64,000 nt of DNA, taken from Peronospora farinosa (lineage: Eukaryota; Oomycota; Peronosporomycetes; Peronosporales; Peronosporaceae). The stretch covers positions 62,001 through 126,000 of the forward strand of contig CANTFK010000085.1 of NCBI GenBank assembly GCA_947646735.1, in the 5' to 3' direction. The notes beneath the pieces are model-generated. The model was not told the origin of the DNA, searched no databases, and was given only the letters and a program-made list of their open reading frames with translations. Below, piece after piece: positions 1 through 64,000 of the stretch (within the stretch, counting starts at the first letter, position 1; each line of letters starts with the position of its first letter). Made by a program: the position numbers and the translations under genes.

Positions 1-912
1 TCCGCGCCATCATTCAAGGGTCCCAGCAGCGAGGATCCTGCACCCACATCTGAGGGTCCCGGTAGCAAAGGTCCCAGCAGCAAGGATCCTGCACCAACAT
101 CTGAGGGTCCTGCCAGCCAGGGTCCCGCCCGTGATGATCCCCCCGACCGTAACATCCACGGCTCTTCCCTTCCTGGTTATGCGAAACCCAGCACGTTCGC
201 CGCGGAAGACGTTGCCCCCTGGTCGATTTCCCAGGTAGGGACCCTCGTTATCACCCAGCTGACGCCAGAGGATCTTTGGTCCAAGGTATCGCTTCCACTG
301 TCTTGGGTGGGTGCTTCTGAAAACCAGAAGCCCCGAAGTCCCCCAATCTGGAGCGAAGCCCTCATGAAGGACTCTCAACTTCAGCTTTTGATGGACTCAT
401 GTCCTTGGGCCCAGGGGGTCGTGACCGTAACCCCTATTTCTTTTCCAGTGTCCGGCTGGTGCAGTGACCTCGTGAAGCTCCATGATACTTACGTCGACGC
501 GTCACGCCAGAGTCTATGGGAAGACCGACACCGACTTCCTCTTTTTTCCGAACTCCGTACGGAGAGCCAATACGCCTCTCGGCTGTCCAATGCGAGGAAG
601 AAACGGCGGGCCAAGGCTGTGAGGGCTTGGATGGAAGTACTTGAGAAGGTCTTGGAAGGGATGAAGGCCGGTCAATGTGACCTCGACATTCTTCTTGACC
701 CCTACTTCCAGCCCATGATCCCGACCCGTCAGCTGACCGTTTGGTACCCAATCGTCACCACGGAGGATCCTCAGTTGAGTTTGTTGAGGGCTTTGCATAC
801 CGCAGACGACACTGCCCCCTGGCGCGTGTTCTATCGCAAGAACATTCAGGAACACCCCGCCTTCCAGGTCCCTCGTCTCTCTGGCAAATTTCGCCCGACC
901 AACGATGCATAA
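1..912 (+). CDS. Antisense third ORF of Gypsy element RE1, C-terminal 303 residues (open at left edge)
   Basis: The frame is open from base 1 to a TAA at 910-912, so the start lies outside the window. The first part is low-complexity and includes two 17-residue repeats rich in Gly-Pro-Ser-Ser and Pro-Ala-Pro-Thr-Ser-Glu (about residues 7-40). From about residue 140 there is a globular domain with PISFPVSGW, a basic KKRRAK stretch and the motif CDLDILLDPYF followed by VWYP. The same domain ends the antisense protein of RE-B (29,520-32,033), with matching PISFPLTGW and CDLDILLDPYF. It lies tail-to-tail with the RE1 pol relic on the minus strand, the same layout as in RE-B. No known family was recognised and function is unknown. 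The frame is free of stops although the neighbouring pol is badly broken. Confidence 0.7.
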   Translation, partial: SAPSFKGPSSEDPAPTSEGPGSKGPSSKDPAPTSEGPASQGPARDDPPDRNIHGSSLPGYAKPSTFAAEDVAPWSISQVGTLVITQLTPEDLWSKVSLPLSWVGASENQKPRSPPIWSEALMKDSQLQLLMDSCPWAQGVVTVTPISFPVSGWCSDLVKLHDTYVDASRQSLWEDRHRLPLFSELRTESQYASRLSNARKKRRAKAVRAWMEVLEKVLEGMKAGQCDLDILLDPYFQPMIPTRQLTVWYPIVTTEDPQLSLLRALHTADDTAPWRVFYRKNIQEHPAFQVPRLSGKFRPTNDA

Positions 913-1171
913 AATGTTTAACCAGCTAGCTTCCCACGTATCCGCAATAGTTGTTCTGCTCAAACGCTTTTCCCGTAACTTCAATTTCCTTTTCTTTGGG
1001 CCTATACCCCGGGGCCCCGGTACCCCAGTACTCTGGGCCTTTCACAATACTGCGCAATCTCTTTTGTGCTGTCGCACTCTCGAATATAATAACTTGACCC
1101 CCTTGTAAATGTATGACAAATACCGCCTCCTTCTTGCATCTTCTTGGCCTTCCCAAAATGAACTCTCCCCA
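913..1171. other. Spacer between antisense ORF and RE1 pol
   Basis: This 259 bp spacer lies between the convergent ends of the antisense ORF (plus) and the RE1 pol relic (minus). It contains a GGTACC-rich patch around 1,010-1,025 that resembles the family LTR vocabulary. I see no gene in it. It presumably carries the overlapping 3' ends or polyadenylation signals of the two convergent transcripts, which is inference. Confidence 0.4.
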
Positions 1172-4100
1172 CTACTCTTCATGACTCTGCATTGCCTCGA
1201 ATCGGTTCCGAGTAGCCTGCCTGCGCTCATAGTCCCTAAGCAATCCCCCGCAGTTGAGGTCCACCTCATCCACCCATGACGGGTCAGGATATTCTTTCCA
1301 TTGTACCAGGTATTCACACTGGATCCGTCCGTACCGAGTTTTCCTTCTCATACGTCTGTCTAGAATTTTCTCCACTTCGTATTCGTCATCTTCCAGTTTC
1401 GCGACCCAACTGTCTTCTGGCAATAGAACTTCTCAAAATCCACCCGGTTCGCTTCGTCTACCACCAACACCGTATCTGGTCTATTCGGGTATTGCCGGAC
1501 CAGCTTCAACTTCGAAATGTGTACCAACGGGTATAAGGTAGTCTGTTCCACTGATGTCGAAACGAACGGCATAGTCACCCACCAGTTCTCTCACTCGGAA
1601 CGGCCCATGCCATAGGTGTGCTAGCTTTCGCGCATAGCCCTCCTTGACCCGGTCCAAGTATAACCAGACTTGGGAATCCACCTCAATATGACCATCAACC
1701 ACCTCCTCATTGTAAGCCTGGGCTCGACTTTCCATCGCCAATCGTAATAATTCGTTGACCTGTTCTCTCACTCGGCGATACTGACGTTGCACGCTATATC
1801 GCCATCGGCGGGGTTCACATGCACGCCTCTTCGTGCTGCCCAACGGTATGGTAGCTTCTAGAGTAATTCGGGCATCCCCGCCATGTACCAAGAAGAATGG
1901 CCATTCCTTTTGGATCAGGTCCTGTGCCGTATTCAACGCTAAGTTGAGCCTTTCTGCATAGGCAATGGTGTGGGAGCGATCTCCAGGCGCGCATCCCAGT
2001 CTTTCTGGTTCAACTCTGACACATACATTTTGATGGAACGTGTAATAGTCTTACCATTCTCTCGGCTGTGCCATTGGCCTGTGGTCGATACGCCATAGTA
2101 GCCCGCTGTTTCTGCCCAATCATGCGGTTGAAGGTACACAAGAAATCTGACATGAAACTAGGTTCCCTGTCGTGACGGAGCGCCTCATTGGCCCCAAACC
2201 GACGGAACACGCACTCTTCGTATCCTTTCGTTACGTTACAGTTAGGGCCTTCCACGACGAGCTAGCCTTGGCAATCACATATCCAGTAAACAGGTCCACC
2301 CAAATCAACAGCTCCGTATTTACCTTTAACGACTTGAGCAACGATAGGATATGGTCCATCGCGATAACTTGGAACGGGTAGGTAGCTTGAATGTTTCCTG
2401 GGGTCCTCCCTCGCAAGTTGGGGCCACCTTTGCCAGTCTCACAGTCCACGCAAGTGCCAACATAGCGCTGAACACTCCGGAATAAGCCTTTCCAATGGAA
2501 ATGTTTCCGGATCCGTTGGTATGTACGGCCAATTCCCTGGTGTCCCCCTTTAGACTCGTATGGTAGTGGTGTAGAAAGACTTGTTGTAGACTTTCAGGTA
2601 TAACTAGCCGAATCAACCCATCACGGTCCGCGTCGATTGTTCCCTGGTAAGGGCATTACAAAAGAATTTCGTCATCATCCAAAGCGTAGCTCATCTCAAT
2701 CTTTCCACACGTAACTGCCACCTCTATCGATCAACTACTCCAATTACCCCGTAGGTATACTTTTAAATCACGTATCCACATCTCTTCATCTTAGGCTGCT
2801 GCAATTCGTTCGATCCTTATCCGTTGCACCACTTCCTCTTGAAAGACTTCCGTCGGTATTCTGGATAAGTCCCGGGATCTCGTAACAGCTGTAACTCGCA
2901 ATGCATGGTTCTAGTCCTTGGGTATAAAAAGCTCAGATAGACGGTTGATTGCTTCGAGGTCCTTGAACTCTTCTTCCGGCACTATATCGACACCCTGTTG
3001 CTGGTGCAAAGCCGCGTTAGCAAGTCGGTCTGAACTTTGGTTCCATTCGCGCTTCATGTGTAGAAACTCGTGAACAGGCCAGGACCTGAGTTTTTCCAGA
3101 GCCTTCGCCCGTCGTACTGTCAGGCCCTGCGCCTTACACTCGATTTCTCCTCGCACTGTCGCACGACCAGATTAGAATCTCCACATACCACCAGACGTCT
3201 ACGCTCCAGGTTCTACAGTAGAAGGAAGCCCAACAATAGGCCTTCATACTCTGCCTCATTTACCGTCGCTTCGGTCAAATATCGGGAAGCAGCGGAGACC
3301 ACCGTCCATTCCGGGAGTTTCCACACAATAGCACTGCAGGCCCCTCCTCTACGCTTAACTCGTGCAGACCCATCAAAACTGACCACATACAGGCTTTCCT
3401 CGGGCTCAACCGTAGGGGGAACCACCGTGATAGTTTGGCGGGGGTGTTTCCTAGGGGTAATTGAAGACAAGATGGAGTCCACGTTTTCGCGAGGAGTTAT
3501 GCTGGCTGCCAATGTCCCCAGTATTTAATCCTCGCCCCGCTTGCACTTAACCACTTCTAACGTCCATTGAGACAGGAGTGCAGCCCAATTTCCAAGGCGG
3601 CCCTGAAGACCTGGTGACCGGACCAACCACGCTAACGTGGAATGTCGATTTAGGACCTTGCTTGGACGGGTAGCCAGCAATTTATAGCAGAGGTCCAATA
3701 TCCGCAATAACGCTAACACTTCCTTGTCACCAAGCCATAATTAATATCATTCGGCTTCAATGTCCGACTTGTGAAAGTCACTGGCATATATACACCCTCA
3801 TACTTCTGTACAAGGGACACCGAGATGGCCCATTCGCTAGCATAGAGGCTCCCGGTCTGGATCGAAGTGGCGGAGGATTGGAGCAGTGGCGATCTTATTC
3901 TTTAACATAGCAAATGCTACCTGCACCCGGGCCCATCGGTCCTCCTCCTGGTCATCTCCCCGTATTTCCCCAGTCCTGCTTATCCGGTTTCGTAATACGT
4001 GATAATCTACTCCCCTTAGTTCGTACAGGATGGACGCATAAATGGCGTAGTCTTCCAGGAACCGACTGTAATAGTTGAGACTCCCGAGAAAAGACTGCAT

Positions 4101-5191
4101 AGCTTTCAGGGTAGTGGGTAACGGTAATTCCACCAAGGACTGAAGGTCTTTAAGGTGGGCCTCCAACCCTTTCGCCGATACTTGGTGGGAAAGGTAATCT
4201 ACCTTTTGACAGCCCCATGAGCTCTTGACCGCGCTGATTGATAAGTTCCACTTGTCACACACCTCCAAAAGTCGTTCTAATTTCACGCATAAGTCATCCC
4301 ATGACTCCGAGGTCACCAAAATGTCGTCGGTATAGGACCTACGTCCTAATATAGACTTCTTGAGGTCCACCTCGGAATGGCCTATTTTGAACAGGTCAAC
4401 CTCTTTCTCAGCGTTGAGCTTCGAGGAAATCGTTAGAAATCCATATAAAGCATTATCTAACAGCCGCTGATAGATCTGCGGCGCATTCTTTAGTCCAAAC
4501 GACATTCTTCTCCACTCGAACAACCCAAACGGAGTCACAAATGCCGAAATCAAACGATCCCTCTCAGTCATACTAACTACCCAAAAACACTGGCCATGTC
4601 AAGCGAGAAATACCATATCTTTGTCCAAATCTTTTAACAATTCGTTAACGAGAGGCATAGGGTACACCATGAGGCGTGTCAGCTCGTTCAACATACGGCA
4701 ATCGATACACAGCCTTATATCCACTCCATTCTTCTTGACGATGATCACAACCGGGCTGGCCCATGGGGAGGTAGAATTCTGGATGATCTTAGACGAAAGC
4801 AGGCCCTTGATTAGGTCCGACAGCTTCTTCCTAAACTATGGGGCCACTTTCCGTACACGTTTGGCGATAGGCCGTGCATTTCCAACATCGATGTCGCACA
4901 CCGCTCCTCGGGCTGCCGGGGGTAACGCGTTGCTTTTTCCCATCAACAGATGTCGTTTCTGCCAAATAATATGGCGGAGACGGTCCACTTCCTTTAAAGT
5001 TTCACCAGGGTCTGGCATCTGGAAATCTTTCAACGTGGCTTCGTCTGTAGAAGGGGCGACCCCAAGGATAATCGACCAGTTTTTGTCAATATCATCTGCG
5101 CATAGATTTCCACTATCGTGGACACAGACCTGGTCATCGGATATATTTTCCCGGCTTCATTGTCTTGTTGGCCCCTCCGTGATTGGACCTT
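1172..5191 (-). pseudogene. RE1 pol relic (Ty3/Gypsy chromovirus-like): RT, RNase H, integrase, chromodomain
   Basis: Read on the minus strand, conserved blocks occur in order. The pre-RT linker with RGAVCDIDVGNA is near 4,890-5,030. RT (3,840-4,870) has LDM-type motifs and YTDD where the family has YIDD. The degenerate RNase H tether is at 3,525-3,860 and the second RNase H (VVSFDGSAR, NEAEY) at 2,911-3,510. Integrase (1,940-2,640) has HYH and CxxC zinc ligands and the RHDREP/ERM core, and the chromodomain at 1,172-1,480 has WVDEVDLNCGG. Many stops and frameshifts break it, for example a TAA at about 3,525-3,527 and a frameshift near 3,156. The right end is cut at 5,191 by the LTR of RE-D, so gag and protease are not in the window. 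It is a dead copy. From about 2,240 to 3,720 it is nearly identical, inverted, to RE-D. Confidence 0.9.
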
Positions 5192-6176
5192 TGTGGTGAA
5201 GTGCCAGGGAAATTTAGAGTTTGAGGGAAATGGAACAGAGAGAAAGAGAATTTCTGGTCACTTCCCCGAGGGAGTGACCACGACCCGGCCTCGCGGATTT
5301 ACAACCACACACCAGGCCCCGCCTTATTAAGAATATAAGGACCCAGACGTGCGGAGTCAGCACAGGTCCCAGGCCCCGGAAACAGGTTCCAGGGTACCAG
5401 GGTAACAGGTCCCAGGGGTACCGGTACCAGGGCCCAGGGGTACCGGGGTACCGGGGCCCAATGTCCGAGGGTGCAGAATCGGTACACGGAATATCGAAGA
5501 GTACAGAAAGTACAGGTACCAAGGAGCCAATTCTTCTTCCAAGAGTCGACACGGGGCACTACCCAGATCAAAGGGTTAAGGTTAGGCAAGAAAAGCATAC
5601 AGAGAATAAGATAAGTAAACACACTCGAATTTGCATTACACGTGGCAGCTTTATGCGCCCCTTCTAAGCTTCTCCGTCGCTTCACCTCTTCCGGGCGGGA
5701 TACCTTTTGGCCCCCCAACGTCAGCAGGTGTTAGACGGCTCAAGCAACGCAAGTTGAACCTCAGGATAGTTGGCCTTAGGTGTCAAGTAAGTGTCAAAAC
5801 ACCCAACACCCGCTATAGGAAGCGGTTTCCCTACGGGGAACAACACAAAGGGGTCGAAAGACCAAGAAACCGTTAGCCACCGAAGGGGTACATAGTACCA
5901 GGTGCACTGCTCTCGACCCAGTCGATTGAGCCCAAGAAACCCTGGGCCCGAGTGAAGCATATCCACTCGTGGCCCCCAAGTCCCTCCATACAAGGACCAA
6001 GTCTTTAAGTCTTCTGCGTCTAACCGAGGAGAAAGACCAGCCAAGCCGACGGGTACACAAGGTGAGACCCAAGGTTGACACGACACGGTATCGGGGTACC
6101 CCCTCCGTAAGTCGGCAGTCCGGCGCTGTGTGTGTTTGTGGTTCTCTCACGTTGTTTGAGAATCCACTCCACTACA
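5192..6176 (+). repeat. 5' LTR of RE-D (LTR-a, 985 bp)
   Basis: The LTR begins TGTGGTGAAGTGC and ends CCACTACA, giving TG...CA ends. The flanking bases on the left (5,188-5,191) are cctt. It ends one base before the PBS (TGG) and the gag ATG. The same start and end words bound the LTRs at 7,572-9,416, 14,810-15,911 and 40,969-42,363. The U5 part holds the palindrome GGGGTACCCC at 6,093-6,102 and a splice-donor-like ACAAGGTGAG upstream of it. It is inserted inside RE1 pol. The matching right-hand TSD was not found, so the 3' side of RE-D has been rearranged. Confidence 0.85.
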
Positions 6177-7689
6177 ATGGTGCGCGTGCACGGATCTTCG
6201 GGAGTTGCGGTATTTCACCGTGAGTCCCACGAAGAAGAAAAGACATCGGTCAAGATGGACCAAGGGACAACCAAGACACTTGAACCCGGATCGCCAGTGA
6301 TTAAGAAGGAAAAAGGATCGGAGGACCTGCAGAGCCCGGGGAGGAGCTCCGCTATTGAGGTCAAGGTGGAATATGAAGAAAAACCACAAAATCCTCCCCC
6401 TTATGTCTTCGTTGAAGAAGACAACATGGGCCATAATAAATATTATGGTCCAGGGGTCCCAAGTTTGACAGCGAAAGCTAAAAAACAAGGGACCCCGAAA
6501 CAAGTCTCCCAACCTACCACTCAAGAGCCAAAGGTGCCCAAGAACAAGCAAAAGAAGCATACCAAGATGAAGGCACCAACAGGCGGAGACACGACGGACG
6601 AGTCGGGGGAGAGCCAAGGTGTGGCTAGTAAGGACTGGACAGAAGAAGATTTGGAAGAAGCCTACCATCGGAATAAATTGAAGAAGTTTCTTCGGAAGGA
6701 CCCGGTGATGAAGACGCTCAAGGTCAAGCTACTAGACCAGGTACATGGTCTGATAACGGCCCTGCCCATCGCAACAACAGACCTGGAGTTTCATAAGGCC
6801 CTGATGAACCTGCTACATGAAGCTGGGATGGCCGCTGGAAATTTTACGGCTTAGACCCTCTTTGATTTCAGTTTGAGACCTTGAAGAAGATCTTAGTGAC
6901 CCTGTATGGTCACCTCAAGACGTTAGTGGGAGAGTTCCCCCCAAAGGAAGTACCCTGTCAAGATGGAGGAGTAGTGGCTCCTGGCGTGGGATCTCCTGCT
7001 GGGTCACTCGATGAATCGTCACCAAGGTCTCAATATGAATCAGCCACCTCATCTATGATGTCGGCCTGATGGATACGGTGGACCAAATGCAATTGGGTCC
7101 AGCTGGTGCAGCGTTGTTAGAATCACGAGTTCGCGGAGCTGGCCATATGGACACAGCAACACCATGGGTCCAGCGCCAAGCACAGGAGGAGACGGAAGCC
7201 CGGTGCAAAGTGGAGCCAAGGTTGGTGGGGACAAAAACGCAGGAAACAAAGACTGAGTCAGTTCCCCCTAGCGCGCTCCAGTCGTACTTTGATAAGGCGA
7301 TGACCAAGTTCCTTGAAGAGAAAGGCTCCACAAAAGTTGCAGTGGACAGGGGACACACCACGAAGGGTCAAGGACTAGTTCATCCCAGGTCCTCCCAGCG
7401 AATCGAGCGCCTAGGACCACTAGGCGATATCCCTGATGTGGACATGGAGTCTGTGGGGTCAACCCATGATGAATACGACCCAGATGACTTGACGTTCCCG
7501 ATGACCTCAGCGCGAGCGACTGTGGCCGCGGCTACGGCAGGAGGACCCACTACTGTTGTTCCACACATTAGTGTGGTGAAGTGCAAGGAGAATCGGGGCC
7601 CAGGGTACCAAGGCCCCAGGGTACCAGGGTACAGGGGCCCCAGGGTACAAGGCTCCAGACCTCGCAAGGTCCCAAGGTTCAATCGAGGG

Positions 7690-7925
7690 TCACCAGGGAC
7701 AGGGCATCCAGTCACGAGGGACCGGAGTACTAGTCACCAGGGACAGGGTTTTCAGTTACCGGGGACAGAGATACCAGTTACCGGGGACAGGGCTTCTAGT
7801 AACCGGGGACAAGGGTATCAGTCACCAGGGACAAGGCACCAGGGAAAGGGGTACCAGTCAACGGGGACAGGGGTACCAGTCACCGGGGACAGGGGTACCA
7901 GTTACCGGGGACAGGGGTATCGAAC
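7690..7925. repeat. Minisatellite in LTR-b, GGGGACAGGG-type units
   Basis: Imperfect units of about 20-27 bp are built on CACCGGGGACAGGGGTACCAGTT-like sequence. They become more regular towards 7,860-7,925. LTR-a has no equivalent expansion here. Confidence 0.8.
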
Positions 7926-7987
7926 GTCCAGGGTCAAACGTACAAGGTTACCCTACCGGGCGCACACCAGGACCCGAAAGTGCCAGT

Positions 7988-8199
7988 GCCCCGAGGTGGT
8001 CCAAGGTCCTAAGGTCAAAGAAGGTACAAGGTATTTCAACGTGCAGAGTCGGTACAGGCCCCGAGGTGGTCCAAGGTTCTAAGGTCAAAGAAGGTACAAG
8101 GTATTTCAACGTGCAGAGTCGGTACAGGCCCCGAGGTGGTCCAAGGTCCTAAGGTCAAAGAAAATACAAGGTATTTTAACGTGCAGAGTCGGTACAGGC
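7988..8199. repeat. Three tandem copies of a 70-bp unit in LTR-b
   Basis: Units begin GCCCCGAGGTGG at 7,988, 8,058 and 8,128, giving a 70-bp period. The first two full copies differ by about one base; the third is more diverged near its end. Each contains GGTAC words and a piece (TGCAGAGTCGGTACA) that recurs once at 8,588. Confidence 0.9.
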
Positions 8200-8577
8200 G
8201 CCAAGGTCCAAGGGCACACGGTACAAGAGACCAGGGTACCAGGGTACAAGGTGCAGGGTACCGGGGTACCGAGGCCCAGGGTACAGGGTACAGGGCCCAG
8301 GGTATAGAGGCACAGAGGCCCGGGGTACCAGGGGTACAGGGACCCAGGGGCCCAGGGATACAGGGGCTCAAAGGGACCGGGGCCCAGGGGTACAGGGCCC
8401 CAGGGGCCCAGGAGTACAGGGGCTCAGGGGTACCGGGGCCCAGGGGCCCAGGGGTACAGGGGTACAGGGGCTCAGGGGTACAGGGGCTCAGGGGTACAGG
8501 GGCTCAGGGGTACAGGGGCTTAGGGGCTCAGGGGTACCGGGGCTCAGGGGTACCGGGGCCCAGGGGCCCAGGGGTAC
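8200..8577. repeat. GGTACC/GGGGTACAGGGGCTCA minisatellite in LTR-b
   Basis: This is a dense array of 10-18 bp units of the type CAGGGGTACAGGGGCT and CCAGGGGCCCAGGGGTAC. It is very G-rich on the plus strand and saturated with GTAC. It is a plausible source of length variation. A long plus-strand reading frame across it is a product of the repeat, not a gene. Confidence 0.85.
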
Positions 8578-10487
8578 CATCCGAGGGTGCAGAATCGGTA
8601 CACAGAATATCGAAGATTACATAAAGTACAGGTACCAAGGAGCCAGTTCTTCCTCCAAGAGTCGACACGTGGCACTATTCAGATCAAAGGATTAGGGTTA
8701 GGCAAGAAAAATCATACAAAGTATAAGGTAAATAAACACACTCGAATTTGCATTACACGTGGCAGCTCCAAGAGCTTCCTTCCAGCTTCTCCGCCACCTC
8801 ACCTATTATGGGCGGGATACCCTTTGGCCCACCGACGTCAGGTGAGGTGACGGCTCAAGCAACGCAAGTTGAACCTCAGGATAGTTGGCCTGAGGTGTCA
8901 AGACTCAAGTGCAAGCTTGTTTCGATCTACCTACCTGTTCCGGAGAAGGGATTTACTTTGGCCCCCCGTTGAAGACAGACGTGTGGTAAGATTCAAGCTC
9001 GAACGAACCCCAGGAAGTATTTTGGCCTGTAGGTTCGTACCCATTCTACGACCCGCTATAGGAAGTGGTTTCCCTACGGGGAACAAGAAAAGGGGTCGAA
9101 AGACCAAGAAACCGTTAGCCACCGAAGGGGTACATAGTACCAGGTGCACTGCTCTCGACCCAGTCGATTGAGCCCAAGAAACCCTGTGCCCGAGTGAAGT
9201 ATATCCACTCGTGGCCCCCAAGTCCCTCCATAAAAGACCAAGTCTTTAAGTCTTCAGCATCTAACGAGGAGAAAGACCAGCCAAGCCGACGGGTACACAA
9301 GGTGAGACCCAAGGTTGACGCGACACGGTATCGGGGTACCCCCTCCGTAAGTCGGCAGTCCGGCGCTGTGTGTGTTTGTGGTTCTCTCACATTGTTTGAG
9401 AAGCCACTCCACCACATTAGGGTATCGGCCTCGTCGGATCTGAACAAATTTAGCGGAAGGGACCACGATGAAGATCGTGCTAGAAGCTGGAGCACTAAGG
9501 TAAAGACGGCTTTCCTTCGAGACCAGGCACCAGACAGCGAGAAGTGTCTCATTTTTGGGTCCCTGCTCACAGGTCCAGCTCAGAATTGGTATCGACAGCT
9601 AGGTCGAACGGTACGCGTTGATTGGAAACTGCTTCTGCGAGAGTTCCAAGCACAATTTTGCGGCTTGGGGGTGTCGGTGGCCCGACAATATTATCAAGCC
9701 AGAAAGGAGCCGATGGGTCACCCTTGGAATATCTGTACCGTTTGAATGTGGAGGGGCTCAGGGCCAAGCTAGATATTAAGGGTGGACCCCCCAGTGTAAA
9801 GCGTGAACACGTGGACCATTACGTGGAATCCTTGGATGATCGAGAATTAGTGGACCAGCTTACATTGCTCAGACTTTCTGATGCAGATGACCTGGAGGAA
9901 GTCCTGCTGGCTCTTCAGAGAGCGAAGACGCGTCAAGGAAGGGTCTTGTTCGGTTCCAGCAAGTTTTGCCAGAAGGCCCCAACCACTCCAGACCACACCA
10001 AGAGTCAGCTGAGAAGACCCGTCCAAATCATCCGAGCCACTTCTGAAAGTGAAAATGACCAAGGGTCTAGCCTCAGTGGGTCTGAGGGAGAAGTTGACCT
10101 CAGAAGAATTTATGCGGCGGCGAGTAAACCTTACACTGGCACGGCGAGGAACGCAGATGCCTACCGGGATCATCAGGACCCAGACCCAGACCGAGGTCGA
10201 CGTATGGCAGAGGGACTTGGGCAAAAGGTGGTCCCAGAACCACCCGCGACAAAGTGTACCCATTGTGGGTCTAGGAAGCATGGGGATCTGGACTGTTGGA
10301 AGCGACTCGTTTGCGAGTGCTGTGGAAAAAAGGGTCACCTAGCCGACCACTGCCTGTTTGTGTGTCGCGGTTGTGGCAAGGTTCATGACGTCGGCAAGTG
10401 CCCGATGGAAGAGTTCTACAATCTAATTCGCCAGTGGTACAACCCGACCAAGCACGCGGGGCAGCTGCCCAAGGCGGCGGAGAAGAT

Positions 10488-10539
10488 GTTAAATTAGAAC
10501 GCTCGCCAGGTTTGAATCTGGTACGAGCCGAGCGTTCTA
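10488..10539 (+). promoter_or_regulatory. Gag-pol recoding signal of RE-D (slippery-like site plus stem)
   Basis: GTTAAAT (10,488-10,494) sits directly before the gag stop TAG (10,495-10,497). The sequence TAGAACGCTCG (10,495-10,505) pairs perfectly with CGAGCGTTCTA (10,529-10,539), an 11-bp stem. The enclosed part contains CCAG...CTGG around GTTTGAAT, like a tRNA T-arm. Pol follows in the -1 frame, and its protein sequence is conserved through the stem. The same arrangement is present in RE-B and RE-C. Confidence 0.7.
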
Positions 10540-13500
10540 ATTGTTGCATTTATGCATTTGTGGAGAAACACCCCGTGGAGATGGTCAATAAGTTAGATGA
10601 ATTGATTGGAAATACATCGGGCTTTTGCATTAATTCTGTTGCTGCTGTGGCCGATGCGTGTATACCTCATGTTAATTCCCGAGAAGAGACTATGATGACA
10701 TTGGATTTATTACCGGGAGAGTCAAGAGGATACTGGAAACACCATGCCCCAAAAAAGTGGTTCAAGCAGGCCAAGGCCTCTGGAAAAGTTAACAATATTC
10801 GTGCGGATCTACTGTTTGATTCTGGTGCCGAGATATCTATTTTGGATATCGCCTTTGCTCGTAAGGCAGGCTGCCAGATCAACACAAGCGAGAAACAAGA
10901 GTGTGTGGGCATTGGAGAAGCAGTATACACCACGGAAGGGCGAACGAAGATCAAGATAACGCTGAATGGTGTATTAGTATACTTCTTCAATGTGTGGGTC
11001 GGGTCCATGACCGGCCAGGATGTGCTACTAGGGATGGACTTTATGGTGCTAGCTGGAATTCGTTTGGACATGGCGGATGGAACTATTTGCTTGCCAGACG
11101 AAGTTCGAATCCAGCTGACAGGTCGCAAGACCTTGTATAGTGGCCATATGTCGGAGGTCAAATTGGGCCAGTACGTGAATTTACCTGCGACAAAATATGT
11201 AGAGGTTCCGCTGAAGAGGGTTACGTCGGACCAGTGGAAATTATGGATGACCCGTGGAGACAGATGGGTAACTACGATGATCCAAGGACATGGACATCGT
11301 CAATTCTTGAGGGTCACCAATGTGAGTGACAAGGACCTGATCCTACACGAGGATACCAAGCTGGGCATTTGGCTGGCTAAGGACCGGGTTCCCCGGCCCC
11401 AATGATTCGTGTCAGTTGATTCTAGGAGATACGCTGAATGGAAAAATCTAGCCTACCAAGCAACCACCGACGAGGAGGATGCAGAAACCACTCAAGAAGA
11501 ATTGTATCAAGGTCCGATGGTCGAGAAACCTCAGTACACAACTCCAAAGAAGATGTTGCTACGGACGGGGACCCAAGTGCCGGTGGTTAACGTGGTGCAC
11601 GAGTCTGTTATGAGGGACCCTGTGTCATTACCATCAGATCAGGAGTCTGGAGGGGAGGCCCTCGATGGAGGTCAGCCAGCTAGAGCTAGCGTGGGCACGG
11701 AAGTCTCATCTAGGGATAGGACCGATATGGAGAGGGTCCACCTAGAGGGGGGTCCACCGATTATCAAGGCTGAAGTAGATACTCCCGATGACCAAGTCTG
11801 TGTTCACGAGAGTGGAGATTTATGTGCCGAGGATATCGACAAAAATTGTTCTGTTATCCTTGAGGTCACCCCATCCACGAACGAAGTTATGTTGGAAGAC
11901 ATCCAGATCCCAGACCCCGGTGATACCCCAAAGGAGGAGGTAGACCGCCTCCGCCAGATTATATGGAGAAAACGACATTTGCTGATGGGAAAAGGTAACG
12001 CATTACACCCGGCGGCTCGAGGAGCAGTGTGCGACATTGATGTTGGGAACGCACGGCCAATCGTCCAACGGGTACGGAAGGTGGCCCCTCAATTTAGGGA
12101 GAAGCTGGCAGACCTGATAAAAGGCCTCTTGTCATCCAAGATAATCCAGCATTCCACCTCCCCATGGGCCAGTCCAATTGTAATTATTGTTAAGAAGAAT
12201 GGGATGGATATAAGGCTGTGCATTGATTACCGGATGGTGAATGACTTAACGCGGCTTATAATGTACCCTATGCCTCTCGTGAATGAGTTGCTGGAAGACC
12301 TAGATAAGGCCCTGTGGTACTGCTCACTGGATATGGCTAGCGGTTTTTGGGTTGTCAGCATGACCGAACGAGCCCTTTTAATCTCGGCGTTTGTAACCCC
12401 GCTCGGATTGTTTGAGTAGAGACGGATGCCGTTTAAACTGAAGAATGCACCACAGATCTATCAGAGATTTTTGGATAATGCTCTGTTTGGATTCTTAACG
12501 ATTTCCTCGAAGCCCAACAATGAGAAACAGGATTGACCTGTTCGAAATAGGTCAACCTGAAGCGGACCACGAGGAGTCCATATTAGGACGCCGGTCTTAT
12601 ATCGATGATATATTTTGGTAACCTCTGGATCATGGGATGACCTATGCTTAAAAGTGGAAAGACTATTGGAGGTTGTGATAAGTGGAATTTATCGATCAGC
12701 GCGGTCAATAGTCCATGGGGATGTAAAAAAGTTGATTATTTTGGGCATCGAGTATCCGAGGAGGGGTTGGAGGCCCACCCTAAGGATCTTCAGTCATTGG
12801 TGGACTTACCGTTTCCCACCACCCTAAAAGCCATGCAGTCGTTTCTTGGAAGTCTCAATTACTATAGCCGGTTTCTAGAAGACTACGCGATTTATGCGTC
12901 CATATTGTACGAGCTAAGAGAAGTGGATTATCACGTGTTACGACGCCGGATGAGTGGGACTGAGGGAACCCAGAGGAGTGACCAGGAGGAAGACCGATGG
13001 ACTCGGGTGCAGGTGGCCTTTGCGACATTGAAGAATAAGATCGCCAACGCCCCAATCCTCCGTCATTCTGATCCTGGCCGAGAACCGGTCGTCATCGTTT
13101 ATGCCAGTGAGTAGGCCATCTCGGCATCCCTGGTGCAGGAATATGAAGGGGTGTATATGCCGGTAACTTTCACGTGTCGAACTTTGAAGCCAAACGAGAT
13201 CAACTATGGCTTGGTGACAAGGAAGTGTTAGCGTTATTGCGGATATTGGACCTCTGCTATAAATTGCTGGCTACCCGTCCAAGCAAGGTCCTAAATCGAC
13301 ATTCCACGTTAGCGTGGTTGGTCCGGTCACCAGGTCTTCAGAGCCGCCTTGGAAATTGGGCTGCACTCCTGTCTCAATGGACGTTAGAAGTGGTTAAGTG
13401 CAAGCGGGGCGAGGATTAAATACTGGGGACATTGGCAGCCAGCATAACTCCTCGCGAAAACGTGGACTCCATCTTGTCTTCAATTACCCCTAGGAAACAC

Positions 13501-14809
13501 CCCCGCCAAACTATCACGGTGGTTCCCCCTACGGTTGAGCCCGAGGAAAGCCTGTATGTGGTCAGTTTTGATGGGTCTGCACGAGTTAAGCGTAGAGGAG
13601 GGGCCTGCAGTGCTATTGTGTGGCAACTCCCGGAATGGACGGTGGTCTCCGCTGCTTCCCGATATTTGACCGAAGCGACGGTAAATGAGGCAGAGTATGA
13701 AGGCCTATTGTTGGGCTTCCTTCTACTGTAGAACCTGGAGCGTAGACGTCTGGTGGTATGTGGAGATTCTAATCTGGTCGTGCGACAGTGCGAGGAGAAA
13801 TCGAGTGTAAGGCGCAGGGCCTGACAGTACGACGGGCGAAGGCTCTGGAAAAACTCAGGTCCTGGCCTGTTCACGAGTTTCTACACATGAAGCGCGAATG
13901 GAACCAAAGTTCAGACCGACTTGCTAACGCGGCTTTGCACCAGCAACAGGGTGTCGATATAGTGCCGGAAGAAGAGTTCAAGGACCTCGAAGCAATCAAC
14001 CGTCTATCTGAGCTTTTTATACCCAAGGACTAGAACCATGCATTGCGAGTTACAGCTGTTACGAGATCCCGGGACCTATCCAGAATACCGACGGAAGTCT
14101 TTCAAGAGGAAGTGGTGCAACGGATAAGGATCGAACGAATTGCAGCAGCCCAAGATGAAGAGATGTGGATACGTGATTTAAAAGTATACCTACGGGGTAA
14201 TTGGAGTAGTTGATCGATAGAGGTGGCAGTTACGTGTGGAAAGATTGAGATGAGCTACGCTTTGGATGATGACGAACTTCTTTTGTAATGCCCTTACCAG
14301 GGAACAATCGACGCGGACCGTGATGGGTTGATTCGGCTAGTTATACCTGAAAGTCTACAACAAGACTTTCTACACCACTACCATACGAGTCTAAAAGGGG
14401 GACACCAGGGAATTGGCCGTACATACCAACGGATCCGGAAACATTTCCATTGGAAAGGCTTATTCCGGAGTGTTCAGCGCTATGTTGGCACTTGCGTGGA
14501 CTGTGAGACTGGCAAAGGTAGACCCACCTTGCGAGGGAGGACCCCAGGAAACATTCAAGCTACCTACCCGTTCCAAGTTATCGCGATGGACCATATCCTA
14601 TCGTTGCCCAAGTCGTTCAAGGGTAATACAGAGCTGTTGATTTGGGTGGACCTGTTTACGGGATATGTGATTGCCAAGGCTAGCTTGTCGAGGTCGGCCC
14701 AAACCGTGGCAGAAGGATACGAAGAGTGCGTGTTCCGTCGATTTGGGGACAGTGAGGCGCTCCGTCACGACTGAGAACCCAGTTTCATGACAGATTTCTA
14801 TCGCGCCTT
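10494..14809 (+). pseudogene. RE-D pol relic, truncated in integrase
   Basis: The -1 frame continues from the recoding signal into LERSPGLNLVRAERS and then protease (LLFDSGAEISI at about 10,810-10,845, open to TGA 11,403-11,405). The linker and RT are open from 11,409 to TAG 12,417-12,419 and contain CDIDVGNA and LDMASGFW. RT then breaks up: the catalytic YIDDI near 12,600 is followed by a frame change. The tether, second RNase H (VVSFDGSAR near 13,560-13,590) and integrase (HHYHTSLKGGHQGIG near 14,365) follow with stops at about 13,112, 13,417 and 13,729. Sequence ends at 14,809 inside the integrase core, abutting an LTR. Several defects are shared with RE1, and the copy is dead. Confidence 0.88.
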
Positions 14810-15911
14810 TGTGGTGAAGTGCTTTTTTGCGATATGGGGACCCCAGAATCTAGTTGGATTCGGAGTATAGACCGTGGGTCAGGGACAGGAGACCAGAGAG
14901 ACAGGGGCCTTGAAGGGGAGCGACCGTTGGTGGAGAACAATCCGCAGGACCCACAGAAGAAAAATCAGTATCAGGGTACTGGTTAACTGGTACCGAAGGG
15001 AGTTGACCATGGCCTTTCATTGATCTACCTGGCCCCTCGTTGGTAGACCATGGTCCCTCATTGGTCGACTTGGTCCCTCATCAGTCGAACCGGCCCATCG
15101 TTGGTAGACCTGGGTCCCTCATCGGTCGACCCGGTCCCTCGTTGGTCAACCTGGTCCCTCATCGGCCGACCTGGGTCCCTCATTGGTCGACCTCTACCCT
15201 TCGGGGTTCAGCCACTCCGGACCAGTTAATACAAGGATCAGACTAGTCGACGCAAGGAATCAGAGCTTCAGGCAAGGATAGAGTAAAGGAGTTAAAAGGA
15301 TAGGAATATATTAAATACTACTCACTTTGCGATCTACGTGGCACGAATCCGTCACCCAAGAAGAACTTGCTCTAAGTTACTCACTGTTCCGGGAAGGGAT
15401 ATATTTTGGCCCCCGTCGAAGACAGTTGTGTAGCGAAGTTCAAGGGCGAATAGAGCTCCAGGATACATTTGGCCTTTGAGGTTGTTCGAGTAGCAACACC
15501 CCCCCCCCCCCCAGACCCGCTATTGGAAGCGGCCTCCCTTACCTCACGGTCCGGGAGCAAAGTAGAGGTCAGGTGGTTAATACCCTGAAACACGAAGGAA
15601 AAGGTCAGGAACGACAAGCTCCCTGAAGGATTTGGCTTCAAGTCCACTCTCGACAAGGTCGATCGAGTGGCCACCTACCGGCCCACCGAGTGAAGCATAT
15701 CCACTCGAGGCCCCCCAGGTCTACCTCCCTCAAGGCAGACGTCTACATCTTCACCAAGTCCTCCGAAGAGTGCAACCCGCCAGCCGACGGGTACACAAGG
15801 TGAGAGAAGGTCCATACGCGGCATCGGGGTACCCCCTCCGACAGTCGGCAGTCCGGCACAGTGAGTGTTTTGGGGCCTCATCATACAATTTTGAGAACCC
15901 ACTCCACCACA
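14810..15911 (+). repeat. LTR-c (1,102 bp), hybrid-flank LTR
   Basis: It starts TGTGGTGAAGTGC and ends CCACCACA. It belongs to the same subfamily as the LTR at 40,969-42,363. Its flanks do not match: cctt on the left (RE-D integrase) and ctat on the right (non-autonomous element). The right flank completes the target site whose other half lies beside LTR-d at 42,364. It includes a GACC/GTCGACC-rich minisatellite (about 15,003-15,200), a C-run near 15,500 and the palindrome GGGGTACCCC at 15,826-15,835. Confidence 0.85.
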
Positions 15912-16473
15912 CTATCAGATAAAAAGACATCGTCATAAGCTTTAGCTTTTGGTTGGTTACCATTCGACAGAATTCAATTTTACTTCAGATACACGCGTCG
16001 AATTCTTTCTTCCGAATCAAATCTCTGGCCTCCAGACGTTAAGGACATCGACCGCGTCTACAAAGAAAACAGCACCATTCGAGCCTGAGATGGTTCTTTA
16101 TGTGGTTAGTGTAACGGGATAAGGTCCCGTTACCATCTTACACTATAAGGGCGTTGAGGAAACGCTCTTAATAAACTCGTAAATATAACTCTGTTTTAAT
16201 TTTTGTTTTGTTTTACTTTGCAGTAGGTGTAAATGTTCTCCCTAGCTCATGGGAACCACTCAAAATGGAAGTCAACTTATTACTGGTTAATTATTGGGTC
16301 TGGTACCCCAATAATAAACCAATAACAAAATGACGCGCAGTATCCGCTAATCGAATACTGTCCTATGCCTTCTTATGTAGTTATGTATTATTCCTATAAT
16401 TACTGATGCACTAGATTGCCCCATTACAGTTAGTTTAGATGGGTCTGCACGAGTTAAGCGCGGAGGCGGGGCC
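15912..16473 (+). mobile_element. Right part of non-autonomous LTR element, internal region
   Basis: This segment continues from ctatcagat directly after LTR-c and matches 17,563-18,124 closely, so it is a second copy of the same internal region. It carries a nested solo LTR (16,110-16,428). It ends with a short scrap matching the second RNase H of the Gypsy elements (Asp-Gly-Ser-Ala-Arg-Val-Lys frame, about 16,436-16,473), immediately before the LTR at 16,474. I see no coding capacity. Confidence 0.75.
16110..16428. repeat. 319-bp solo LTR with 5-bp TSD gttag
   Basis: Ends are TGTAACGGG and CCATTACA. The duplicated target gttag lies at 16,105-16,109 and 16,429-16,433. A 5-bp TSD with these ends suggests a Ty1/Copia-type LTR, which is inference. 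An essentially identical copy with the same flanks is at 17,761-18,079. Confidence 0.85.
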
Positions 16474-17113
16474 TGTAGACGGGCACTTCTACAAAGTTGT
16501 CTCGTACTACTTAGCACACACATTTAGCACAAGCGAGGAAGCGGTTAGTCCGTCTTACCTTCGCATGCAAGGGTGGTTGGGAGGTTGGTCGACTGCTTAG
16601 ACAGTCGTACCACCAGTTGCCTCTCGCTTGAGCGAGAGTGCAACGAACTTCCAAACAACAAGTCAACGACGTCACGCAGAAGCTTTTACAGCTTCTCGTG
16701 CGCGGTGCTTTTGATTTGGCAAATTCAAGACTGATTTATATTTAATAGATTTTAACTAAATATAAATCTAACTACTGATTGGTTAAGATGTAATGATGGG
16801 TGCCATCACTATAGATGTGCATTCCAACGTGCGAGCTTGAATATATTTAAGCTTGCTCAATGACGTAACTGACTGACGTCATTTGATGACGCCTAGTCCC
16901 AGCTGGGCGTCATCTCCATCGATGTAAACACAACTAGTGTATATCACATACACCATGTATCACACCCTTGCGTAGTGTATATCACATACGCAAGGGTGTG
17001 ATGCATGGTGTGACTCACCCGAGCGATAGGTCTTAAGTACTTACGTACCTTTTTCGACCTTCCCGTTAAGTATCGCATACTTAACGGACTCGTGTAACTA
17101 TTAGCCCGTTACA
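16474..17113 (+). repeat. LTR2 of non-autonomous LTR element (640 bp)
   Basis: It starts TGTAGACGGGCAC and ends AGCCCGTTACA, so the ends are imperfect inverted repeats. Related copies are at 18,125-18,711 (truncated) and 42,817-43,351 (reverse). It is followed by TGCCGAGCCCCAGCC, the start of the internal region. Direct and inverted motifs with GACGTCA occur near 16,860-16,890, and TGTATATCACATAC words recur at 16,936-16,990. Confidence 0.8.
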
Positions 17114-18124
17114 TGCCGAGCCCCAGCCTTACGCCACTGACCCTCTTATTGCTTATACAGGCACCTACAGTCTTACTGGAAGCTCATCCCTGCAAAGTGT
17201 GGAGAAGTGGCTCGGAAATTTCGGCTAAGTCCGTAAAATAATCCGATCGATCAATCCAGAGCCAAGTTGTTGGGACTGTCGTGACACAACAACGGTCGGA
17301 TCCCTGTCACACAACTGCCGATACAAGGATAGTGACTGATGCGGATCAGAGTCGGGGATAATTGTGATTAAAGTTGTCGCGATCGCGATGCGCACCTGAT
17401 CATTGATCCGCATCAGATCGATCACCAGTCGACATGCGATCCGCATCAAATCAATATCCGTATGCCGATCGATCAGATGCTTGATATACGCGGTCTGGGA
17501 GGTGTTTAGGGTTAACTCGGTAAGGACACAACATTTAATCATTTCGATACATGTGACATATTCTATCAGATTAAAAAACATCGTCATAAGCTTTAGCTTT
17601 TGGTTGGTTACCATTCGACAGAATTCAATTTTACTTCAGATACACGCGTCGAATTCTTTCTTCCGAATCAAATCTCTGGCCTCCAGACGTTAAGGACATC
17701 GACCGCGTCTACAAAGAAAACAGCACCATTCGAGCCTGAGATGGTTCTTTATGTGGTTAGTGTAACGGGATAAGGTCCCGTTACCATCTTACACTATAAG
17801 GGCGTTGAGGAAACGCTCTTAATAAACTCGTAAATATAACTCTGTTTTAATTTTTGTTTTGTTTTACTTTGCAGTAGGTGTAAATGTTCTCCCTAGCTCA
17901 TGGGAACCACTCAAAATGGAAGTCAACTTATTACTGGTTAATTATTGGGTCTGGTACCCCAATAATAAACCAATAACAAAATGACGCGCAGTATCCGCTA
18001 ATCGAATACTGTCCTATGCCTTCTTATGTAGTTATGTATTATTCCTATAATTACTGATGCACTAGATTGCCCCATTACAGTTAGTTTAGATGGGTCTGCA
18101 CGAGTTAAGCGCGGAGGCGGGGCC
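17114..18124 (+). mobile_element. Internal region of non-autonomous LTR element
   Basis: About 1 kb lies between LTR2 and LTR3, or about 690 bp without the nested solo LTR. It holds no gag or pol frame. A GATC/ATCGATC-rich stretch (17,340-17,480) gives a long antisense reading frame (17,225-17,614) that looks like a by-product of the repeat. The uninterrupted sequence gacatattctatcagat at 17,554-17,570 is the empty site for the RE-C insertion seen split at 15,912 and 42,363. Length and lack of coding suggest a TRIM/LARD-like element. Confidence 0.7.
17761..18079. repeat. Second copy of the 319-bp solo LTR
   Basis: Same ends and same gttag flanks (17,756-17,760 and 18,080-18,084) as the copy at 16,110-16,428. 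Because both the LTR and its flanks are duplicated, it was copied with the surrounding element and not inserted twice. Confidence 0.85.
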
Positions 18125-18711
18125 TGTAGACGGGCACTTCTACAAAGTTGTCTCGTACTACTTACCACACACCTTTGGCCAAGCTGCGTGATGAAGCGAT
18201 TAAACCGTCTTACCTCCTCGTGTGGGGGTGGTAATGTTTCGGTGCCGAAGCGCTGTACCAAACGTTGACGGTCGCCAAAGCGAAACACGCAACGACATTC
18301 TGAGACAAGGGATTCACTAACGACACGCAGAAGCTTATTCATCTTCTGGTGCGCAGTGAGATATGTTTAGCAAATTCAAGACTGACTTATATTAATAGAA
18401 AATTATTGAATATATATCTAACAACTGATTGGCTAATGTAACGATCGGATACGCGTCTCTTTAGAAGCGTATTCCTACGTGAGACTTACATATATTTAAG
18501 CTCGCTGATGACGTCCGTCTGTAACGTCACCATGAGGCCTAGCTCCATTTGGGCGTCATCCCCGTCGAATGTGAGTTTACTAATGGATATCACATCCACG
18601 AGGGTGGGTCACATTAATGTGCCTTACACAAGTGGGTGGTCTAAGGTACCACGTACCCTTTTAGAGCTCCTCGTTGAGTATCATATACTTAACGGACTCG
18701 TGTAACTATTA
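18125..18711 (+). repeat. LTR3 of non-autonomous element, 3' end missing
   Basis: It begins TGTAGACGGGCACTTC after the same RNase H scrap that precedes LTR2. It matches LTR1 (42,817-43,351, reverse) more closely than LTR2. It stops after GTAACTATTA, about 10 bp short of the expected end, and joins a reverse-transcriptase fragment. This marks a rearrangement breakpoint. Confidence 0.75.
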
Positions 18712-18807
18712 TGAGGCGTGTCAGCTCGTTCACCATCCGGTAATCGATACACAGTCTTATATCCACTTCATTCTTCTTGACGATGATCACAATTGGGCTG
18801 GCCCATG
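18712..18807 (-). pseudogene. Fragment of Gypsy reverse transcriptase
   Basis: About 96 bp match the RT region of RE1 near 4,670-4,765, encoding the stretch ending in the SPIVIIVKKN-type and LCIDYR-type motifs on the minus strand. Both edges are abrupt. It is an isolated scrap. Confidence 0.8.
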
Positions 18808-19090
18808 CTAAAGGCCCTTCAGGTGTCGGATTCCGCGTGGCCGTGGCTTACCCAATATCGGTTGCCTTTCGTGCCTCATCCTGGAACTTTAGTACCTCGC
18901 CTCGAGGGTAAGTTTAGTCCACACTCTCAGGTCTCCCTTTAACCACAAACATTCGTTCTCTTCGACCCTATTTTTTGTGCGTCTGTCCATCTTCCATCTC
19001 CTCTGCCATACTTTTCTGTTTCCAGGTGATCTTTTCAGTCTTCCTTCTTCGTCTTCGTTTTCTATACATCGAAATCGTGAAAGGTCGAGG
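18808..19090. other. Unassigned sequence
   Basis: No repeat partner in this window and no convincing gene. A minus-strand frame of 76 codons (18,889-19,119) is Arg/Glu-rich and runs into the minisatellite. I would not call it a gene. Confidence 0.4.
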
Positions 19091-19259
19091 TCCTCCCATA
19101 AGAGACTCAGGTCTACCAATGAGGAACCGAGCCTACCACCGAGGGACCCGGTCTACCAACGAGGGACCGAGCATATCACTAAGGGAACCGGTCTACCAGG
19201 CAGGAGCCGGGTCGACCACTGAGGGACCAGGTCTACCAGCAAGAGACCGGGTCGACCAA
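19091..19259. repeat. GACCAATGAGGGACC minisatellite, left block
   Basis: Units of about 20-21 bp contain accaatgagggacc and gggtctacc words. The same vocabulary occurs in LTR-d (about 41,998-42,170) and, reversed, in LTR-c. The last 38 bp (about 19,221-19,259) recurs just right of the mitochondrial insert, so the insert splits one array. Confidence 0.8.
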
Positions 19260-19453
19260 TTTACCAGAAAATTCAGAATTAAAAACTTTAGGGTAATAAA
19301 AATTAATTTCGGTTTTTAAACTTTTAAGCAAATACCTTTTCGTTGAGGACATTTTTTTAAAGCTGGACTTTTATTTCTTTTTTTTTGTTTAAACGTTTTT
19401 GTTTTTTTAAAAATAATTGATTAATTGTCGATGACATAGGATTTTATTATTAT

Positions 19454-19526
19454 TGAATAATAACGGACTCGAACCGCTAACATTTTCGGAGTAAACGAAA
19501 TACTCTACCAATTGAGATAATTATTC
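19454..19526 (-). tRNA. tRNA-Val (UAC), mitochondrial type, in NUMT
   Basis: On the minus strand the acceptor GAATAAT (19,520-19,526) pairs with ATTATTC (19,455-19,461), with discriminator A at 19,454. The D-arm contains AATTGGTA. The anticodon stem TTTCG/CGAAA encloses the loop TTTACTC, giving anticodon TAC (valine). The T-arm is AGCGG-TTCGAGT-CCGTT. The fold is complete at 73 nt. It is probably inactive in the nucleus because it sits in transferred DNA and lacks good internal A/B boxes; this last point is inference. Confidence 0.85.
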
Positions 19527-19698
19527 TTTGGGCCTAAGGGTGATTTGAGGATTAATTCCTATATTTTTACAAATTTTCTTAGATTGAAATTCATTGATAC
19601 CATATAATATAGTTAATGAATATAAAATACTTATTGAATCTGAAATTGTTTTATTAAAAATATATAACATAATAGATTTTATCTATATACCATATAAA

Positions 19699-19866
19699 AT
19701 GATAGAAAAAAAAATCCCACAACACCGTCACAACGTCAAACATTTTTATTAAAAAAAAATAATTTAACTCAAATTTTTAAAATTAAATCTTTAACAAAAG
19801 GTTTCAAACGTGCTAACGGTAAAAATAATCAAGGTAAAATAACTGTAAGACACCGCGGAGGGGGTC
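19699..19866 (+). pseudogene. rpl2: Mitochondrial rpl2 5' fragment in NUMT
   Basis: A frame from about 19,716 encodes PTTPSQRQTFLL followed by LTKGFKRANGKNNQGK and ITVRHRGGG, a clear match to the N-terminal part of ribosomal protein L2. The likely ATG at 19,699-19,701 is out of frame by one base because of the A-run at 19,706-19,714. This fits decay by a one-base loss after transfer. The gene is cut at about 19,866 by minisatellite. Confidence 0.8.
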
Positions 19867-20055
19867 AAATCAATGAGGGACCAGGTCTACCAGCAAGAGA
19901 CCGGGTCGACCAATGAGGAACCGTGTCGACCAATGAGGAACCGGGTCAACCAATGAGGAACCGTGTCGACCAATGAGGGACCCAGGTCTACCAATGAGGA
20001 ACCGTGTCGACCAATGAGGGACCCAGGTCTACCAATGAGGGACCGGGTCTACCTT
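19867..20055. repeat. GACCAATGAGGAACC minisatellite, right block
   Basis: Regular 20-21 bp units alternate tgtcgaccaatgaggaacc and aggtctaccaatgagggacc. This is the continuation of the array at 19,091-19,259 beyond the NUMT. It lies just beyond the 3' end of the RE-C chromodomain, where the RE-C 3' LTR would be expected. Confidence 0.8.
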
Positions 20056-20077
20056 CCAAGAAACTTGCTACCGTCTG

Positions 20078-20193
20078 CTAGTTTTCATGGCTTTGCATTA
20101 CTTCGAAGCGGTTATGGCTTGTCTTCTTGCGCTCGAAGTCCCGGAGAAAAGCTCCGCAATTCAGATCCACTTCGTCCACCCACGAGGGGTCAG
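20078..20193 (-). pseudogene. 3' end of RE-C pol (end of chromodomain), cut off by RE-B
   Basis: The minus strand encodes PSWVDEVDLNCGAFLRDFER and then NRFEVMQSHEN before the stop, the end of the chromodomain. It continues the frame left at 33,371 after WKGHPD once RE-B (20,194-33,370) is removed. The shared tcag at 20,190-20,193 and 33,371-33,374 is the RE-B target duplication. Confidence 0.9.
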
Positions 20194-21447
20194 TGTGGCG
20201 AAGTGAAAGAGTGAATTTCGCCAAGTGTGATCGCATATTTTCGGTTAAGTCCGAAATGGCCAATATTAATGAGTCGCGATCTCGTGGCCAATATTGATGA
20301 GTCGCGATCTCGCAGAAAGGTTTCAAGACGATGTCAAATAGGATGGAAAACAGTGAATGGAGTAGTTTGCACTTCTATGTGGGGTCAAATATGGCCTAGA
20401 AACTACGCTATTGCGATCTCCAGTATTTCCGATGGCGATCCGCGTGAACGCGGTCGCTAAGGAGGAAGATGGGTACATCCAAGCATGTGGAGGACGGTCT
20501 GGTGTGGATCACGTCGCTATGGAGGACTGGAATGGTGGATATGAAATGTCACATTGATGAACTATCTCACATGACCTGAGAAACGGTGAAGAAGACAAGT
20601 CGGGATCCGGCGGATCGCGATCCGATATTAATTATTTAGTACCGCGATCTGGTATTAATTATTTAGTACCGCGATCTGGTACTAATTATTTAGTACCGCG
20701 ATCTGGTACTAATTATTTAGTACCGCGATCTGGTACTAAAATGGTATTATATCCGAGTGAGGTAGCGATCCAGATCGCGGCTATATTGGAGTGGACCACA
20801 TTCCGAGATCTGATTTTTTCCGAAAGGGCGATACGTGGCAACAGATCCTGAGCTACAGATAGTCAAGATCATAGGTTTTGGTATTTGATTGGTTAACATT
20901 AACAGAGTTCAATTTGCTTCTAAGTACACGTGTCGACTTCTCTTCCGGGCTGGATTCTTTGGCCTCCCGACGTCTCAAGGAAGTCTACCTACTACGCAAG
21001 TCATATCCCTGGATTGTTTGGCCAGGGATTGCAAGAATTCTCAACAAAACAAATCAAGCTGCGATTGGACGCAGAGGACTAAGAAGTCCAGATACAAGAT
21101 CGCGAGACGGCTCAAGTGGTCAGAAGGCAAGCGGATCAAGTATCTACATTTTTGGACAAGGCGATCTCAAGGGAGATCAGGGCGACTCAAACAGAGCACC
21201 CCAAGAACAACTGCGATCGTGTGAGGAATTCCACGCGATCGCCCCCCCCCCACCTATCCCTAACACAATCAAGTTCAACATCGACTCAAGTCTACCGAGA
21301 AGAGAGCAACCCGCCCTACCGACGGGTACACAAGGTGAGGAAGGCTATACACACGGAATCGGGGTACCCCCTCCGTTAGTCGGTCGTCCGGGCGCCAGTG
21401 GAGAGTTGGGATCGCATCAGCAATTTTGCGAATCCCACTCCACCACA
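20194..21447 (+). repeat. RE-B 5' LTR (1,254 bp)
   Basis: It starts TGTGGCGAAGTG and ends CCACCACA. Four 27-bp units (taattatttagtaccgcgat plus ctggtac, 20,629-20,736) lie in the first half. The U5 end holds ACAAGGTGAG (GT at 21,335-21,336) and the hairpin-borne palindrome GGGGTACCCC at 21,361-21,370. A long open frame crosses from about 20,878 into gag, but the element's ATG is at 21,448. Confidence 0.95.
20629..20736. repeat. Four 27-bp tandem units in RE-B LTR
   Basis: Units start at 20,629, 20,656, 20,683 and 20,710. Each joins an AT-rich half (taattatttag) to a half with CGCGATC. The copy in the 3' LTR is at 32,554-32,661. It is a plausible enhancer-like array in U3, which is inference from position. 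Confidence 0.85.
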
Positions 21448-23739
21448 ATGGTGCGCGTGCCCGGATCTTCTGGTGACTCGGGATTTCACCGTGAGTCCCT
21501 GAGAGAAGATGTCAAGATCAAGACTGAACCTGGGATTGAAGCGTCAGCGGCAAAGGGATCACCGCAGACGTGTGAAGAAAAAAGATCCCCGGATCATCAG
21601 CGTTTTGGGAGGGGCGCAGATGAAAAGAAAACCAAGGAGGAAGATCAAGAGATTGATCTGGAAGAAAAACCTCTACCCCCTCCCCAGGTCCTTTCGAGGA
21701 CCCCTGCGGATCGCGTTGCAAAACGCGATCCGCTGGATAAAAATCCTACGGTTAAAACCGAAGGAAATTTATCCAAAACCACTCCGAATTCGAAGAAGAA
21801 GAAGAATTCGAAGCCATCTCGAGTGAAGATGAAGGCGCCTGAGTCGGATCATGATGATATCGACGTGAAGCCAGCGCATGAGGAAGACAAGGCGAAAGGA
21901 TGGCAACTGGATCAGCTGGAATGGTGTTTTCATTGGAAGGCGCTTAAAGATCTGTTGTCAAGCGATCCCGTTCTAAAGATTTTGAAACCGAAGTTGATTG
22001 GATCGCTACGAGGACCAATTTCAGCTCCCATTCCGACACCGAACCAGTTGGAAGCGATCCGTCGGCTTATGGAGTTGCTCCAGAACGCTGGATTCACCGC
22101 TGGAGCTTTTGACGCGCAGGTGCTGTTGGAATGCGATCATGATCGGGTGATCCAAGCAGGGCGATCTCTGTTTTCGAAGCTAGTTCCTCTAATTGGAGAG
22201 CGCGATCCGGTGGATCAGACGATCCAGCCGATTGCAGATATACCAAAAGGATATCATACGGGATCTTCGCAATATATGTCAGCGGAATCCGAAGGGGAGT
22301 CGGACGACTCGATTAATATGCAGCGAATGTCACTTGGACCGGCTGGTGCAGCGCATATTCGCGAGCGACTGGCACCGATTAAGGCCAGAGAACAATCGAC
22401 GACGGCACTCACAGCTGAAGACATGAACGTGAATGGATCAGGTCAATTGCAATCTTATTTTGAAGCTGCCATGAGAAAGTACGAGCAGGATCAAGCTCGC
22501 ATGATCGCCAGTCGATCCGCGATCCCTACAAACACCCCAAAAGTTTGCATTTCGGATGTGGATATGGAATCGGCCGGATCGCGTCAATCGCGATCCAATA
22601 ATTACGATCCAGACGATTTGGGTCTGGAGGATCTAAGACGGCCACAAGTCGCAAGTGCAGGCGCTGTACCTAATGGTGGACTTGTCACGCAGCGGATTCG
22701 AATGTCTGCGATCGCAGATCTGAAAGAATTTACAGGACGGGACAAGGATGAAGATCGAGCGAGAAGTTGGGTCAACAAGGCCAAGTCGGCGTTCTTACGC
22801 GACCAAGCCCCGGATGATGAAAAATGTCTAGTATTTGGTGATTTACTTACGGGGCCGGCACGAAATTGGTATAGCCAGTTAAGTCGATCCACCCGGAATT
22901 CATGGAAGTCGTTGCTGGAAACCTTCATGATCCAGTATTGTGGATATGGTATGTCGGTCGGGAGACAATACTACCATGCGAAGAAGCGATCTGATGAAAC
23001 TCCATTGGAATATTTGTATCGACTGAATGTGGCCGCGATCCGAGCAAAAATCCCCATTCGGGAAGGATCGCCCTCAATTCGCCGAGAACATGTGGAACAT
23101 TTCATTGGTACACTTGATGATCGCGATCTGGCTAAGCAGTTGACGTTGTTACGCCTTGGAGACGCCGATGATATGGAAGAAACTCTGCGAACATATCAAC
23201 GCATGGAGGGAAGACAGTATCCGAGTGCAATGGGATCGAGCAAATTTCGTCAGCGATCTGCGTCGGCATCCACTCCGGCACCCTCGAAACCAACTCGTGC
23301 TGTGAGAGCGATTCGTCTGGAAGGCAGTAGCAGTGAGTCAGACTCGGATATTAGTGGATCAGACGCCGAAATAGATCGACGCAACTTATGTGTGGCCACA
23401 GTACCAGATCGCGTGAAGAAATATAGTGATCAACGCGCGGGATCAGACTATTTGGATCAAGATCGCGGTCCAGATCGCGTGGTGAATCAGAAGGCTTGTA
23501 CCCATTGTGGGTCGAAGAAACACGATGATCGTGGATGCTGGAAGAGACTAACGTGTCAGAAGTGTGGTCGTAAGGGACATCCGTCGGACAAGTGTTTTTA
23601 CACCTGTGCTGCCTGCGGAGATATCCATGAGCATGGAAAATGTCGAATGGAAGAATTCTACAACATGATACGCAAGTGGTATGTCCCAACCAAGCATGCT
23701 GGAATGCTTCCGCCGAAGGCTGAAGAAATGTTAAACTAG
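21448..23739 (+). CDS. gag: RE-B gag polyprotein (763 aa)
   Basis: The ATG at 21,448 is immediately after the LTR and overlaps the primer-binding site. The context ccacaATGG is favourable. The N-terminal 300 residues are charged and low-complexity. A capsid-like domain (about residues 415-590) has KEFTGRDKDEDRARSW, LLTGPARNWY and PLEYLYRLN. The C-terminus has two canonical CCHC knuckles (CTHCGSKKHDDRGC and CQKCGRKGHPSDKC) and a third irregular one (CAACGDIHEHGKC), about residues 684-731. It ends EEMLN then TAG. It would form the particle and package RNA. It is intact, unlike the RE-C and RE-D homologues, which share the same start and end. Confidence 0.93.
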   Translation: MVRVPGSSGDSGFHRESLREDVKIKTEPGIEASAAKGSPQTCEEKRSPDHQRFGRGADEKKTKEEDQEIDLEEKPLPPPQVLSRTPADRVAKRDPLDKNPTVKTEGNLSKTTPNSKKKKNSKPSRVKMKAPESDHDDIDVKPAHEEDKAKGWQLDQLEWCFHWKALKDLLSSDPVLKILKPKLIGSLRGPISAPIPTPNQLEAIRRLMELLQNAGFTAGAFDAQVLLECDHDRVIQAGRSLFSKLVPLIGERDPVDQTIQPIADIPKGYHTGSSQYMSAESEGESDDSINMQRMSLGPAGAAHIRERLAPIKAREQSTTALTAEDMNVNGSGQLQSYFEAAMRKYEQDQARMIASRSAIPTNTPKVCISDVDMESAGSRQSRSNNYDPDDLGLEDLRRPQVASAGAVPNGGLVTQRIRMSAIADLKEFTGRDKDEDRARSWVNKAKSAFLRDQAPDDEKCLVFGDLLTGPARNWYSQLSRSTRNSWKSLLETFMIQYCGYGMSVGRQYYHAKKRSDETPLEYLYRLNVAAIRAKIPIREGSPSIRREHVEHFIGTLDDRDLAKQLTLLRLGDADDMEETLRTYQRMEGRQYPSAMGSSKFRQRSASASTPAPSKPTRAVRAIRLEGSSSESDSDISGSDAEIDRRNLCVATVPDRVKKYSDQRAGSDYLDQDRGPDRVVNQKACTHCGSKKHDDRGCWKRLTCQKCGRKGHPSDKCFYTCAACGDIHEHGKCRMEEFYNMIRKWYVPTKHAGMLPPKAEEMLN

Positions 23740-23781
23740 GACGCTCGCCAGGTTGGAATCTGGTACGAGCCGAGCGTTCTA
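23730..23781 (+). promoter_or_regulatory. RE-B -1 frameshift signal
   Basis: GTTAAAC (23,730-23,736) precedes the gag stop TAG (23,737-23,739). TAGGACGCTCG (23,737-23,747) pairs with CGAGCGTTCTA (23,771-23,781), 11 bp with one G-U pair. The interior has CCAG...CTGG. GUUAAAC is a known -1 slippery heptamer in an arterivirus. Pol is in the -1 frame and open from 23,724. The equivalent pair in RE-D is A-U at the G-U position, which keeps pairing. Confidence 0.75.
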
Positions 23782-26700
23782 GGCTCTGCATTTATGCATT
23801 TGTGGAAAGAAGATCGACAGATCAGGGCGTTAACACTCAGATCGACCCGAATAATACATGTGAAGATTCAAAATTTCTGCGTTCAATATCAAGCGTCGTA
23901 AGAGTTGATGAATATGCCCGATCGCCTGCGAAAATGGAGCTCGACTTAGCACCAGGTGAATCACGGGGATATTGGAAATATCATACCCCAGGAAAATGGT
24001 TCAAGCAAGCCAAGGCAACGGGCAAGATCAACAATGAAAAGGCGATTATGTTGTTTGATTCTGGAGCCGAAGTCTCAATCGTCGACACCACCTTTGCTCG
24101 TAAGGTAGGATGTGTCATTGACGAGAGTCAGAGGCAAGAATGTGTTGGGATTGGTGAGAACATATACATGACGGACGGTCGTACAAGAATCAAGATCACG
24201 CTGAATGGATCGCTAGTCTATTATTTTGATGCTTGGGTAGGAGATCAAGTAGGTCAAGACGCGATCCTAGGAATGGATTTTATGGTCCCAGCTGGAATAC
24301 GCCTGGATTTAGCAGATGGAACACTTTGTTTGCCTGATGAGGTCAGGATACTTCTGAATGGACGAAGACCCCCTTACCGGGCGACCATACAAGCGATCAC
24401 AATTCCAGATCAATATGTGGTGATTCCCGTGGGCAAATCGACCGAAGTGAAGATCGGAGTTAGTCCTCCTAAAGCCAAGATCTGGGTGAGGCGCGATCCG
24501 AAGTGGGTACCTACAGTAACTACGGGACCAGGTCAGATCAAGTATCTACAGCTGACTAATATCGGCGATCAAGAAGTGACTTTAAGTCATGGATCGCCAT
24601 TAGGTTGGTGGATGGTTGCTGATATGATACCTCGGTCCCCAGGATATGTCTCGGTGGGATCGCGTCGGTATAACGAATGGCAGACATTAGCGTTCGAAGC
24701 GACAACGGATCGAGAAGAAGAACTACTGGAGGAATATACCGGACCGCTAGTGGACCATCCTTCGTACCCTACGCCGAAGAGGATCTTAACACGCTCAAAA
24801 AAGGAAGCAGAAGAAAGGACTACGGAAACAGTGAAACCCACGACACGATCCAATGATGAATGCGATGCGATAAGAGGAATCGGTGGCAACAATGTAGAAG
24901 ATCGGGTGATCGAAGATGAAAGCGAGCAAGTAGCGCAATCTCCATGGGTAATCAATGCGATCAGAGGGATGTCAAATGTCGATCACGTGAAAGGGCCGTG
25001 GGGTGAAGATAATTACACTCACAATAACTATACACCGAAATGTATGGAGCGCGATCCGACAATTGAGGACTGCGATCTGGCTGATCTGGCAATCAATGAC
25101 CGCGATCTGGCCGATCTGGTAATCAATGACCGCGATCTGGCCGATCTGGTAATTAATAACCGCGATCTGGCCGATCTGGATCGCGATCTGCGAGAACAAG
25201 AGCAAGCTAGTGATACGACGATTATCAACGACGAATTTATTCTAGCCGGAGGAAGTGTAAAGATGAAGCCTGAAGACTCGATGTATTGTCATGAGAGTGG
25301 TGAATTGTATGCCGAAGATGTGGATCAGCATATGGCTGTCTTGCCTGAGATTGTGTCATCCACCGAAGAAGTTACGATTGATGATATCCAAGTGGGCGAT
25401 CCGGGAGTTCCTTTAACCAAGGACCAAGAAAGTCTACGGCAATTAATTTGGGCGAACCGACACTTACTCATTGGCAAAGGAAACGCGCTTCCTCCTGCAG
25501 CTCGAGGAGCAGTATGTGATATCGATGTTGGTGGAGCACACCCGATCGCACAACGAGTACGACCGGTCGCTCCCAAATTTCGCGAGAAGTTAGCTGACCT
25601 AATCAAAGGATTACTATCAGCCAGGATTATCCAGCCGTCGACATCACCATGGGCTTCGCCGATTGTGGTAATCATAAAAAAGAATGGTGTCGACATCCGG
25701 TTATGTATTGACTATCGGCGGGTGAATCAACTCACGAGATTGATGGTGTATCCTATGCCTCTGATTAGCGAATTATTGCAAGATATGGATAAAGCTATGT
25801 GGTATTGTTCGTTGGATATGGCCAGTGGATTTTGGGTCGTGGAAATGACCGAGCGAGCAAGGATGATTTCTGCTTTTATCACGCCGTCAGGCCTGTTCGA
25901 GTGGTTACGAATGCCGTTTGGGCTAAAAAACGCTCCGCAGATTTACCAACGTCTAATTGATAATGCACTGTATGGATACCTCAAGATCGGTACGGATCCA
26001 AACGCAATTGCCACAGGATCACTCGACTCCGCTGATACGGTAACGGGATCGCCAAAGCTGGTTGATGTATTCACAGAAGGCGAACCGGATACTAGCCAGA
26101 AGCCATCTGTGCTTGGCCGAAGGTCATATATTGATGACATACTAATTCCAGCAACATCGTGGGCCTCCTTATATGATAAGGTAAAGCGATTGTTAGAAGT
26201 ATGCAACGAATGGAATTTGTCGATCAGTCTCGCTAAAAGTTTTTGGGGACGACGTAAGGTGGACTACCTGGGTCATCAAGTCTCACTGGCAGGAATCGAA
26301 GCTAATCCAAAGGATTTGGGATCGCTGGTGAATATTCCGTTCCCAAAAACGTTGCGATCGATGCAATCGTTTCTGGGAAGCTTGAATTACTATAGTCGAT
26401 TTGTCGAAGACTTTGCGATTTATGCGTCAGTGCTATATGAATTAAGGGAAGCAGATTTCCATGAAATCCGCTGTTCTGACAAGATGAATGCATTGGATTC
26501 GACTGTCGCAACCAGGAATGATTCAGATCAAAAGTTCGATATTGGGGACGATCCAGATCCAGAAGGACGGACTCGATGGGAAAAAGCGATGATCGCATTT
26601 ACCATGTTGAAAGCCAAGATCGCTAATACCCCGATCCTCAGACACTTCGATCCAGATCGGCCTCCGGTAATTGTCGTATATGCGAGTAAATGGGCCGTTT

Positions 26701-29336
26701 CAGCAGCTTTATTGCAGGAGTATGATGGTATATATTGGCCAGTTACTTTTACAAGCCGAACGCTGAAGCCTAATGAAATCAATTACGGAATGGTCGAGAA
26801 GGAGATACTAGCATTACTTCGGATTTTGGATATATGTTATTGCATGCTAGTCTCGCGAGAGATTAAAGTTCTTACGCGTTTCTCGACGATGGCCTGGTTG
26901 GTGCAATCCTTCGGTCTCAATGGCAGGCTAGGTAGGTGGGCCGCATTATTATCGACTTGGACTTTGGAGATCAAGAAATGTGAAAAGGGCGAAGATGAAA
27001 TGCTTGGTGCCCTGGCTGCAAGTGTGACTCCCCGTGAAGAAGTCGACGAAGTGTTGATTGCGATCGCTCCCCGGAAACAGCCAAGGCAAACTCTAAGTAT
27101 GCCACCGCCTACGGTGGAAGAAGATGAAAGTCTCTTGGTCGTCAGTTTCGATGGATCGGCACGAACCAAGCGAAAGGGTGGATCATACAGTGCGATAATA
27201 TGGAAACTTCCTGAGTGGACTATTGTGGCTGCTGCATCGGAATATGCAACGGACTTAACAGTGAACGAAGCCGAATATCGGGGTTTACTATTAGGCTTTG
27301 ATCTGTTGGAGAATCAAACTAGGGGACGCGTTATTATTTGTGGCGACTCCAACCTAGTGATTCGACAGATGCGGGGTGAAATCGATTGCAAGGCTCCTGG
27401 ACTGCAGTTGTTGCGACAGAAAGCAATGGAGAAGCTTCGATCATGGCCGATCCATGAGTTCTTACACATGAAACGCGACTGGAACCAAAGTGCAGATCGA
27501 CTGGCGAGTACTGCTTTACAGAAGGAACAAGGTGTGGTCATCACTTCGGAAGGAGATCGCCAAGATCTCATTACTCTTAATAGACTGGATGAGTTGTTGA
27601 AGTCGAAGCAGACCGAATCGGTGGTTAAAGTGGCTGCGATTACCAGAGCAACCCGGAGAAGACGTCAACCACCCGAGATCTTGCAAGAAGAATTTGTGCA
27701 GCAAATGCGAAGTGAACGTATACGACAAGCTCAAGATGAGGAATGTTGGATCGCTAACCTAAAGATTTTTCTGATTGGTGATATAACGAATCTCAGTATG
27801 GAAGAAGCGAAGTCATGCGCCAAGATTGCAAGTGATTATGAGGTGGATGAAAGCGATATTCTATATTTTTGCCCGGGAGCTGTGAAAAATTCGGACGATC
27901 TCGATGGAATTGCTCGTTTGGTGGTGCCAGAAACTCTTCAGCAAGATTTTCTACACCACTACCATGCCAGTTTGGAAGGAGGGCACCAGGGAATCGGTAG
28001 GACGTATCAACGGATCCGATCTCGTTTTCATTGGAGAGGCCTGTATCGCAGTGTACAACGATATGTGAGCGAATGCACTGACTGCGAGACTGGAAAAGGA
28101 CGTCCGGTTATTAATGGAGAGTCTCCGGGAAATTTACAAGCTACTTATCCGTTCCAGATTATTGCCATGGATCATATTCCGTCGCTGCCTAGATCTTTCA
28201 AAGGCAACACTGAATTATTGATCTGGGTCGATCTCTTTTCGGGCTATGTGGTTGCCAAGGCGAGCAAATCTAGAACAGCTCAGACGATCGCCGAGAATTA
28301 CGAGGAGTGTATCTTTCGACGATTCGGTGCGAGTGAAGCGATACGGCACGATCGAGAGCCCGGGTTTATGTCGGATTTTTTTCGTGCGTTCAATCGACTT
28401 ATTGGGCAAAAGCAAAGGGCAACGATGGCATATCGCCCTCAAGCGAATGGAACTGCGGAACGTATGGTGCAAACTCTGACTCGTGCATTAAAGATGTATG
28501 TCTCTGACGTTAATCAACAAGACTGGGATGAGTATGCCGAACGTCTAACTTTCGCAATCAATACCGCTCAAGATCGGGTGCGCGGCGAAACGCCATTTTT
28601 CTTGATTCATGGTTGGGACCCGAGATCTACGTTGGAAGCTACGTTACCATTAGGAAGTACTAGGCGTCGAGATCGCGATCCACGTAGGTGGCGATATCAT
28701 ATGCAGCGGCATTATCAGCGGGCGAGAGAAGCAGTAAATGAGAGACTCAGGACTGCGATCCAAACACGTGCTGATCGCCACAATGAAGATCTCAAGCCTC
28801 ACGAAATTGAGCCGGGGGCGCAAGTCTGGTTATATTTGGATCGTGTGAAAGAAGGGTACGCTCGAAAGCTAGCACATATGTGGCATGGACCTTTTCGAGT
28901 AAAAGAAATGTGTGGAGATCACGCTGTCCGACTGGAGATTGCTGGTACGCCATATCGATTATTTCCCGTCGTACATATATCCAAGTTGAAGAAAGTGAAG
29001 ACGTTCCCTGATCGTCCAAAAAATTTGCTGACGATCGAAGAAGAATATCGATTCGATTTTGATGAAGCGCTTTTGCCAGAAGACAGTTTTGAAGGTAATC
29101 TGGGAGACGATGAATTCGAAGTGGAAAAGATTGTGGATGTACGATCTGATAGAAAGACACGTTTTGGACGAGTACATAGACAGTTTAAAGTCTACTGGAA
29201 AGGTCATGCTAAACCATCCTGGGTGGATGAAGCCGACTTAAATTGTGGTGCCTTATTGCGAGATTTTGAACGTGGCAAGATTAGCCGGAATCGTTTTGAA
29301 GTGATGCAATCACATGAAGAGGGATCTGGTGGCTAA
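23736..29336 (+). CDS. pol: RE-B pol polyprotein: protease, RT, two RNase H domains, integrase, chromodomain
   Basis: The frame starts by -1 shift at 23,736; a GTG at 23,802 is only an internal codon. Residue positions below count from 23,802. Protease LFDSGAE is near 84. The linker holds four 30-bp repeats (25,071-25,190, RDLADLVIND units). RT (about 560-900) has CSLDMASGFW and catalytic YIDD near 775. The first RNase H/tether (about 955-1,080) lacks the usual Asp of DAS (VYAS) and of TDH. The second RNase H (about 1,110-1,230) keeps FDGSA, NEAEY, GDSN and SADR. Integrase has HYH/HQ and CxxC ligands (from about 1,383), then AMDH and RHDREP to ERM. The chromodomain is about 1,770-1,830. About 1,866 residues, no stops, presumed active. 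Confidence 0.93.
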   Translation, partial: LGRSPGWNLVRAERSRLCIYAFVERRSTDQGVNTQIDPNNTCEDSKFLRSISSVVRVDEYARSPAKMELDLAPGESRGYWKYHTPGKWFKQAKATGKINNEKAIMLFDSGAEVSIVDTTFARKVGCVIDESQRQECVGIGENIYMTDGRTRIKITLNGSLVYYFDAWVGDQVGQDAILGMDFMVPAGIRLDLADGTLCLPDEVRILLNGRRPPYRATIQAITIPDQYVVIPVGKSTEVKIGVSPPKAKIWVRRDPKWVPTVTTGPGQIKYLQLTNIGDQEVTLSHGSPLGWWMVADMIPRSPGYVSVGSRRYNEWQTLAFEATTDREEELLEEYTGPLVDHPSYPTPKRILTRSKKEAEERTTETVKPTTRSNDECDAIRGIGGNNVEDRVIEDESEQVAQSPWVINAIRGMSNVDHVKGPWGEDNYTHNNYTPKCMERDPTIEDCDLADLAINDRDLADLVINDRDLADLVINNRDLADLDRDLREQEQASDTTIINDEFILAGGSVKMKPEDSMYCHESGELYAEDVDQHMAVLPEIVSSTEEVTIDDIQVGDPGVPLTKDQESLRQLIWANRHLLIGKGNALPPAARGAVCDIDVGGAHPIAQRVRPVAPKFREKLADLIKGLLSARIIQPSTSPWASPIVVIIKKNGVDIRLCIDYRRVNQLTRLMVYPMPLISELLQDMDKAMWYCSLDMASGFWVVEMTERARMISAFITPSGLFEWLRMPFGLKNAPQIYQRLIDNALYGYLKIGTDPNAIATGSLDSADTVTGSPKLVDVFTEGEPDTSQKPSVLGRRSYIDDILIPATSWASLYDKVKRLLEVCNEWNLSISLAKSFWGRRKVDYLGHQVSLAGIEANPKDLGSLVNIPFPKTLRSMQSFLGSLNYYSRFVEDFAIYASVLYELREADFHEIRCSDKMNALDSTVATRNDSDQKFDIGDDPDPEGRTRWEKAMIAFTMLKAKIANTPILRHFDPDRPPVIVVYASKWAVSAALLQEYDGIYWPVTFTSRTLKPNEINYGMVEKEILALLRILDICYCMLVSREIKVLTRFSTMAWLVQSFGLNGRLGRWAALLSTWTLEIKKCEKGEDEMLGALAASVTPREEVDEVLIAIAPRKQPRQTLSMPPPTVEEDESLLVVSFDGSARTKRKGGSYSAIIWKLPEWTIVAAASEYATDLTVNEAEYRGLLLGFDLLENQTRGRVIICGDSNLVIRQMRGEIDCKAPGLQLLRQKAMEKLRSWPIHEFLHMKRDWNQSADRLASTALQKEQGVVITSEGDRQDLITLNRLDELLKSKQTESVVKVAAITRATRRRRQPPEILQEEFVQQMRSERIRQAQDEECWIANLKIFLIGDITNLSMEEAKSCAKIASDYEVDESDILYFCPGAVKNSDDLDGIARLVVPETLQQDFLHHYHASLEGGHQGIGRTYQRIRSRFHWRGLYRSVQRYVSECTDCETGKGRPVINGESPGNLQATYPFQIIAMDHIPSLPRSFKGNTELLIWVDLFSGYVVAKASKSRTAQTIAENYEECIFRRFGASEAIRHDREPGFMSDFFRAFNRLIGQKQRATMAYRPQANGTAERMVQTLTRALKMYVSDVNQQDWDEYAERLTFAINTAQDRVRGETPFFLIHGWDPRSTLEATLPLGSTRRRDRDPRRWRYHMQRHYQRAREAVNERLRTAIQTRADRHNEDLKPHEIEPGAQVWLYLDRVKEGYARKLAHMWHGPFRVKEMCGDHAVRLEIAGTPYRLFPVVHISKLKKVKTFPDRPKNLLTIEEEYRFDFDEALLPEDSFEGNLGDDEFEVEKIVDVRSDRKTRFGRVHRQFKVYWKGHAKPSWVDEADLNCGALLRDFERGKISRNRFEVMQSHEEGSGG

Positions 29337-29519
29337 CGAAGATCGAGTGTTGGGGATGGTATAATATGCAAGAAGGTTGCATAGGATGGTGGAAAGGAAA
29401 TTTGTGTGTAATGAGTATGGCGATCGAAGGTCTGGAAGACGAGATCGCGGCTAAAGAAGCCCAACAAAAGAAGACAATTTTAACGAAAAGGAGGAACAAA
29501 ATGGAATTGTATTGAACGA
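29337..29519. other. Convergent spacer of RE-B
   Basis: This 183-bp spacer lies between the pol stop and the antisense ORF stop. No conserved gene is visible. Overlapping 3' ends of sense and antisense transcripts are likely here. Confidence 0.4.
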
Positions 29520-32033
29520 TCAAGAAGTGTTATCAGATCCCGACTGCTGTTTGGGAAAGAATTTACTGGATAAACGGGCGAGGGATGAACCGGGGTGATC
29601 CGCGATTGAGGACCGATATTGGTTCCGCCAAGGCTCCGCAGAATCCAATAACGACAGTGCAGTAATCAGGTTGGGAATGTTTTTCTGCTTGCAATCCAAA
29701 CCAGGATACCATGGTCGCACTTCTGCGTACACTGGAAAGTGGAGGAAGTATGGATCTAACAAAATATCCAGATCACAGTGTCCTTCGATCATCCCTTGGA
29801 GAATAACGCGAAGAATAGTCTTCCAGCGGGGTCCAGATCTCGACCGACGCTGCTTGCGTTGCTGACAAAATTGCGCCAGCTCTGGATACTCCTTCCGAAG
29901 TTCGCGGGAGATATACAGGAAGTGGGTTGCCTCCCACAAGGCTTGCCTATGGCGATCTTCATATTCCAGGTAAATGTCCGCCAGATCTTTGAACCAACCG
30001 GTCAGCGGGAAAGAGATGGGAGCAATCGGCCGACGAGTGACGTTCCACGGTTTCTGATCGTAAAGCGCAGTAACTTGTGCCGGGGTGATCAGTCGGGGAA
30101 TCCACTCAGAATCAAGAAGAGATTTGGGATTGGCTTGAGGGGTGAAGATATACCCTCTCGGTCGGGACAAGTGTCGATAGAAGAACTCCACTCCCAATTC
30201 GGCAACACTGGTCAGACTGACCCGTCGGGCGGACCATGGAGCGACCTGAGTTGACGATCGGGGCTTTCGCTCACGATATCCTGGGATCCACACATCACGT
30301 GATTTTTGGAGATCAGGCAGGTCGGCGTATTGAGCGGGAGTGAGCAACTGGTTTATATCTTCACGGATGTCACTGGAAACGCTAATCTTCCCGTCCGAGT
30401 CGCTAGAAGGTTCGCCAAAAAGGTCGACCTTAGAAATCTTGGTCGTAAGGCTAGGGGGCGTAGCAGGACTCGAGACTGGTGATTTTTTGGAGGGTGGGCT
30501 ACCATTGTGAATTATGATAGGGGACTGAGACGATCCGGTGTTGCCAGAGAGTTTCGTCGTGGTGTTGCGACGCCTCGTGGTGGAACGCGATCCGGATAGA
30601 GCAGCAAGTGTAGCGTCCTCGGGATCGGAAGACCAGCCGTCATACTCAGAGTCAGGCGAAGGCGAGGGACACGTTTTGCGTTTCTTTTTAGCTTTCGACG
30701 AAACATTGGGTCGCGTTGTAATAACGGATCGCACCGACTTGGCAGACCGTTCTGAGTTACCAGATCGCGTTAAATTACCAGATCGCGGCGGAGTACCAGA
30801 TCGCGGGGAAATACTAGATCGCGCTGAAGTGCCAGATCGCGCTGAAGTACCAGATCGCGCCGGAGTGCCAGATCGCGTTAAGTTACCAGATCGCGGTGGA
30901 GTACCAGATCGCGCCGAAGTACCAGATCGCGCCAAAGTATTAGACTGTGCCGAAGTACCGGATTGCGCCGGAATTTCAGATCGCGTCGAAGTCCCAGATC
31001 GCGCTGGAATGCCAGATCCCTCCGAGGTCGCAGATTGAGCAGAAGTACCGAAAGCGCTGCGGGGACGTTTACAGGGGACGTCCAGAGTCGGTGAAGATGA
31101 CGCACGTTTGCGATTGGGTGACGAGGGATTGGAAAGCGCGAGAAGGCTAGTCGGAGAAGGAAGTAAGCCCGTAGCCAATTCTGCCAGATGCGAACGAAGT
31201 AAATCTCGATCCTGGATGGCCAGATCGCGCTCTGCCTCTCGATCTGCAACTTCGGTACGAAGTCGATCCAAAGCTGCGTCGTTCCGAATACTCGTACTCA
31301 GGAGGCGATCATGATCAAGCTCGAGCGCGCTCAGTGTCTCTTGCAGTTGTTTCGCGGCTTGCTGGGCCTGAGAACGAGCTTTCTTGTACTTGGATGCCTT
31401 GCTTTTCATGCGTCGAAAGTCAGCGGCCAAAGCACTGTCTGCTGTATTACGCTGTGCGAGGATGGAGTCCAGTTGCTGTTGGAGGGACGCGATCTGCTGC
31501 CGGAATTTTCCTTCCAGAGTTCGCTGAAGATTGGCCGCCTCACGGCGGAATTTATCCTGCAGGCGATGTTTCTCTGCATTGGCTCGAAACAAGGCATTCT
31601 TCAGATCGGCGATCTCCTGAGACTGATCCGTTAGCTGGTTCAGTTCTTCGTCGAGACCTTCGGCCATGTGGAGAGCGGCATCAAGTTGTTGACGCAACTC
31701 TTCATCTCGACGCAAGACGAATGTGCACAGTCGAGGCACCAACTCGTGATACGAGTTGAGTTCCGTCTCCAGCTGATTTCCACGAAATTCCTGCTCCTGC
31801 AAGGCATTTTCCATGGAGTGATAGCTTTCCACGATGGTATCCTGGGCTTCCAGGCGGTCATACAATGAAGAAACCAACGAGATCGCGTTCTGACGATCTG
31901 CAACGGGAGGAAGGATTATCCGGGTAGACGGGAGCAAGATACGCGATCCGGTAGAGGAACCCATCGTTGGATCGCGCGTAACGAGCACACCAGTTTGGGG
32001 GTGGCGATCGTTTTCGGGTGTAGATCTGGCCAT
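29520..32033 (-). CDS. RE-B antisense third ORF (837 aa), coiled coil plus conserved C-terminal domain
   Basis: The ATG at 32,031-32,033 (MARSTPEND) was chosen because it is the first ATG inside the internal region. The frame stays open upstream into the LTR with non-ATG codons. Order: Ser/Thr-rich start; a long coiled coil (about residues 90-300) with heptad-like Leu, Arg and Glu; repeated ARSGT/PRSGN units (about 340-440, from CCAGATCGCG DNA repeats); a KAKKKRK basic cluster resembling a nuclear localisation signal; an acidic, Ser-rich part; and a C-terminal globular domain (about 610-830) with PISFPLTGW, GHCDLDILLDPYF and RPWYPGL. The last domain matches the RE1 antisense ORF at 1-912. No family recognised. 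It may bind nucleic acid or regulate the element, which is speculation. Confidence 0.8.
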   Translation of the reverse strand: MARSTPENDRHPQTGVLVTRDPTMGSSTGSRILLPSTRIILPPVADRQNAISLVSSLYDRLEAQDTIVESYHSMENALQEQEFRGNQLETELNSYHELVPRLCTFVLRRDEELRQQLDAALHMAEGLDEELNQLTDQSQEIADLKNALFRANAEKHRLQDKFRREAANLQRTLEGKFRQQIASLQQQLDSILAQRNTADSALAADFRRMKSKASKYKKARSQAQQAAKQLQETLSALELDHDRLLSTSIRNDAALDRLRTEVADREAERDLAIQDRDLLRSHLAELATGLLPSPTSLLALSNPSSPNRKRASSSPTLDVPCKRPRSAFGTSAQSATSEGSGIPARSGTSTRSEIPAQSGTSAQSNTLARSGTSARSGTPPRSGNLTRSGTPARSGTSARSGTSARSSISPRSGTPPRSGNLTRSGNSERSAKSVRSVITTRPNVSSKAKKKRKTCPSPSPDSEYDGWSSDPEDATLAALSGSRSTTRRRNTTTKLSGNTGSSQSPIIIHNGSPPSKKSPVSSPATPPSLTTKISKVDLFGEPSSDSDGKISVSSDIREDINQLLTPAQYADLPDLQKSRDVWIPGYRERKPRSSTQVAPWSARRVSLTSVAELGVEFFYRHLSRPRGYIFTPQANPKSLLDSEWIPRLITPAQVTALYDQKPWNVTRRPIAPISFPLTGWFKDLADIYLEYEDRHRQALWEATHFLYISRELRKEYPELAQFCQQRKQRRSRSGPRWKTILRVILQGMIEGHCDLDILLDPYFLHFPVYAEVRPWYPGLDCKQKNIPNLITALSLLDSAEPWRNQYRSSIADHPGSSLARLSSKFFPKQQSGSDNTS

Positions 32034-32118
32034 AAGGGACGAAGTGACGAGAAGAGTGAAGCGAGACAGTGCACAGTTAGGCCAACACTGTATGTGGGCT
32101 ATCGGTGCAGGGGACGAT

Positions 32119-33370
32119 TGTGGCGAAGTGAAAGAGTGAATTTCGCCAAGTGTGATCGCATATTTTCGGTTAAGTCCGAAATGGCCAATATTAATGAGTC
32201 GCGATCTCGTGGCCAATATTGATGAGTCGCGATCTCGCAGAAAGGTTTCAAGACGATGTCAAATAGGATGGAAAACAGTGAATGGAGTAGTTTGCACTTC
32301 TATGTGGGGTCAAATATGGCCTAGAAACTACGCTATTGCGATCTCCAGTATTTCCGATGGCGATCCGCGTGAACGCGGTCGCTAAGGAGGAAGATGGGTA
32401 CATCCAAGCATGTGGAGGACGGTCTGGTGTGGATCACGTCGCTATGGAGGACTGGAATGGTGGATATGAAATGTCACATTGATGAACTATCTCACATGAC
32501 CTGAGAAACGGTGAAGAAGACAAGTCGGGATCCGGCGGATCGCGATCCGATATTAATTATTTAGTACCGCGATCTGGTATTAATTATTTAGTACCGCGAT
32601 CTGGTACTAATTATTTAGTACCGCGATCTGGTACTAATTATTTAGTACCGCGATCTGGTACTAAAATGGTATTATATCCGAGTGAGGTAGCGATCCAGAT
32701 CGCGGCTATATTGGAGTGGACCACATTCCGAGATCTGATTTTTTCCGAAAGGGCGATACGTGGCAACAGATCCTGAGCTACAGATAGTCAAGATCATAGG
32801 TTTTGGTATTTGATTGGTTAACATTAACAGAGTTCAATTTGCTTCTAAGTACACGTGTCGACTTCTCTTCCGGGCTGGATTCTTTGGCCTCCCGACGTCT
32901 CAAGGAAGTCTACCTACTACGCAAGTCATATCCCTGGATTGTTTGGCCAGGGATTGCAAGAATTCTCAACAAAACAAATCAAGCTGCGATTGGACGCAGA
33001 GGACTAAGAAGTCCAGATACAAGATCGCGAGACGGCTCAAGTGGTCAGAAGGCAAGCGGATCAAGTATCTACATTTTTGGACAAGGCGATCTCAAGGGAG
33101 ATCAGGGCGACTCAAACAGAGCACCCCAAGAACAACTGCGATCGTGTGAGGAATTCCACGCGATCGCCCCCCCCACCTATCCCTAACACAATCAAGTTCA
33201 ACATCGACTCAAGTCTACCGAGAAGAGAGCAACCCGCCCTACCGACGGGTACACAAGGTGAGGAAGGCTATACACACGGAATCGGGGTACCCCCTCCGTT
33301 AGTCGGTCGTCCGGGCGCCAGTGGAGAGTTGGGATCGCATCAGCAATTTTGCGAATCCCACTCCACCACA
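32119..33370 (+). repeat. RE-B 3' LTR (1,252 bp)
   Basis: Matches the 5' LTR at a constant offset of 11,925 up to the C-run, which is two bases shorter here. A purine-rich GCAGGGGACGA tract just upstream may act as polypurine tract. The tcag at 33,371-33,374 duplicates the target. The antisense ORF start lies 86 bp outside its left edge. Confidence 0.95.
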
Positions 33371-36300
33371 TCAGGGTGTCCCTTCCATTGCACGAGGAAT
33401 TCTCGTTGTTGCCTCCCATACCGAGTCTTCTTGCCTGTACGACTCTCTAAAATATCTTCGACTTCATACTCGCCTTCTTCCAATTCCCGCACCCAGCTGT
33501 CTTCTGGTAACAGACATTCGTCGAAGTCGACTCGATCTGTTCCATCCACTTTCAGCTCGCTGTTAGGTCGATCGGGGAACTTTCTGACGGGCTTGAGATT
33601 GGAGAAGTGCACAATTGGGAATATTCTGTATTCTGTACCTCGTAATTCAAAACGTACTGCATGATATCCGACTAGTTCTCGGACTCGGAACGGTCCGTGA
33701 CAGAGGTGGGCCAATTTCTTGGCATACCCCTCTTTCACCCGGTCTAAGTATAGCCATACCCGGGCCCCTGGCAGAATTTCGTGGCCGACTACCCCTTCAT
33801 TATGCGCTTGCACCCGAGCCTGACTAGCCGCCCGTAGATTCTCGTTGACTTGGTCTCGTGCTCGCTGATAGTGGCTTTGAATCCGATATCTCCATCTCCG
33901 AGGTCTTGATTCTCGACGTCGAGTGTTTACCACCGGCAACATGGTCTCAAGAGTGGTCCTAGCATCCCATCCATGGACCAGATAGAACGGTGTTTCCTCC
34001 CGTACTCTGTCTTGAGCCGTGTTTAGCGCGAACGTTGAACGTTCCGCGTATCCATCCCAGTCTCGCTGTCCCACGTCGGCTACGTACATCTTGAGCAATC
34101 TTGTTAGAGTCTGGACCATTCTCTTCGCAGTGCCGTTCGCTTGAGGTCGGTAGGACATGGTCGCTCTCTGACGTTGACCCACCATGCGACTGAAAGCTCG
34201 GAAGAAGTCCGACATAAACCCCGGTTCCCGATCGTGACGGATCGTCTCACTGGCGCCAAAACGGCGGAAACGCATTCTTCATACCCCTCAGCTACTGTAT
34301 AGTCTGTCCGTGACGCACTAGCCTTAGCCATCACATAACCTGTGAACAGGTCGACCCAGATCACTAGTTCCGTATTTCCTTTATACGACTTGGGGAGAGA
34401 GGGCATGTGGTCCATCGCGATAATTTGGAAGGAGTACGTCGCTTCAACATTCCCCGGAGACTTCCCTTGTAAAGTGGGCCTCCCTTTTCCAGTTTTACAA
34501 TCCATGCACTGACCCACATATTTCTGGACACTCCGGAACAGACCCCTCCAATGATAATATCGTCGGATCCGATGATAAGTACGCCCTATTTCCTGATGGA
34601 CGCCTTCCAAACTCGTATGATAGTGATGGAGGACGTCGGCTTGAAGACTCTCAGGTATCCCCAATCTGGCAGTTATGTCTCGGTCGTCTCCCTTGATCCT
34701 CTGGCCGGGGCAGTACACCAGCAATCCTTCTTCACTTATCTCGTAGTCTCCCAACATTTTGCTGCAGGTTCTGGCCGATTCCACTGACAAGTCCTTCCAG
34801 TCTCCATGAAAATATGCCTTCAATTAGCGTACCCAGCTCTCCTCTTCTTGCGCATCTCGGATACTGTCCATCCGGAGTTGTTGTACCACATCTTCTTGCA
34901 TGACCTCTCCCGATATTCTGACGGGGAACCGTGACCTCGTCACCGCAGATACCCTGACCGACTGACCCCGGTCTTTAGGAACCAACACCTCTGTCAGCCG
35001 ATTGATTGCATCAAGACCTGGTCACTCTTCTTTCGGTATGGATTCGGTCCCTTGCTGCTGATGTAAAGACGCCCTGGCCAACTGGTCCGCGCTCTGATTC
35101 CAGTCTCGTTTTACGTGTAAGACGACAAGGGTGGGCCACGACTGAAGCTTACTCAACGCCTTGTCCCGTAACGGGGATAAACCTGAAGCCTTGCACTCAA
35201 TCTCTCCACGCATCTGTCTTGCAACCAAATTGGAATCTCTACAAATAATCAAACGCCGTCGCTCCATTGACTCCAACAGGTCAAAACCCAGTAACATGCC
35301 CTCATATTCAGCCTCATTCACCGTAGACTTGTCGAGATATTTCGATTCAGCGGCGACTATAGTCCATGCAGGGAGTCTCCACACAATAGCGCTGCAGGCA
35401 CCTCCCCCCTTGCTTCACCCGGGCCGACCCATCGAAACTCACCACATACAGTTCTTCATTTAGTTCCACTGTGGGCGTCGGTAGGTCGACCACTTGCCTG
35501 GATTGCTTCTTGGGAGCAATTGACGACAGAATGGAGTCCACATTCTCTCGAGGCGTAATACTGTCTTCTAACGCCCCCAGTACCTGGTCTTCGCCTTTCT
35601 TGCATTTCACAATCTCTAAAGTCCACTGGGACAAGAGAGCGGCCCAATTTCCCAAGCGGCCTTGCAACCCCGAAGACTTCACTAGCCAGGCTAGTGTAGA
35701 ATGTCTCGTCAGAACCTTGAGGGGTCGGGTGACCAACATCGTGAAGCAAGTCTCCAATATTCGTAACAACGCCAGCACTTCCTTTTACACTGTGCTATAG
35801 TTCAACTCGTTTGACTTGAGGGTTCGGCTCGTAAACATTACTGGCATGTACAGGCCGGCGTAATTCCGCACCAACGACGCCGAGATGGCCCAATCACTTG
35901 CGTAGACAATAATAACTGCCTCTCTAGCCGGGTCGAAATGTCGTAGGATGGGCACCGTAGCAATCTTGTTCTTGAGCATGGCAAACGCTACTTGTACCTT
36001 CGACCATTTTTATTCGTCGTCTTCCTGGGCCGATACTTCCTCGTTAGCCTTCAATTTGCACCTCCAAGCGTGAAAATCCACCTCTCTCAGTTCATAAAGG
36101 ATCGAGCATAATCTTCGATGTACCTGCTGTAGTAATTTAGGCTTCCTAGAAAGGATTGCATAGCCTTCAGCGTTGTCGGTAGAGGTAGGTCGACCAAAGA
36201 CTGAAGATCTTTTGGGTGGGCCTCTAGTCCCTCCTTGGAAACTCGATGTCCAAGATACTCGACCTTCCGACATCCCCACGTACTCTTGACGGCACTGACC

Positions 36301-38458
36301 GACAAATTCCAATAGTCACACACGTCTATCAGCCGCTCCACTTTCTGGCATAATACGTCCCACGATTCGGCAGGCACAAGTATATCGTCAATGTATGATC
36401 GTCGACCCAATACAGAGAGGCCCGATTTTGCATTTGGTTCCTCTGTTGCGAACAAATCCTCGGTTTCCTCTGTGGCCGCCCCTGGCGAAATCCGTAAAAT
36501 CCATATAACGCACTATCCAACAACCTTTGATATATTTGAGGCGCATTCTTAAGCCCAAAAGGCATACGAAGCCATTCAAATAATCCCAGTGGCGTAATGA
36601 ACGCCGAGATTAGTCTCGCCCTTTCAGTCATACTGACGACCCAAAAACCACTCGCCATGTCAAGAGAACAGTACCACAAAGCTCCGTCCAGGTCCTCCAG
36701 TAATTCGTTAATCAACGGCATAGGGTATACCATAAGCTGGGTGAGATCATTCACCAACCGACAGTCGATACACAATCGAATATCGACCCCATTCTTCTTA
36801 ACGACAATCACAATTGGGCTGGCCCATGGCGAGGCGGAAGGCTGAATAATCTTTGCCGATAACAGTCCCTTGATCAGGTCGGCCAACTTCTCTCTGAATT
36901 GAAGGGCTACCTTCCGTACGCGTTGCGCGATCGGCCTTGCGTTCCCCACATCGATATCGCATATCGCTCCTCGGGCGGCCGGGGGCAAGGCGTTACCTTT
37001 GCCCATCAACAGGTGTCGCTTCTTCCATGTTATTTGTCGTAACCGGTCCACCTCTTCGGGAGTGTTCCCATCTGGATCCGGAATCTGTATATCTTCTAAC
37101 GCAATGCCTTCGGATGAGGGGTCCACTTCCGTTATGACCGCCCATCCTTGTCTTATGTCCTCGGCCCAAAGTTCCCCACTCTTGAAAGAACACACCTGGT
37201 CATCTGCCTGTGACGGGTCTACCAGTTTGTCTTCCTTCTCATTGGTGGTGGTCACTGCATGTAGGTCTTCCTTAGCTACACTCCGTTCCTGGATAGACCC
37301 CTCCTGCCAATTCATCTTCTCTTCGCACGGTTGTTCTTCTCTGTCGGGTACCGGTTGATGTGTCATATTCATCATTGGGGCTGGGGCCGCTGGTCGCTGT
37401 AAGATGTGTGACGGAATCTTATACTCTGGTCTCTCCACTAGTGACCCCTCTTCCTCTTCCATTGGGTCGACGTGACGGTCGACCTGGTCAGTGGTAGATT
37501 CGTAGTCCAGATTTAGCCATTCCAATTATCTTCGAGAGCCCACCGAGACAAACCCTGGCGTTCTCGGAACTTGATCCCTTTTCAACCACATACCTATCTT
37601 GGTATCCTCGTGCAATGTTAAGGGGCGAGGGCTGACGCTGGTTATCTTCAAAATCTGTCGACGCCCTATCCCTTGTATCAAGGTGGTCACCCATCGTTCA
37701 ACTCTTGTGACCCACAATATCCACTGTTCTGAGGTCGACCTTTGGAAAGGCACTTCCGTACATCCACCCTCCAACAGATATCTGTACATACTGACCCAGT
37801 TTCAGATCCGATACTCAGCTACAACTCCGATACTCGGGTATTGTAAAGCGTCCTTCGCCTGGTCAATCGTACTCGAACTTTAACGGGGAGACAGAGAGTT
37901 CCGTCGGCCAAGTCTAACCGGATACCGGCTGGGACCATGAAGTCCATCCCCAAAATTGCATCTTGGTCTACCATAGGGCCTACCCACACCCTAAAAATGT
38001 ACACCAAGCTCCCATTCAGAGTGAACTTGATGCGAGTGCGCCCTTCCGTGGTATATATGGATTTCCCAATACAATACATTCTTGTCGTTCACTTTCATCA
38101 AATTGGCAACCTACCTTACGAGCAAACGCGATATCTAGGATGGATATCTCGGCACCAGTATCGAACAACAAATTTGCATGGTCATTGTTGACCTTTCCAG
38201 AGTATTTGTCTTGCCTGAACCATTTAGTAGGGGCGTGGTATTTCCAGTAAGTCCAACTCCATTACTGCATTTTCTCGAATAAAATTGTTAGGCTTATCCA
38301 AAGAAGCAACATGGACCACAGGGTAATTTCCAATCTTCGATATATTTCCAATCTTAACTGGAAATTTTCGTCTCCTCCTTGGGCTGTTTTCCACATATGC
38401 AAAGATACAACAATTAGAACGCTCGGCTCGTACCAGATTCGAACCTGGCGAGCGTCCT
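33371..38458 (-). pseudogene. pol: RE-C pol relic
   Basis: Minus-strand blocks in order. The -1 frame after the recoding signal (LGRSPGSNLVRAERS, about 38,455-38,395). Protease (IGKSIYTTEGRTRIK, GMDFMVPAGIRLDLADGTLC; 37,820-38,200). RT (36,330-37,525 and 36,087-36,455, with CDIDVGNA, LDMASGFW and YIDDIL). Tether RNase H (35,350-35,980) and second RNase H (35,022-35,460). Integrase (34,104-34,820 and 33,900-34,275). Chromodomain start up to WKGHPD at 33,371. Several stops and frameshifts separate the blocks, so it is not functional. RE-B interrupts the chromodomain; the rest is at 20,078-20,193. Confidence 0.9.
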
Positions 38459-38466
38459 AATTTGCC
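38415..38466 (-). promoter_or_regulatory. RE-C gag-pol recoding signal
   Basis: On the minus strand GGCAAAT (38,466-38,460) precedes the gag stop TAG (38,459-38,457). TAGGACGCTCG (38,459-38,449) pairs with CGAGCGTTCTA (38,425-38,415). The interior reads CCAGGTTCGAATCTGG, a near-perfect tRNA T-arm core. The P-site half of the slippery word has drifted, fitting the decayed state of the element. Confidence 0.65.
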
Positions 38467-40968
38467 ATCTTCTCGAGTTTTTCCTGGAACATCCCTGCAT
38501 GCTTGGCTGGGTTGTACCATTGACGGGACAAATTATAGAACTCCTCCATCTGGCACTTCCCAATCTCGTGAATCTCCCCACAACCCCGGCATACAAACAG
38601 GCAGCGATATCTGATGGGTGACCCTTCCTTCCACAGCGGTCGCAGGTCAATCGTTTCCAGCAATTCAGATCTCCATGTTTCGTGGACCCGCAATAAGCAC
38701 ATCTCGTATTTATGACCGCTGACGAAGGACCGGGTCGCTGGTCTACTGCCTGTCAATGTTGGTCAACCTCCCTGGTCGGTAGATTCTTTGAGAACCTCAC
38801 TTCTGGGTCTCTTCTCCCTGCTTCCTTCTCCATAAGGTAGACCCGCCTTAGATCTCCTTCGTTCTCTGAAAAATCTGGGCTGGAGTCTCCAGAGCTTGAG
38901 TCTTCTAAGGGCGCCCGCACTGCATGTATGGAGAGGCGGTTCATATCTATCGGTCTTTCCGGTAGTGCCAGTGCCTTCTGACGAAACTATTTCGATCCAA
39001 ACAACATCTTGCCTCGTCGTGCCTTCGTCCGCTGACATGCTGTCAATACTTCCTCCAATTCTTCCACATCCGCCAGATGCAACATAGTCAACTTATCTGC
39101 TAGCTCCGGGTCGTCCACCGTCAAAATGTAGTGGTCGACATGATCCTTTTGAACCTTGGGCGACCCATCCTTAATCTTCATCTTCGCCCTTAGTCCAAGC
39201 ACATTCAGGCGGTACAGATAATCCAGCGGGGTCTCTTCCGACCTTTTCTTCGCATGGTAGTACTGACGGGCGACAGTTACCTCCGTACCACAGAACCGAA
39301 TCATGAATTCTTGCACTAGGTCCTTCCAGTTTCCTCGGACTGAGCGACCCAGTTGACGGTACCAATTCTGCGCCGGTCCAGTCAGCAATCCTCCAAAAAC
39401 GAGACATCGTTCATCATCTGGTGCTTGGTCTCTTATAAATGCTGTCTTGACCGTCGATACCCAGCTGCGCGCTCTGTCTTCGTCTTGTTCTCTTCCATGA
39501 AACTCTTTGAGATTTGAGGTCGCTGAGATTTGATGCGAGAGACCATATTTGGTATCTTCCCCAACGCTGAGTTCGCCATCATCGACTAAGGACCTCTCAA
39601 ATCCATGTTGTCTGGGTCGAACTCACAGGAACCGACGGATTTAATGTCGACGTCGGTCATCGTGTGACCTCTTGGCATTTGTATGCCTGGATGATGGTCA
39701 TGGTGAACGGTCGTCCATTGCGCCCCTGGTCTTCCTCCTGATACACTCCCGTTAGGGTGTGCCCGCGGTACTTGACGTTCATTCAAAAATCTTGCCATCG
39801 CCGCGTCGAAGAGGGTCTGCAGATAACCTACCGGGTAGGTAGGTCCTTCCCCCCAGCATCTTCGTCACGGGGCAGAGCAAATTCCAACTTTTTCTCTTGC
39901 TGATTTTCCATTGGCTGAAAATCGGAATGATTTTCATTCTTGCCAAGCGTCGCCGTTCCGAGACCCCGTGGTTACTGCTCCGCGCTGCGCGCTCGGGCTT
40001 GGAGCAGCGCCGCACCAGTCGATCCCAGGGTCATCCTAGTGACTGATCCAGTCGAAGACGATTCTGGTGACCACGGATCTGCTGCCACTTGGCCGCTTGA
40101 CGTCAGGTGTTGGGATGGGCCTTGACTCGCCCCTGGGCGGCCGGCGGTTCCATACATGTGGGGACACACCGTGATGTCTTGAAGCGTCATCTGGCTGTCC
40201 TTGGACCGTGTTTGTGTGGGTGTCGTCAGAGGTGGATGTTCCTTTGCTGGCGTGGTACCCACTAGGATCGACAGACGCTTGTGTATATGCTCTATCATCT
40301 TTGTGACTCTGTCGAATCCCAGAGACAGCAGGTCGTCCGGATCGAACCGTGTTCGCTTCACGAAGAAGGGTGACCAAGCCCAGTGATCGCGTCCTTGACG
40401 GTCTGCAGCCGTGGTAGGGTCGACACCGGCCCAGTAAGCTAATCTAGCAGTCGGATCTCGAGGGTCTTCGCGACGGGGTCACTCTCCAGGAACGCGTTCA
40501 GCTTGCGTTGGTGGTAGGCTCTCGTGACGTCAGCGTCTGACCATGATGCCATTCCTGACTTCTCAGGGCCTATCGACTTGGTGTTTCCGGGTGCCTTCAT
40601 CCGGAACTTGTCGGCTTGGATTGCGCGATCTTTGTTTTTTGTTTGTTCGGGGACCTTAGCCTCTCGGTTTTCACCGTCGGCTGATGGTCCTCTGGATCAT
40701 GATAGGCATCATGACCCAAGGTGTCCTCTACGAGGACATAGGGAGGGTATTTAGGTTTCTCTTCAATAAGTTCAACCTCGACCATGTTGACCGGGCCCCT
40801 CCCCAGGTCCATTTAGTCCTTCGATCCTTTTTTTTCTTCTTGAGTCACTGGCGATCGGTCTTCCAGTGGCTCTTCGGTCTTGTGCTCCTTCTTGATATAA
40901 ACATCTTTATCGTCTTGGGACTCGCGGTGAAATCCCGCGTCTTTCGAAGATCCGGGCACGTGCACCAT
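38457..40968 (-). pseudogene. gag: RE-C gag relic
   Basis: The ATG at 40,966-40,968 starts MVHVPGSS directly after the LTR, as in RE-B and RE-D. A stop follows at about 40,813, and matching blocks continue in other frames: EEKPKYPPYVLVED (about 40,740), a QSYL-type and DVDIKS block (39,586-39,830), the capsid-like block LLTGPAQNWYRQLGRS and LDYLYRLN (38,987-39,390), and zinc-knuckle cysteines (38,560-38,700) ending KLEKMAN then TAG. At least four frame breaks are needed. It is non-functional. Confidence 0.85.
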
Positions 40969-42363
40969 TGTGGTGGAGTGGGTTCTCAAAATTGTATGAT
41001 GAGACCCCAAACCACTCACTGTGCCGGACTGCCGACTGTCGGAGTGGGTACCCCGATGCCGCGTATGGACCTTCTCTCACCTTGTGTACCCGTCGGCTGG
41101 CGGGTCGCACTCTTCGGAGGACTTGGTGAAGATGTAGACGTCTGCCTTGAGGGAGGTAGACCTGGGGGGGCCTCGAGTAGATATGCTTCACTCGGTGGGC
41201 CGGTAGGTGGCCACTCGATCGACCTTGTCGAGAGTGGACTTGAAGCCAAATCCTTCAGGGAGCTTGTCGTTCCTGACCTTTTCCTTCGTGTTTCAGGGGT
41301 ATTAACCACCTGACCTCTACTTTGCTCCCGGACCGTGAGGTAAGGGAGGCCGCTTCCAATAGCGGGTCTGGGGGGGGGTGTTGCTACTCGAGCAAGCTCA
41401 AAGGCCAAATATATCCTGGAGCTTTATTTGCACTTGACCTTCGCTACACAACTGTCTTCGACGGGGGGCCAAAATATATCCCTTCCCGGAACAGTGAGTG
41501 ACTTAGAGCAAGTTCTTCTTGTTGTTAAAGCACTTGGGTTGTAGAAAGCAAAATGCAAAGTGAATATATTTAGGTCCTTAGTTCACAAACTCTGTTGCTA
41601 CTCTAAGCCTACTGGATTCTTCGACTACACGTTTCTAATCACTATATCGCGCATTACTCATGGGATAGCCGCACATGAGTAATCTACTCTACGCACATGA
41701 CTCATCAGATAGTCGCTCATGAGTAATCCACGCTAGTGGTATTATTCATGGGATAGGCGCACACCTAACTAATCAGACCGTACATTCTTGTGGTTGCCGT
41801 TTGCATGCCGAGTCGCTTCTTTTACACACTTCTTGGGTGACGGATTCGTGCCACGTAGATCGCAAAGTGAGTAGTATTTAATATATTCCTATCCTTTTAA
41901 CTCCTTTACTCTATCCTTGCCTGAAGCTCTGATTCCTTGCGTCGACTAGTCTGATCCTTGTATTAACTGGTCCGGAGTGGCTGAACCCCGAAGGGTAGAG
42001 GTCGACCAATGAGGGACCCAGGTCGGCCGATGAGGGACCAGGTTGACCAACGAAGGACCGGGTCGACCGATGAGGGACCCAGGTCTACCAACGATGGGCC
42101 GGTTCGACTGATGAGGGACCATGGTCTACCAACGAGGGGCCAGGTAGATCAATGAAAGGCCATGGTCAACTCCCTTCGGTACCAGTTAACCAGTACCCTG
42201 ATACTGATTTTTCTTCTGTGGGTCCTGCGGATTGTTCTCCACCAACGGTCGCTCCCCTTCAAGGCCCCTGTCTCTCTGGTCTCCTGTCCCTGACCCACGG
42301 TCTATACTCCGAATCCAACTGGATTCTGGGGTCCCTACATCACAAAAACAGCACTTCACCACA
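40969..42363 (-). repeat. RE-C 5' LTR (LTR-d, 1,395 bp with nested solo LTR)
   Basis: Read on the minus strand it starts TGTGGTGAAGTGCTG at 42,363 and ends CCACCACA at 40,969. Same subfamily as LTR-c. The outer flank is atag on the plus strand (ctat in element orientation). A 309-bp solo LTR (41,520-41,828) lies inside it. A GACCAATGAGGGACC minisatellite occupies about 41,998-42,170. The U5 palindrome carries one change (GGGGTACCCA on the minus strand). Confidence 0.88.
41520..41828. repeat. 309-bp solo LTR nested in LTR-d, TSD cttct
   Basis: Ends TGTTGTTAAAG and TTTACACA. The target cttct is duplicated at 41,515-41,519 and 41,829-41,833. LTR-c (about 15,355-15,375) has the unoccupied site, which proves the insertion boundaries. 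The 5-bp duplication and TGTTG start suggest a Ty1/Copia-type LTR. Internal catgagtaatc words repeat imperfectly. Confidence 0.88.
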
Positions 42364-42816
42364 ATAGAATATGTCACATGTATCGAAATGATTGAATGTT
42401 GTGTCCTTACCGAGTTAACCCTAAACACCTCCCAGACCGCGTATATCAAGCATCTGATCGATCGACATACGGATCTTGATCTGATACGGATCGCATGTCG
42501 ACTGGTGATCGATCTGATGCGGATCAATGATCAGGTGCGCATCGCGATCGCGACAACTTTAATCACAATTAGCCCCGACTCTGATCCGCATCAGTCACTA
42601 TCCTTGTATCGGCAGTTGTGTGACAGGGATCCGACCGTTGTTGTGTCACGACAGTCCCAACAACTTGGCTCTGGATTGATCGATCGGATTATTTTACTGA
42701 CTTAGCCGAAATTTCCGAGCCACTTCTCCACACTTTGCAGGGATGAGCTTCCAGTAAGACTGTAGGTGCCTGTATAAGCAATAAGAGGGTCAGTGTCGTA
42801 AGGCTGGGGCTCGGCA
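42364..42816 (-). mobile_element. Left part of non-autonomous LTR element, internal region (reverse)
   Basis: Reverse complement of 17,114-17,566 with scattered differences, ending at the ctat target of RE-C. It is the missing left half of the internal segment that resumes at 15,912. Long reading frames on the plus strand (42,232-42,705) come from ATCGATC/GATC-rich repeats and cross the LTR border, so I do not call a gene. Confidence 0.8.
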
Positions 42817-43351
42817 TATAACGGGCTAATAGTTACACGAGTCCATGATACTTAACTAGGAGGTCTAAAAGGGTACGTGGTACCTTAGACCACCCACTTG
42901 TGTAAGGCACATTAATGTGACCCACCCTCGTGGGTGTGATATCCATTAGTACTCACATTCGACGGGGATGACGCCCAAATGGGGCTAGGCCTCATGGTGA
43001 CGTTACAGACGGACGTCATCAGCGAGCTTAAATATATGTAAGTCTCACGTAGGAATACGCTTCTAAAGAGACGCGTACCCGATCGTTACATTTAGCCAAT
43101 CAGTTGTTAGATATATATTCAATAATTTTCTATTAATATAAGTCAGTCTTGAATTTGCTAAACATAGCTCACTGCGCACCAGAAGATGAATAAGCTTCTG
43201 CGTGTCGTTAGTGAAGCCCTTGTCTTAGATAAGGTCACTAAAGCGCTGACCAACACCACCACCAGGTAAGACGATCTAACCGCTTCCTCTCACCGGTCGA
43301 AGGTGTGTGCCTGCGTAGCACGTGGCAGCTTTTTTGAAGTGCCCGTCTACA
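42817..43351 (-). repeat. LTR1 of non-autonomous element (535 bp, reverse)
   Basis: On the minus strand it starts TGTAGACGGGCACTTC at 43,351 and ends near AGCCCGTTATA at 42,817. Closest relative in the window is LTR3 (18,125-18,711). It forms the right border of the transposon block. Confidence 0.8.
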
Positions 43352-43845
43352 CGGCATGACAAATGGGAGCGAAGGCTGGCAGTCGAACAATGAGTGGAGA
43401 AGCAAGCTTCGGCATGTCTCTTTCCGCGTGTTCCGCTGGTACTTGCGGAATATATACAGCCAGAAAAAGTACACTTCGATGCAAAAGAGAGATGTCCTTA
43501 TCTACTCGCTAGAACATTTAACCTGGTCCGCCATACGCCGTGTCTCTTTCTGCCGCACGATCGAGGGTCGACTCTTGCTGACGACTGCGTCCATGTCTGT
43601 CAGCACATGAACGGATATCAGCATACCGCTCTGGGTCGCGGTATGCTGGAAGTCCGTAGTACATTAAGCTTGTTCTTAAAGTATCTAGCAGTCGAAAGGA
43701 GACTTATCTATTCAGTACGTAACAATCATGGTGTGGCTCACCTCATCAAAGAGAACGTTCCATTTTGTGAGGTACACTCCACTAAATACCTCTCATCCAA
43801 CATATTTGCAATTCCGGAATAAGCAAAAAATCCTTAAAAAATCCC
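43352..43845 (+). other. Border region with possible degenerate gene remnant
   Basis: About 490 bp lie between the last LTR and the TPR-like gene. Plus-strand frames of 142 codons (43,394-43,822) and 84 codons overlap here. Short stretches such as DAKERCPYLL look protein-like, but there is no family match I trust and no full domain. It may be the promoter region of the next gene plus an old gene scrap. Confidence 0.3.
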
Positions 43846-46800
43846 ATGGCCACGGGGAGTGACACGGCTGCATTAGCCGCCTCAAGCATCAATCAGGGTG
43901 CGTCTTGATCTTCTTTTGTAACCTTTGTACATCCTTTAAGGTGTCATGATGGCGACCGAGGTCAAATGCGGAGTGTTTTTTCGTCCTGATAAAACCTTGA
44001 GTGTTAACGGTTAAAATGTTTTAACGCTTTTATGAATCACGTAATGTAATTAGAACAACTCCTGCATGAACTCGAGAGCAAATATTTGAGCCTTAAAAGT
44101 GACTATTCACTTGTGGAGAGTGAACGTCAGACGCTCGTGGGAGAGAAGAACGCGGCTTGTACGGTTTAGTGGCAGAGTATCTTTGAATAACAGCTGGCTA
44201 ACTTGAAATGCTTTTCAATTGTAGTGGAAGAAGTTCGACGTGTGACGAAACTTGCAGAGGAACGGGAGGACGAGACACGTCAACTTAAGCAGCAGTTGCT
44301 ACAGGTGACAACACAGAAGGATGCACTAACATTCAAGCTGCAAACAGCGACGTCGCTGGCTGAACGTCGCTTGTCGGAAGTCGAGGAGCTACAGACTACA
44401 GTTAGAGAGCATAACAGACTCTTGGTCGATGCTCAACGCCAAGAGATGCAGGCATTGGAGAAAGCAGCCAAGCACGAAGCACAGGTGGCACCACTGACTT
44501 TTGCTATTACAAGAGCTAAGAAAGAGACGGAAGCAGCTCAGCAACATTCACAGTGGCTCGAGACACAACTCAGTGATAAAACAAAGACAGTGCAGGAGCT
44601 ACGACAGGAGGTGGCCAAGTACACACATGATTTGGAAGAGCTAAAGATTCGTAGCACAGAGGAGATCACATCGGCAAAACGACAGCTGGAGAGTGCACGA
44701 TTAACTGCTAAAAAGATGGAGAGTGCATTGATTAAGAGCAAGGAGGCACTCAAGGAGTTGCAGGCGTCTAAGGTGCACGATGAGGACGCGCTGTTGAATG
44801 AACTCAATGCACAACGTCGACTGGCGACGTTGTACCAGGAATCAGCAGCAGATGCCTCTGCTCGTGTTGTGGAACTCCAGATGTTATGTGACTCGCTGCG
44901 CAAATCGCTGTCCGACTCGGAACAAGCACTGGTTCATGAGACCGAGCGTACGAAAGAGCAGGTTGAGCACTTGTTCCGTGAACAGGCGGATGCTTCAGAA
45001 GCACGTATCCAGGCACTACAGGATGATCTGCAAAACGCTGAGAAAAAAATTGAAGAGCTGGAGAAGAAAAAGATATATTCAATGCAGACGGCCAGTGCAG
45101 TGGCTGAACTGTCCTCAAGTGCGGGCGAAGCCCTGTTGGCTGCGCATGGTTTGACCCCTAAGCAAATGTACGATCACATTGTCGAGTTAGAAGAGGCGCT
45201 TCAAGCGGAGCGCAACGAGAGAGAGAAACTGCAGCTCTACCTGGACCGCATTGTGAAGGAAGTACAAGAGAAGGCACCGGTCCTTATGGGCTTGCGGCTG
45301 GAACACGAGCGCACTGTTGCCAGTCACACACAACTAAGTGAGAGATTGGAGCAGTGTATGCAAGAGCTGACAAAGAGTAAGAACAACGAGCAGCATGCGT
45401 GGAAAGAGAAAATTGCGTTTGAAAAGAAGTGCAATTCGCTTGGTAAGAGTGTGGACGACCTGTCACGTCAAGTACAGCACTTGCTTTTCCGCTCCCAAGA
45501 CCCGCACGAACAGCTAGGCAACTTTGAATCAGGCGGCGTTGGGTCCGAGAATCTGGTGATTTTCAAGGACGTAGAGGAGCTACAAATGCGAAACCAACAG
45601 CTTTTGACAGTTATTCGCGAGCTCACTGAGATGAACAAATCCACAATTGAAAAGGTGAGCAATGGTTTGAGTGATGCCGATTCTACGGATTCGACGGCAC
45701 ATTTGATCATTACTGGTGACTCGGACGACGAACTAGACCAAATCGGTGCCTCCAGTGCAATCAGGAAGCGTTTGTCGATGGCCCATAAAGAGATCCAGGA
45801 ACTGCGTACTGAACGAGAACAGGAGCGCGAGATGATCACAGCCATCGTGAAACAGCGTGATATGTACCGTGTGTTGCTGGCTCAATCTGATACCAAATTT
45901 GTGGAAGGCGCTGCAGCTAGCAGCGATAGTGCTGAAGAAAAGTCTGCTTCAGCAGAGAGACATCACAACCGTCACGGCTCACTTGATATCATTGAAAGCA
46001 GAAAAATTCGTGAAGTGCAGATGGAGTTTGATACTTACAAAATTGAGAAGCAAGCCAATTTCAAATTGCTACAGGAAGCTCTGGACCAAGAGCGTGTCAA
46101 AAATTCGGAGTCAAGGTTAGTGCAGATGCAAGCCCAGGTGGAAGCTACATGCAACAAAGAGCGTTATGAAGCATCGGAGGAACGATGTGCCAGCGCGGAG
46201 AAGGAGCTAATACGTTTGCGGTCCAAGGCGGACCACTTAAGCTCACTGATTCTGCAGCACCAGCAGATGCTAACAAATACTGAGGCAAAGTTGGAAACTG
46301 CGACATCGTGTCTACAACGTCTCACTGTTGAGAAAGAGTCGGCCGTCCGTGAGGCGGGTTTCTTGCGCAAGAATGAGGAAAAAATACAACAGGAGCTAAC
46401 CACCCTGCGCCTTGACAACACGAATCTGCTCAAGCTCATGGAGTTGACGCGTCGCATGGAGAGTGGGCGTGAGGAGCGTGACCACCGCGAGGTGGAGGTT
46501 TTGACGAAGAAAGTAACTACTCTTGAGAGAAAGCTGCAAGATGCGTATGAAAAATTCGATATGAAGGAGGTTACTTGTGGAGCACAAGTTCTGGCTGCTG
46601 AGAGGGAAAAGCAGGCATCACTCGCTGAACTGACAAAACTCAAGGATACGCATGGTCAATTGAAGGAGCAGCTTGCGCGGCTTGAGGAGCAGAGAACAGC
46701 TTTTGAAGACAAGTCAGTTTTGCTAGAAAAGGAAACCACGCATTTGCGTGAGCAGTTACGGAAGGGAGCAAGTGCCACAGCTGCTGAACAAGTAGCAGCG

Positions 46801-49800
46801 CTTGAGGTCCAACTTCGTGACGCTCAGCGCGAAGTGCAAGCATCACTAGTTTCGAGGAAGACACTAACTGAAAGCGTGACAAAGTACAAAGCTTTGGCTG
46901 AAGCCAGCGAGAGGAGCCTGGCCGAATTGTCAAGTGCTAGTGAGAAATGGAAGCATAGGGAGACCGAGAAGGTGCAGGCGCTTGAGGAAACTCGCAAGCA
47001 CTTGAGCGAGGAGCTGGCGAAGGCCCGCATGGAAGTGAAGGAGCACATTACTGAAAACAAGAGTTTGCGGGAAGAGATAGACCGGGCTGAGAAGGCGTAC
47101 AAACAGTCGATTCTCGAAGCTACGGAAAAGCAGAAAGTACTGCAGCTTCAAGCTGATGGTCAGATGCAACAGATGAACAGTATGCGCGAGGAAATGACAA
47201 AGATGAAGCGTGAGTTAGAGACGACACAGGAAAATTATGAGCGCGAATTGCAGCTTCATGCAGCGGAAGTATCTAAGTCATCAACATCTCGTCGAGAAAT
47301 AGAGCAAATCCGAAAGACTGTACGTGAATACGAGGCCGAAATTGAAGCGCTGAATGGGAAGGTACTATCAGTCGAAAAGGAGGCGCAACTTCAGTCGGAA
47401 ACGTTTCAGAAGCGCCTTGACGAAGTCGTTGAGGCCAAGAATGCTGTTGTCGAACAGAATAAATTGTTACACTCCCAGCTTGAGCGTGCAGCGACTCAGG
47501 TGCGTCGTGCACACGAGCAAGAAATGCTTAAGGTGGTAGGCACACAACTGTCTGTCTCGAACCAGGAGGCCGGCGAAGGGGCTGCCGCTCTGAGCACGCA
47601 CGAAAAGGAAGTCGATGATCTCCGAAGTGTGGTTGCATACTTGCGACGGGAAAGCGAAATCGCCGAATCGAAGCTTGAGTTATCCCAACAAGAAGTACAA
47701 CGTGGCCGCGCCCAAATCTTCAGCCTGGAATCCACGATTGAACGGCTGCGCGGTGAGGTTAAGGCGCTATCTGATGCAGCAAGTGCAGTTGGCAAACAGA
47801 CTACAGCGACTTCTGCTGATGACGAGAAGCGTGTTGCCCAATTGGAACAGTTGAGTCTGCTGCGCGAGAGTAACGCGACCTTGCGCGATGAGAACCAGAA
47901 GAGCTTGGCGAAGCTCAAGACAGAGGAGGCGAAGGTGAGCAGCCTTAAGGCTAAGCTTGTGCCTTTGCAGAACGCCGAGGTAGCTCTAAAGATGCAAGTG
48001 ACGTCGTTGAAGCAGGAAGTTGAAACACTAAATGATGCCAACAAGCGCTGGAAGCAGCGAGTTGATCAGCTGGTTGAGAAGTATCAGCAGGTTGATCCGG
48101 CTGAATACGACAAGGTCGTTGCTGAGAAGGAAGCCCTGACGAAGGAGCTTACGGAGTTAAAGGCCGAGCAAACTACCTTGAAGAATGAACTAGAGACCCT
48201 GCGTTCCAGTGGTGGTAAGGAGCTAGAAGAGGAGAAGAAGAAAGTCGAGAACTGGAGCAAGCAGTACGAACGAATCAAGGGCTTTGCAAAGAACTGGAAG
48301 AACAAAGCTGAGGCATTGACCAAGCAACTTGCGGAAAAGAACAAGGAAATGAGTGATCGTACAAGCACTATTTCCACGTTGGAGGCCAAGCTCAGCTCTG
48401 TCCAAGCGCATGTTGCCACTGTGACAACTGAAAAGGCCGCGCTGGAAACAAAGTTGTCGGCTTGCGAGGCGGCGAAACAGGACAGTGCCACAGCTGCTAG
48501 TGGTGCTAACTCGTCTTGGGAGAAGGAGCGTCAGACCTTGAAAGCCCAGTTGGATCAAGAAACCAAAAAGAGTACTCAATTGAGGGACTTCAACGCGCGT
48601 CTGATGTCTGGCCTGAAGAGCCTGAAGAAGGAAAACAGTGATCTGAAGGATCATGCTGCTAACGCTCCTCAGCCTGCTGAGAAGACGCTTGTGCCTTTAC
48701 CTCCTACTTCACCTCCTCAGGGGCCCTCTTCTACTACCATGGCGACGACAGTCACGTCACTGACAAAACCAGCTTCTATTCCCGGTCCATTCGTCTCATC
48801 TCCGAAGCCGATTGTCAAGAGTGAACCGATGGAACAGCAGCCAAGTACTGTGTTACCTGACGTAGACCTTCTCATGACTAAGCCTGGCATAGCTATCCCG
48901 GCCACTTCTGTCGTCTCTCTACCTCCTGTGATCTCGTCAACGGGCACAACAACTACGACGGTCACCACTACTTCGACCACGACTGATCCAACGACTACCT
49001 CGGCGTCCTATACGATTTTATCCACCTCAACGCCTGCTCTACATGCTCCTGTTCAAGCGGCTCCGGCCGCAACATCCGCACCGTCGATGCCTGCACTTCC
49101 GATAGCAGCGCAGCCAAAGGAGTTAATCACGAATGCCGCTGGTAAGTCTGATGAGATGACGGCCGAGGAGAAGCTTCGGCAATTTGCGCTGCGGTCGATC
49201 AAAAAGCAGGTGGATGGAGCTGCACGTTTCGCTATGAAGATTCCCGCCCCTCCTGCTGACACAGAAGCCAAATCTGCTACAGGAGGCGAGACCGAGTCCA
49301 AAGAGTCATCGGAGACTAGTAGACAGTTCAAACTTGGTGCTGACGCGGGCTTTAGTGCGTTCGGATCGGGCGGACCAAGCGGACTTGTGTTTGGCAAGCC
49401 AGGAATCTCGCTACCTGTTCCGTCATCTTCGTCACCAAGTGCCTCGCACCCTCCACACCTGTCGCTTGCTGGAGAGAGCGCGCCTGCAGAATCTTTACGC
49501 CGTAGTCAGCGCCTTGCGCGTTTTGCAGCTGGCGGTGATGCCGCTGGTAGTGGTCCCGCAACGATTGTACCCACGGCCACCACTGCTGTTGCTGAAAGTG
49601 CTCTGACGAAGCGCCCACTGAGTGGCGCAGTGGAGGGCGGAGCATCCGCGCAGAAGATTGCGAAGACAAGTGAAGACCAAACGACCAAGATCACGACCGC
49701 GACGACGACCACCACCTCCTTGCCCACATCAATAGCTTCAGAGGAGAAGCAAGAAGAAGACAACCCTCCGACACAAGCAGACTCGACAGAGTCGCAGCCG

Positions 49801-49818
49801 ATACCACCGACGCAGTAA
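43846..49818 (+). CDS. TPR: Nucleoprotein TPR/Mlp-like coiled-coil protein, 5' end broken by two in-frame stops
   Basis: Exon 1 (ATG 43,846 to 43,897, MATGSDTAALAASSINQ), a GT-AG intron (43,898-44,053) and exon 2 from 44,054 keep one frame. In that frame TAG (44,167-44,169) and TAA (44,188-44,190) interrupt residues before a clean frame of about 1,870 codons. The protein is almost wholly coiled coil to about residue 1,490 of the long frame. It contains QRDMYRVLLAQ, very like vertebrate TPR, and has a Ser/Thr/Pro-rich tail with RRSQRLARF and KRPL basic clusters. TPR proteins form the nuclear basket of the pore and act in mRNA export and checkpoint control. The stops may be real decay or base errors; the next in-frame ATG is near 44,447. 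Confidence 0.75.
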
Positions 49819-50043
49819 GGGTGAAGCTTGTAAGAAGTCTTTTGTTTGTTGACATGAATATGGCAACTAGTTGTTTGCTAGGAATGCGATTCCAAGGAGG
49901 TATGATAATGAATGCTGATCATGTTCTTTTGTCTGTTGTTCATTGATGAGTTCGAAGCAAGTATCCTCGGACTCGGTGTGAGACACTGAAGGTCTACCGC
50001 GAGGTTCTTAAGGGTCTGGTGATACATACTTGAGTGCTCGAGT
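49819..50043. other. Intergenic, no gene seen
   Basis: 225 bp, AT-rich, following the TPR-like stop. Likely its 3' UTR and terminator. No repeat or gene seen. Confidence 0.4.
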
Positions 50044-50280
50044 ACGCTGCTTGGGCATCGCATCGGTTCTTCAGCTTATGTGGCACGTTGTCCACGCTCT
50101 AAATGGAGCGATCACTATCTTATCGGCAACAGCCAAGGCTGGCATATACTTCGTGCTGAGCATCCTATCGACTGCAACTCTCAAAGGCGTCGATGCAGTC
50201 AGTAGCAATGCGGATTATTCTAATGCACTGAGTTGGCTCCAGCTCGACGTTTTCAAGAAGGACCACCATACGTTTTATCT
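50044..50280 (+). pseudogene. Relic of a hydroxyacid oxidase gene
   Basis: The plus strand reads LGHRIGSSAYVA, then after a frame change SATAKAGIYFVLSILSTATL and LSWLQLDVFKK. These align with LGHRISSPVCVA, SATAKADTCYILSTISTTSL and LRWYQLYVFKD of the intact oxidase at 50,457-51,779. Only a middle part survives, on the opposite strand. It is an old inverted duplicate. Confidence 0.8.
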
Positions 50281-50456
50281 ACATAGTATAGCAGCAGTGG
50301 CTGCGATTGCTGAATGGCGTGGAAGCTCCTACTGTCTGGAATGGTGATCGACCAGCAGACCTGGAAACAAAAGGACATGGAATGGTTGGAACGGGTTCAA
50401 AGAAGTGGTGAAAGTGTACTTGATGTTGTTCCTTCCTGCACATTTACCTAATCATC

Positions 50457-51779
50457 TTACAGCGACGAAGGTAGCGGAGGCACACCACGGCGGACGTAAG
50501 CAGGGCTGTATAAACATCACCACGATCATCACAACATCTTTGTGAGTGACTAAAATGCACTGCTACTGACTCCTCCTGTGTATGGATCAATCACATCATT
50601 ACATACCCAATGTCAGCAAGCTTAGCTGTGCCAGAGAACAACATCGCGTGCTTGAGCTCCTCGTTGAGAATACGAAGGACATTCGAAACGCCCTCTTCGC
50701 CCTTTTGTTCACAACATGCCACGAGAAATCGTTAGTGAACAACCAATAACTCAACACAAACGAAGAGCACGTACACTGTGGGCCAGACCAAACAAAATGG
50801 GACGACCGAGGAAGACAGCACGAGCACCTAAGGCTAGAGCCTTGAACACGTCCGTACCGCGACGAACACCACCATCCATGTAAACTTCTGCACGGCCATC
50901 CACAGCCTTGACGATGGCAGGTAGCGCATCAATGGTAGCTGCCACGCCATCCAGCTGTCGGGCGCCGTGGTTTGATACCAACACACCTTCACATCCCATC
51001 TCTACTGCAATCTTGGCATCCTCTGGACTGAGCACGCCCTTCACTACCACAGGTAAATGAGTGATACTCTTAAGCCATTTGACATCGTTCCAGTTGAGCG
51101 TCAAGTCAAATAATTCACTGACATAGTTAGCAAGTCCCGAGTCCTTGTGACTATTCACGCCGTGTTCATGTGCACCGCCCACGTGGGCAAAGTTAGCCAT
51201 CGTCAGGTGATTCGGTAGACTAAAGCGGTTGCGTACGTCTGGCTCGCGATGCCCAAGCATGGGCGTATCTACTGTCAGGACAATAGCCTTATAACCAGCC
51301 TTCTCGGCACGCTTGACAAGTCCACGTGTAAGCTCTCGGTCTTTAAACACATAAAGTTGATACCAGCGTAGTGCATGAGGATTGGCTTTGCTATTAGCTT
51401 CCGCCACATCCTCTAGACTCGTGGTAGAGATGGTACTGAGGATGTAGCACGTGTCAGCCTTGGCCGTAGCGGAAGTACTTGCAATTTCTCCATCTGGATG
51501 AGCCATACGGTGCATTGCTGAAGGTGCTACACACACGGGTGAACTAATACGATGACCTAATAGTGTTGTGCTGATTGTCATGTTGGACACGTCACGTAGG
51601 ACACGTGGATGCAAGATTAATCGATTAAACGCTTGACGGTTTTCTGCAAGTGTTACCATATCATTTGCTCCAGATGCATAATAATCATAGGCATTTTTTG
51701 GTAAATATTCTTTTGCATACTCTTCATATTCCAGTACATTTAATGGTGTCCCATTACTTCCAGGCACAATCTTGACCAT
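50457..51779 (-). CDS. HAO: (S)-2-hydroxyacid oxidase / glycolate oxidase, FMN-dependent (382 aa, three exons)
   Basis: Exons on the minus strand: 51,779-50,775, 50,701-50,607 and 50,505-50,457, with GTACGT...AG and GTATGT...AG introns; splicing keeps the family C-terminus (GEEGVSNVLRILNEELKHAMLFSG). It oxidises glycolate or other 2-hydroxyacids to 2-oxoacids with H2O2 formation. Visible landmarks: N-terminal YAKEYLPKNAYDYYASGA, WYQLYVF, LTVDTPMLGHREPDVRNRF, the VVVKGV lysine, SNHGARQLD with catalytic His and Arg, and the FMN-phosphate motif MDGGVRRGTDV with LGRP. The end PLPSSL is only a weak peroxisomal signal. It shares a 213-bp promoter region with the divergent zinc-finger gene. Exon 3 is the least certain. 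Confidence 0.9.
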
Positions 51780-51992
51780 TCGTGATTGTCTCTTTTTTGT
51801 TTTTTAACCCTACGAATTGTTAGATGAAGACAAGAGACGTTGCGCGTACTGGAATAGCGTGCTGTACATTAAATAAGGGAAGCGGTTTTCATCTCCACTC
51901 AATATTTACTATACGTTCATTACTTAAGCATAGGTCAAGTACACAAGAGAGAGAAAGAAGAAGAAGAAGAAGAAGAAGGAATTTAAAGCAAG
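51780..51992. promoter_or_regulatory. Shared divergent promoter region
   Basis: 213 bp separate the two divergent start codons. It contains a GTTCATTACTT sequence (about 51,918), resembling the oomycete initiator TCATTYY, and a GAA-repeat tract (about 51,948-51,979) in the 5' UTR of the plus-strand gene. Confidence 0.45.
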
Positions 51993-52375
51993 ATGGGAGG
52001 TAAAGCCAAGTTTAAAAAACATACGGCTGCAGAACTTGATCGTCGTCAGAAACAAGTGAATAAGGGCGGAGGTAAAGCTGGTGCCGCTACCCGTGGTGTT
52101 GCTAAGCTTAACTTTACGTGCGATGTCTGCATGGTACGTCTTTTAATGAGCTGTTACTGATAGGAAATACAAGTTAGTGAGACAAAAACTCATGGTGTTT
52201 TCTTGTGTGTGATACATAGAGTGCTTCCCCCGACATCAAGTCGTACGAGCTCCATTACATTAGCAAACATCCGAAAGCAGTGTTTGATCGTGAAGCTATG
52301 ATCAGTAAGGCAGAAGCACTGCGTGATTCGCAGCAAGACCAGACTGCTAATGGTTCCCACCACAAGAAGAAATAA
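51993..52375 (+). CDS. Small C2H2 zinc-finger protein, ZNF706-like (98 aa, two exons)
   Basis: Exon 1 is 51,993-52,133 and exon 2 is 52,220-52,375; the 86-bp intron has GTACGT and ends ACATAG. The N-terminus is basic (MGGKAKFKKHTAAELDRRQK, Gly/Lys-rich to residue 40). FTCDVCM followed by SYELHYISKHPK gives a C-X2-C-X12-H-X4-H finger at residues 43-64, split by the intron just after the second Cys. The tail is charged and ends HHKKK. Length and layout match the ZNF706/4F5-related family, small conserved proteins with possible roles in translation or transcription control. Too short per exon to show as a long ORF. Confidence 0.88.
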
Positions 52376-52893
52376 GGATAGACTGCTGCAACCTTGTTAA
52401 CAACGAGGGAATACTGTCTTTTGGCTGCTGAACAAGGCTATGTATGACCTGTAATTGGATACTCAGGCTTTCGAGCTGGTTCTTTTCTGAGCTGGTACTT
52501 GAAAGCATGCGGCGGGATTGAATCTCTCTACTAGTTCTTTGTGAAGATTCAACCAAGGGTTGTACCAGAGTTCCTTCAATCCCATAGCAGAAGAAAACGT
52601 TGTATTTAGTGTAATCTAGACGCAGAAACGCGTTAAGAACCAAATGATTAACAAAGTGATCCATCCAAACAAAGTGATCCCTTTAGTTCATGGTCGACAT
52701 GAAGAATTATATCACGATAATGGACTACCTGGTTCGTTCTCTAAAATCAATACATTTTCTCTCTTTTTTACATCATCTCGTAAATACCCTCTCCTCCACG
52801 AATCAAAAAACAACGTATTGGATCCCTCGCCCCTCGCCGCTCATTTAGACTAGAAAGTATTAAGAAAAAAGCCCCTTTCAAACCAAATTCAAA
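52376..52893. promoter_or_regulatory. Intergenic with candidate initiator upstream of ATP synthase gene
   Basis: 518 bp without a gene. GCTCATTTAGA at 52,839-52,849, about 50 bp before the next ATG, resembles the oomycete initiator element (YTCATTYY). The rest shows nothing specific. Confidence 0.45.
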
Positions 52894-53421
52894 ATGATGT
52901 CGACTTCGACTCGTCGTGTTGTCCGTGCCCTTCACACTTCATCACGTCTATTAGCCGCTCCTGCTACTGCTGCTACTGCTACTGATCAAGTTTCTACTTC
53001 TTCTTCTACCAAAGTAACACTAAATCTGACTACACCTTATCAGGCTTTTTACAAAAGTGCAGAGGTCGACCTTGTTCAGATTCCTGGTGTGATTGGAGAA
53101 TACGGTGTGACTGCTGGTCATACGCCTGTATTGGCACAACTGAAGCCTGGTGTCATTAAGGTGCACGTTGAACGTGAGAAGGACGTGCAGAGCTTCTTTA
53201 CAGCTGGTGGGTTTGCACTTACGCACGCCAATTCGGTCACGGACATTGCGTGTGTGGAGCTCGTCAAAGTCGAGGATATTGACCCGGAAGCGGCTCAAGC
53301 GGGTCTTATTAAATACCAGACGCAATTGGCTTCAGCTCCTGAAGGATCGGAAGAGAAACTTCATGCGCAGATTGGTGTGGACACTCATGCGGCGATGGTA
53401 GCTGCAGTCGTGAGCAACTAG
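52894..53421 (+). CDS. ATP5F1D: Mitochondrial F1-ATP synthase delta subunit (175 aa)
   Basis: The first 35 residues (MMSTSTRRVVRALHTSSRLL) are rich in Arg, Ser and Ala without acidic residues, a typical matrix presequence. Residues about 42-125 form the beta-sandwich domain with LTTPYQAFY, VDLVQIPGVIGEYGVTAGHTPVLAQLKPGVI and FFTAGGFA, characteristic of the delta subunit (homologue of bacterial epsilon). The C-terminal helical hairpin follows. It sits in the central stalk of F1 and couples rotation to catalysis. Length is normal for the family, there is no intron, and the start is the first ATG. Confidence 0.95.
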   Translation: MMSTSTRRVVRALHTSSRLLAAPATAATATDQVSTSSSTKVTLNLTTPYQAFYKSAEVDLVQIPGVIGEYGVTAGHTPVLAQLKPGVIKVHVEREKDVQSFFTAGGFALTHANSVTDIACVELVKVEDIDPEAAQAGLIKYQTQLASAPEGSEEKLHAQIGVDTHAAMVAAVVSN

Positions 53422-54085
53422 ACAGATGATGGATGATGTTTGACTAGCTTGACGCTCTTTGAAAAGACAGCAATTCATTACCAGTCTGGGCACAACGTCG
53501 TCTTGAAAGGCACGTGTGTTTGATTACTTGCGTCAATGTTGCTATTTGTTTCTTGCTTGGTTGTGGCCACTTGTTTGTCTCAAAGAGGTTTTGACTGATA
53601 GCGAGACATGATGTACTGGTGCTTGAATGCTAATGCTCATACTATAAACGTAGCAGGAGATCGAGGAAAATGGACGCACGCGTCACGAAACAGTACCAAG
53701 AACTTATTGGATGGAGACTGTACATCTTATTGTTTATAAGTTATTTTTCAGTGTTTCTCTACGCACACAGTACTGATACAGTACTGATAGGAAGCGACAG
53801 CGCCTCGAACTGACGTCGGAAATCGTCCCTCAACATCACGATCAGATTGTCCTCGCAGTCGACCTTGCTCTTTTTCTCGGTCTTGTGCCACGTATCCGCT
53901 CGCTCTCTCAAATGTTTTTCGCAATCATCTCCTTGTTTTTCCTAAGCACTTGATCAATGCCGAGCCCTCCCAAAAATCGTAATTGGGCCCGGTCATACTT
54001 TACATCTATCCACATTGTACAAGCAGCACTCCTCACATGCAATTGCGACACACCGCTGCAGCCACAATTGCACTCTCAAAAAAGA
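53422..54085. other. Intergenic between convergent genes, no gene seen
   Basis: 664 bp between the ATP synthase gene and the convergent HAD-like gene. It holds 3' UTRs. No repeat or conserved frame recognised. Confidence 0.4.
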
Positions 54086-54944
54086 TTATGCGCTACCATT
54101 GAGCATCTCCCATGTAATTTGCAGATCGAGGTCCCCCTCGTGCGTACACAGGTGCTCCATATTAGCAAGGATCAGCTCCACCTCCAGTTGCAGCTCTCGG
54201 ATCTTCGGGTAGGCTACAAATTTCATAGACTTGCCATGGCACGCATCAATTGCCTGCATTTTGACGTTGATCAGTGCCTCGCGCTCCGTAGGGCCATCTC
54301 CAAGCGAGATAACATGTCGCGGCATACCCGCCGAGTTTTCCTCACTGTACGACTCCCACATTGGAAAAACCTCGTTGTTAAAAGCCTCCACTTTCCATCG
54401 ACGTGGGCAGTCTGGATACAAGTACTCGTACGTGGAACGTGCCGAGATGACTTTAATCCGTGAGTTGAAAAATGGCACAACGCTTGGCATGAATAGCGAC
54501 GCCGACAGCTCAACCCAGCCGGTCTCAGCTGCCGTCACAATGACCACACGTCCATAAGACAGTGCTGACTCTAACAGTTGCACGACCGACTCCTCCAACT
54601 CCTTGAGCTCAGCTTGCACGTCATCCGGAATCTCTGGCTCTTCATTAATGTACTTGGGACAGAGACCAAGCTTAGCAATAGCCGATGACGCCATCAGAGT
54701 GTCATCTACAAAGGTAAAGAGGGAGCAAAGAGTGAGAAGACTGAGTACAATGTTATATAAAGCTACAAAGAGAGCGATAGCAGCAGCCACACTCACCCCA
54801 ATCAAAGAAAATGACAACGTCTTCCAAATTGTGTTTGTTACTACAGGGACTCAGGACAGCACCAACGTCGTAGCTGTCGAGTGAAAGACTGCTGCACACG
54901 TCCTCAACGCACACATCTGCGTTCGTGTTTCTATTGGGTGCCAT
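54086..54944 (-). CDS. HAD-superfamily-like protein (255 aa, two exons)
   Basis: Exon 1 is 54,944-54,797 (MAPNRNTNADVC...) and exon 2 is 54,705-54,086; the 91-bp intron has GTGAGT and TTTGTAG. Joining gives VVIFFDWDDTL, the DxD phosphatase-type nucleophile motif of the HAD fold, split by the intron at the middle Asp. VVIVTAAE resembles HAD motif II, RRWKVEAF may hold the lysine, and ISLGDGPTE resembles the acidic motif (GDxxxE). Substrate is unknown. A membrane-like stretch in the raw exon 2 frame (before 54,705) is intron and not part of the protein. Ends EMLNGSA. Confidence 0.85.
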
Positions 54945-56195
54945 AATGACTGCGTCTGTTCTACCGAGTGGATGAACAAGTGAGCAAAGAATATCAACAA
55001 ACAAACGTCGTCAAGTCGTTCTACTCTACAGTCGAGTGACTGTAACAGACACAAAGAAAAAATCAAGTCGAAGCAATCACATAGTGTTAGTTTTAAAGCG
55101 TCTTGTGTGTTCAATATATATGAGAAATGGATTCAAATCTACCACATGAAGACACTTACGTTCGTTCAATTGTTGTGTTTACTACAAAGAGGAAGAGCAC
55201 GAGTGAGTGAGTAAGTGAATGAGTACGTACGTACGTACGTATGCGATTAAAACGCTCTTGTCTCTGCTAACGTTACAATCTGAACTGACTTCCTAAGAGG
55301 TCAGTACATGACAGAAAGGCTTGTTATTCATTAGAACCAATAGAAAACGTGCATTCTAAAAAGCTGGTCAGGCAGTTATATTTTACCCAATCAGAACGAT
55401 ACAAAGTGCCCGGCTATCACACACCACATGGCTTCCTCTCTGTATATGACCATATTATGATGGTGGCTGTTCATAATCTTTGGTGTTTTATCCTCAACAT
55501 GGGACAAAGCTGTCAGTCTGCGACATCTTTTCAGGACAGTAAGAAACTCAAGAGATGAATGAACTTATTGTTCGAGTCTTTCCGACAAAGCCAGTGTTTC
55601 TAAACGCACAAACTGTACAGATTTATTCACCGAACTTATTCGCATTGGTGTGGAATAGCAAGAAACAGTAGTGGCCGTGACGTATGAAAACATGTGCAAT
55701 ACATCCCTATAGATGACCAGCTTCCGACTTGCGGGGAAGGGTTCGTTTGCAAGAATATAAAACAGCCGTTACTTGCCGCTCATTTGGTAGAATGTATTAA
55801 TTTAGTGTAAAGTCAATGATTTGACAAATTCAGCAAAAATCTAAAGATAAATTACGAATATCTTACCGTGGTACTATAAAATACATTATCAAAAACCACT
55901 TCAAGGTAACGATTTATCTGGACAAATGGCATCTCAAGATTCTAAGAGCAATTTTTGGACGATAGTTGCCATGCACTTGCTTTGCCTGACTAAAGAAGGA
56001 AATTTACTGCAATAATAAGCTAGTTTTTGATTCTTTAACACTCGGCCGACAAATGTCTTGCTCAATTATTGCAGCCAAAAGCTACAAACAGAAGCAAAAG
56101 GGTGCGCACTACTGGTGCGATCTAGATCCTCCGTCCGCATTTTCAGTCTAGAATCTATAGCATATAAACATAACTAATTTGTATAAACCGATATA
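54945..56195. other. Intergenic, AT-rich, no gene seen
   Basis: About 1.25 kb between a divergent HAD-like gene and relic sequence. A short GTAC simple repeat occurs at about 55,222-55,241. A 69-codon frame at 55,349-55,558 has no support. Confidence 0.4.
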
Positions 56196-56335
56196 TGTCG
56201 CTACGCAGCTTCTCCACCTCTTCATGCGGAGACACTGCACTTTCTTTGTCGATTAGCGACTCCTTGAATCTCAAATTGTGCTGCTATATTAACGCCGTCT
56301 GTCCTTGTTAAAGTCGCTCGTATTTATTTCGGGAC
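56196..56335 (-). pseudogene. Degenerate copy of part of the coiled-coil gene
   Basis: About 140 bp resemble 61,125-61,263 inside the coiled-coil gene in the same orientation: CAGCTTCTCCACCTCTTCAT, then GCACT, CTCCTTGAAT, and CTCGTATTT followed by TTCGGGAC are shared. Small indels break the frame. It corresponds to about residues 470-515 of the source. It is a local duplication relic 5 kb away. Confidence 0.8.
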
Positions 56336-56363
56336 GTACCATCTGCAGTGGTAGATTTGCCAC

Positions 56364-56624
56364 GGTACGGTAGAACATACGGATAGGTACGGTAGAACAT
56401 ACGGATAGGTACGGTAAACTTTACGGATCAGTACGGTAGAATTTACGGGTAGGTACGACAGGACTTACCGATAGGTACGGTAATTTTAAATTGGTAGGTT
56501 ACAGATAAGTACGGTAGAATTTACGGGTAGGTACGATAGAATTTACGGGTAGGTACGACAGAACTTACGGGTAGGTACGGTAGAACGCTCGGGTAGGTAC
56601 GGTAGAACGCTCGGATAGGTACGT
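56364..56624. repeat. 22-bp minisatellite (GGTACGGTAGAACATACGGA-type)
   Basis: About 11 imperfect units, first at 56,364 and 56,386. Variation is mostly in the middle (acatac, atttac, acgctc). It lies just past the 3' end of the PDZ-ankyrin-FYVE gene. A Tyr/Pro-rich minus-strand frame through it is incidental. Confidence 0.85.
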
Positions 56625-56767
56625 CTACAGTTAGTTCCGACGGCGTATGTAGTAGCACAACAATTTGGTTTTGGTTTTTAATACGACGTTCCCATCGTCT
56701 CTTGATCATTCACTTTTTCTGTGTCTTTCGTCGTCTATTGCTACTATGAGTCACCATTTCCTACACC

Positions 56768-58957
56768 TCACTTATCTCCACGACGACTTGCTTCTTGTTC
56801 CTTTAGCAATTTCTCCGGATTCACTTCGTCCCACTCGATATTAATCACACGACTAATAAACTTCGACACGTCGCTCTTCTCTGGCTCCTCGTTGCGTTCC
56901 TTAAACACATTGTAGCATGTCTTACACACGCGTTTCTGGTCACGATTCGCTGCACCACGACGAGTGCGACCGGGAAAACCCATTGGAAATCGGAACATTT
57001 CAACGTGTAGTGCAGAGCACTCGGCGCAACAGAGACGGCCGCAGTGCGTGCAATTGTGCTCACGGTACCCAAACTTGAACTTTTGATGACACAGCATGCA
57101 CTCGGAACGCTCCTTCTTCGTAATGTGAGTGGGTGGGAAGTAAATGTGAGAAATCAGGTACCGAAGGTCCTTCCGGCGCAGCTTTTCAAACACGCTCTTG
57201 CCCTCGGCGTCCTCAACGTCCATTTTAGCTCCTGCTCGCACGAGTGCACCAGCAATATTCAATCGTCCCGTACTGATAGCAGTATGAATAACCGTGTGGC
57301 TGTCGTGCATGTCGTTCGGATTGGCACCGTATTTGAGGAGCATACGAGGGATGATCACGCTATCGTCCTTTGACGTGATCACCGAAATGATCAGTGGTGT
57401 AAACTTCCGGCTGTTCTTTACGTTCGCACTTGCACCGTTCTCCAAAAGTAGGTGCACGATAGCTGGTGTCTTCGTGGCTGCAAAGTGCAGCGCTGTGTTG
57501 CCCTTGTCGTCCTCAACATTGATAATGTCCTCAATCGGCTTGTACTGCTCCAAAATCACCTTCACTAGCGGCGCCTTGCCACTCTTTACCGCAAGATGCA
57601 AGCCCGTTTGGCCGTGGTTCGGCTCCCGATTCAACAGGGCCTCGGGGCCGTCCACACGTAAGTGCTGCACCACGCCGCGAAGGTTGCCTTTCGCACACAT
57701 TTCGTGTAGAGCACCGATTGGGTGGCTCTTCACAAGCGGAGCCGTGCTATCCATGGTTACGCGGACCGAAGGCCGTGGTGCATCCGTGTTGTTCATGGAT
57801 GAACTCATCGAAGACGACATCGAGCTAGATGACATGTCTGATGGACGCACTTGGCCACTTGCGTGAGGAGGTGACGCATGGCGATTTTCAGACGAGAAAT
57901 CACTCACGTTGTCAACTGCGGCAATACCCGTCGCCTCCTCAGCATCAGGAAGAATTGGTACGGCATCTCCCTTTGTTTCAACGGAGAAATGTCCAAGCAT
58001 CGCAACTGTCGAACCACTCTTGTTGCGCTGGAACCGCTCTTTGCTTCGCTTCTCGTTTGGTGCAACACCTTGCGTGTCTTTCTTTTCCTCCTCGTCGACA
58101 TCCCAACCGGCATCAACATCAAAGCTGTCATCACGCCACGAGTCACGTGACTCGCGTGATGCACGTATTGACCCATCTTCAAAGCCAAGGTCGTTCACAC
58201 CTGCCGTGAGAACCAAACCGTCTAAATCGCGAAGATCCTCCTCCGGCTGAGAGCTGGCCGCTGCCATAGGATCCAGCTTAAGATCTTCGTCGGGTGTAAA
58301 TTCTTCGTGATCGTTGAATGCAAGAGGCTCGGGGGCAGCCGACTTTGTCATTGGCGTCATGGCACTTTGGCGCAGAGATGGCACTGGGGGCTCTGGAAAT
58401 TCTGACGGTATTGTGTGCACAGGCATCGAGGCACGATCCGGATGCGGCGGTGCGTACGCACTTGAGCCATGAGGGTACGATAAAGGAGCCGAGGAACCCA
58501 TGGGGCTAGTAGGGCCTTGTGCATTACCAGTCGTGATAACGTACGTGCTCTTCCTAGGCACTGAGACGGGAACATTGTCTACTACTGGTGAGATCTTCTT
58601 AAATCGAAGTGTAGCCGGTAGATCACATACTTGTAAATAAGCCACAACATCGTCCAGATTCATTTTTGTCGTATCCTTTACATTAATAGAGAGCAACAAA
58701 TCCCCCGGTCCAACATTCTTAATACCAAAGGGAAATCCTTTACCCGTAACACGACTCACAGCAACACCTCCGTCTCCACTTTCAATAGTTGTAAGTGCTA
58801 CACCCAAATCACCTCCTTCCCAAATGAGTTGATACTCAATCATTTCATCGGTATTGGAATCCACAACCGACTCGACAAAACTTCCTACTAAATCCGTATA
58901 CTCAGCTGCCTGTTCCTGCATCCAATCAGGTGTATCACCCGCATACTCCTTGCTCAT
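56768..58957 (-). CDS. PDZ-ankyrin-FYVE domain protein (729 aa)
   Basis: A single exon from an ATG at 58,955-58,957. Residues about 40-125 form a PDZ-like domain (GGDLGVALTTIES, GFPFGIKNVGPGDLLLSIN). Residues 130-410 are disordered, Ser/Asp/Pro-rich. Residues about 420-600 hold ankyrin repeats (GQTGLHLAVKSG, GNTALHFAAT, IVHLLLENGASANVK). Residues about 620-695 form a FYVE-type zinc finger with CMLCHQKF, YREHNCTHCGRLCCAECS and CKTCYNVF; the core is RxHNCTHCG where most FYVE fingers have R[R/K]HHCRxCG. FYVE fingers bind PI3P on endosomes, so an endosomal scaffold is likely. Such domain combinations are typical of oomycete genomes. Weak PI3P binding is possible because of the altered basic motif. 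Confidence 0.88.
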   Translation of the reverse strand: MSKEYAGDTPDWMQEQAAEYTDLVGSFVESVVDSNTDEMIEYQLIWEGGDLGVALTTIESGDGGVAVSRVTGKGFPFGIKNVGPGDLLLSINVKDTTKMNLDDVVAYLQVCDLPATLRFKKISPVVDNVPVSVPRKSTYVITTGNAQGPTSPMGSSAPLSYPHGSSAYAPPHPDRASMPVHTIPSEFPEPPVPSLRQSAMTPMTKSAAPEPLAFNDHEEFTPDEDLKLDPMAAASSQPEEDLRDLDGLVLTAGVNDLGFEDGSIRASRESRDSWRDDSFDVDAGWDVDEEEKKDTQGVAPNEKRSKERFQRNKSGSTVAMLGHFSVETKGDAVPILPDAEEATGIAAVDNVSDFSSENRHASPPHASGQVRPSDMSSSSMSSSMSSSMNNTDAPRPSVRVTMDSTAPLVKSHPIGALHEMCAKGNLRGVVQHLRVDGPEALLNREPNHGQTGLHLAVKSGKAPLVKVILEQYKPIEDIINVEDDKGNTALHFAATKTPAIVHLLLENGASANVKNSRKFTPLIISVITSKDDSVIIPRMLLKYGANPNDMHDSHTVIHTAISTGRLNIAGALVRAGAKMDVEDAEGKSVFEKLRRKDLRYLISHIYFPPTHITKKERSECMLCHQKFKFGYREHNCTHCGRLCCAECSALHVEMFRFPMGFPGRTRRGAANRDQKRVCKTCYNVFKERNEEPEKSDVSKFISRVINIEWDEVNPEKLLKEQEASRRGDK

Positions 58958-59661
58958 GTTTCTTGTATAATAAGCTCTATATACTTCCTTACTCCAGTAC
59001 TTGTTTCAATGACGTTGTCAATCCACTTGTGACGTTTCTTGAGTCTTGAGGCTTGAGTCTTGAGTCTTGAGTCTTGAGTCTTGAGGCTATAATAATAATA
59101 ATAATAATAATAATAGCTGAGCACTTTGTGTACAGTTCGTGTACTCCATACGTCGTCGTGACGTGGCTTACCAAATCTTTACTTAACTGTGTTGCTAACA
59201 CGAAATCGCCACATATACTCGACACTTATTAGTAAGTCTCTATAATATACAAAAAAATGTACACTTGTAAATGATGCGTCGATGTTATGAAAACGACATT
59301 GAGATGTGCAGTTTTTAATTTTTTATCATAGTTGCTTTTTTTTTGCTGAGCTGATGATGCTAATGTTCGATTTTTTAGTGAGGATGAAGGGCTGTTTGAT
59401 ACTACGAGACGACGATTTGGATCGCCAGATCGTAGAGAGTTTGCGACTTGTAGGGACGCTGGTTTGTCAACAACGTGACGATTGTCCGTTTTTTAACGCA
59501 ATTACAACGCAACGAGAGTGTCTACTTCAACTTTACAATTTGTTACAAAGACGAACCATGTGTCTTATATTATCCGCTGATTGTTACAAATTACTACACG
59601 TACGTTGCGTTACAAACAGCAAAGTTCTTTGCACGTACTCAAGCCCTAAAACTACATAAAA
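58958..59661. other. Intergenic with simple repeats
   Basis: TTGAGTC-type direct repeats (7-bp unit gagtctt, about 59,039-59,087) are followed by (ATA)n at about 59,088-59,115. From 59,306 to 59,660 overlapping plus-strand frames read like protein in short stretches but none has a recognisable domain or start. The 3' part overlaps the end of the coiled-coil gene on the other strand. Confidence 0.4.
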
Positions 59662-62600
59662 TTAAGGATGAAGCTGTTGCATCTGCGCTGAAAAGTCCGA
59701 AATGCGCTCCAGATTACTCAATAGGTGCTCCATCTCTTTTCCCGGCGTCATGGTCGGCCTGATGCTCGATGCGGAGCTCGACGAGAGCAATTCTTGCGGC
59801 TCCTGCTGCTGCGAATGATTATGGTGGTGATCCGGGGACAGCGAGGTCGTCGTAGGGACCGTGGATTGGTCGCTTCTATTCACTGGGGTGCCTGCGCCGC
59901 TACTGTCTCGAGAGCGCCGCCTTCGACTGGAAACCGAGCTGCTAGATCGATCGCTGCTGCATTTGTCCTGGCCTTGACGTTGACATACTGAGAGAGTACG
60001 CTGTAGCTTTGTGATGGCTGCGTTCCGCTCTTGAAGATCGCGCAACAGCGTCTTCTCGTTGGCAAGTAGCACGGCACACCGTTTGCGCTCACTATCCATC
60101 TGGTGCTGCAGCGCCTCGATTTCTTCAACTAACTCCGCCGTGTGATCTTCCATGGTCGCCTGCATTTCATCGCGACACCGTACAAGAAGACGGACTCGTT
60201 TTACGGCCTCGTCACGTTGTTGTTTTACCACAATGTAGTCGTTCTGTACGTCATCTAGCTTCTGCCGAAGGTTGTTGATCTCGATTTGATAGCTTTCTTT
60301 CAAGCATGTCACATCATTCAGTTTTCTCTGAAGATCGCTTACGGTGTTGGATTCCATTCCGTTGCGACGATGAATCTGTCCAAGTTGTGTTTCTAACACC
60401 TTTACCTGGTCCTTGTAACTTTTCATTTGAGAGCTCAACGCCACCAAGTCTGTTTGGTCCACCTTGGATTGCTTCGCAAACCCGATCACCTTCTCGCCAA
60501 GCTCAAAGTTTCGCTGGCCAGCATTTTCAATGCGATGCATGAGCTGACTTATCTCGCGCTCCATCTTCTTTCGTTCCTTCAACAGTTTCTGCTCACGGAT
60601 CGTGATCTCTTCCTGTCCCTTGTCAATTCGTTTGGTTGCGTCAACAAACTGGGTTTCAAGACGAGAGAGATCGCGCTGAAGGACCTCCAACTCCTCATCT
60701 TTTTGCTTAAGAGATAGCTCGGTCGCATGTGTTCTCTCTTTCCAAGTTGCGTTTTCTTCTTCAAGCGCATTGATTTGCTGCTTCAGAGACAGCTTATCCT
60801 GTTCCAACTGTTCAATCCGAGAGCGAAGATTGTCGGCCTTACGTACTTCCGTCTCCACTCGGCTTTCAAAGCGCAAGCGCACATCAGTGACTGCTCCTTC
60901 CCACGACTCTTTCTCTTGTTGTAGCAAGGCCACTTGGCGTTCATTACCCTTCAACGACGTGATGATCTCCTCTTTTTCAAGAAGCTGACGGTACAGCTCG
61001 TCAATCTTCTCATTCTGACGCGTAACTTGATCCCGGTTGTTACTGTTGGTGCGATCCAGCTCCTCCGCCAGCATTTGCCGTTTGGTTTCTAAAGCCAAAC
61101 TATCTTTTTTTATCCGAGTCAGTTCGCTGCGCAGTTTCTCCACCTCTTCATGCGCAGACGCCGCACTCTCTTCGTCGTTCAGCAACTCCTTGAATCCGAA
61201 ATCAAGCTGCTCTACTAACGACGTCCGGCATTGCTCAAGCTGCTCGTATTTACTTCGGGACTGACCAAGCTCAGATTCCAGTCGGCTAATCTTCTCTCGC
61301 AACTGTCGGATGTCGTACTCAGTCTGCTTTTGCTTCTCGTCTCGTCCAAGAATGTCGTTTTCCAGTTTGCGAGCAGCAAAGTCTTTCTCTGCCAGTCGCT
61401 TTCGCAGCAGCTTGAGCTCCTGCTTCAACGATTGGGCCTCCGATATCAAACTATTCTTTTCGTCCATATACTCACTGCGAAGGCGTTCCTTTAGCGATGC
61501 AACTTCATTACGAAGCGTCGATACTATCATTGTGTGGTCTTTTGCGGTCAGCCGTGATTTCGCAGTTTGCAGCTCCGCCTTGGTGGTCTCTTTTTCCTTG
61601 CATAAGCTGGAAATCTCGCATTGTAGGTCACTCTTTTCGCGCTGCAGCGTTGACACTAAAGCCATTAGTTCCTGTCGTTGTGCCTCAACTTCCTTTTTCG
61701 AGCTGTCGTCCGATGCAAGCAGCTGTTCTCGAAGAGTCAATAGATTGTTCGCGTTGTCCAGCTTCAGCTGCATCTCCTTAATCTCGCTGTTTTTGCGCTC
61801 AACTTCAAGCTGAGCTGCCGACACCTCAGCAGCAAATACCGCCAACTTCCCTCGCAGTTCCTGAATTTCTGTTTCTTGTTTTCGCTTGGTATCTTCCAAG
61901 CTATTCAGCTTTTTACGAATGCTATTGATCTCCAATGAAAAGCATGAGCTGCTGACCTGTTCACTGTAGCTGTGTCCTGCACTGTGTAGCAACGTCTGCA
62001 GCTCAGCGCGCAATCTCGCATTCTCGTCACTATTTGACTGAAGTTTTTCCAGCTGCTGTTGCATCACTGTCTTGTCCTGTTGCAGTTGCTCACACTCGTG
62101 CTTAGTATCACTCAGTTCCTGCTCCAGTTCAAGGCACCGCGTCTGTACCTCCGCCTCTTTGCGCTGCATCTTAATTTCCAGCTGTTCAATGGCCTGCGAG
62201 AAACTCGTAAGTGTATGCTTGGCATCTTTCAACTGCCTCTCTAGCTCTTTCTTCTGTCGCTCCAGCCGTGTACGATCCCTGTCCCAACCACTCTTTTTCG
62301 CCTGCAGTGCGTCCAATTTGTCGCCCAAGGCACGGTTTTCACTGGCCAATTTCGCAACAGAGGCCGTGCCCTTATCCCCATCAGCAAGTGGTAGACAGCG
62401 TCTTAATGTTACGAGCTCTTGACGTGCACGTTCTTCTCGCTGACGATAGAATTCAACCTGACAAGTCAAAGCTTCGATTGTACCTTTTTGTTCAGCATGA
62501 AGCTGGTCCAACATGGAACCAAAGGAGTTTGGATCATCAGCTGTAAATTTATGAAGAATACTACTATTACTTGTCATGCTATTGTTTTGACTACGTGGCA

Positions 62601-62670
62601 TGAGATCCCGCTTGTCCGTCGTGGCACTTGAAAGCGAGTCGCTAGAGCTACTGGGACCATGTAGGATCAT
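59662..62670 (-). CDS. Long coiled-coil protein of unknown function (1,002 aa)
   Basis: A single open frame from an ATG at 62,668-62,670. Residues 1-55 are Ser/Thr-rich. Residues about 55-890 are continuous heptad-type coiled coil with few prolines (for example RTRLERQKKELERQLKDAK and the EQLEIKMQRKEAEVQ region). The last 110 residues are Ser/Arg/His-rich (SSSVSSRRRRSRDSS) and end MEHLLSNLERISDFSAQMQQ. No ATPase or other enzyme motif is visible. It could be a centrosomal, basal-body or Golgi tether protein; the sequence does not decide. A partial relic of residues about 470-515 is at 56,196-56,335. It is divergent from the MetRS gene. Confidence 0.85.
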   Translation of the reverse strand: MILHGPSSSSDSLSSATTDKRDLMPRSQNNSMTSNSSILHKFTADDPNSFGSMLDQLHAEQKGTIEALTCQVEFYRQREERARQELVTLRRCLPLADGDKGTASVAKLASENRALGDKLDALQAKKSGWDRDRTRLERQKKELERQLKDAKHTLTSFSQAIEQLEIKMQRKEAEVQTRCLELEQELSDTKHECEQLQQDKTVMQQQLEKLQSNSDENARLRAELQTLLHSAGHSYSEQVSSSCFSLEINSIRKKLNSLEDTKRKQETEIQELRGKLAVFAAEVSAAQLEVERKNSEIKEMQLKLDNANNLLTLREQLLASDDSSKKEVEAQRQELMALVSTLQREKSDLQCEISSLCKEKETTKAELQTAKSRLTAKDHTMIVSTLRNEVASLKERLRSEYMDEKNSLISEAQSLKQELKLLRKRLAEKDFAARKLENDILGRDEKQKQTEYDIRQLREKISRLESELGQSRSKYEQLEQCRTSLVEQLDFGFKELLNDEESAASAHEEVEKLRSELTRIKKDSLALETKRQMLAEELDRTNSNNRDQVTRQNEKIDELYRQLLEKEEIITSLKGNERQVALLQQEKESWEGAVTDVRLRFESRVETEVRKADNLRSRIEQLEQDKLSLKQQINALEEENATWKERTHATELSLKQKDEELEVLQRDLSRLETQFVDATKRIDKGQEEITIREQKLLKERKKMEREISQLMHRIENAGQRNFELGEKVIGFAKQSKVDQTDLVALSSQMKSYKDQVKVLETQLGQIHRRNGMESNTVSDLQRKLNDVTCLKESYQIEINNLRQKLDDVQNDYIVVKQQRDEAVKRVRLLVRCRDEMQATMEDHTAELVEEIEALQHQMDSERKRCAVLLANEKTLLRDLQERNAAITKLQRTLSVCQRQGQDKCSSDRSSSSVSSRRRRSRDSSGAGTPVNRSDQSTVPTTTSLSPDHHHNHSQQQEPQELLSSSSASSIRPTMTPGKEMEHLLSNLERISDFSAQMQQLHP

Positions 62671-62952
62671 ATTTCGAGTATGAAAGTCTGCGACGTGGCG
62701 TAGACGAGTTTACTAGTTTTACATGTATTTGTACAATATGTAATAATGTTACGGACTGTAGCGAATAATTACTGATAAAGTAGGCAGCAGTAAAAAATCG
62801 ACTGCAAAGACTATGATGAGGATGGGATGGCCATCTATTTAGGGCGGGCGATTGGGGCCATGTCGAATATCTACCAATAAGATGTCGTATATCGTCTTTA
62901 TTTTTAACCAGTCAAGTACCACGTGGTTTTTTTGCTCACGGATGCTTGGAAT
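62671..62952. promoter_or_regulatory. Divergent intergenic region
   Basis: 282 bp between the coiled-coil gene (minus) and MetRS (plus). It is AT-rich, includes a CCAAT word near 62,873, and must hold both promoters. Confidence 0.4.
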
Positions 62953-64000
62953 ATGCTCGTGGCTCTTAGGAACCAGTCGAAATTAATTTGCTCCAAGCAA
63001 AAGCGAATCAGCGTCTCTTCAAGTAAATTAACCCATAGCATGTCAAGGATTGAAGATCTCGTTACTCGTGTCGACAAGTTTGAAAGAACACAGCAGCAAC
63101 AGATCACACGTTTGGAACGTTTGGAGCAGATGATGACGGAGATGGAAGTTTTAAAGCCAAAGCGTGAGACTTTTTACCTTACGACGGCCATTCACTATAC
63201 GAATGGTTTGCCACATATGGGACATGCTTATGAGAATGTGTGCTCGGACGTCATATCCCGATATCATCGTGTCTTTGGCCGTGACGTTTACTTTCTCACG
63301 GGCACGGACGAACATGGACAGAAGATCGCACAGACGGCTGAAGCTGCTGGTGTCACGCCTCAGGAGCTCGTAGACAAGTATGCAGCCATCTTTCAGCAAC
63401 TTACCAAGGATCTTAATATGAGCAACAACAACTTTATTCGCACTACAAGTGATGTGCATAAGAAATTTGCCCAATGGCTCTTCCAACGAGCGCTCGATAG
63501 GGGCGACGTGTACCTTGGCAACTACGAGGGATGGTACAATGTACGTGAAGAGACATTTGTTACTGAGACAGAGGCACAACTCACGGACTATAAGGATCTT
63601 ACGACTGGTACGCCTTTTAAGAAGATGAAGGAGGAGTCGTACTTTTTCAAAATGTCCAAGTATCAGGACCAACTAGTGAAGCACATTGAAGAGAATCCCG
63701 AGTTCTTGCAACCTGAAGTACGTCGTCAGGAGCTGCTGCGTCGTCTGAAGGAACCACTGCAGGATTTGTCAGCCTCACGTAATACATTTACTCATGGCAT
63801 CCCTCTGCTTAGTGACCCGAAGCACGTCCTCTACGTGTGGTTCGATGCATTGGCCAACTATCTTGCGGCCATTGGCTACCCGGATGGTCCGGATGCTCGC
63901 TACTGGCCTGCTAACGTGCACATTATCGGCAAGGATATTACGTGGTTTCACTGCGTCATCTGGCCGTGCATCCTGATGAGCACGGATATTCCGCTGCCCA
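62953..64000 (+). CDS. Methionyl-tRNA synthetase, 5' part (open at right edge)
   Basis: Attaches methionine to tRNA-Met. An ATG at 62,953 gives a 29-residue Arg/Lys/Ser-rich leader (MLVALRNQSKLICSKQ...) before the ATG at 63,040 (MSRIEDLVTRV). The first could make a mitochondrial form and the second a cytosolic form. A short coiled coil (about residues 30-65) precedes the catalytic domain FYLTTAIHYTNGLPHMGHAYE, where HMGH is the HIGH motif. FLTGTDEHGQKIAQ and YEGWYNVREETF follow; the latter shows the zinc-less insert typical of mitochondrial and some bacterial MetRS. VLYVWFDALANY and IIGKDITWFHCVIWP precede the edge. KMSKS lies outside the window. Confidence 0.93.
   Translation, partial: MLVALRNQSKLICSKQKRISVSSSKLTHSMSRIEDLVTRVDKFERTQQQQITRLERLEQMMTEMEVLKPKRETFYLTTAIHYTNGLPHMGHAYENVCSDVISRYHRVFGRDVYFLTGTDEHGQKIAQTAEAAGVTPQELVDKYAAIFQQLTKDLNMSNNNFIRTTSDVHKKFAQWLFQRALDRGDVYLGNYEGWYNVREETFVTETEAQLTDYKDLTTGTPFKKMKEESYFFKMSKYQDQLVKHIEENPEFLQPEVRRQELLRRLKEPLQDLSASRNTFTHGIPLLSDPKHVLYVWFDALANYLAAIGYPDGPDARYWPANVHIIGKDITWFHCVIWPCILMSTDIPLP

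Follow-up and report, generated by a model that had tools for sequence, protein, structure and literature searches.

A conserved antisense gene between pol and the 3' LTR of Chronos-like Ty3/Gypsy retrotransposons in the oomycete Peronospora farinosa

The Ty3/Gypsy element RE-B of Peronospora farinosa carries a third protein-coding gene on the strand opposite to gag-pol. This antisense ORF (aORF) is conserved among related elements of the same genome, keeps its antisense place beside pol and, in two families, is accompanied by conserved intron signals. With a probability of roughly 60%, we read it as an accessory gene that is expressed from its own antisense transcript and encodes a coiled-coil nuclear protein, which would influence, in trans, how the element is transcribed or integrated. 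RE-B lies in a window of 64,000 nt, the whole stretch of DNA analysed here.

The complete RE-B element measures 13.2 kb, with LTR ends TG..CA and the TSD TCAG. It is recent, since 2 mismatches and 2 gap columns separate its two LTRs. Its parts are as follows.

20194..21447, plus strand: 5' LTR of RE-B (TG..CA), with the TSD TCAG directly before it at 20190-20193
21448..23739, plus strand: gag region of RE-B, in an open frame (20878-23739) that starts inside the 5' LTR
23802..29336, plus strand: pol ORF of RE-B, 1844 codons, with its stop at 29336
29520..32033, minus strand: aORF of RE-B, a frame of 837 codons with ATG and stop, in the gap from the pol stop (29336) to the 3' LTR (32119)
32119..33370, plus strand: 3' LTR of RE-B, followed by the TSD TCAG; presumed source of an antisense transcript

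A Pfam scan of RE-B pol found an aspartic protease, RT, RNase H, a second RNase H, integrase and a chromodomain. Both RNase H domains score above cutoff (RT_RNaseH at residues 950-1051 and RVT_3 at 1116-1237); of the integrase, H2C2 lies above the Pfam cutoff and rve below it. The chromodomain (Chromo PF00385, residues 1772-1823, E 3.2e-4) reaches 21.0 bits against a curated cutoff of 25.1, at the location expected after the integrase. Pfam gave no match in the gag region; CCHC-like knuckles were read by eye close to the end of the gag frame. Each RE-B LTR also contains four repeats with 27-bp spacing (20636-20735 and 32561-32660), each near-palindromic (TTAGTACC..GGTACTAA) and a candidate binding site. 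Inspection of the LTR by eye for oomycete initiator sequences supports no claim. RE-B is flanked by an older related element on the minus strand, matched at 20084-20197 and 33343-38249, whose pol, judged by these matches, seems to have been interrupted by RE-B at the end of its chromodomain. Host genes recognized by Pfam elsewhere in the window encode a TPR/MLP-like nucleoporin (44203-49818, plus strand) and an ankyrin-FYVE protein (56768-58957, minus strand).

The initial annotation had described the 837-codon ORF between pol and the 3' LTR, a homologue in the same place and orientation in a second element, RE1, and two motifs common to both proteins, and each of these claims was borne out. 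The RE-B frame reads from ATG to stop, the RE1 ORF beside the tail of RE1 pol matches it with 35% identity over 245 aa (E 1.4e-39), and both PISFP(L/V)(T/S)GW and CDLDILLDPYF are found in the two proteins.

1..912, plus strand: C-terminal part of the RE1 aORF, homologous to that of RE-B, by sequence match
1175..5138, minus strand: RE1 pol, in pieces and convergent with the RE1 aORF, by sequence match

The RE1 protein extends to the left beyond the window, where the match (C20:60798-62903) contains one TAG and one TAA; only the C-terminal part of the RE1 aORF is intact in the window because this copy is broken upstream. The intron and the further families described below are located outside the window.

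The genome searched comprises 46.85 Mb in 274 contigs. Within it the RE-B protein matches 91 stretches, and its full residues 1-837 are matched in one stop-free frame at 15 places, RE-B included. A search with the RE1 protein returned its own family at about 70-93% identity, F54 at about 54% and F35 at about 35%. The genome thus holds at least five divergent aORF families: RE-B, RE1, F54, F35 and one at C259 (locus L063). Among 62 aORF loci examined, which are best matches and not a random sample, a convergent pol tail lies downstream of the aORF in 58 and a pol tail on the same strand in none. The four uncounted loci are L006 (rearranged), L026 (two aORF pieces, with a pol tail match listed), L029 (at a contig end) and L035 (without a pol match). 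Three places are duplicated (L037/L043, L038/L054 and L049/L052), giving 55 of 59 distinct places in which homologues sit antisense and 3' of Gypsy pol, an arrangement that the initial annotation had set in advance as a test of its claim. The spacing between the pol and aORF matches is about 190-370 nt, with L027 (1) as the exception.

The reverse count started from pol tails, 117 of which were scored out of 2138 candidates. An antisense aORF match, partial ones included, is listed within 1.5 kb of 82 of the 117 (68 matched first, and 14 more once the fifth family was searched), leaving 35 without one. Four of the 49 initially unmatched tails were read: L063 revealed the fifth family, L065 and L066 have only the N-terminal part of the RE-B aORF, and L064 has a Chronos-like pol followed by repeats, with no aORF in about 3.2 kb. 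The pol tails adjoining the aORF pieces of L065 and L066 are 100% and 98% identical to that of RE-B, and the aORF C-terminal domain is therefore missing from some recent copies. Pieces of LTR at these two loci are 93-99% identical to the RE-B LTRs.

Homologues were also expected in other oomycetes, and they are found in both Peronospora and Phytophthora. A search with the C-terminal domain returned 16 distinct database proteins, in records without genomic context. Ten carry species names (Peronospora effusa, P. matthiolae, Phytophthora palmivora, P. fragariaefolia, P. capsici, P. rubi and P. megakarya) and are all annotated as hypothetical, unnamed or uncharacterized; no function is given for any of the 16. 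In an F35 copy this domain shares 99% identity with a protein from Peronospora effusa, which suggests a host at or close to that species. The full-length alignment A1, used as a protein-search query, returned nothing among 8000 scored candidates, probably because the search words come from its first 500 residues, which are repetitive. Phage sequences gave no match, and of 18 pattern matches in viral contigs none was confirmed. Two of the database proteins have unusual layouts. P0010 (586 aa) continues from an RT and RNase H frame into the aORF C-terminal domain without a change of sense, as in a rearranged or chimeric element, and P0016, from Phytophthora fragariaefolia, joins this domain to zf-GRF (PF06839), either by gene fusion or as an annotation artefact.

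The aORF frame is under purifying selection. Over the whole aORF, dN/dS between F35 copies is 0.32 (CI 0.25-0.42) and 0.34 (0.26-0.46), and between RE1 and F54 it is 0.27 (0.21-0.35) at a dS of about 1.6, with 0 stops in either family comparison. The C-terminal domain gives 0.17 (L039 vs L041) and about 0.22 (RE1 vs F54); one very close RE1 pair gives 0.59 in this domain. RE-B compared with F35 gives 0.28 and 0.37 at a dS of 1.8-2.4, which is near saturation. The value for F54 vs F35 is 0.21 at a dS of 3.6, and the remaining family pairs are saturated. On this second test set by the initial annotation, dN/dS is not neutral in the F35 and RE1/F54 families, with the RE-B pairs near saturation. 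Corresponding values for the pol tail are 0.15, 0.15 and 0.03, a stronger constraint than on the aORF. Given that dN/dS is purifying but weaker than in the pol tail, the aORF is a selected protein, and a faster-evolving one.

These comparisons also bear on whether the aORF is a chance shadow of another coding strand, as long overlapping frames on the opposite strand (397 codons at L039) might suggest in places. In the compared stretches, each of the other five frames is interrupted by 7-28 stops, and those of the opposite strand contain 7-21 in the compared copies, so that only the aORF frame is open. It also has the lowest dN/dS: the other frames give 0.95-1.83, except the -1 frame at 0.40-0.44, an expected and usual echo of third positions. 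Together with the conserved domain, these data agree with the initial annotation that this is not a shadow frame, an explanation that we regard as practically out of the question. That the aORF is a captured host gene, carried as cargo with no role for the element, would fit its antisense orientation and the fact that no relative among other known transposon proteins was found. This reading is very improbable, given the homologues beside Chronos-type pol in 55 of the 59 distinct places read, which are best-scoring matches, and the several divergent families that keep the gene under selection. A third alternative is that the antisense RNA itself regulates, by base-pairing to the 3' region of the genomic RNA, which would feed silencing or dampen translation, with the protein secondary. 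The convergence of the two genes at such short spacing is consistent with this idea, which has been raised for antisense additional ORFs in the available part of a review of plant elements (PMC7264820). An RNA-only role predicts neither codon selection in one frame nor a domain recognizable from Peronospora to Phytophthora, and we consider this third alternative unlikely.

The protein consists of a low-complexity N-terminus, a coiled coil, a basic serine-rich linker and a C-terminal domain of about 270 residues, located in RE-B as follows.

31164..31736, minus strand: coiled-coil region, about residues 100-290; the A1 profile matches coiled-coil chains in PDB, and Pfam coiled-coil families match weakly
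30393..30689, minus strand: low-complexity linker, with KKKRK at 30675-30689, ATLAALSGSRSTTRR at 30570-30614, SPIIIHN at 30504-30524 and VDLFGEPSSDSD at 30393-30428
29538..30356, minus strand: conserved C-terminal domain, about residues 560-832, with CDLDILLDPYF at 29745-29777 and the basic RKQRRSRSGPRW at 29823-29858

At E up to 5, Pfam returned mostly weak matches of coiled-coil type. The C-terminal domain has no credible Pfam or PDB match (the best PDB profile match is AP-2 sigma, E 0.58). Among 18 aligned sequences it has 12 invariant columns, including His704, Cys753, Asp754, Asp756 and Asp760 in RE-B numbering, which is the alignment number shifted by 555. The product is net basic (117 K+R vs 91 D+E) and contains the NLS-like basic clusters KKKRK and KRPR. 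No membrane segment was found, the highest 19-residue hydropathy being 1.08-1.43 in seven proteins.

Two motifs recur in the linker. A SUMO-interacting-type motif, which we regard as a lead from sequence, was sought in 17 proteins, of which four come from this genome and 13 are among the 16 homologues, and occurs in 13 of these 17, compared with 5.25 expected from shuffles; the pattern is absent from the RE-B protein, and P0021 matches it off the likely site. The pattern used is that of ELM. A pattern of the type AALxxSRSxxRR was also found in 13 of 17 proteins; a UIM-like reading of it was rejected by eye, with basic residues standing where acidic ones are expected.

From the coiled coil, a basic NLS-like cluster and the conserved C-terminal domain, the initial annotation had suggested a nucleic-acid-linked or regulatory role, which remains an inference. 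The coiled coil, net basic charge and NLS-like clusters would also suit a structural or nucleoprotein component that helps particles to assemble, acts as a chaperone or brings the pre-integration complex into the nucleus, and is not a transcription regulator. The available part of the plant review suggests that such products act as accessory proteins do in retroviruses, and also mentions entry into the nucleus (PMC7264820). Against this, no known capsid or nucleocapsid domain was found in the Pfam scans, and a product expressed separately, in antisense, would not be coupled to gag-pol RNA, an arrangement that would suit a regulator better. We view a structural role as possible, if improbable, and a regulator remains the preferred reading.

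Signs of an antisense transcript come from the region just inside the LTR. RE1 and F54 both contain a 63-nt GT-AG stretch there on the antisense strand. Between L013 (RE1) and L037 (F54), exon 1, which extends from the LTR as far as the donor, is identical in 63 of 75 columns (84%) and the intron in 33 of 63 (52%); despite this low identity, the donor, a branch-like TTCACCAACTCAC and the acceptor are kept. Exon 1 ends in A and exon 2 opens in frame with TG, and splicing would therefore create the start codon (A|TG). In an unspliced transcript the first ATG in frame would be codon 62 in RE1 or codon 57 in F54, and the codons before it are under weak constraint (pN/pS 0.64, CI 0.41-0.93, 61 codons). 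Of 28 RE1 and 19 F54 loci tried, those readable at the sites carry the GT donor, AG acceptor and A|TG together in 21 of 24 and 17 of 18 cases, respectively, or 38 of 42 overall; these are not independent events, since copies within one family share descent. L010, L015, L032 and L045 lack the full set. F35 has a candidate 57-nt intron immediately before an ATG, a weaker case because the frame stays open through it. Inspection by eye found no clear intron in RE-B or the C259 family; the RE-B frame is open upstream of its ATG, which is only 85 nt from the LTR, and into the LTR to at least 32216. The conserved signals in two families point to an antisense transcript, and a putative antisense-strand intron of 63 nt whose removal would make the start codon is new here.

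A hairpin lies directly beside the polypurine tract.

32070..32115, no strand assigned: hairpin (32070-32109) that passes into the polypurine tract GCAGGGGAC (32107-32115), its position conserved across five aORF families

On the antisense strand, the segment from CCCCTGC to GTGCA forms a predicted hairpin in all five aORF families, with differing stem sequences. The z scores of the five families are -3.3, -3.4, -3.0, -1.6 (RE-B, the weakest) and -3.9; besides RE-B, the hairpin was seen at L013, L037, L039 and L063. Across six RE1, F54 and F35 sequences, pairing covers 94.4% of cells, and none of 500 shuffles reaches the covariation score. Three pairs are changed on both sides, a number equalled or exceeded in 191 of 500 shuffles, and the pair changes represent one contrast, F35 against the rest. 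Because the sense strand folds with a weaker z in all five families (close in F35, at -2.7), the folding favours a hairpin that belongs to an antisense leader.

The aORF is convergent with pol and unreadable from gag-pol RNA, and thus requires an antisense RNA of its own. This RNA would presumably start from or near the 3' LTR and, in RE1 and F54, would lose the 63-nt intron to form the AUG. The N-terminal coiled coil would probably form oligomers, and the KKKRK and KRPR clusters may direct the product into the nucleus. There it could regulate element transcription or integration in trans, by analogy with HBZ and Grande GENE23. The C-terminal domain can apparently be supplied in trans or is dispensable, as the copies without it at L065 and L066 adjoin pol tails 98-100% identical to that of RE-B.

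RE-B most closely resembles Chronos, a group defined by a dual RNase H (native plus archaeal-like) and a chromodomain (Ustyantsev et al. 2017, PMC5348765), with Peronosporales or Pythiales as hosts. Both share an oomycete host group and a dual RNase H, and RE-B has a candidate, sub-cutoff chromodomain in the corresponding place after the integrase; the likeness is one of domain architecture. The Chronos description speaks of ORF1 and ORF2, and its main text contains "antisense", "third ORF", "additional ORF" and "accessory" 0 times (PMC5348765). Some plant-pathogenic oomycetes contain such retrotransposons in very large numbers, with 1555 Chronos RNase H domains counted for P. infestans in a table of the same paper, and the aORF gives this group a third gene. 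The Peronospora effusa genome papers mention LTR elements and, in their available text, do not describe the gene (PMC6264045, PMC7217449). "Antisense" occurs 0 times in the main texts of these two papers and of PMC10508981, and listings of open-access PMC literature, with the starts of abstracts, contain no description of it.

Env-like third ORFs are in sense orientation and transmembrane, whereas the RE-B ORF is antisense and without a membrane segment, and it is thus not of that kind. The closer parallel is with the aORF-3R of plant Retand, Grande, RIRE2 and PvRetro13 and fungal Boty, which, in the parts of the sources available, are antisense, lie between pol and the 3' LTR and occur in most copies (PMC7264820, PMC11963269). 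The ORF of the RE-B group has this place and orientation and is present in most copies (82 of the 117 scored). In contrast to the plant and fungal aORF-3R, the oomycete product shows no match to the Transposase_28/TRP28 of Retand and places the coiled coil first and the conserved domain last. Transposase_28 (PF04195) had no match in this genome at E up to 10 and was not among the matches listed for eight proteins at E up to 5 (for P0011, the best 25 of 41). A start codon made by intron removal, as predicted in RE1 and F54, is not mentioned for plant or fungal aORF-3R in the available text, and "intron" occurs 0 times in that of PMC11963269. The antisense product of Grande is nuclear, according to the same partial sources (PMC7264820, PMC11963269).

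There are further parallels with HTLV-1 HBZ and HTLV-2 APH-2, antisense genes whose transcript arises from the 3' LTR and is spliced and whose product is nuclear, as given in the available part of PMC10186651; for the oomycete aORF, transcript and nuclear product are predictions from sequence. Spliced antisense transcripts are thus found in HTLV (PMC10186651) and predicted in Chronos-type RE1 and F54. Host and element are unrelated, and, in contrast to HBZ, no bZIP scored above cutoff in the scanned proteins; one sub-cutoff match is among those listed (P0007, E 0.097, 13.2 bits vs 27.6).

Retand and Grande are taken here to belong to the Tat clade, given that Tat4-1 and Grande1-4 served as Retand queries (PMC11963269, available part). 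A dual RNase H is described as having arisen independently in Tat, Chronos and Archon, as in retroviruses (PMC10508981, available part). Because retroviruses, Tat and Chronos gained the second RNase H independently and each has members with an antisense gene near the 3' LTR (HTLV, Retand/Grande and Chronos), such a regulatory gene may have evolved repeatedly as a package together with the dual RNase H. The antisense ORFs of Boty and PvRetro13 may count against this idea, which we regard as a doubtful suggestion drawn from retroviruses, Tat and Chronos. If it is true, retrovirus-like regulation arose at least three times.

Antisense accessory genes have so far been discussed mainly for plants and a single fungal element, and these data add oomycetes and a new protein family. 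Because the start codon is predicted to arise by splicing, antisense expression can be tested directly through spliced antisense reads at the junction given above. The best reading, by analogy, is that the aORF works like the antisense ORFs of plant Retand and Grande elements or HTLV HBZ, being, as far as tested, homologous to neither, and it would offer an independent lineage in which to ask why LTR elements evolve antisense regulators.
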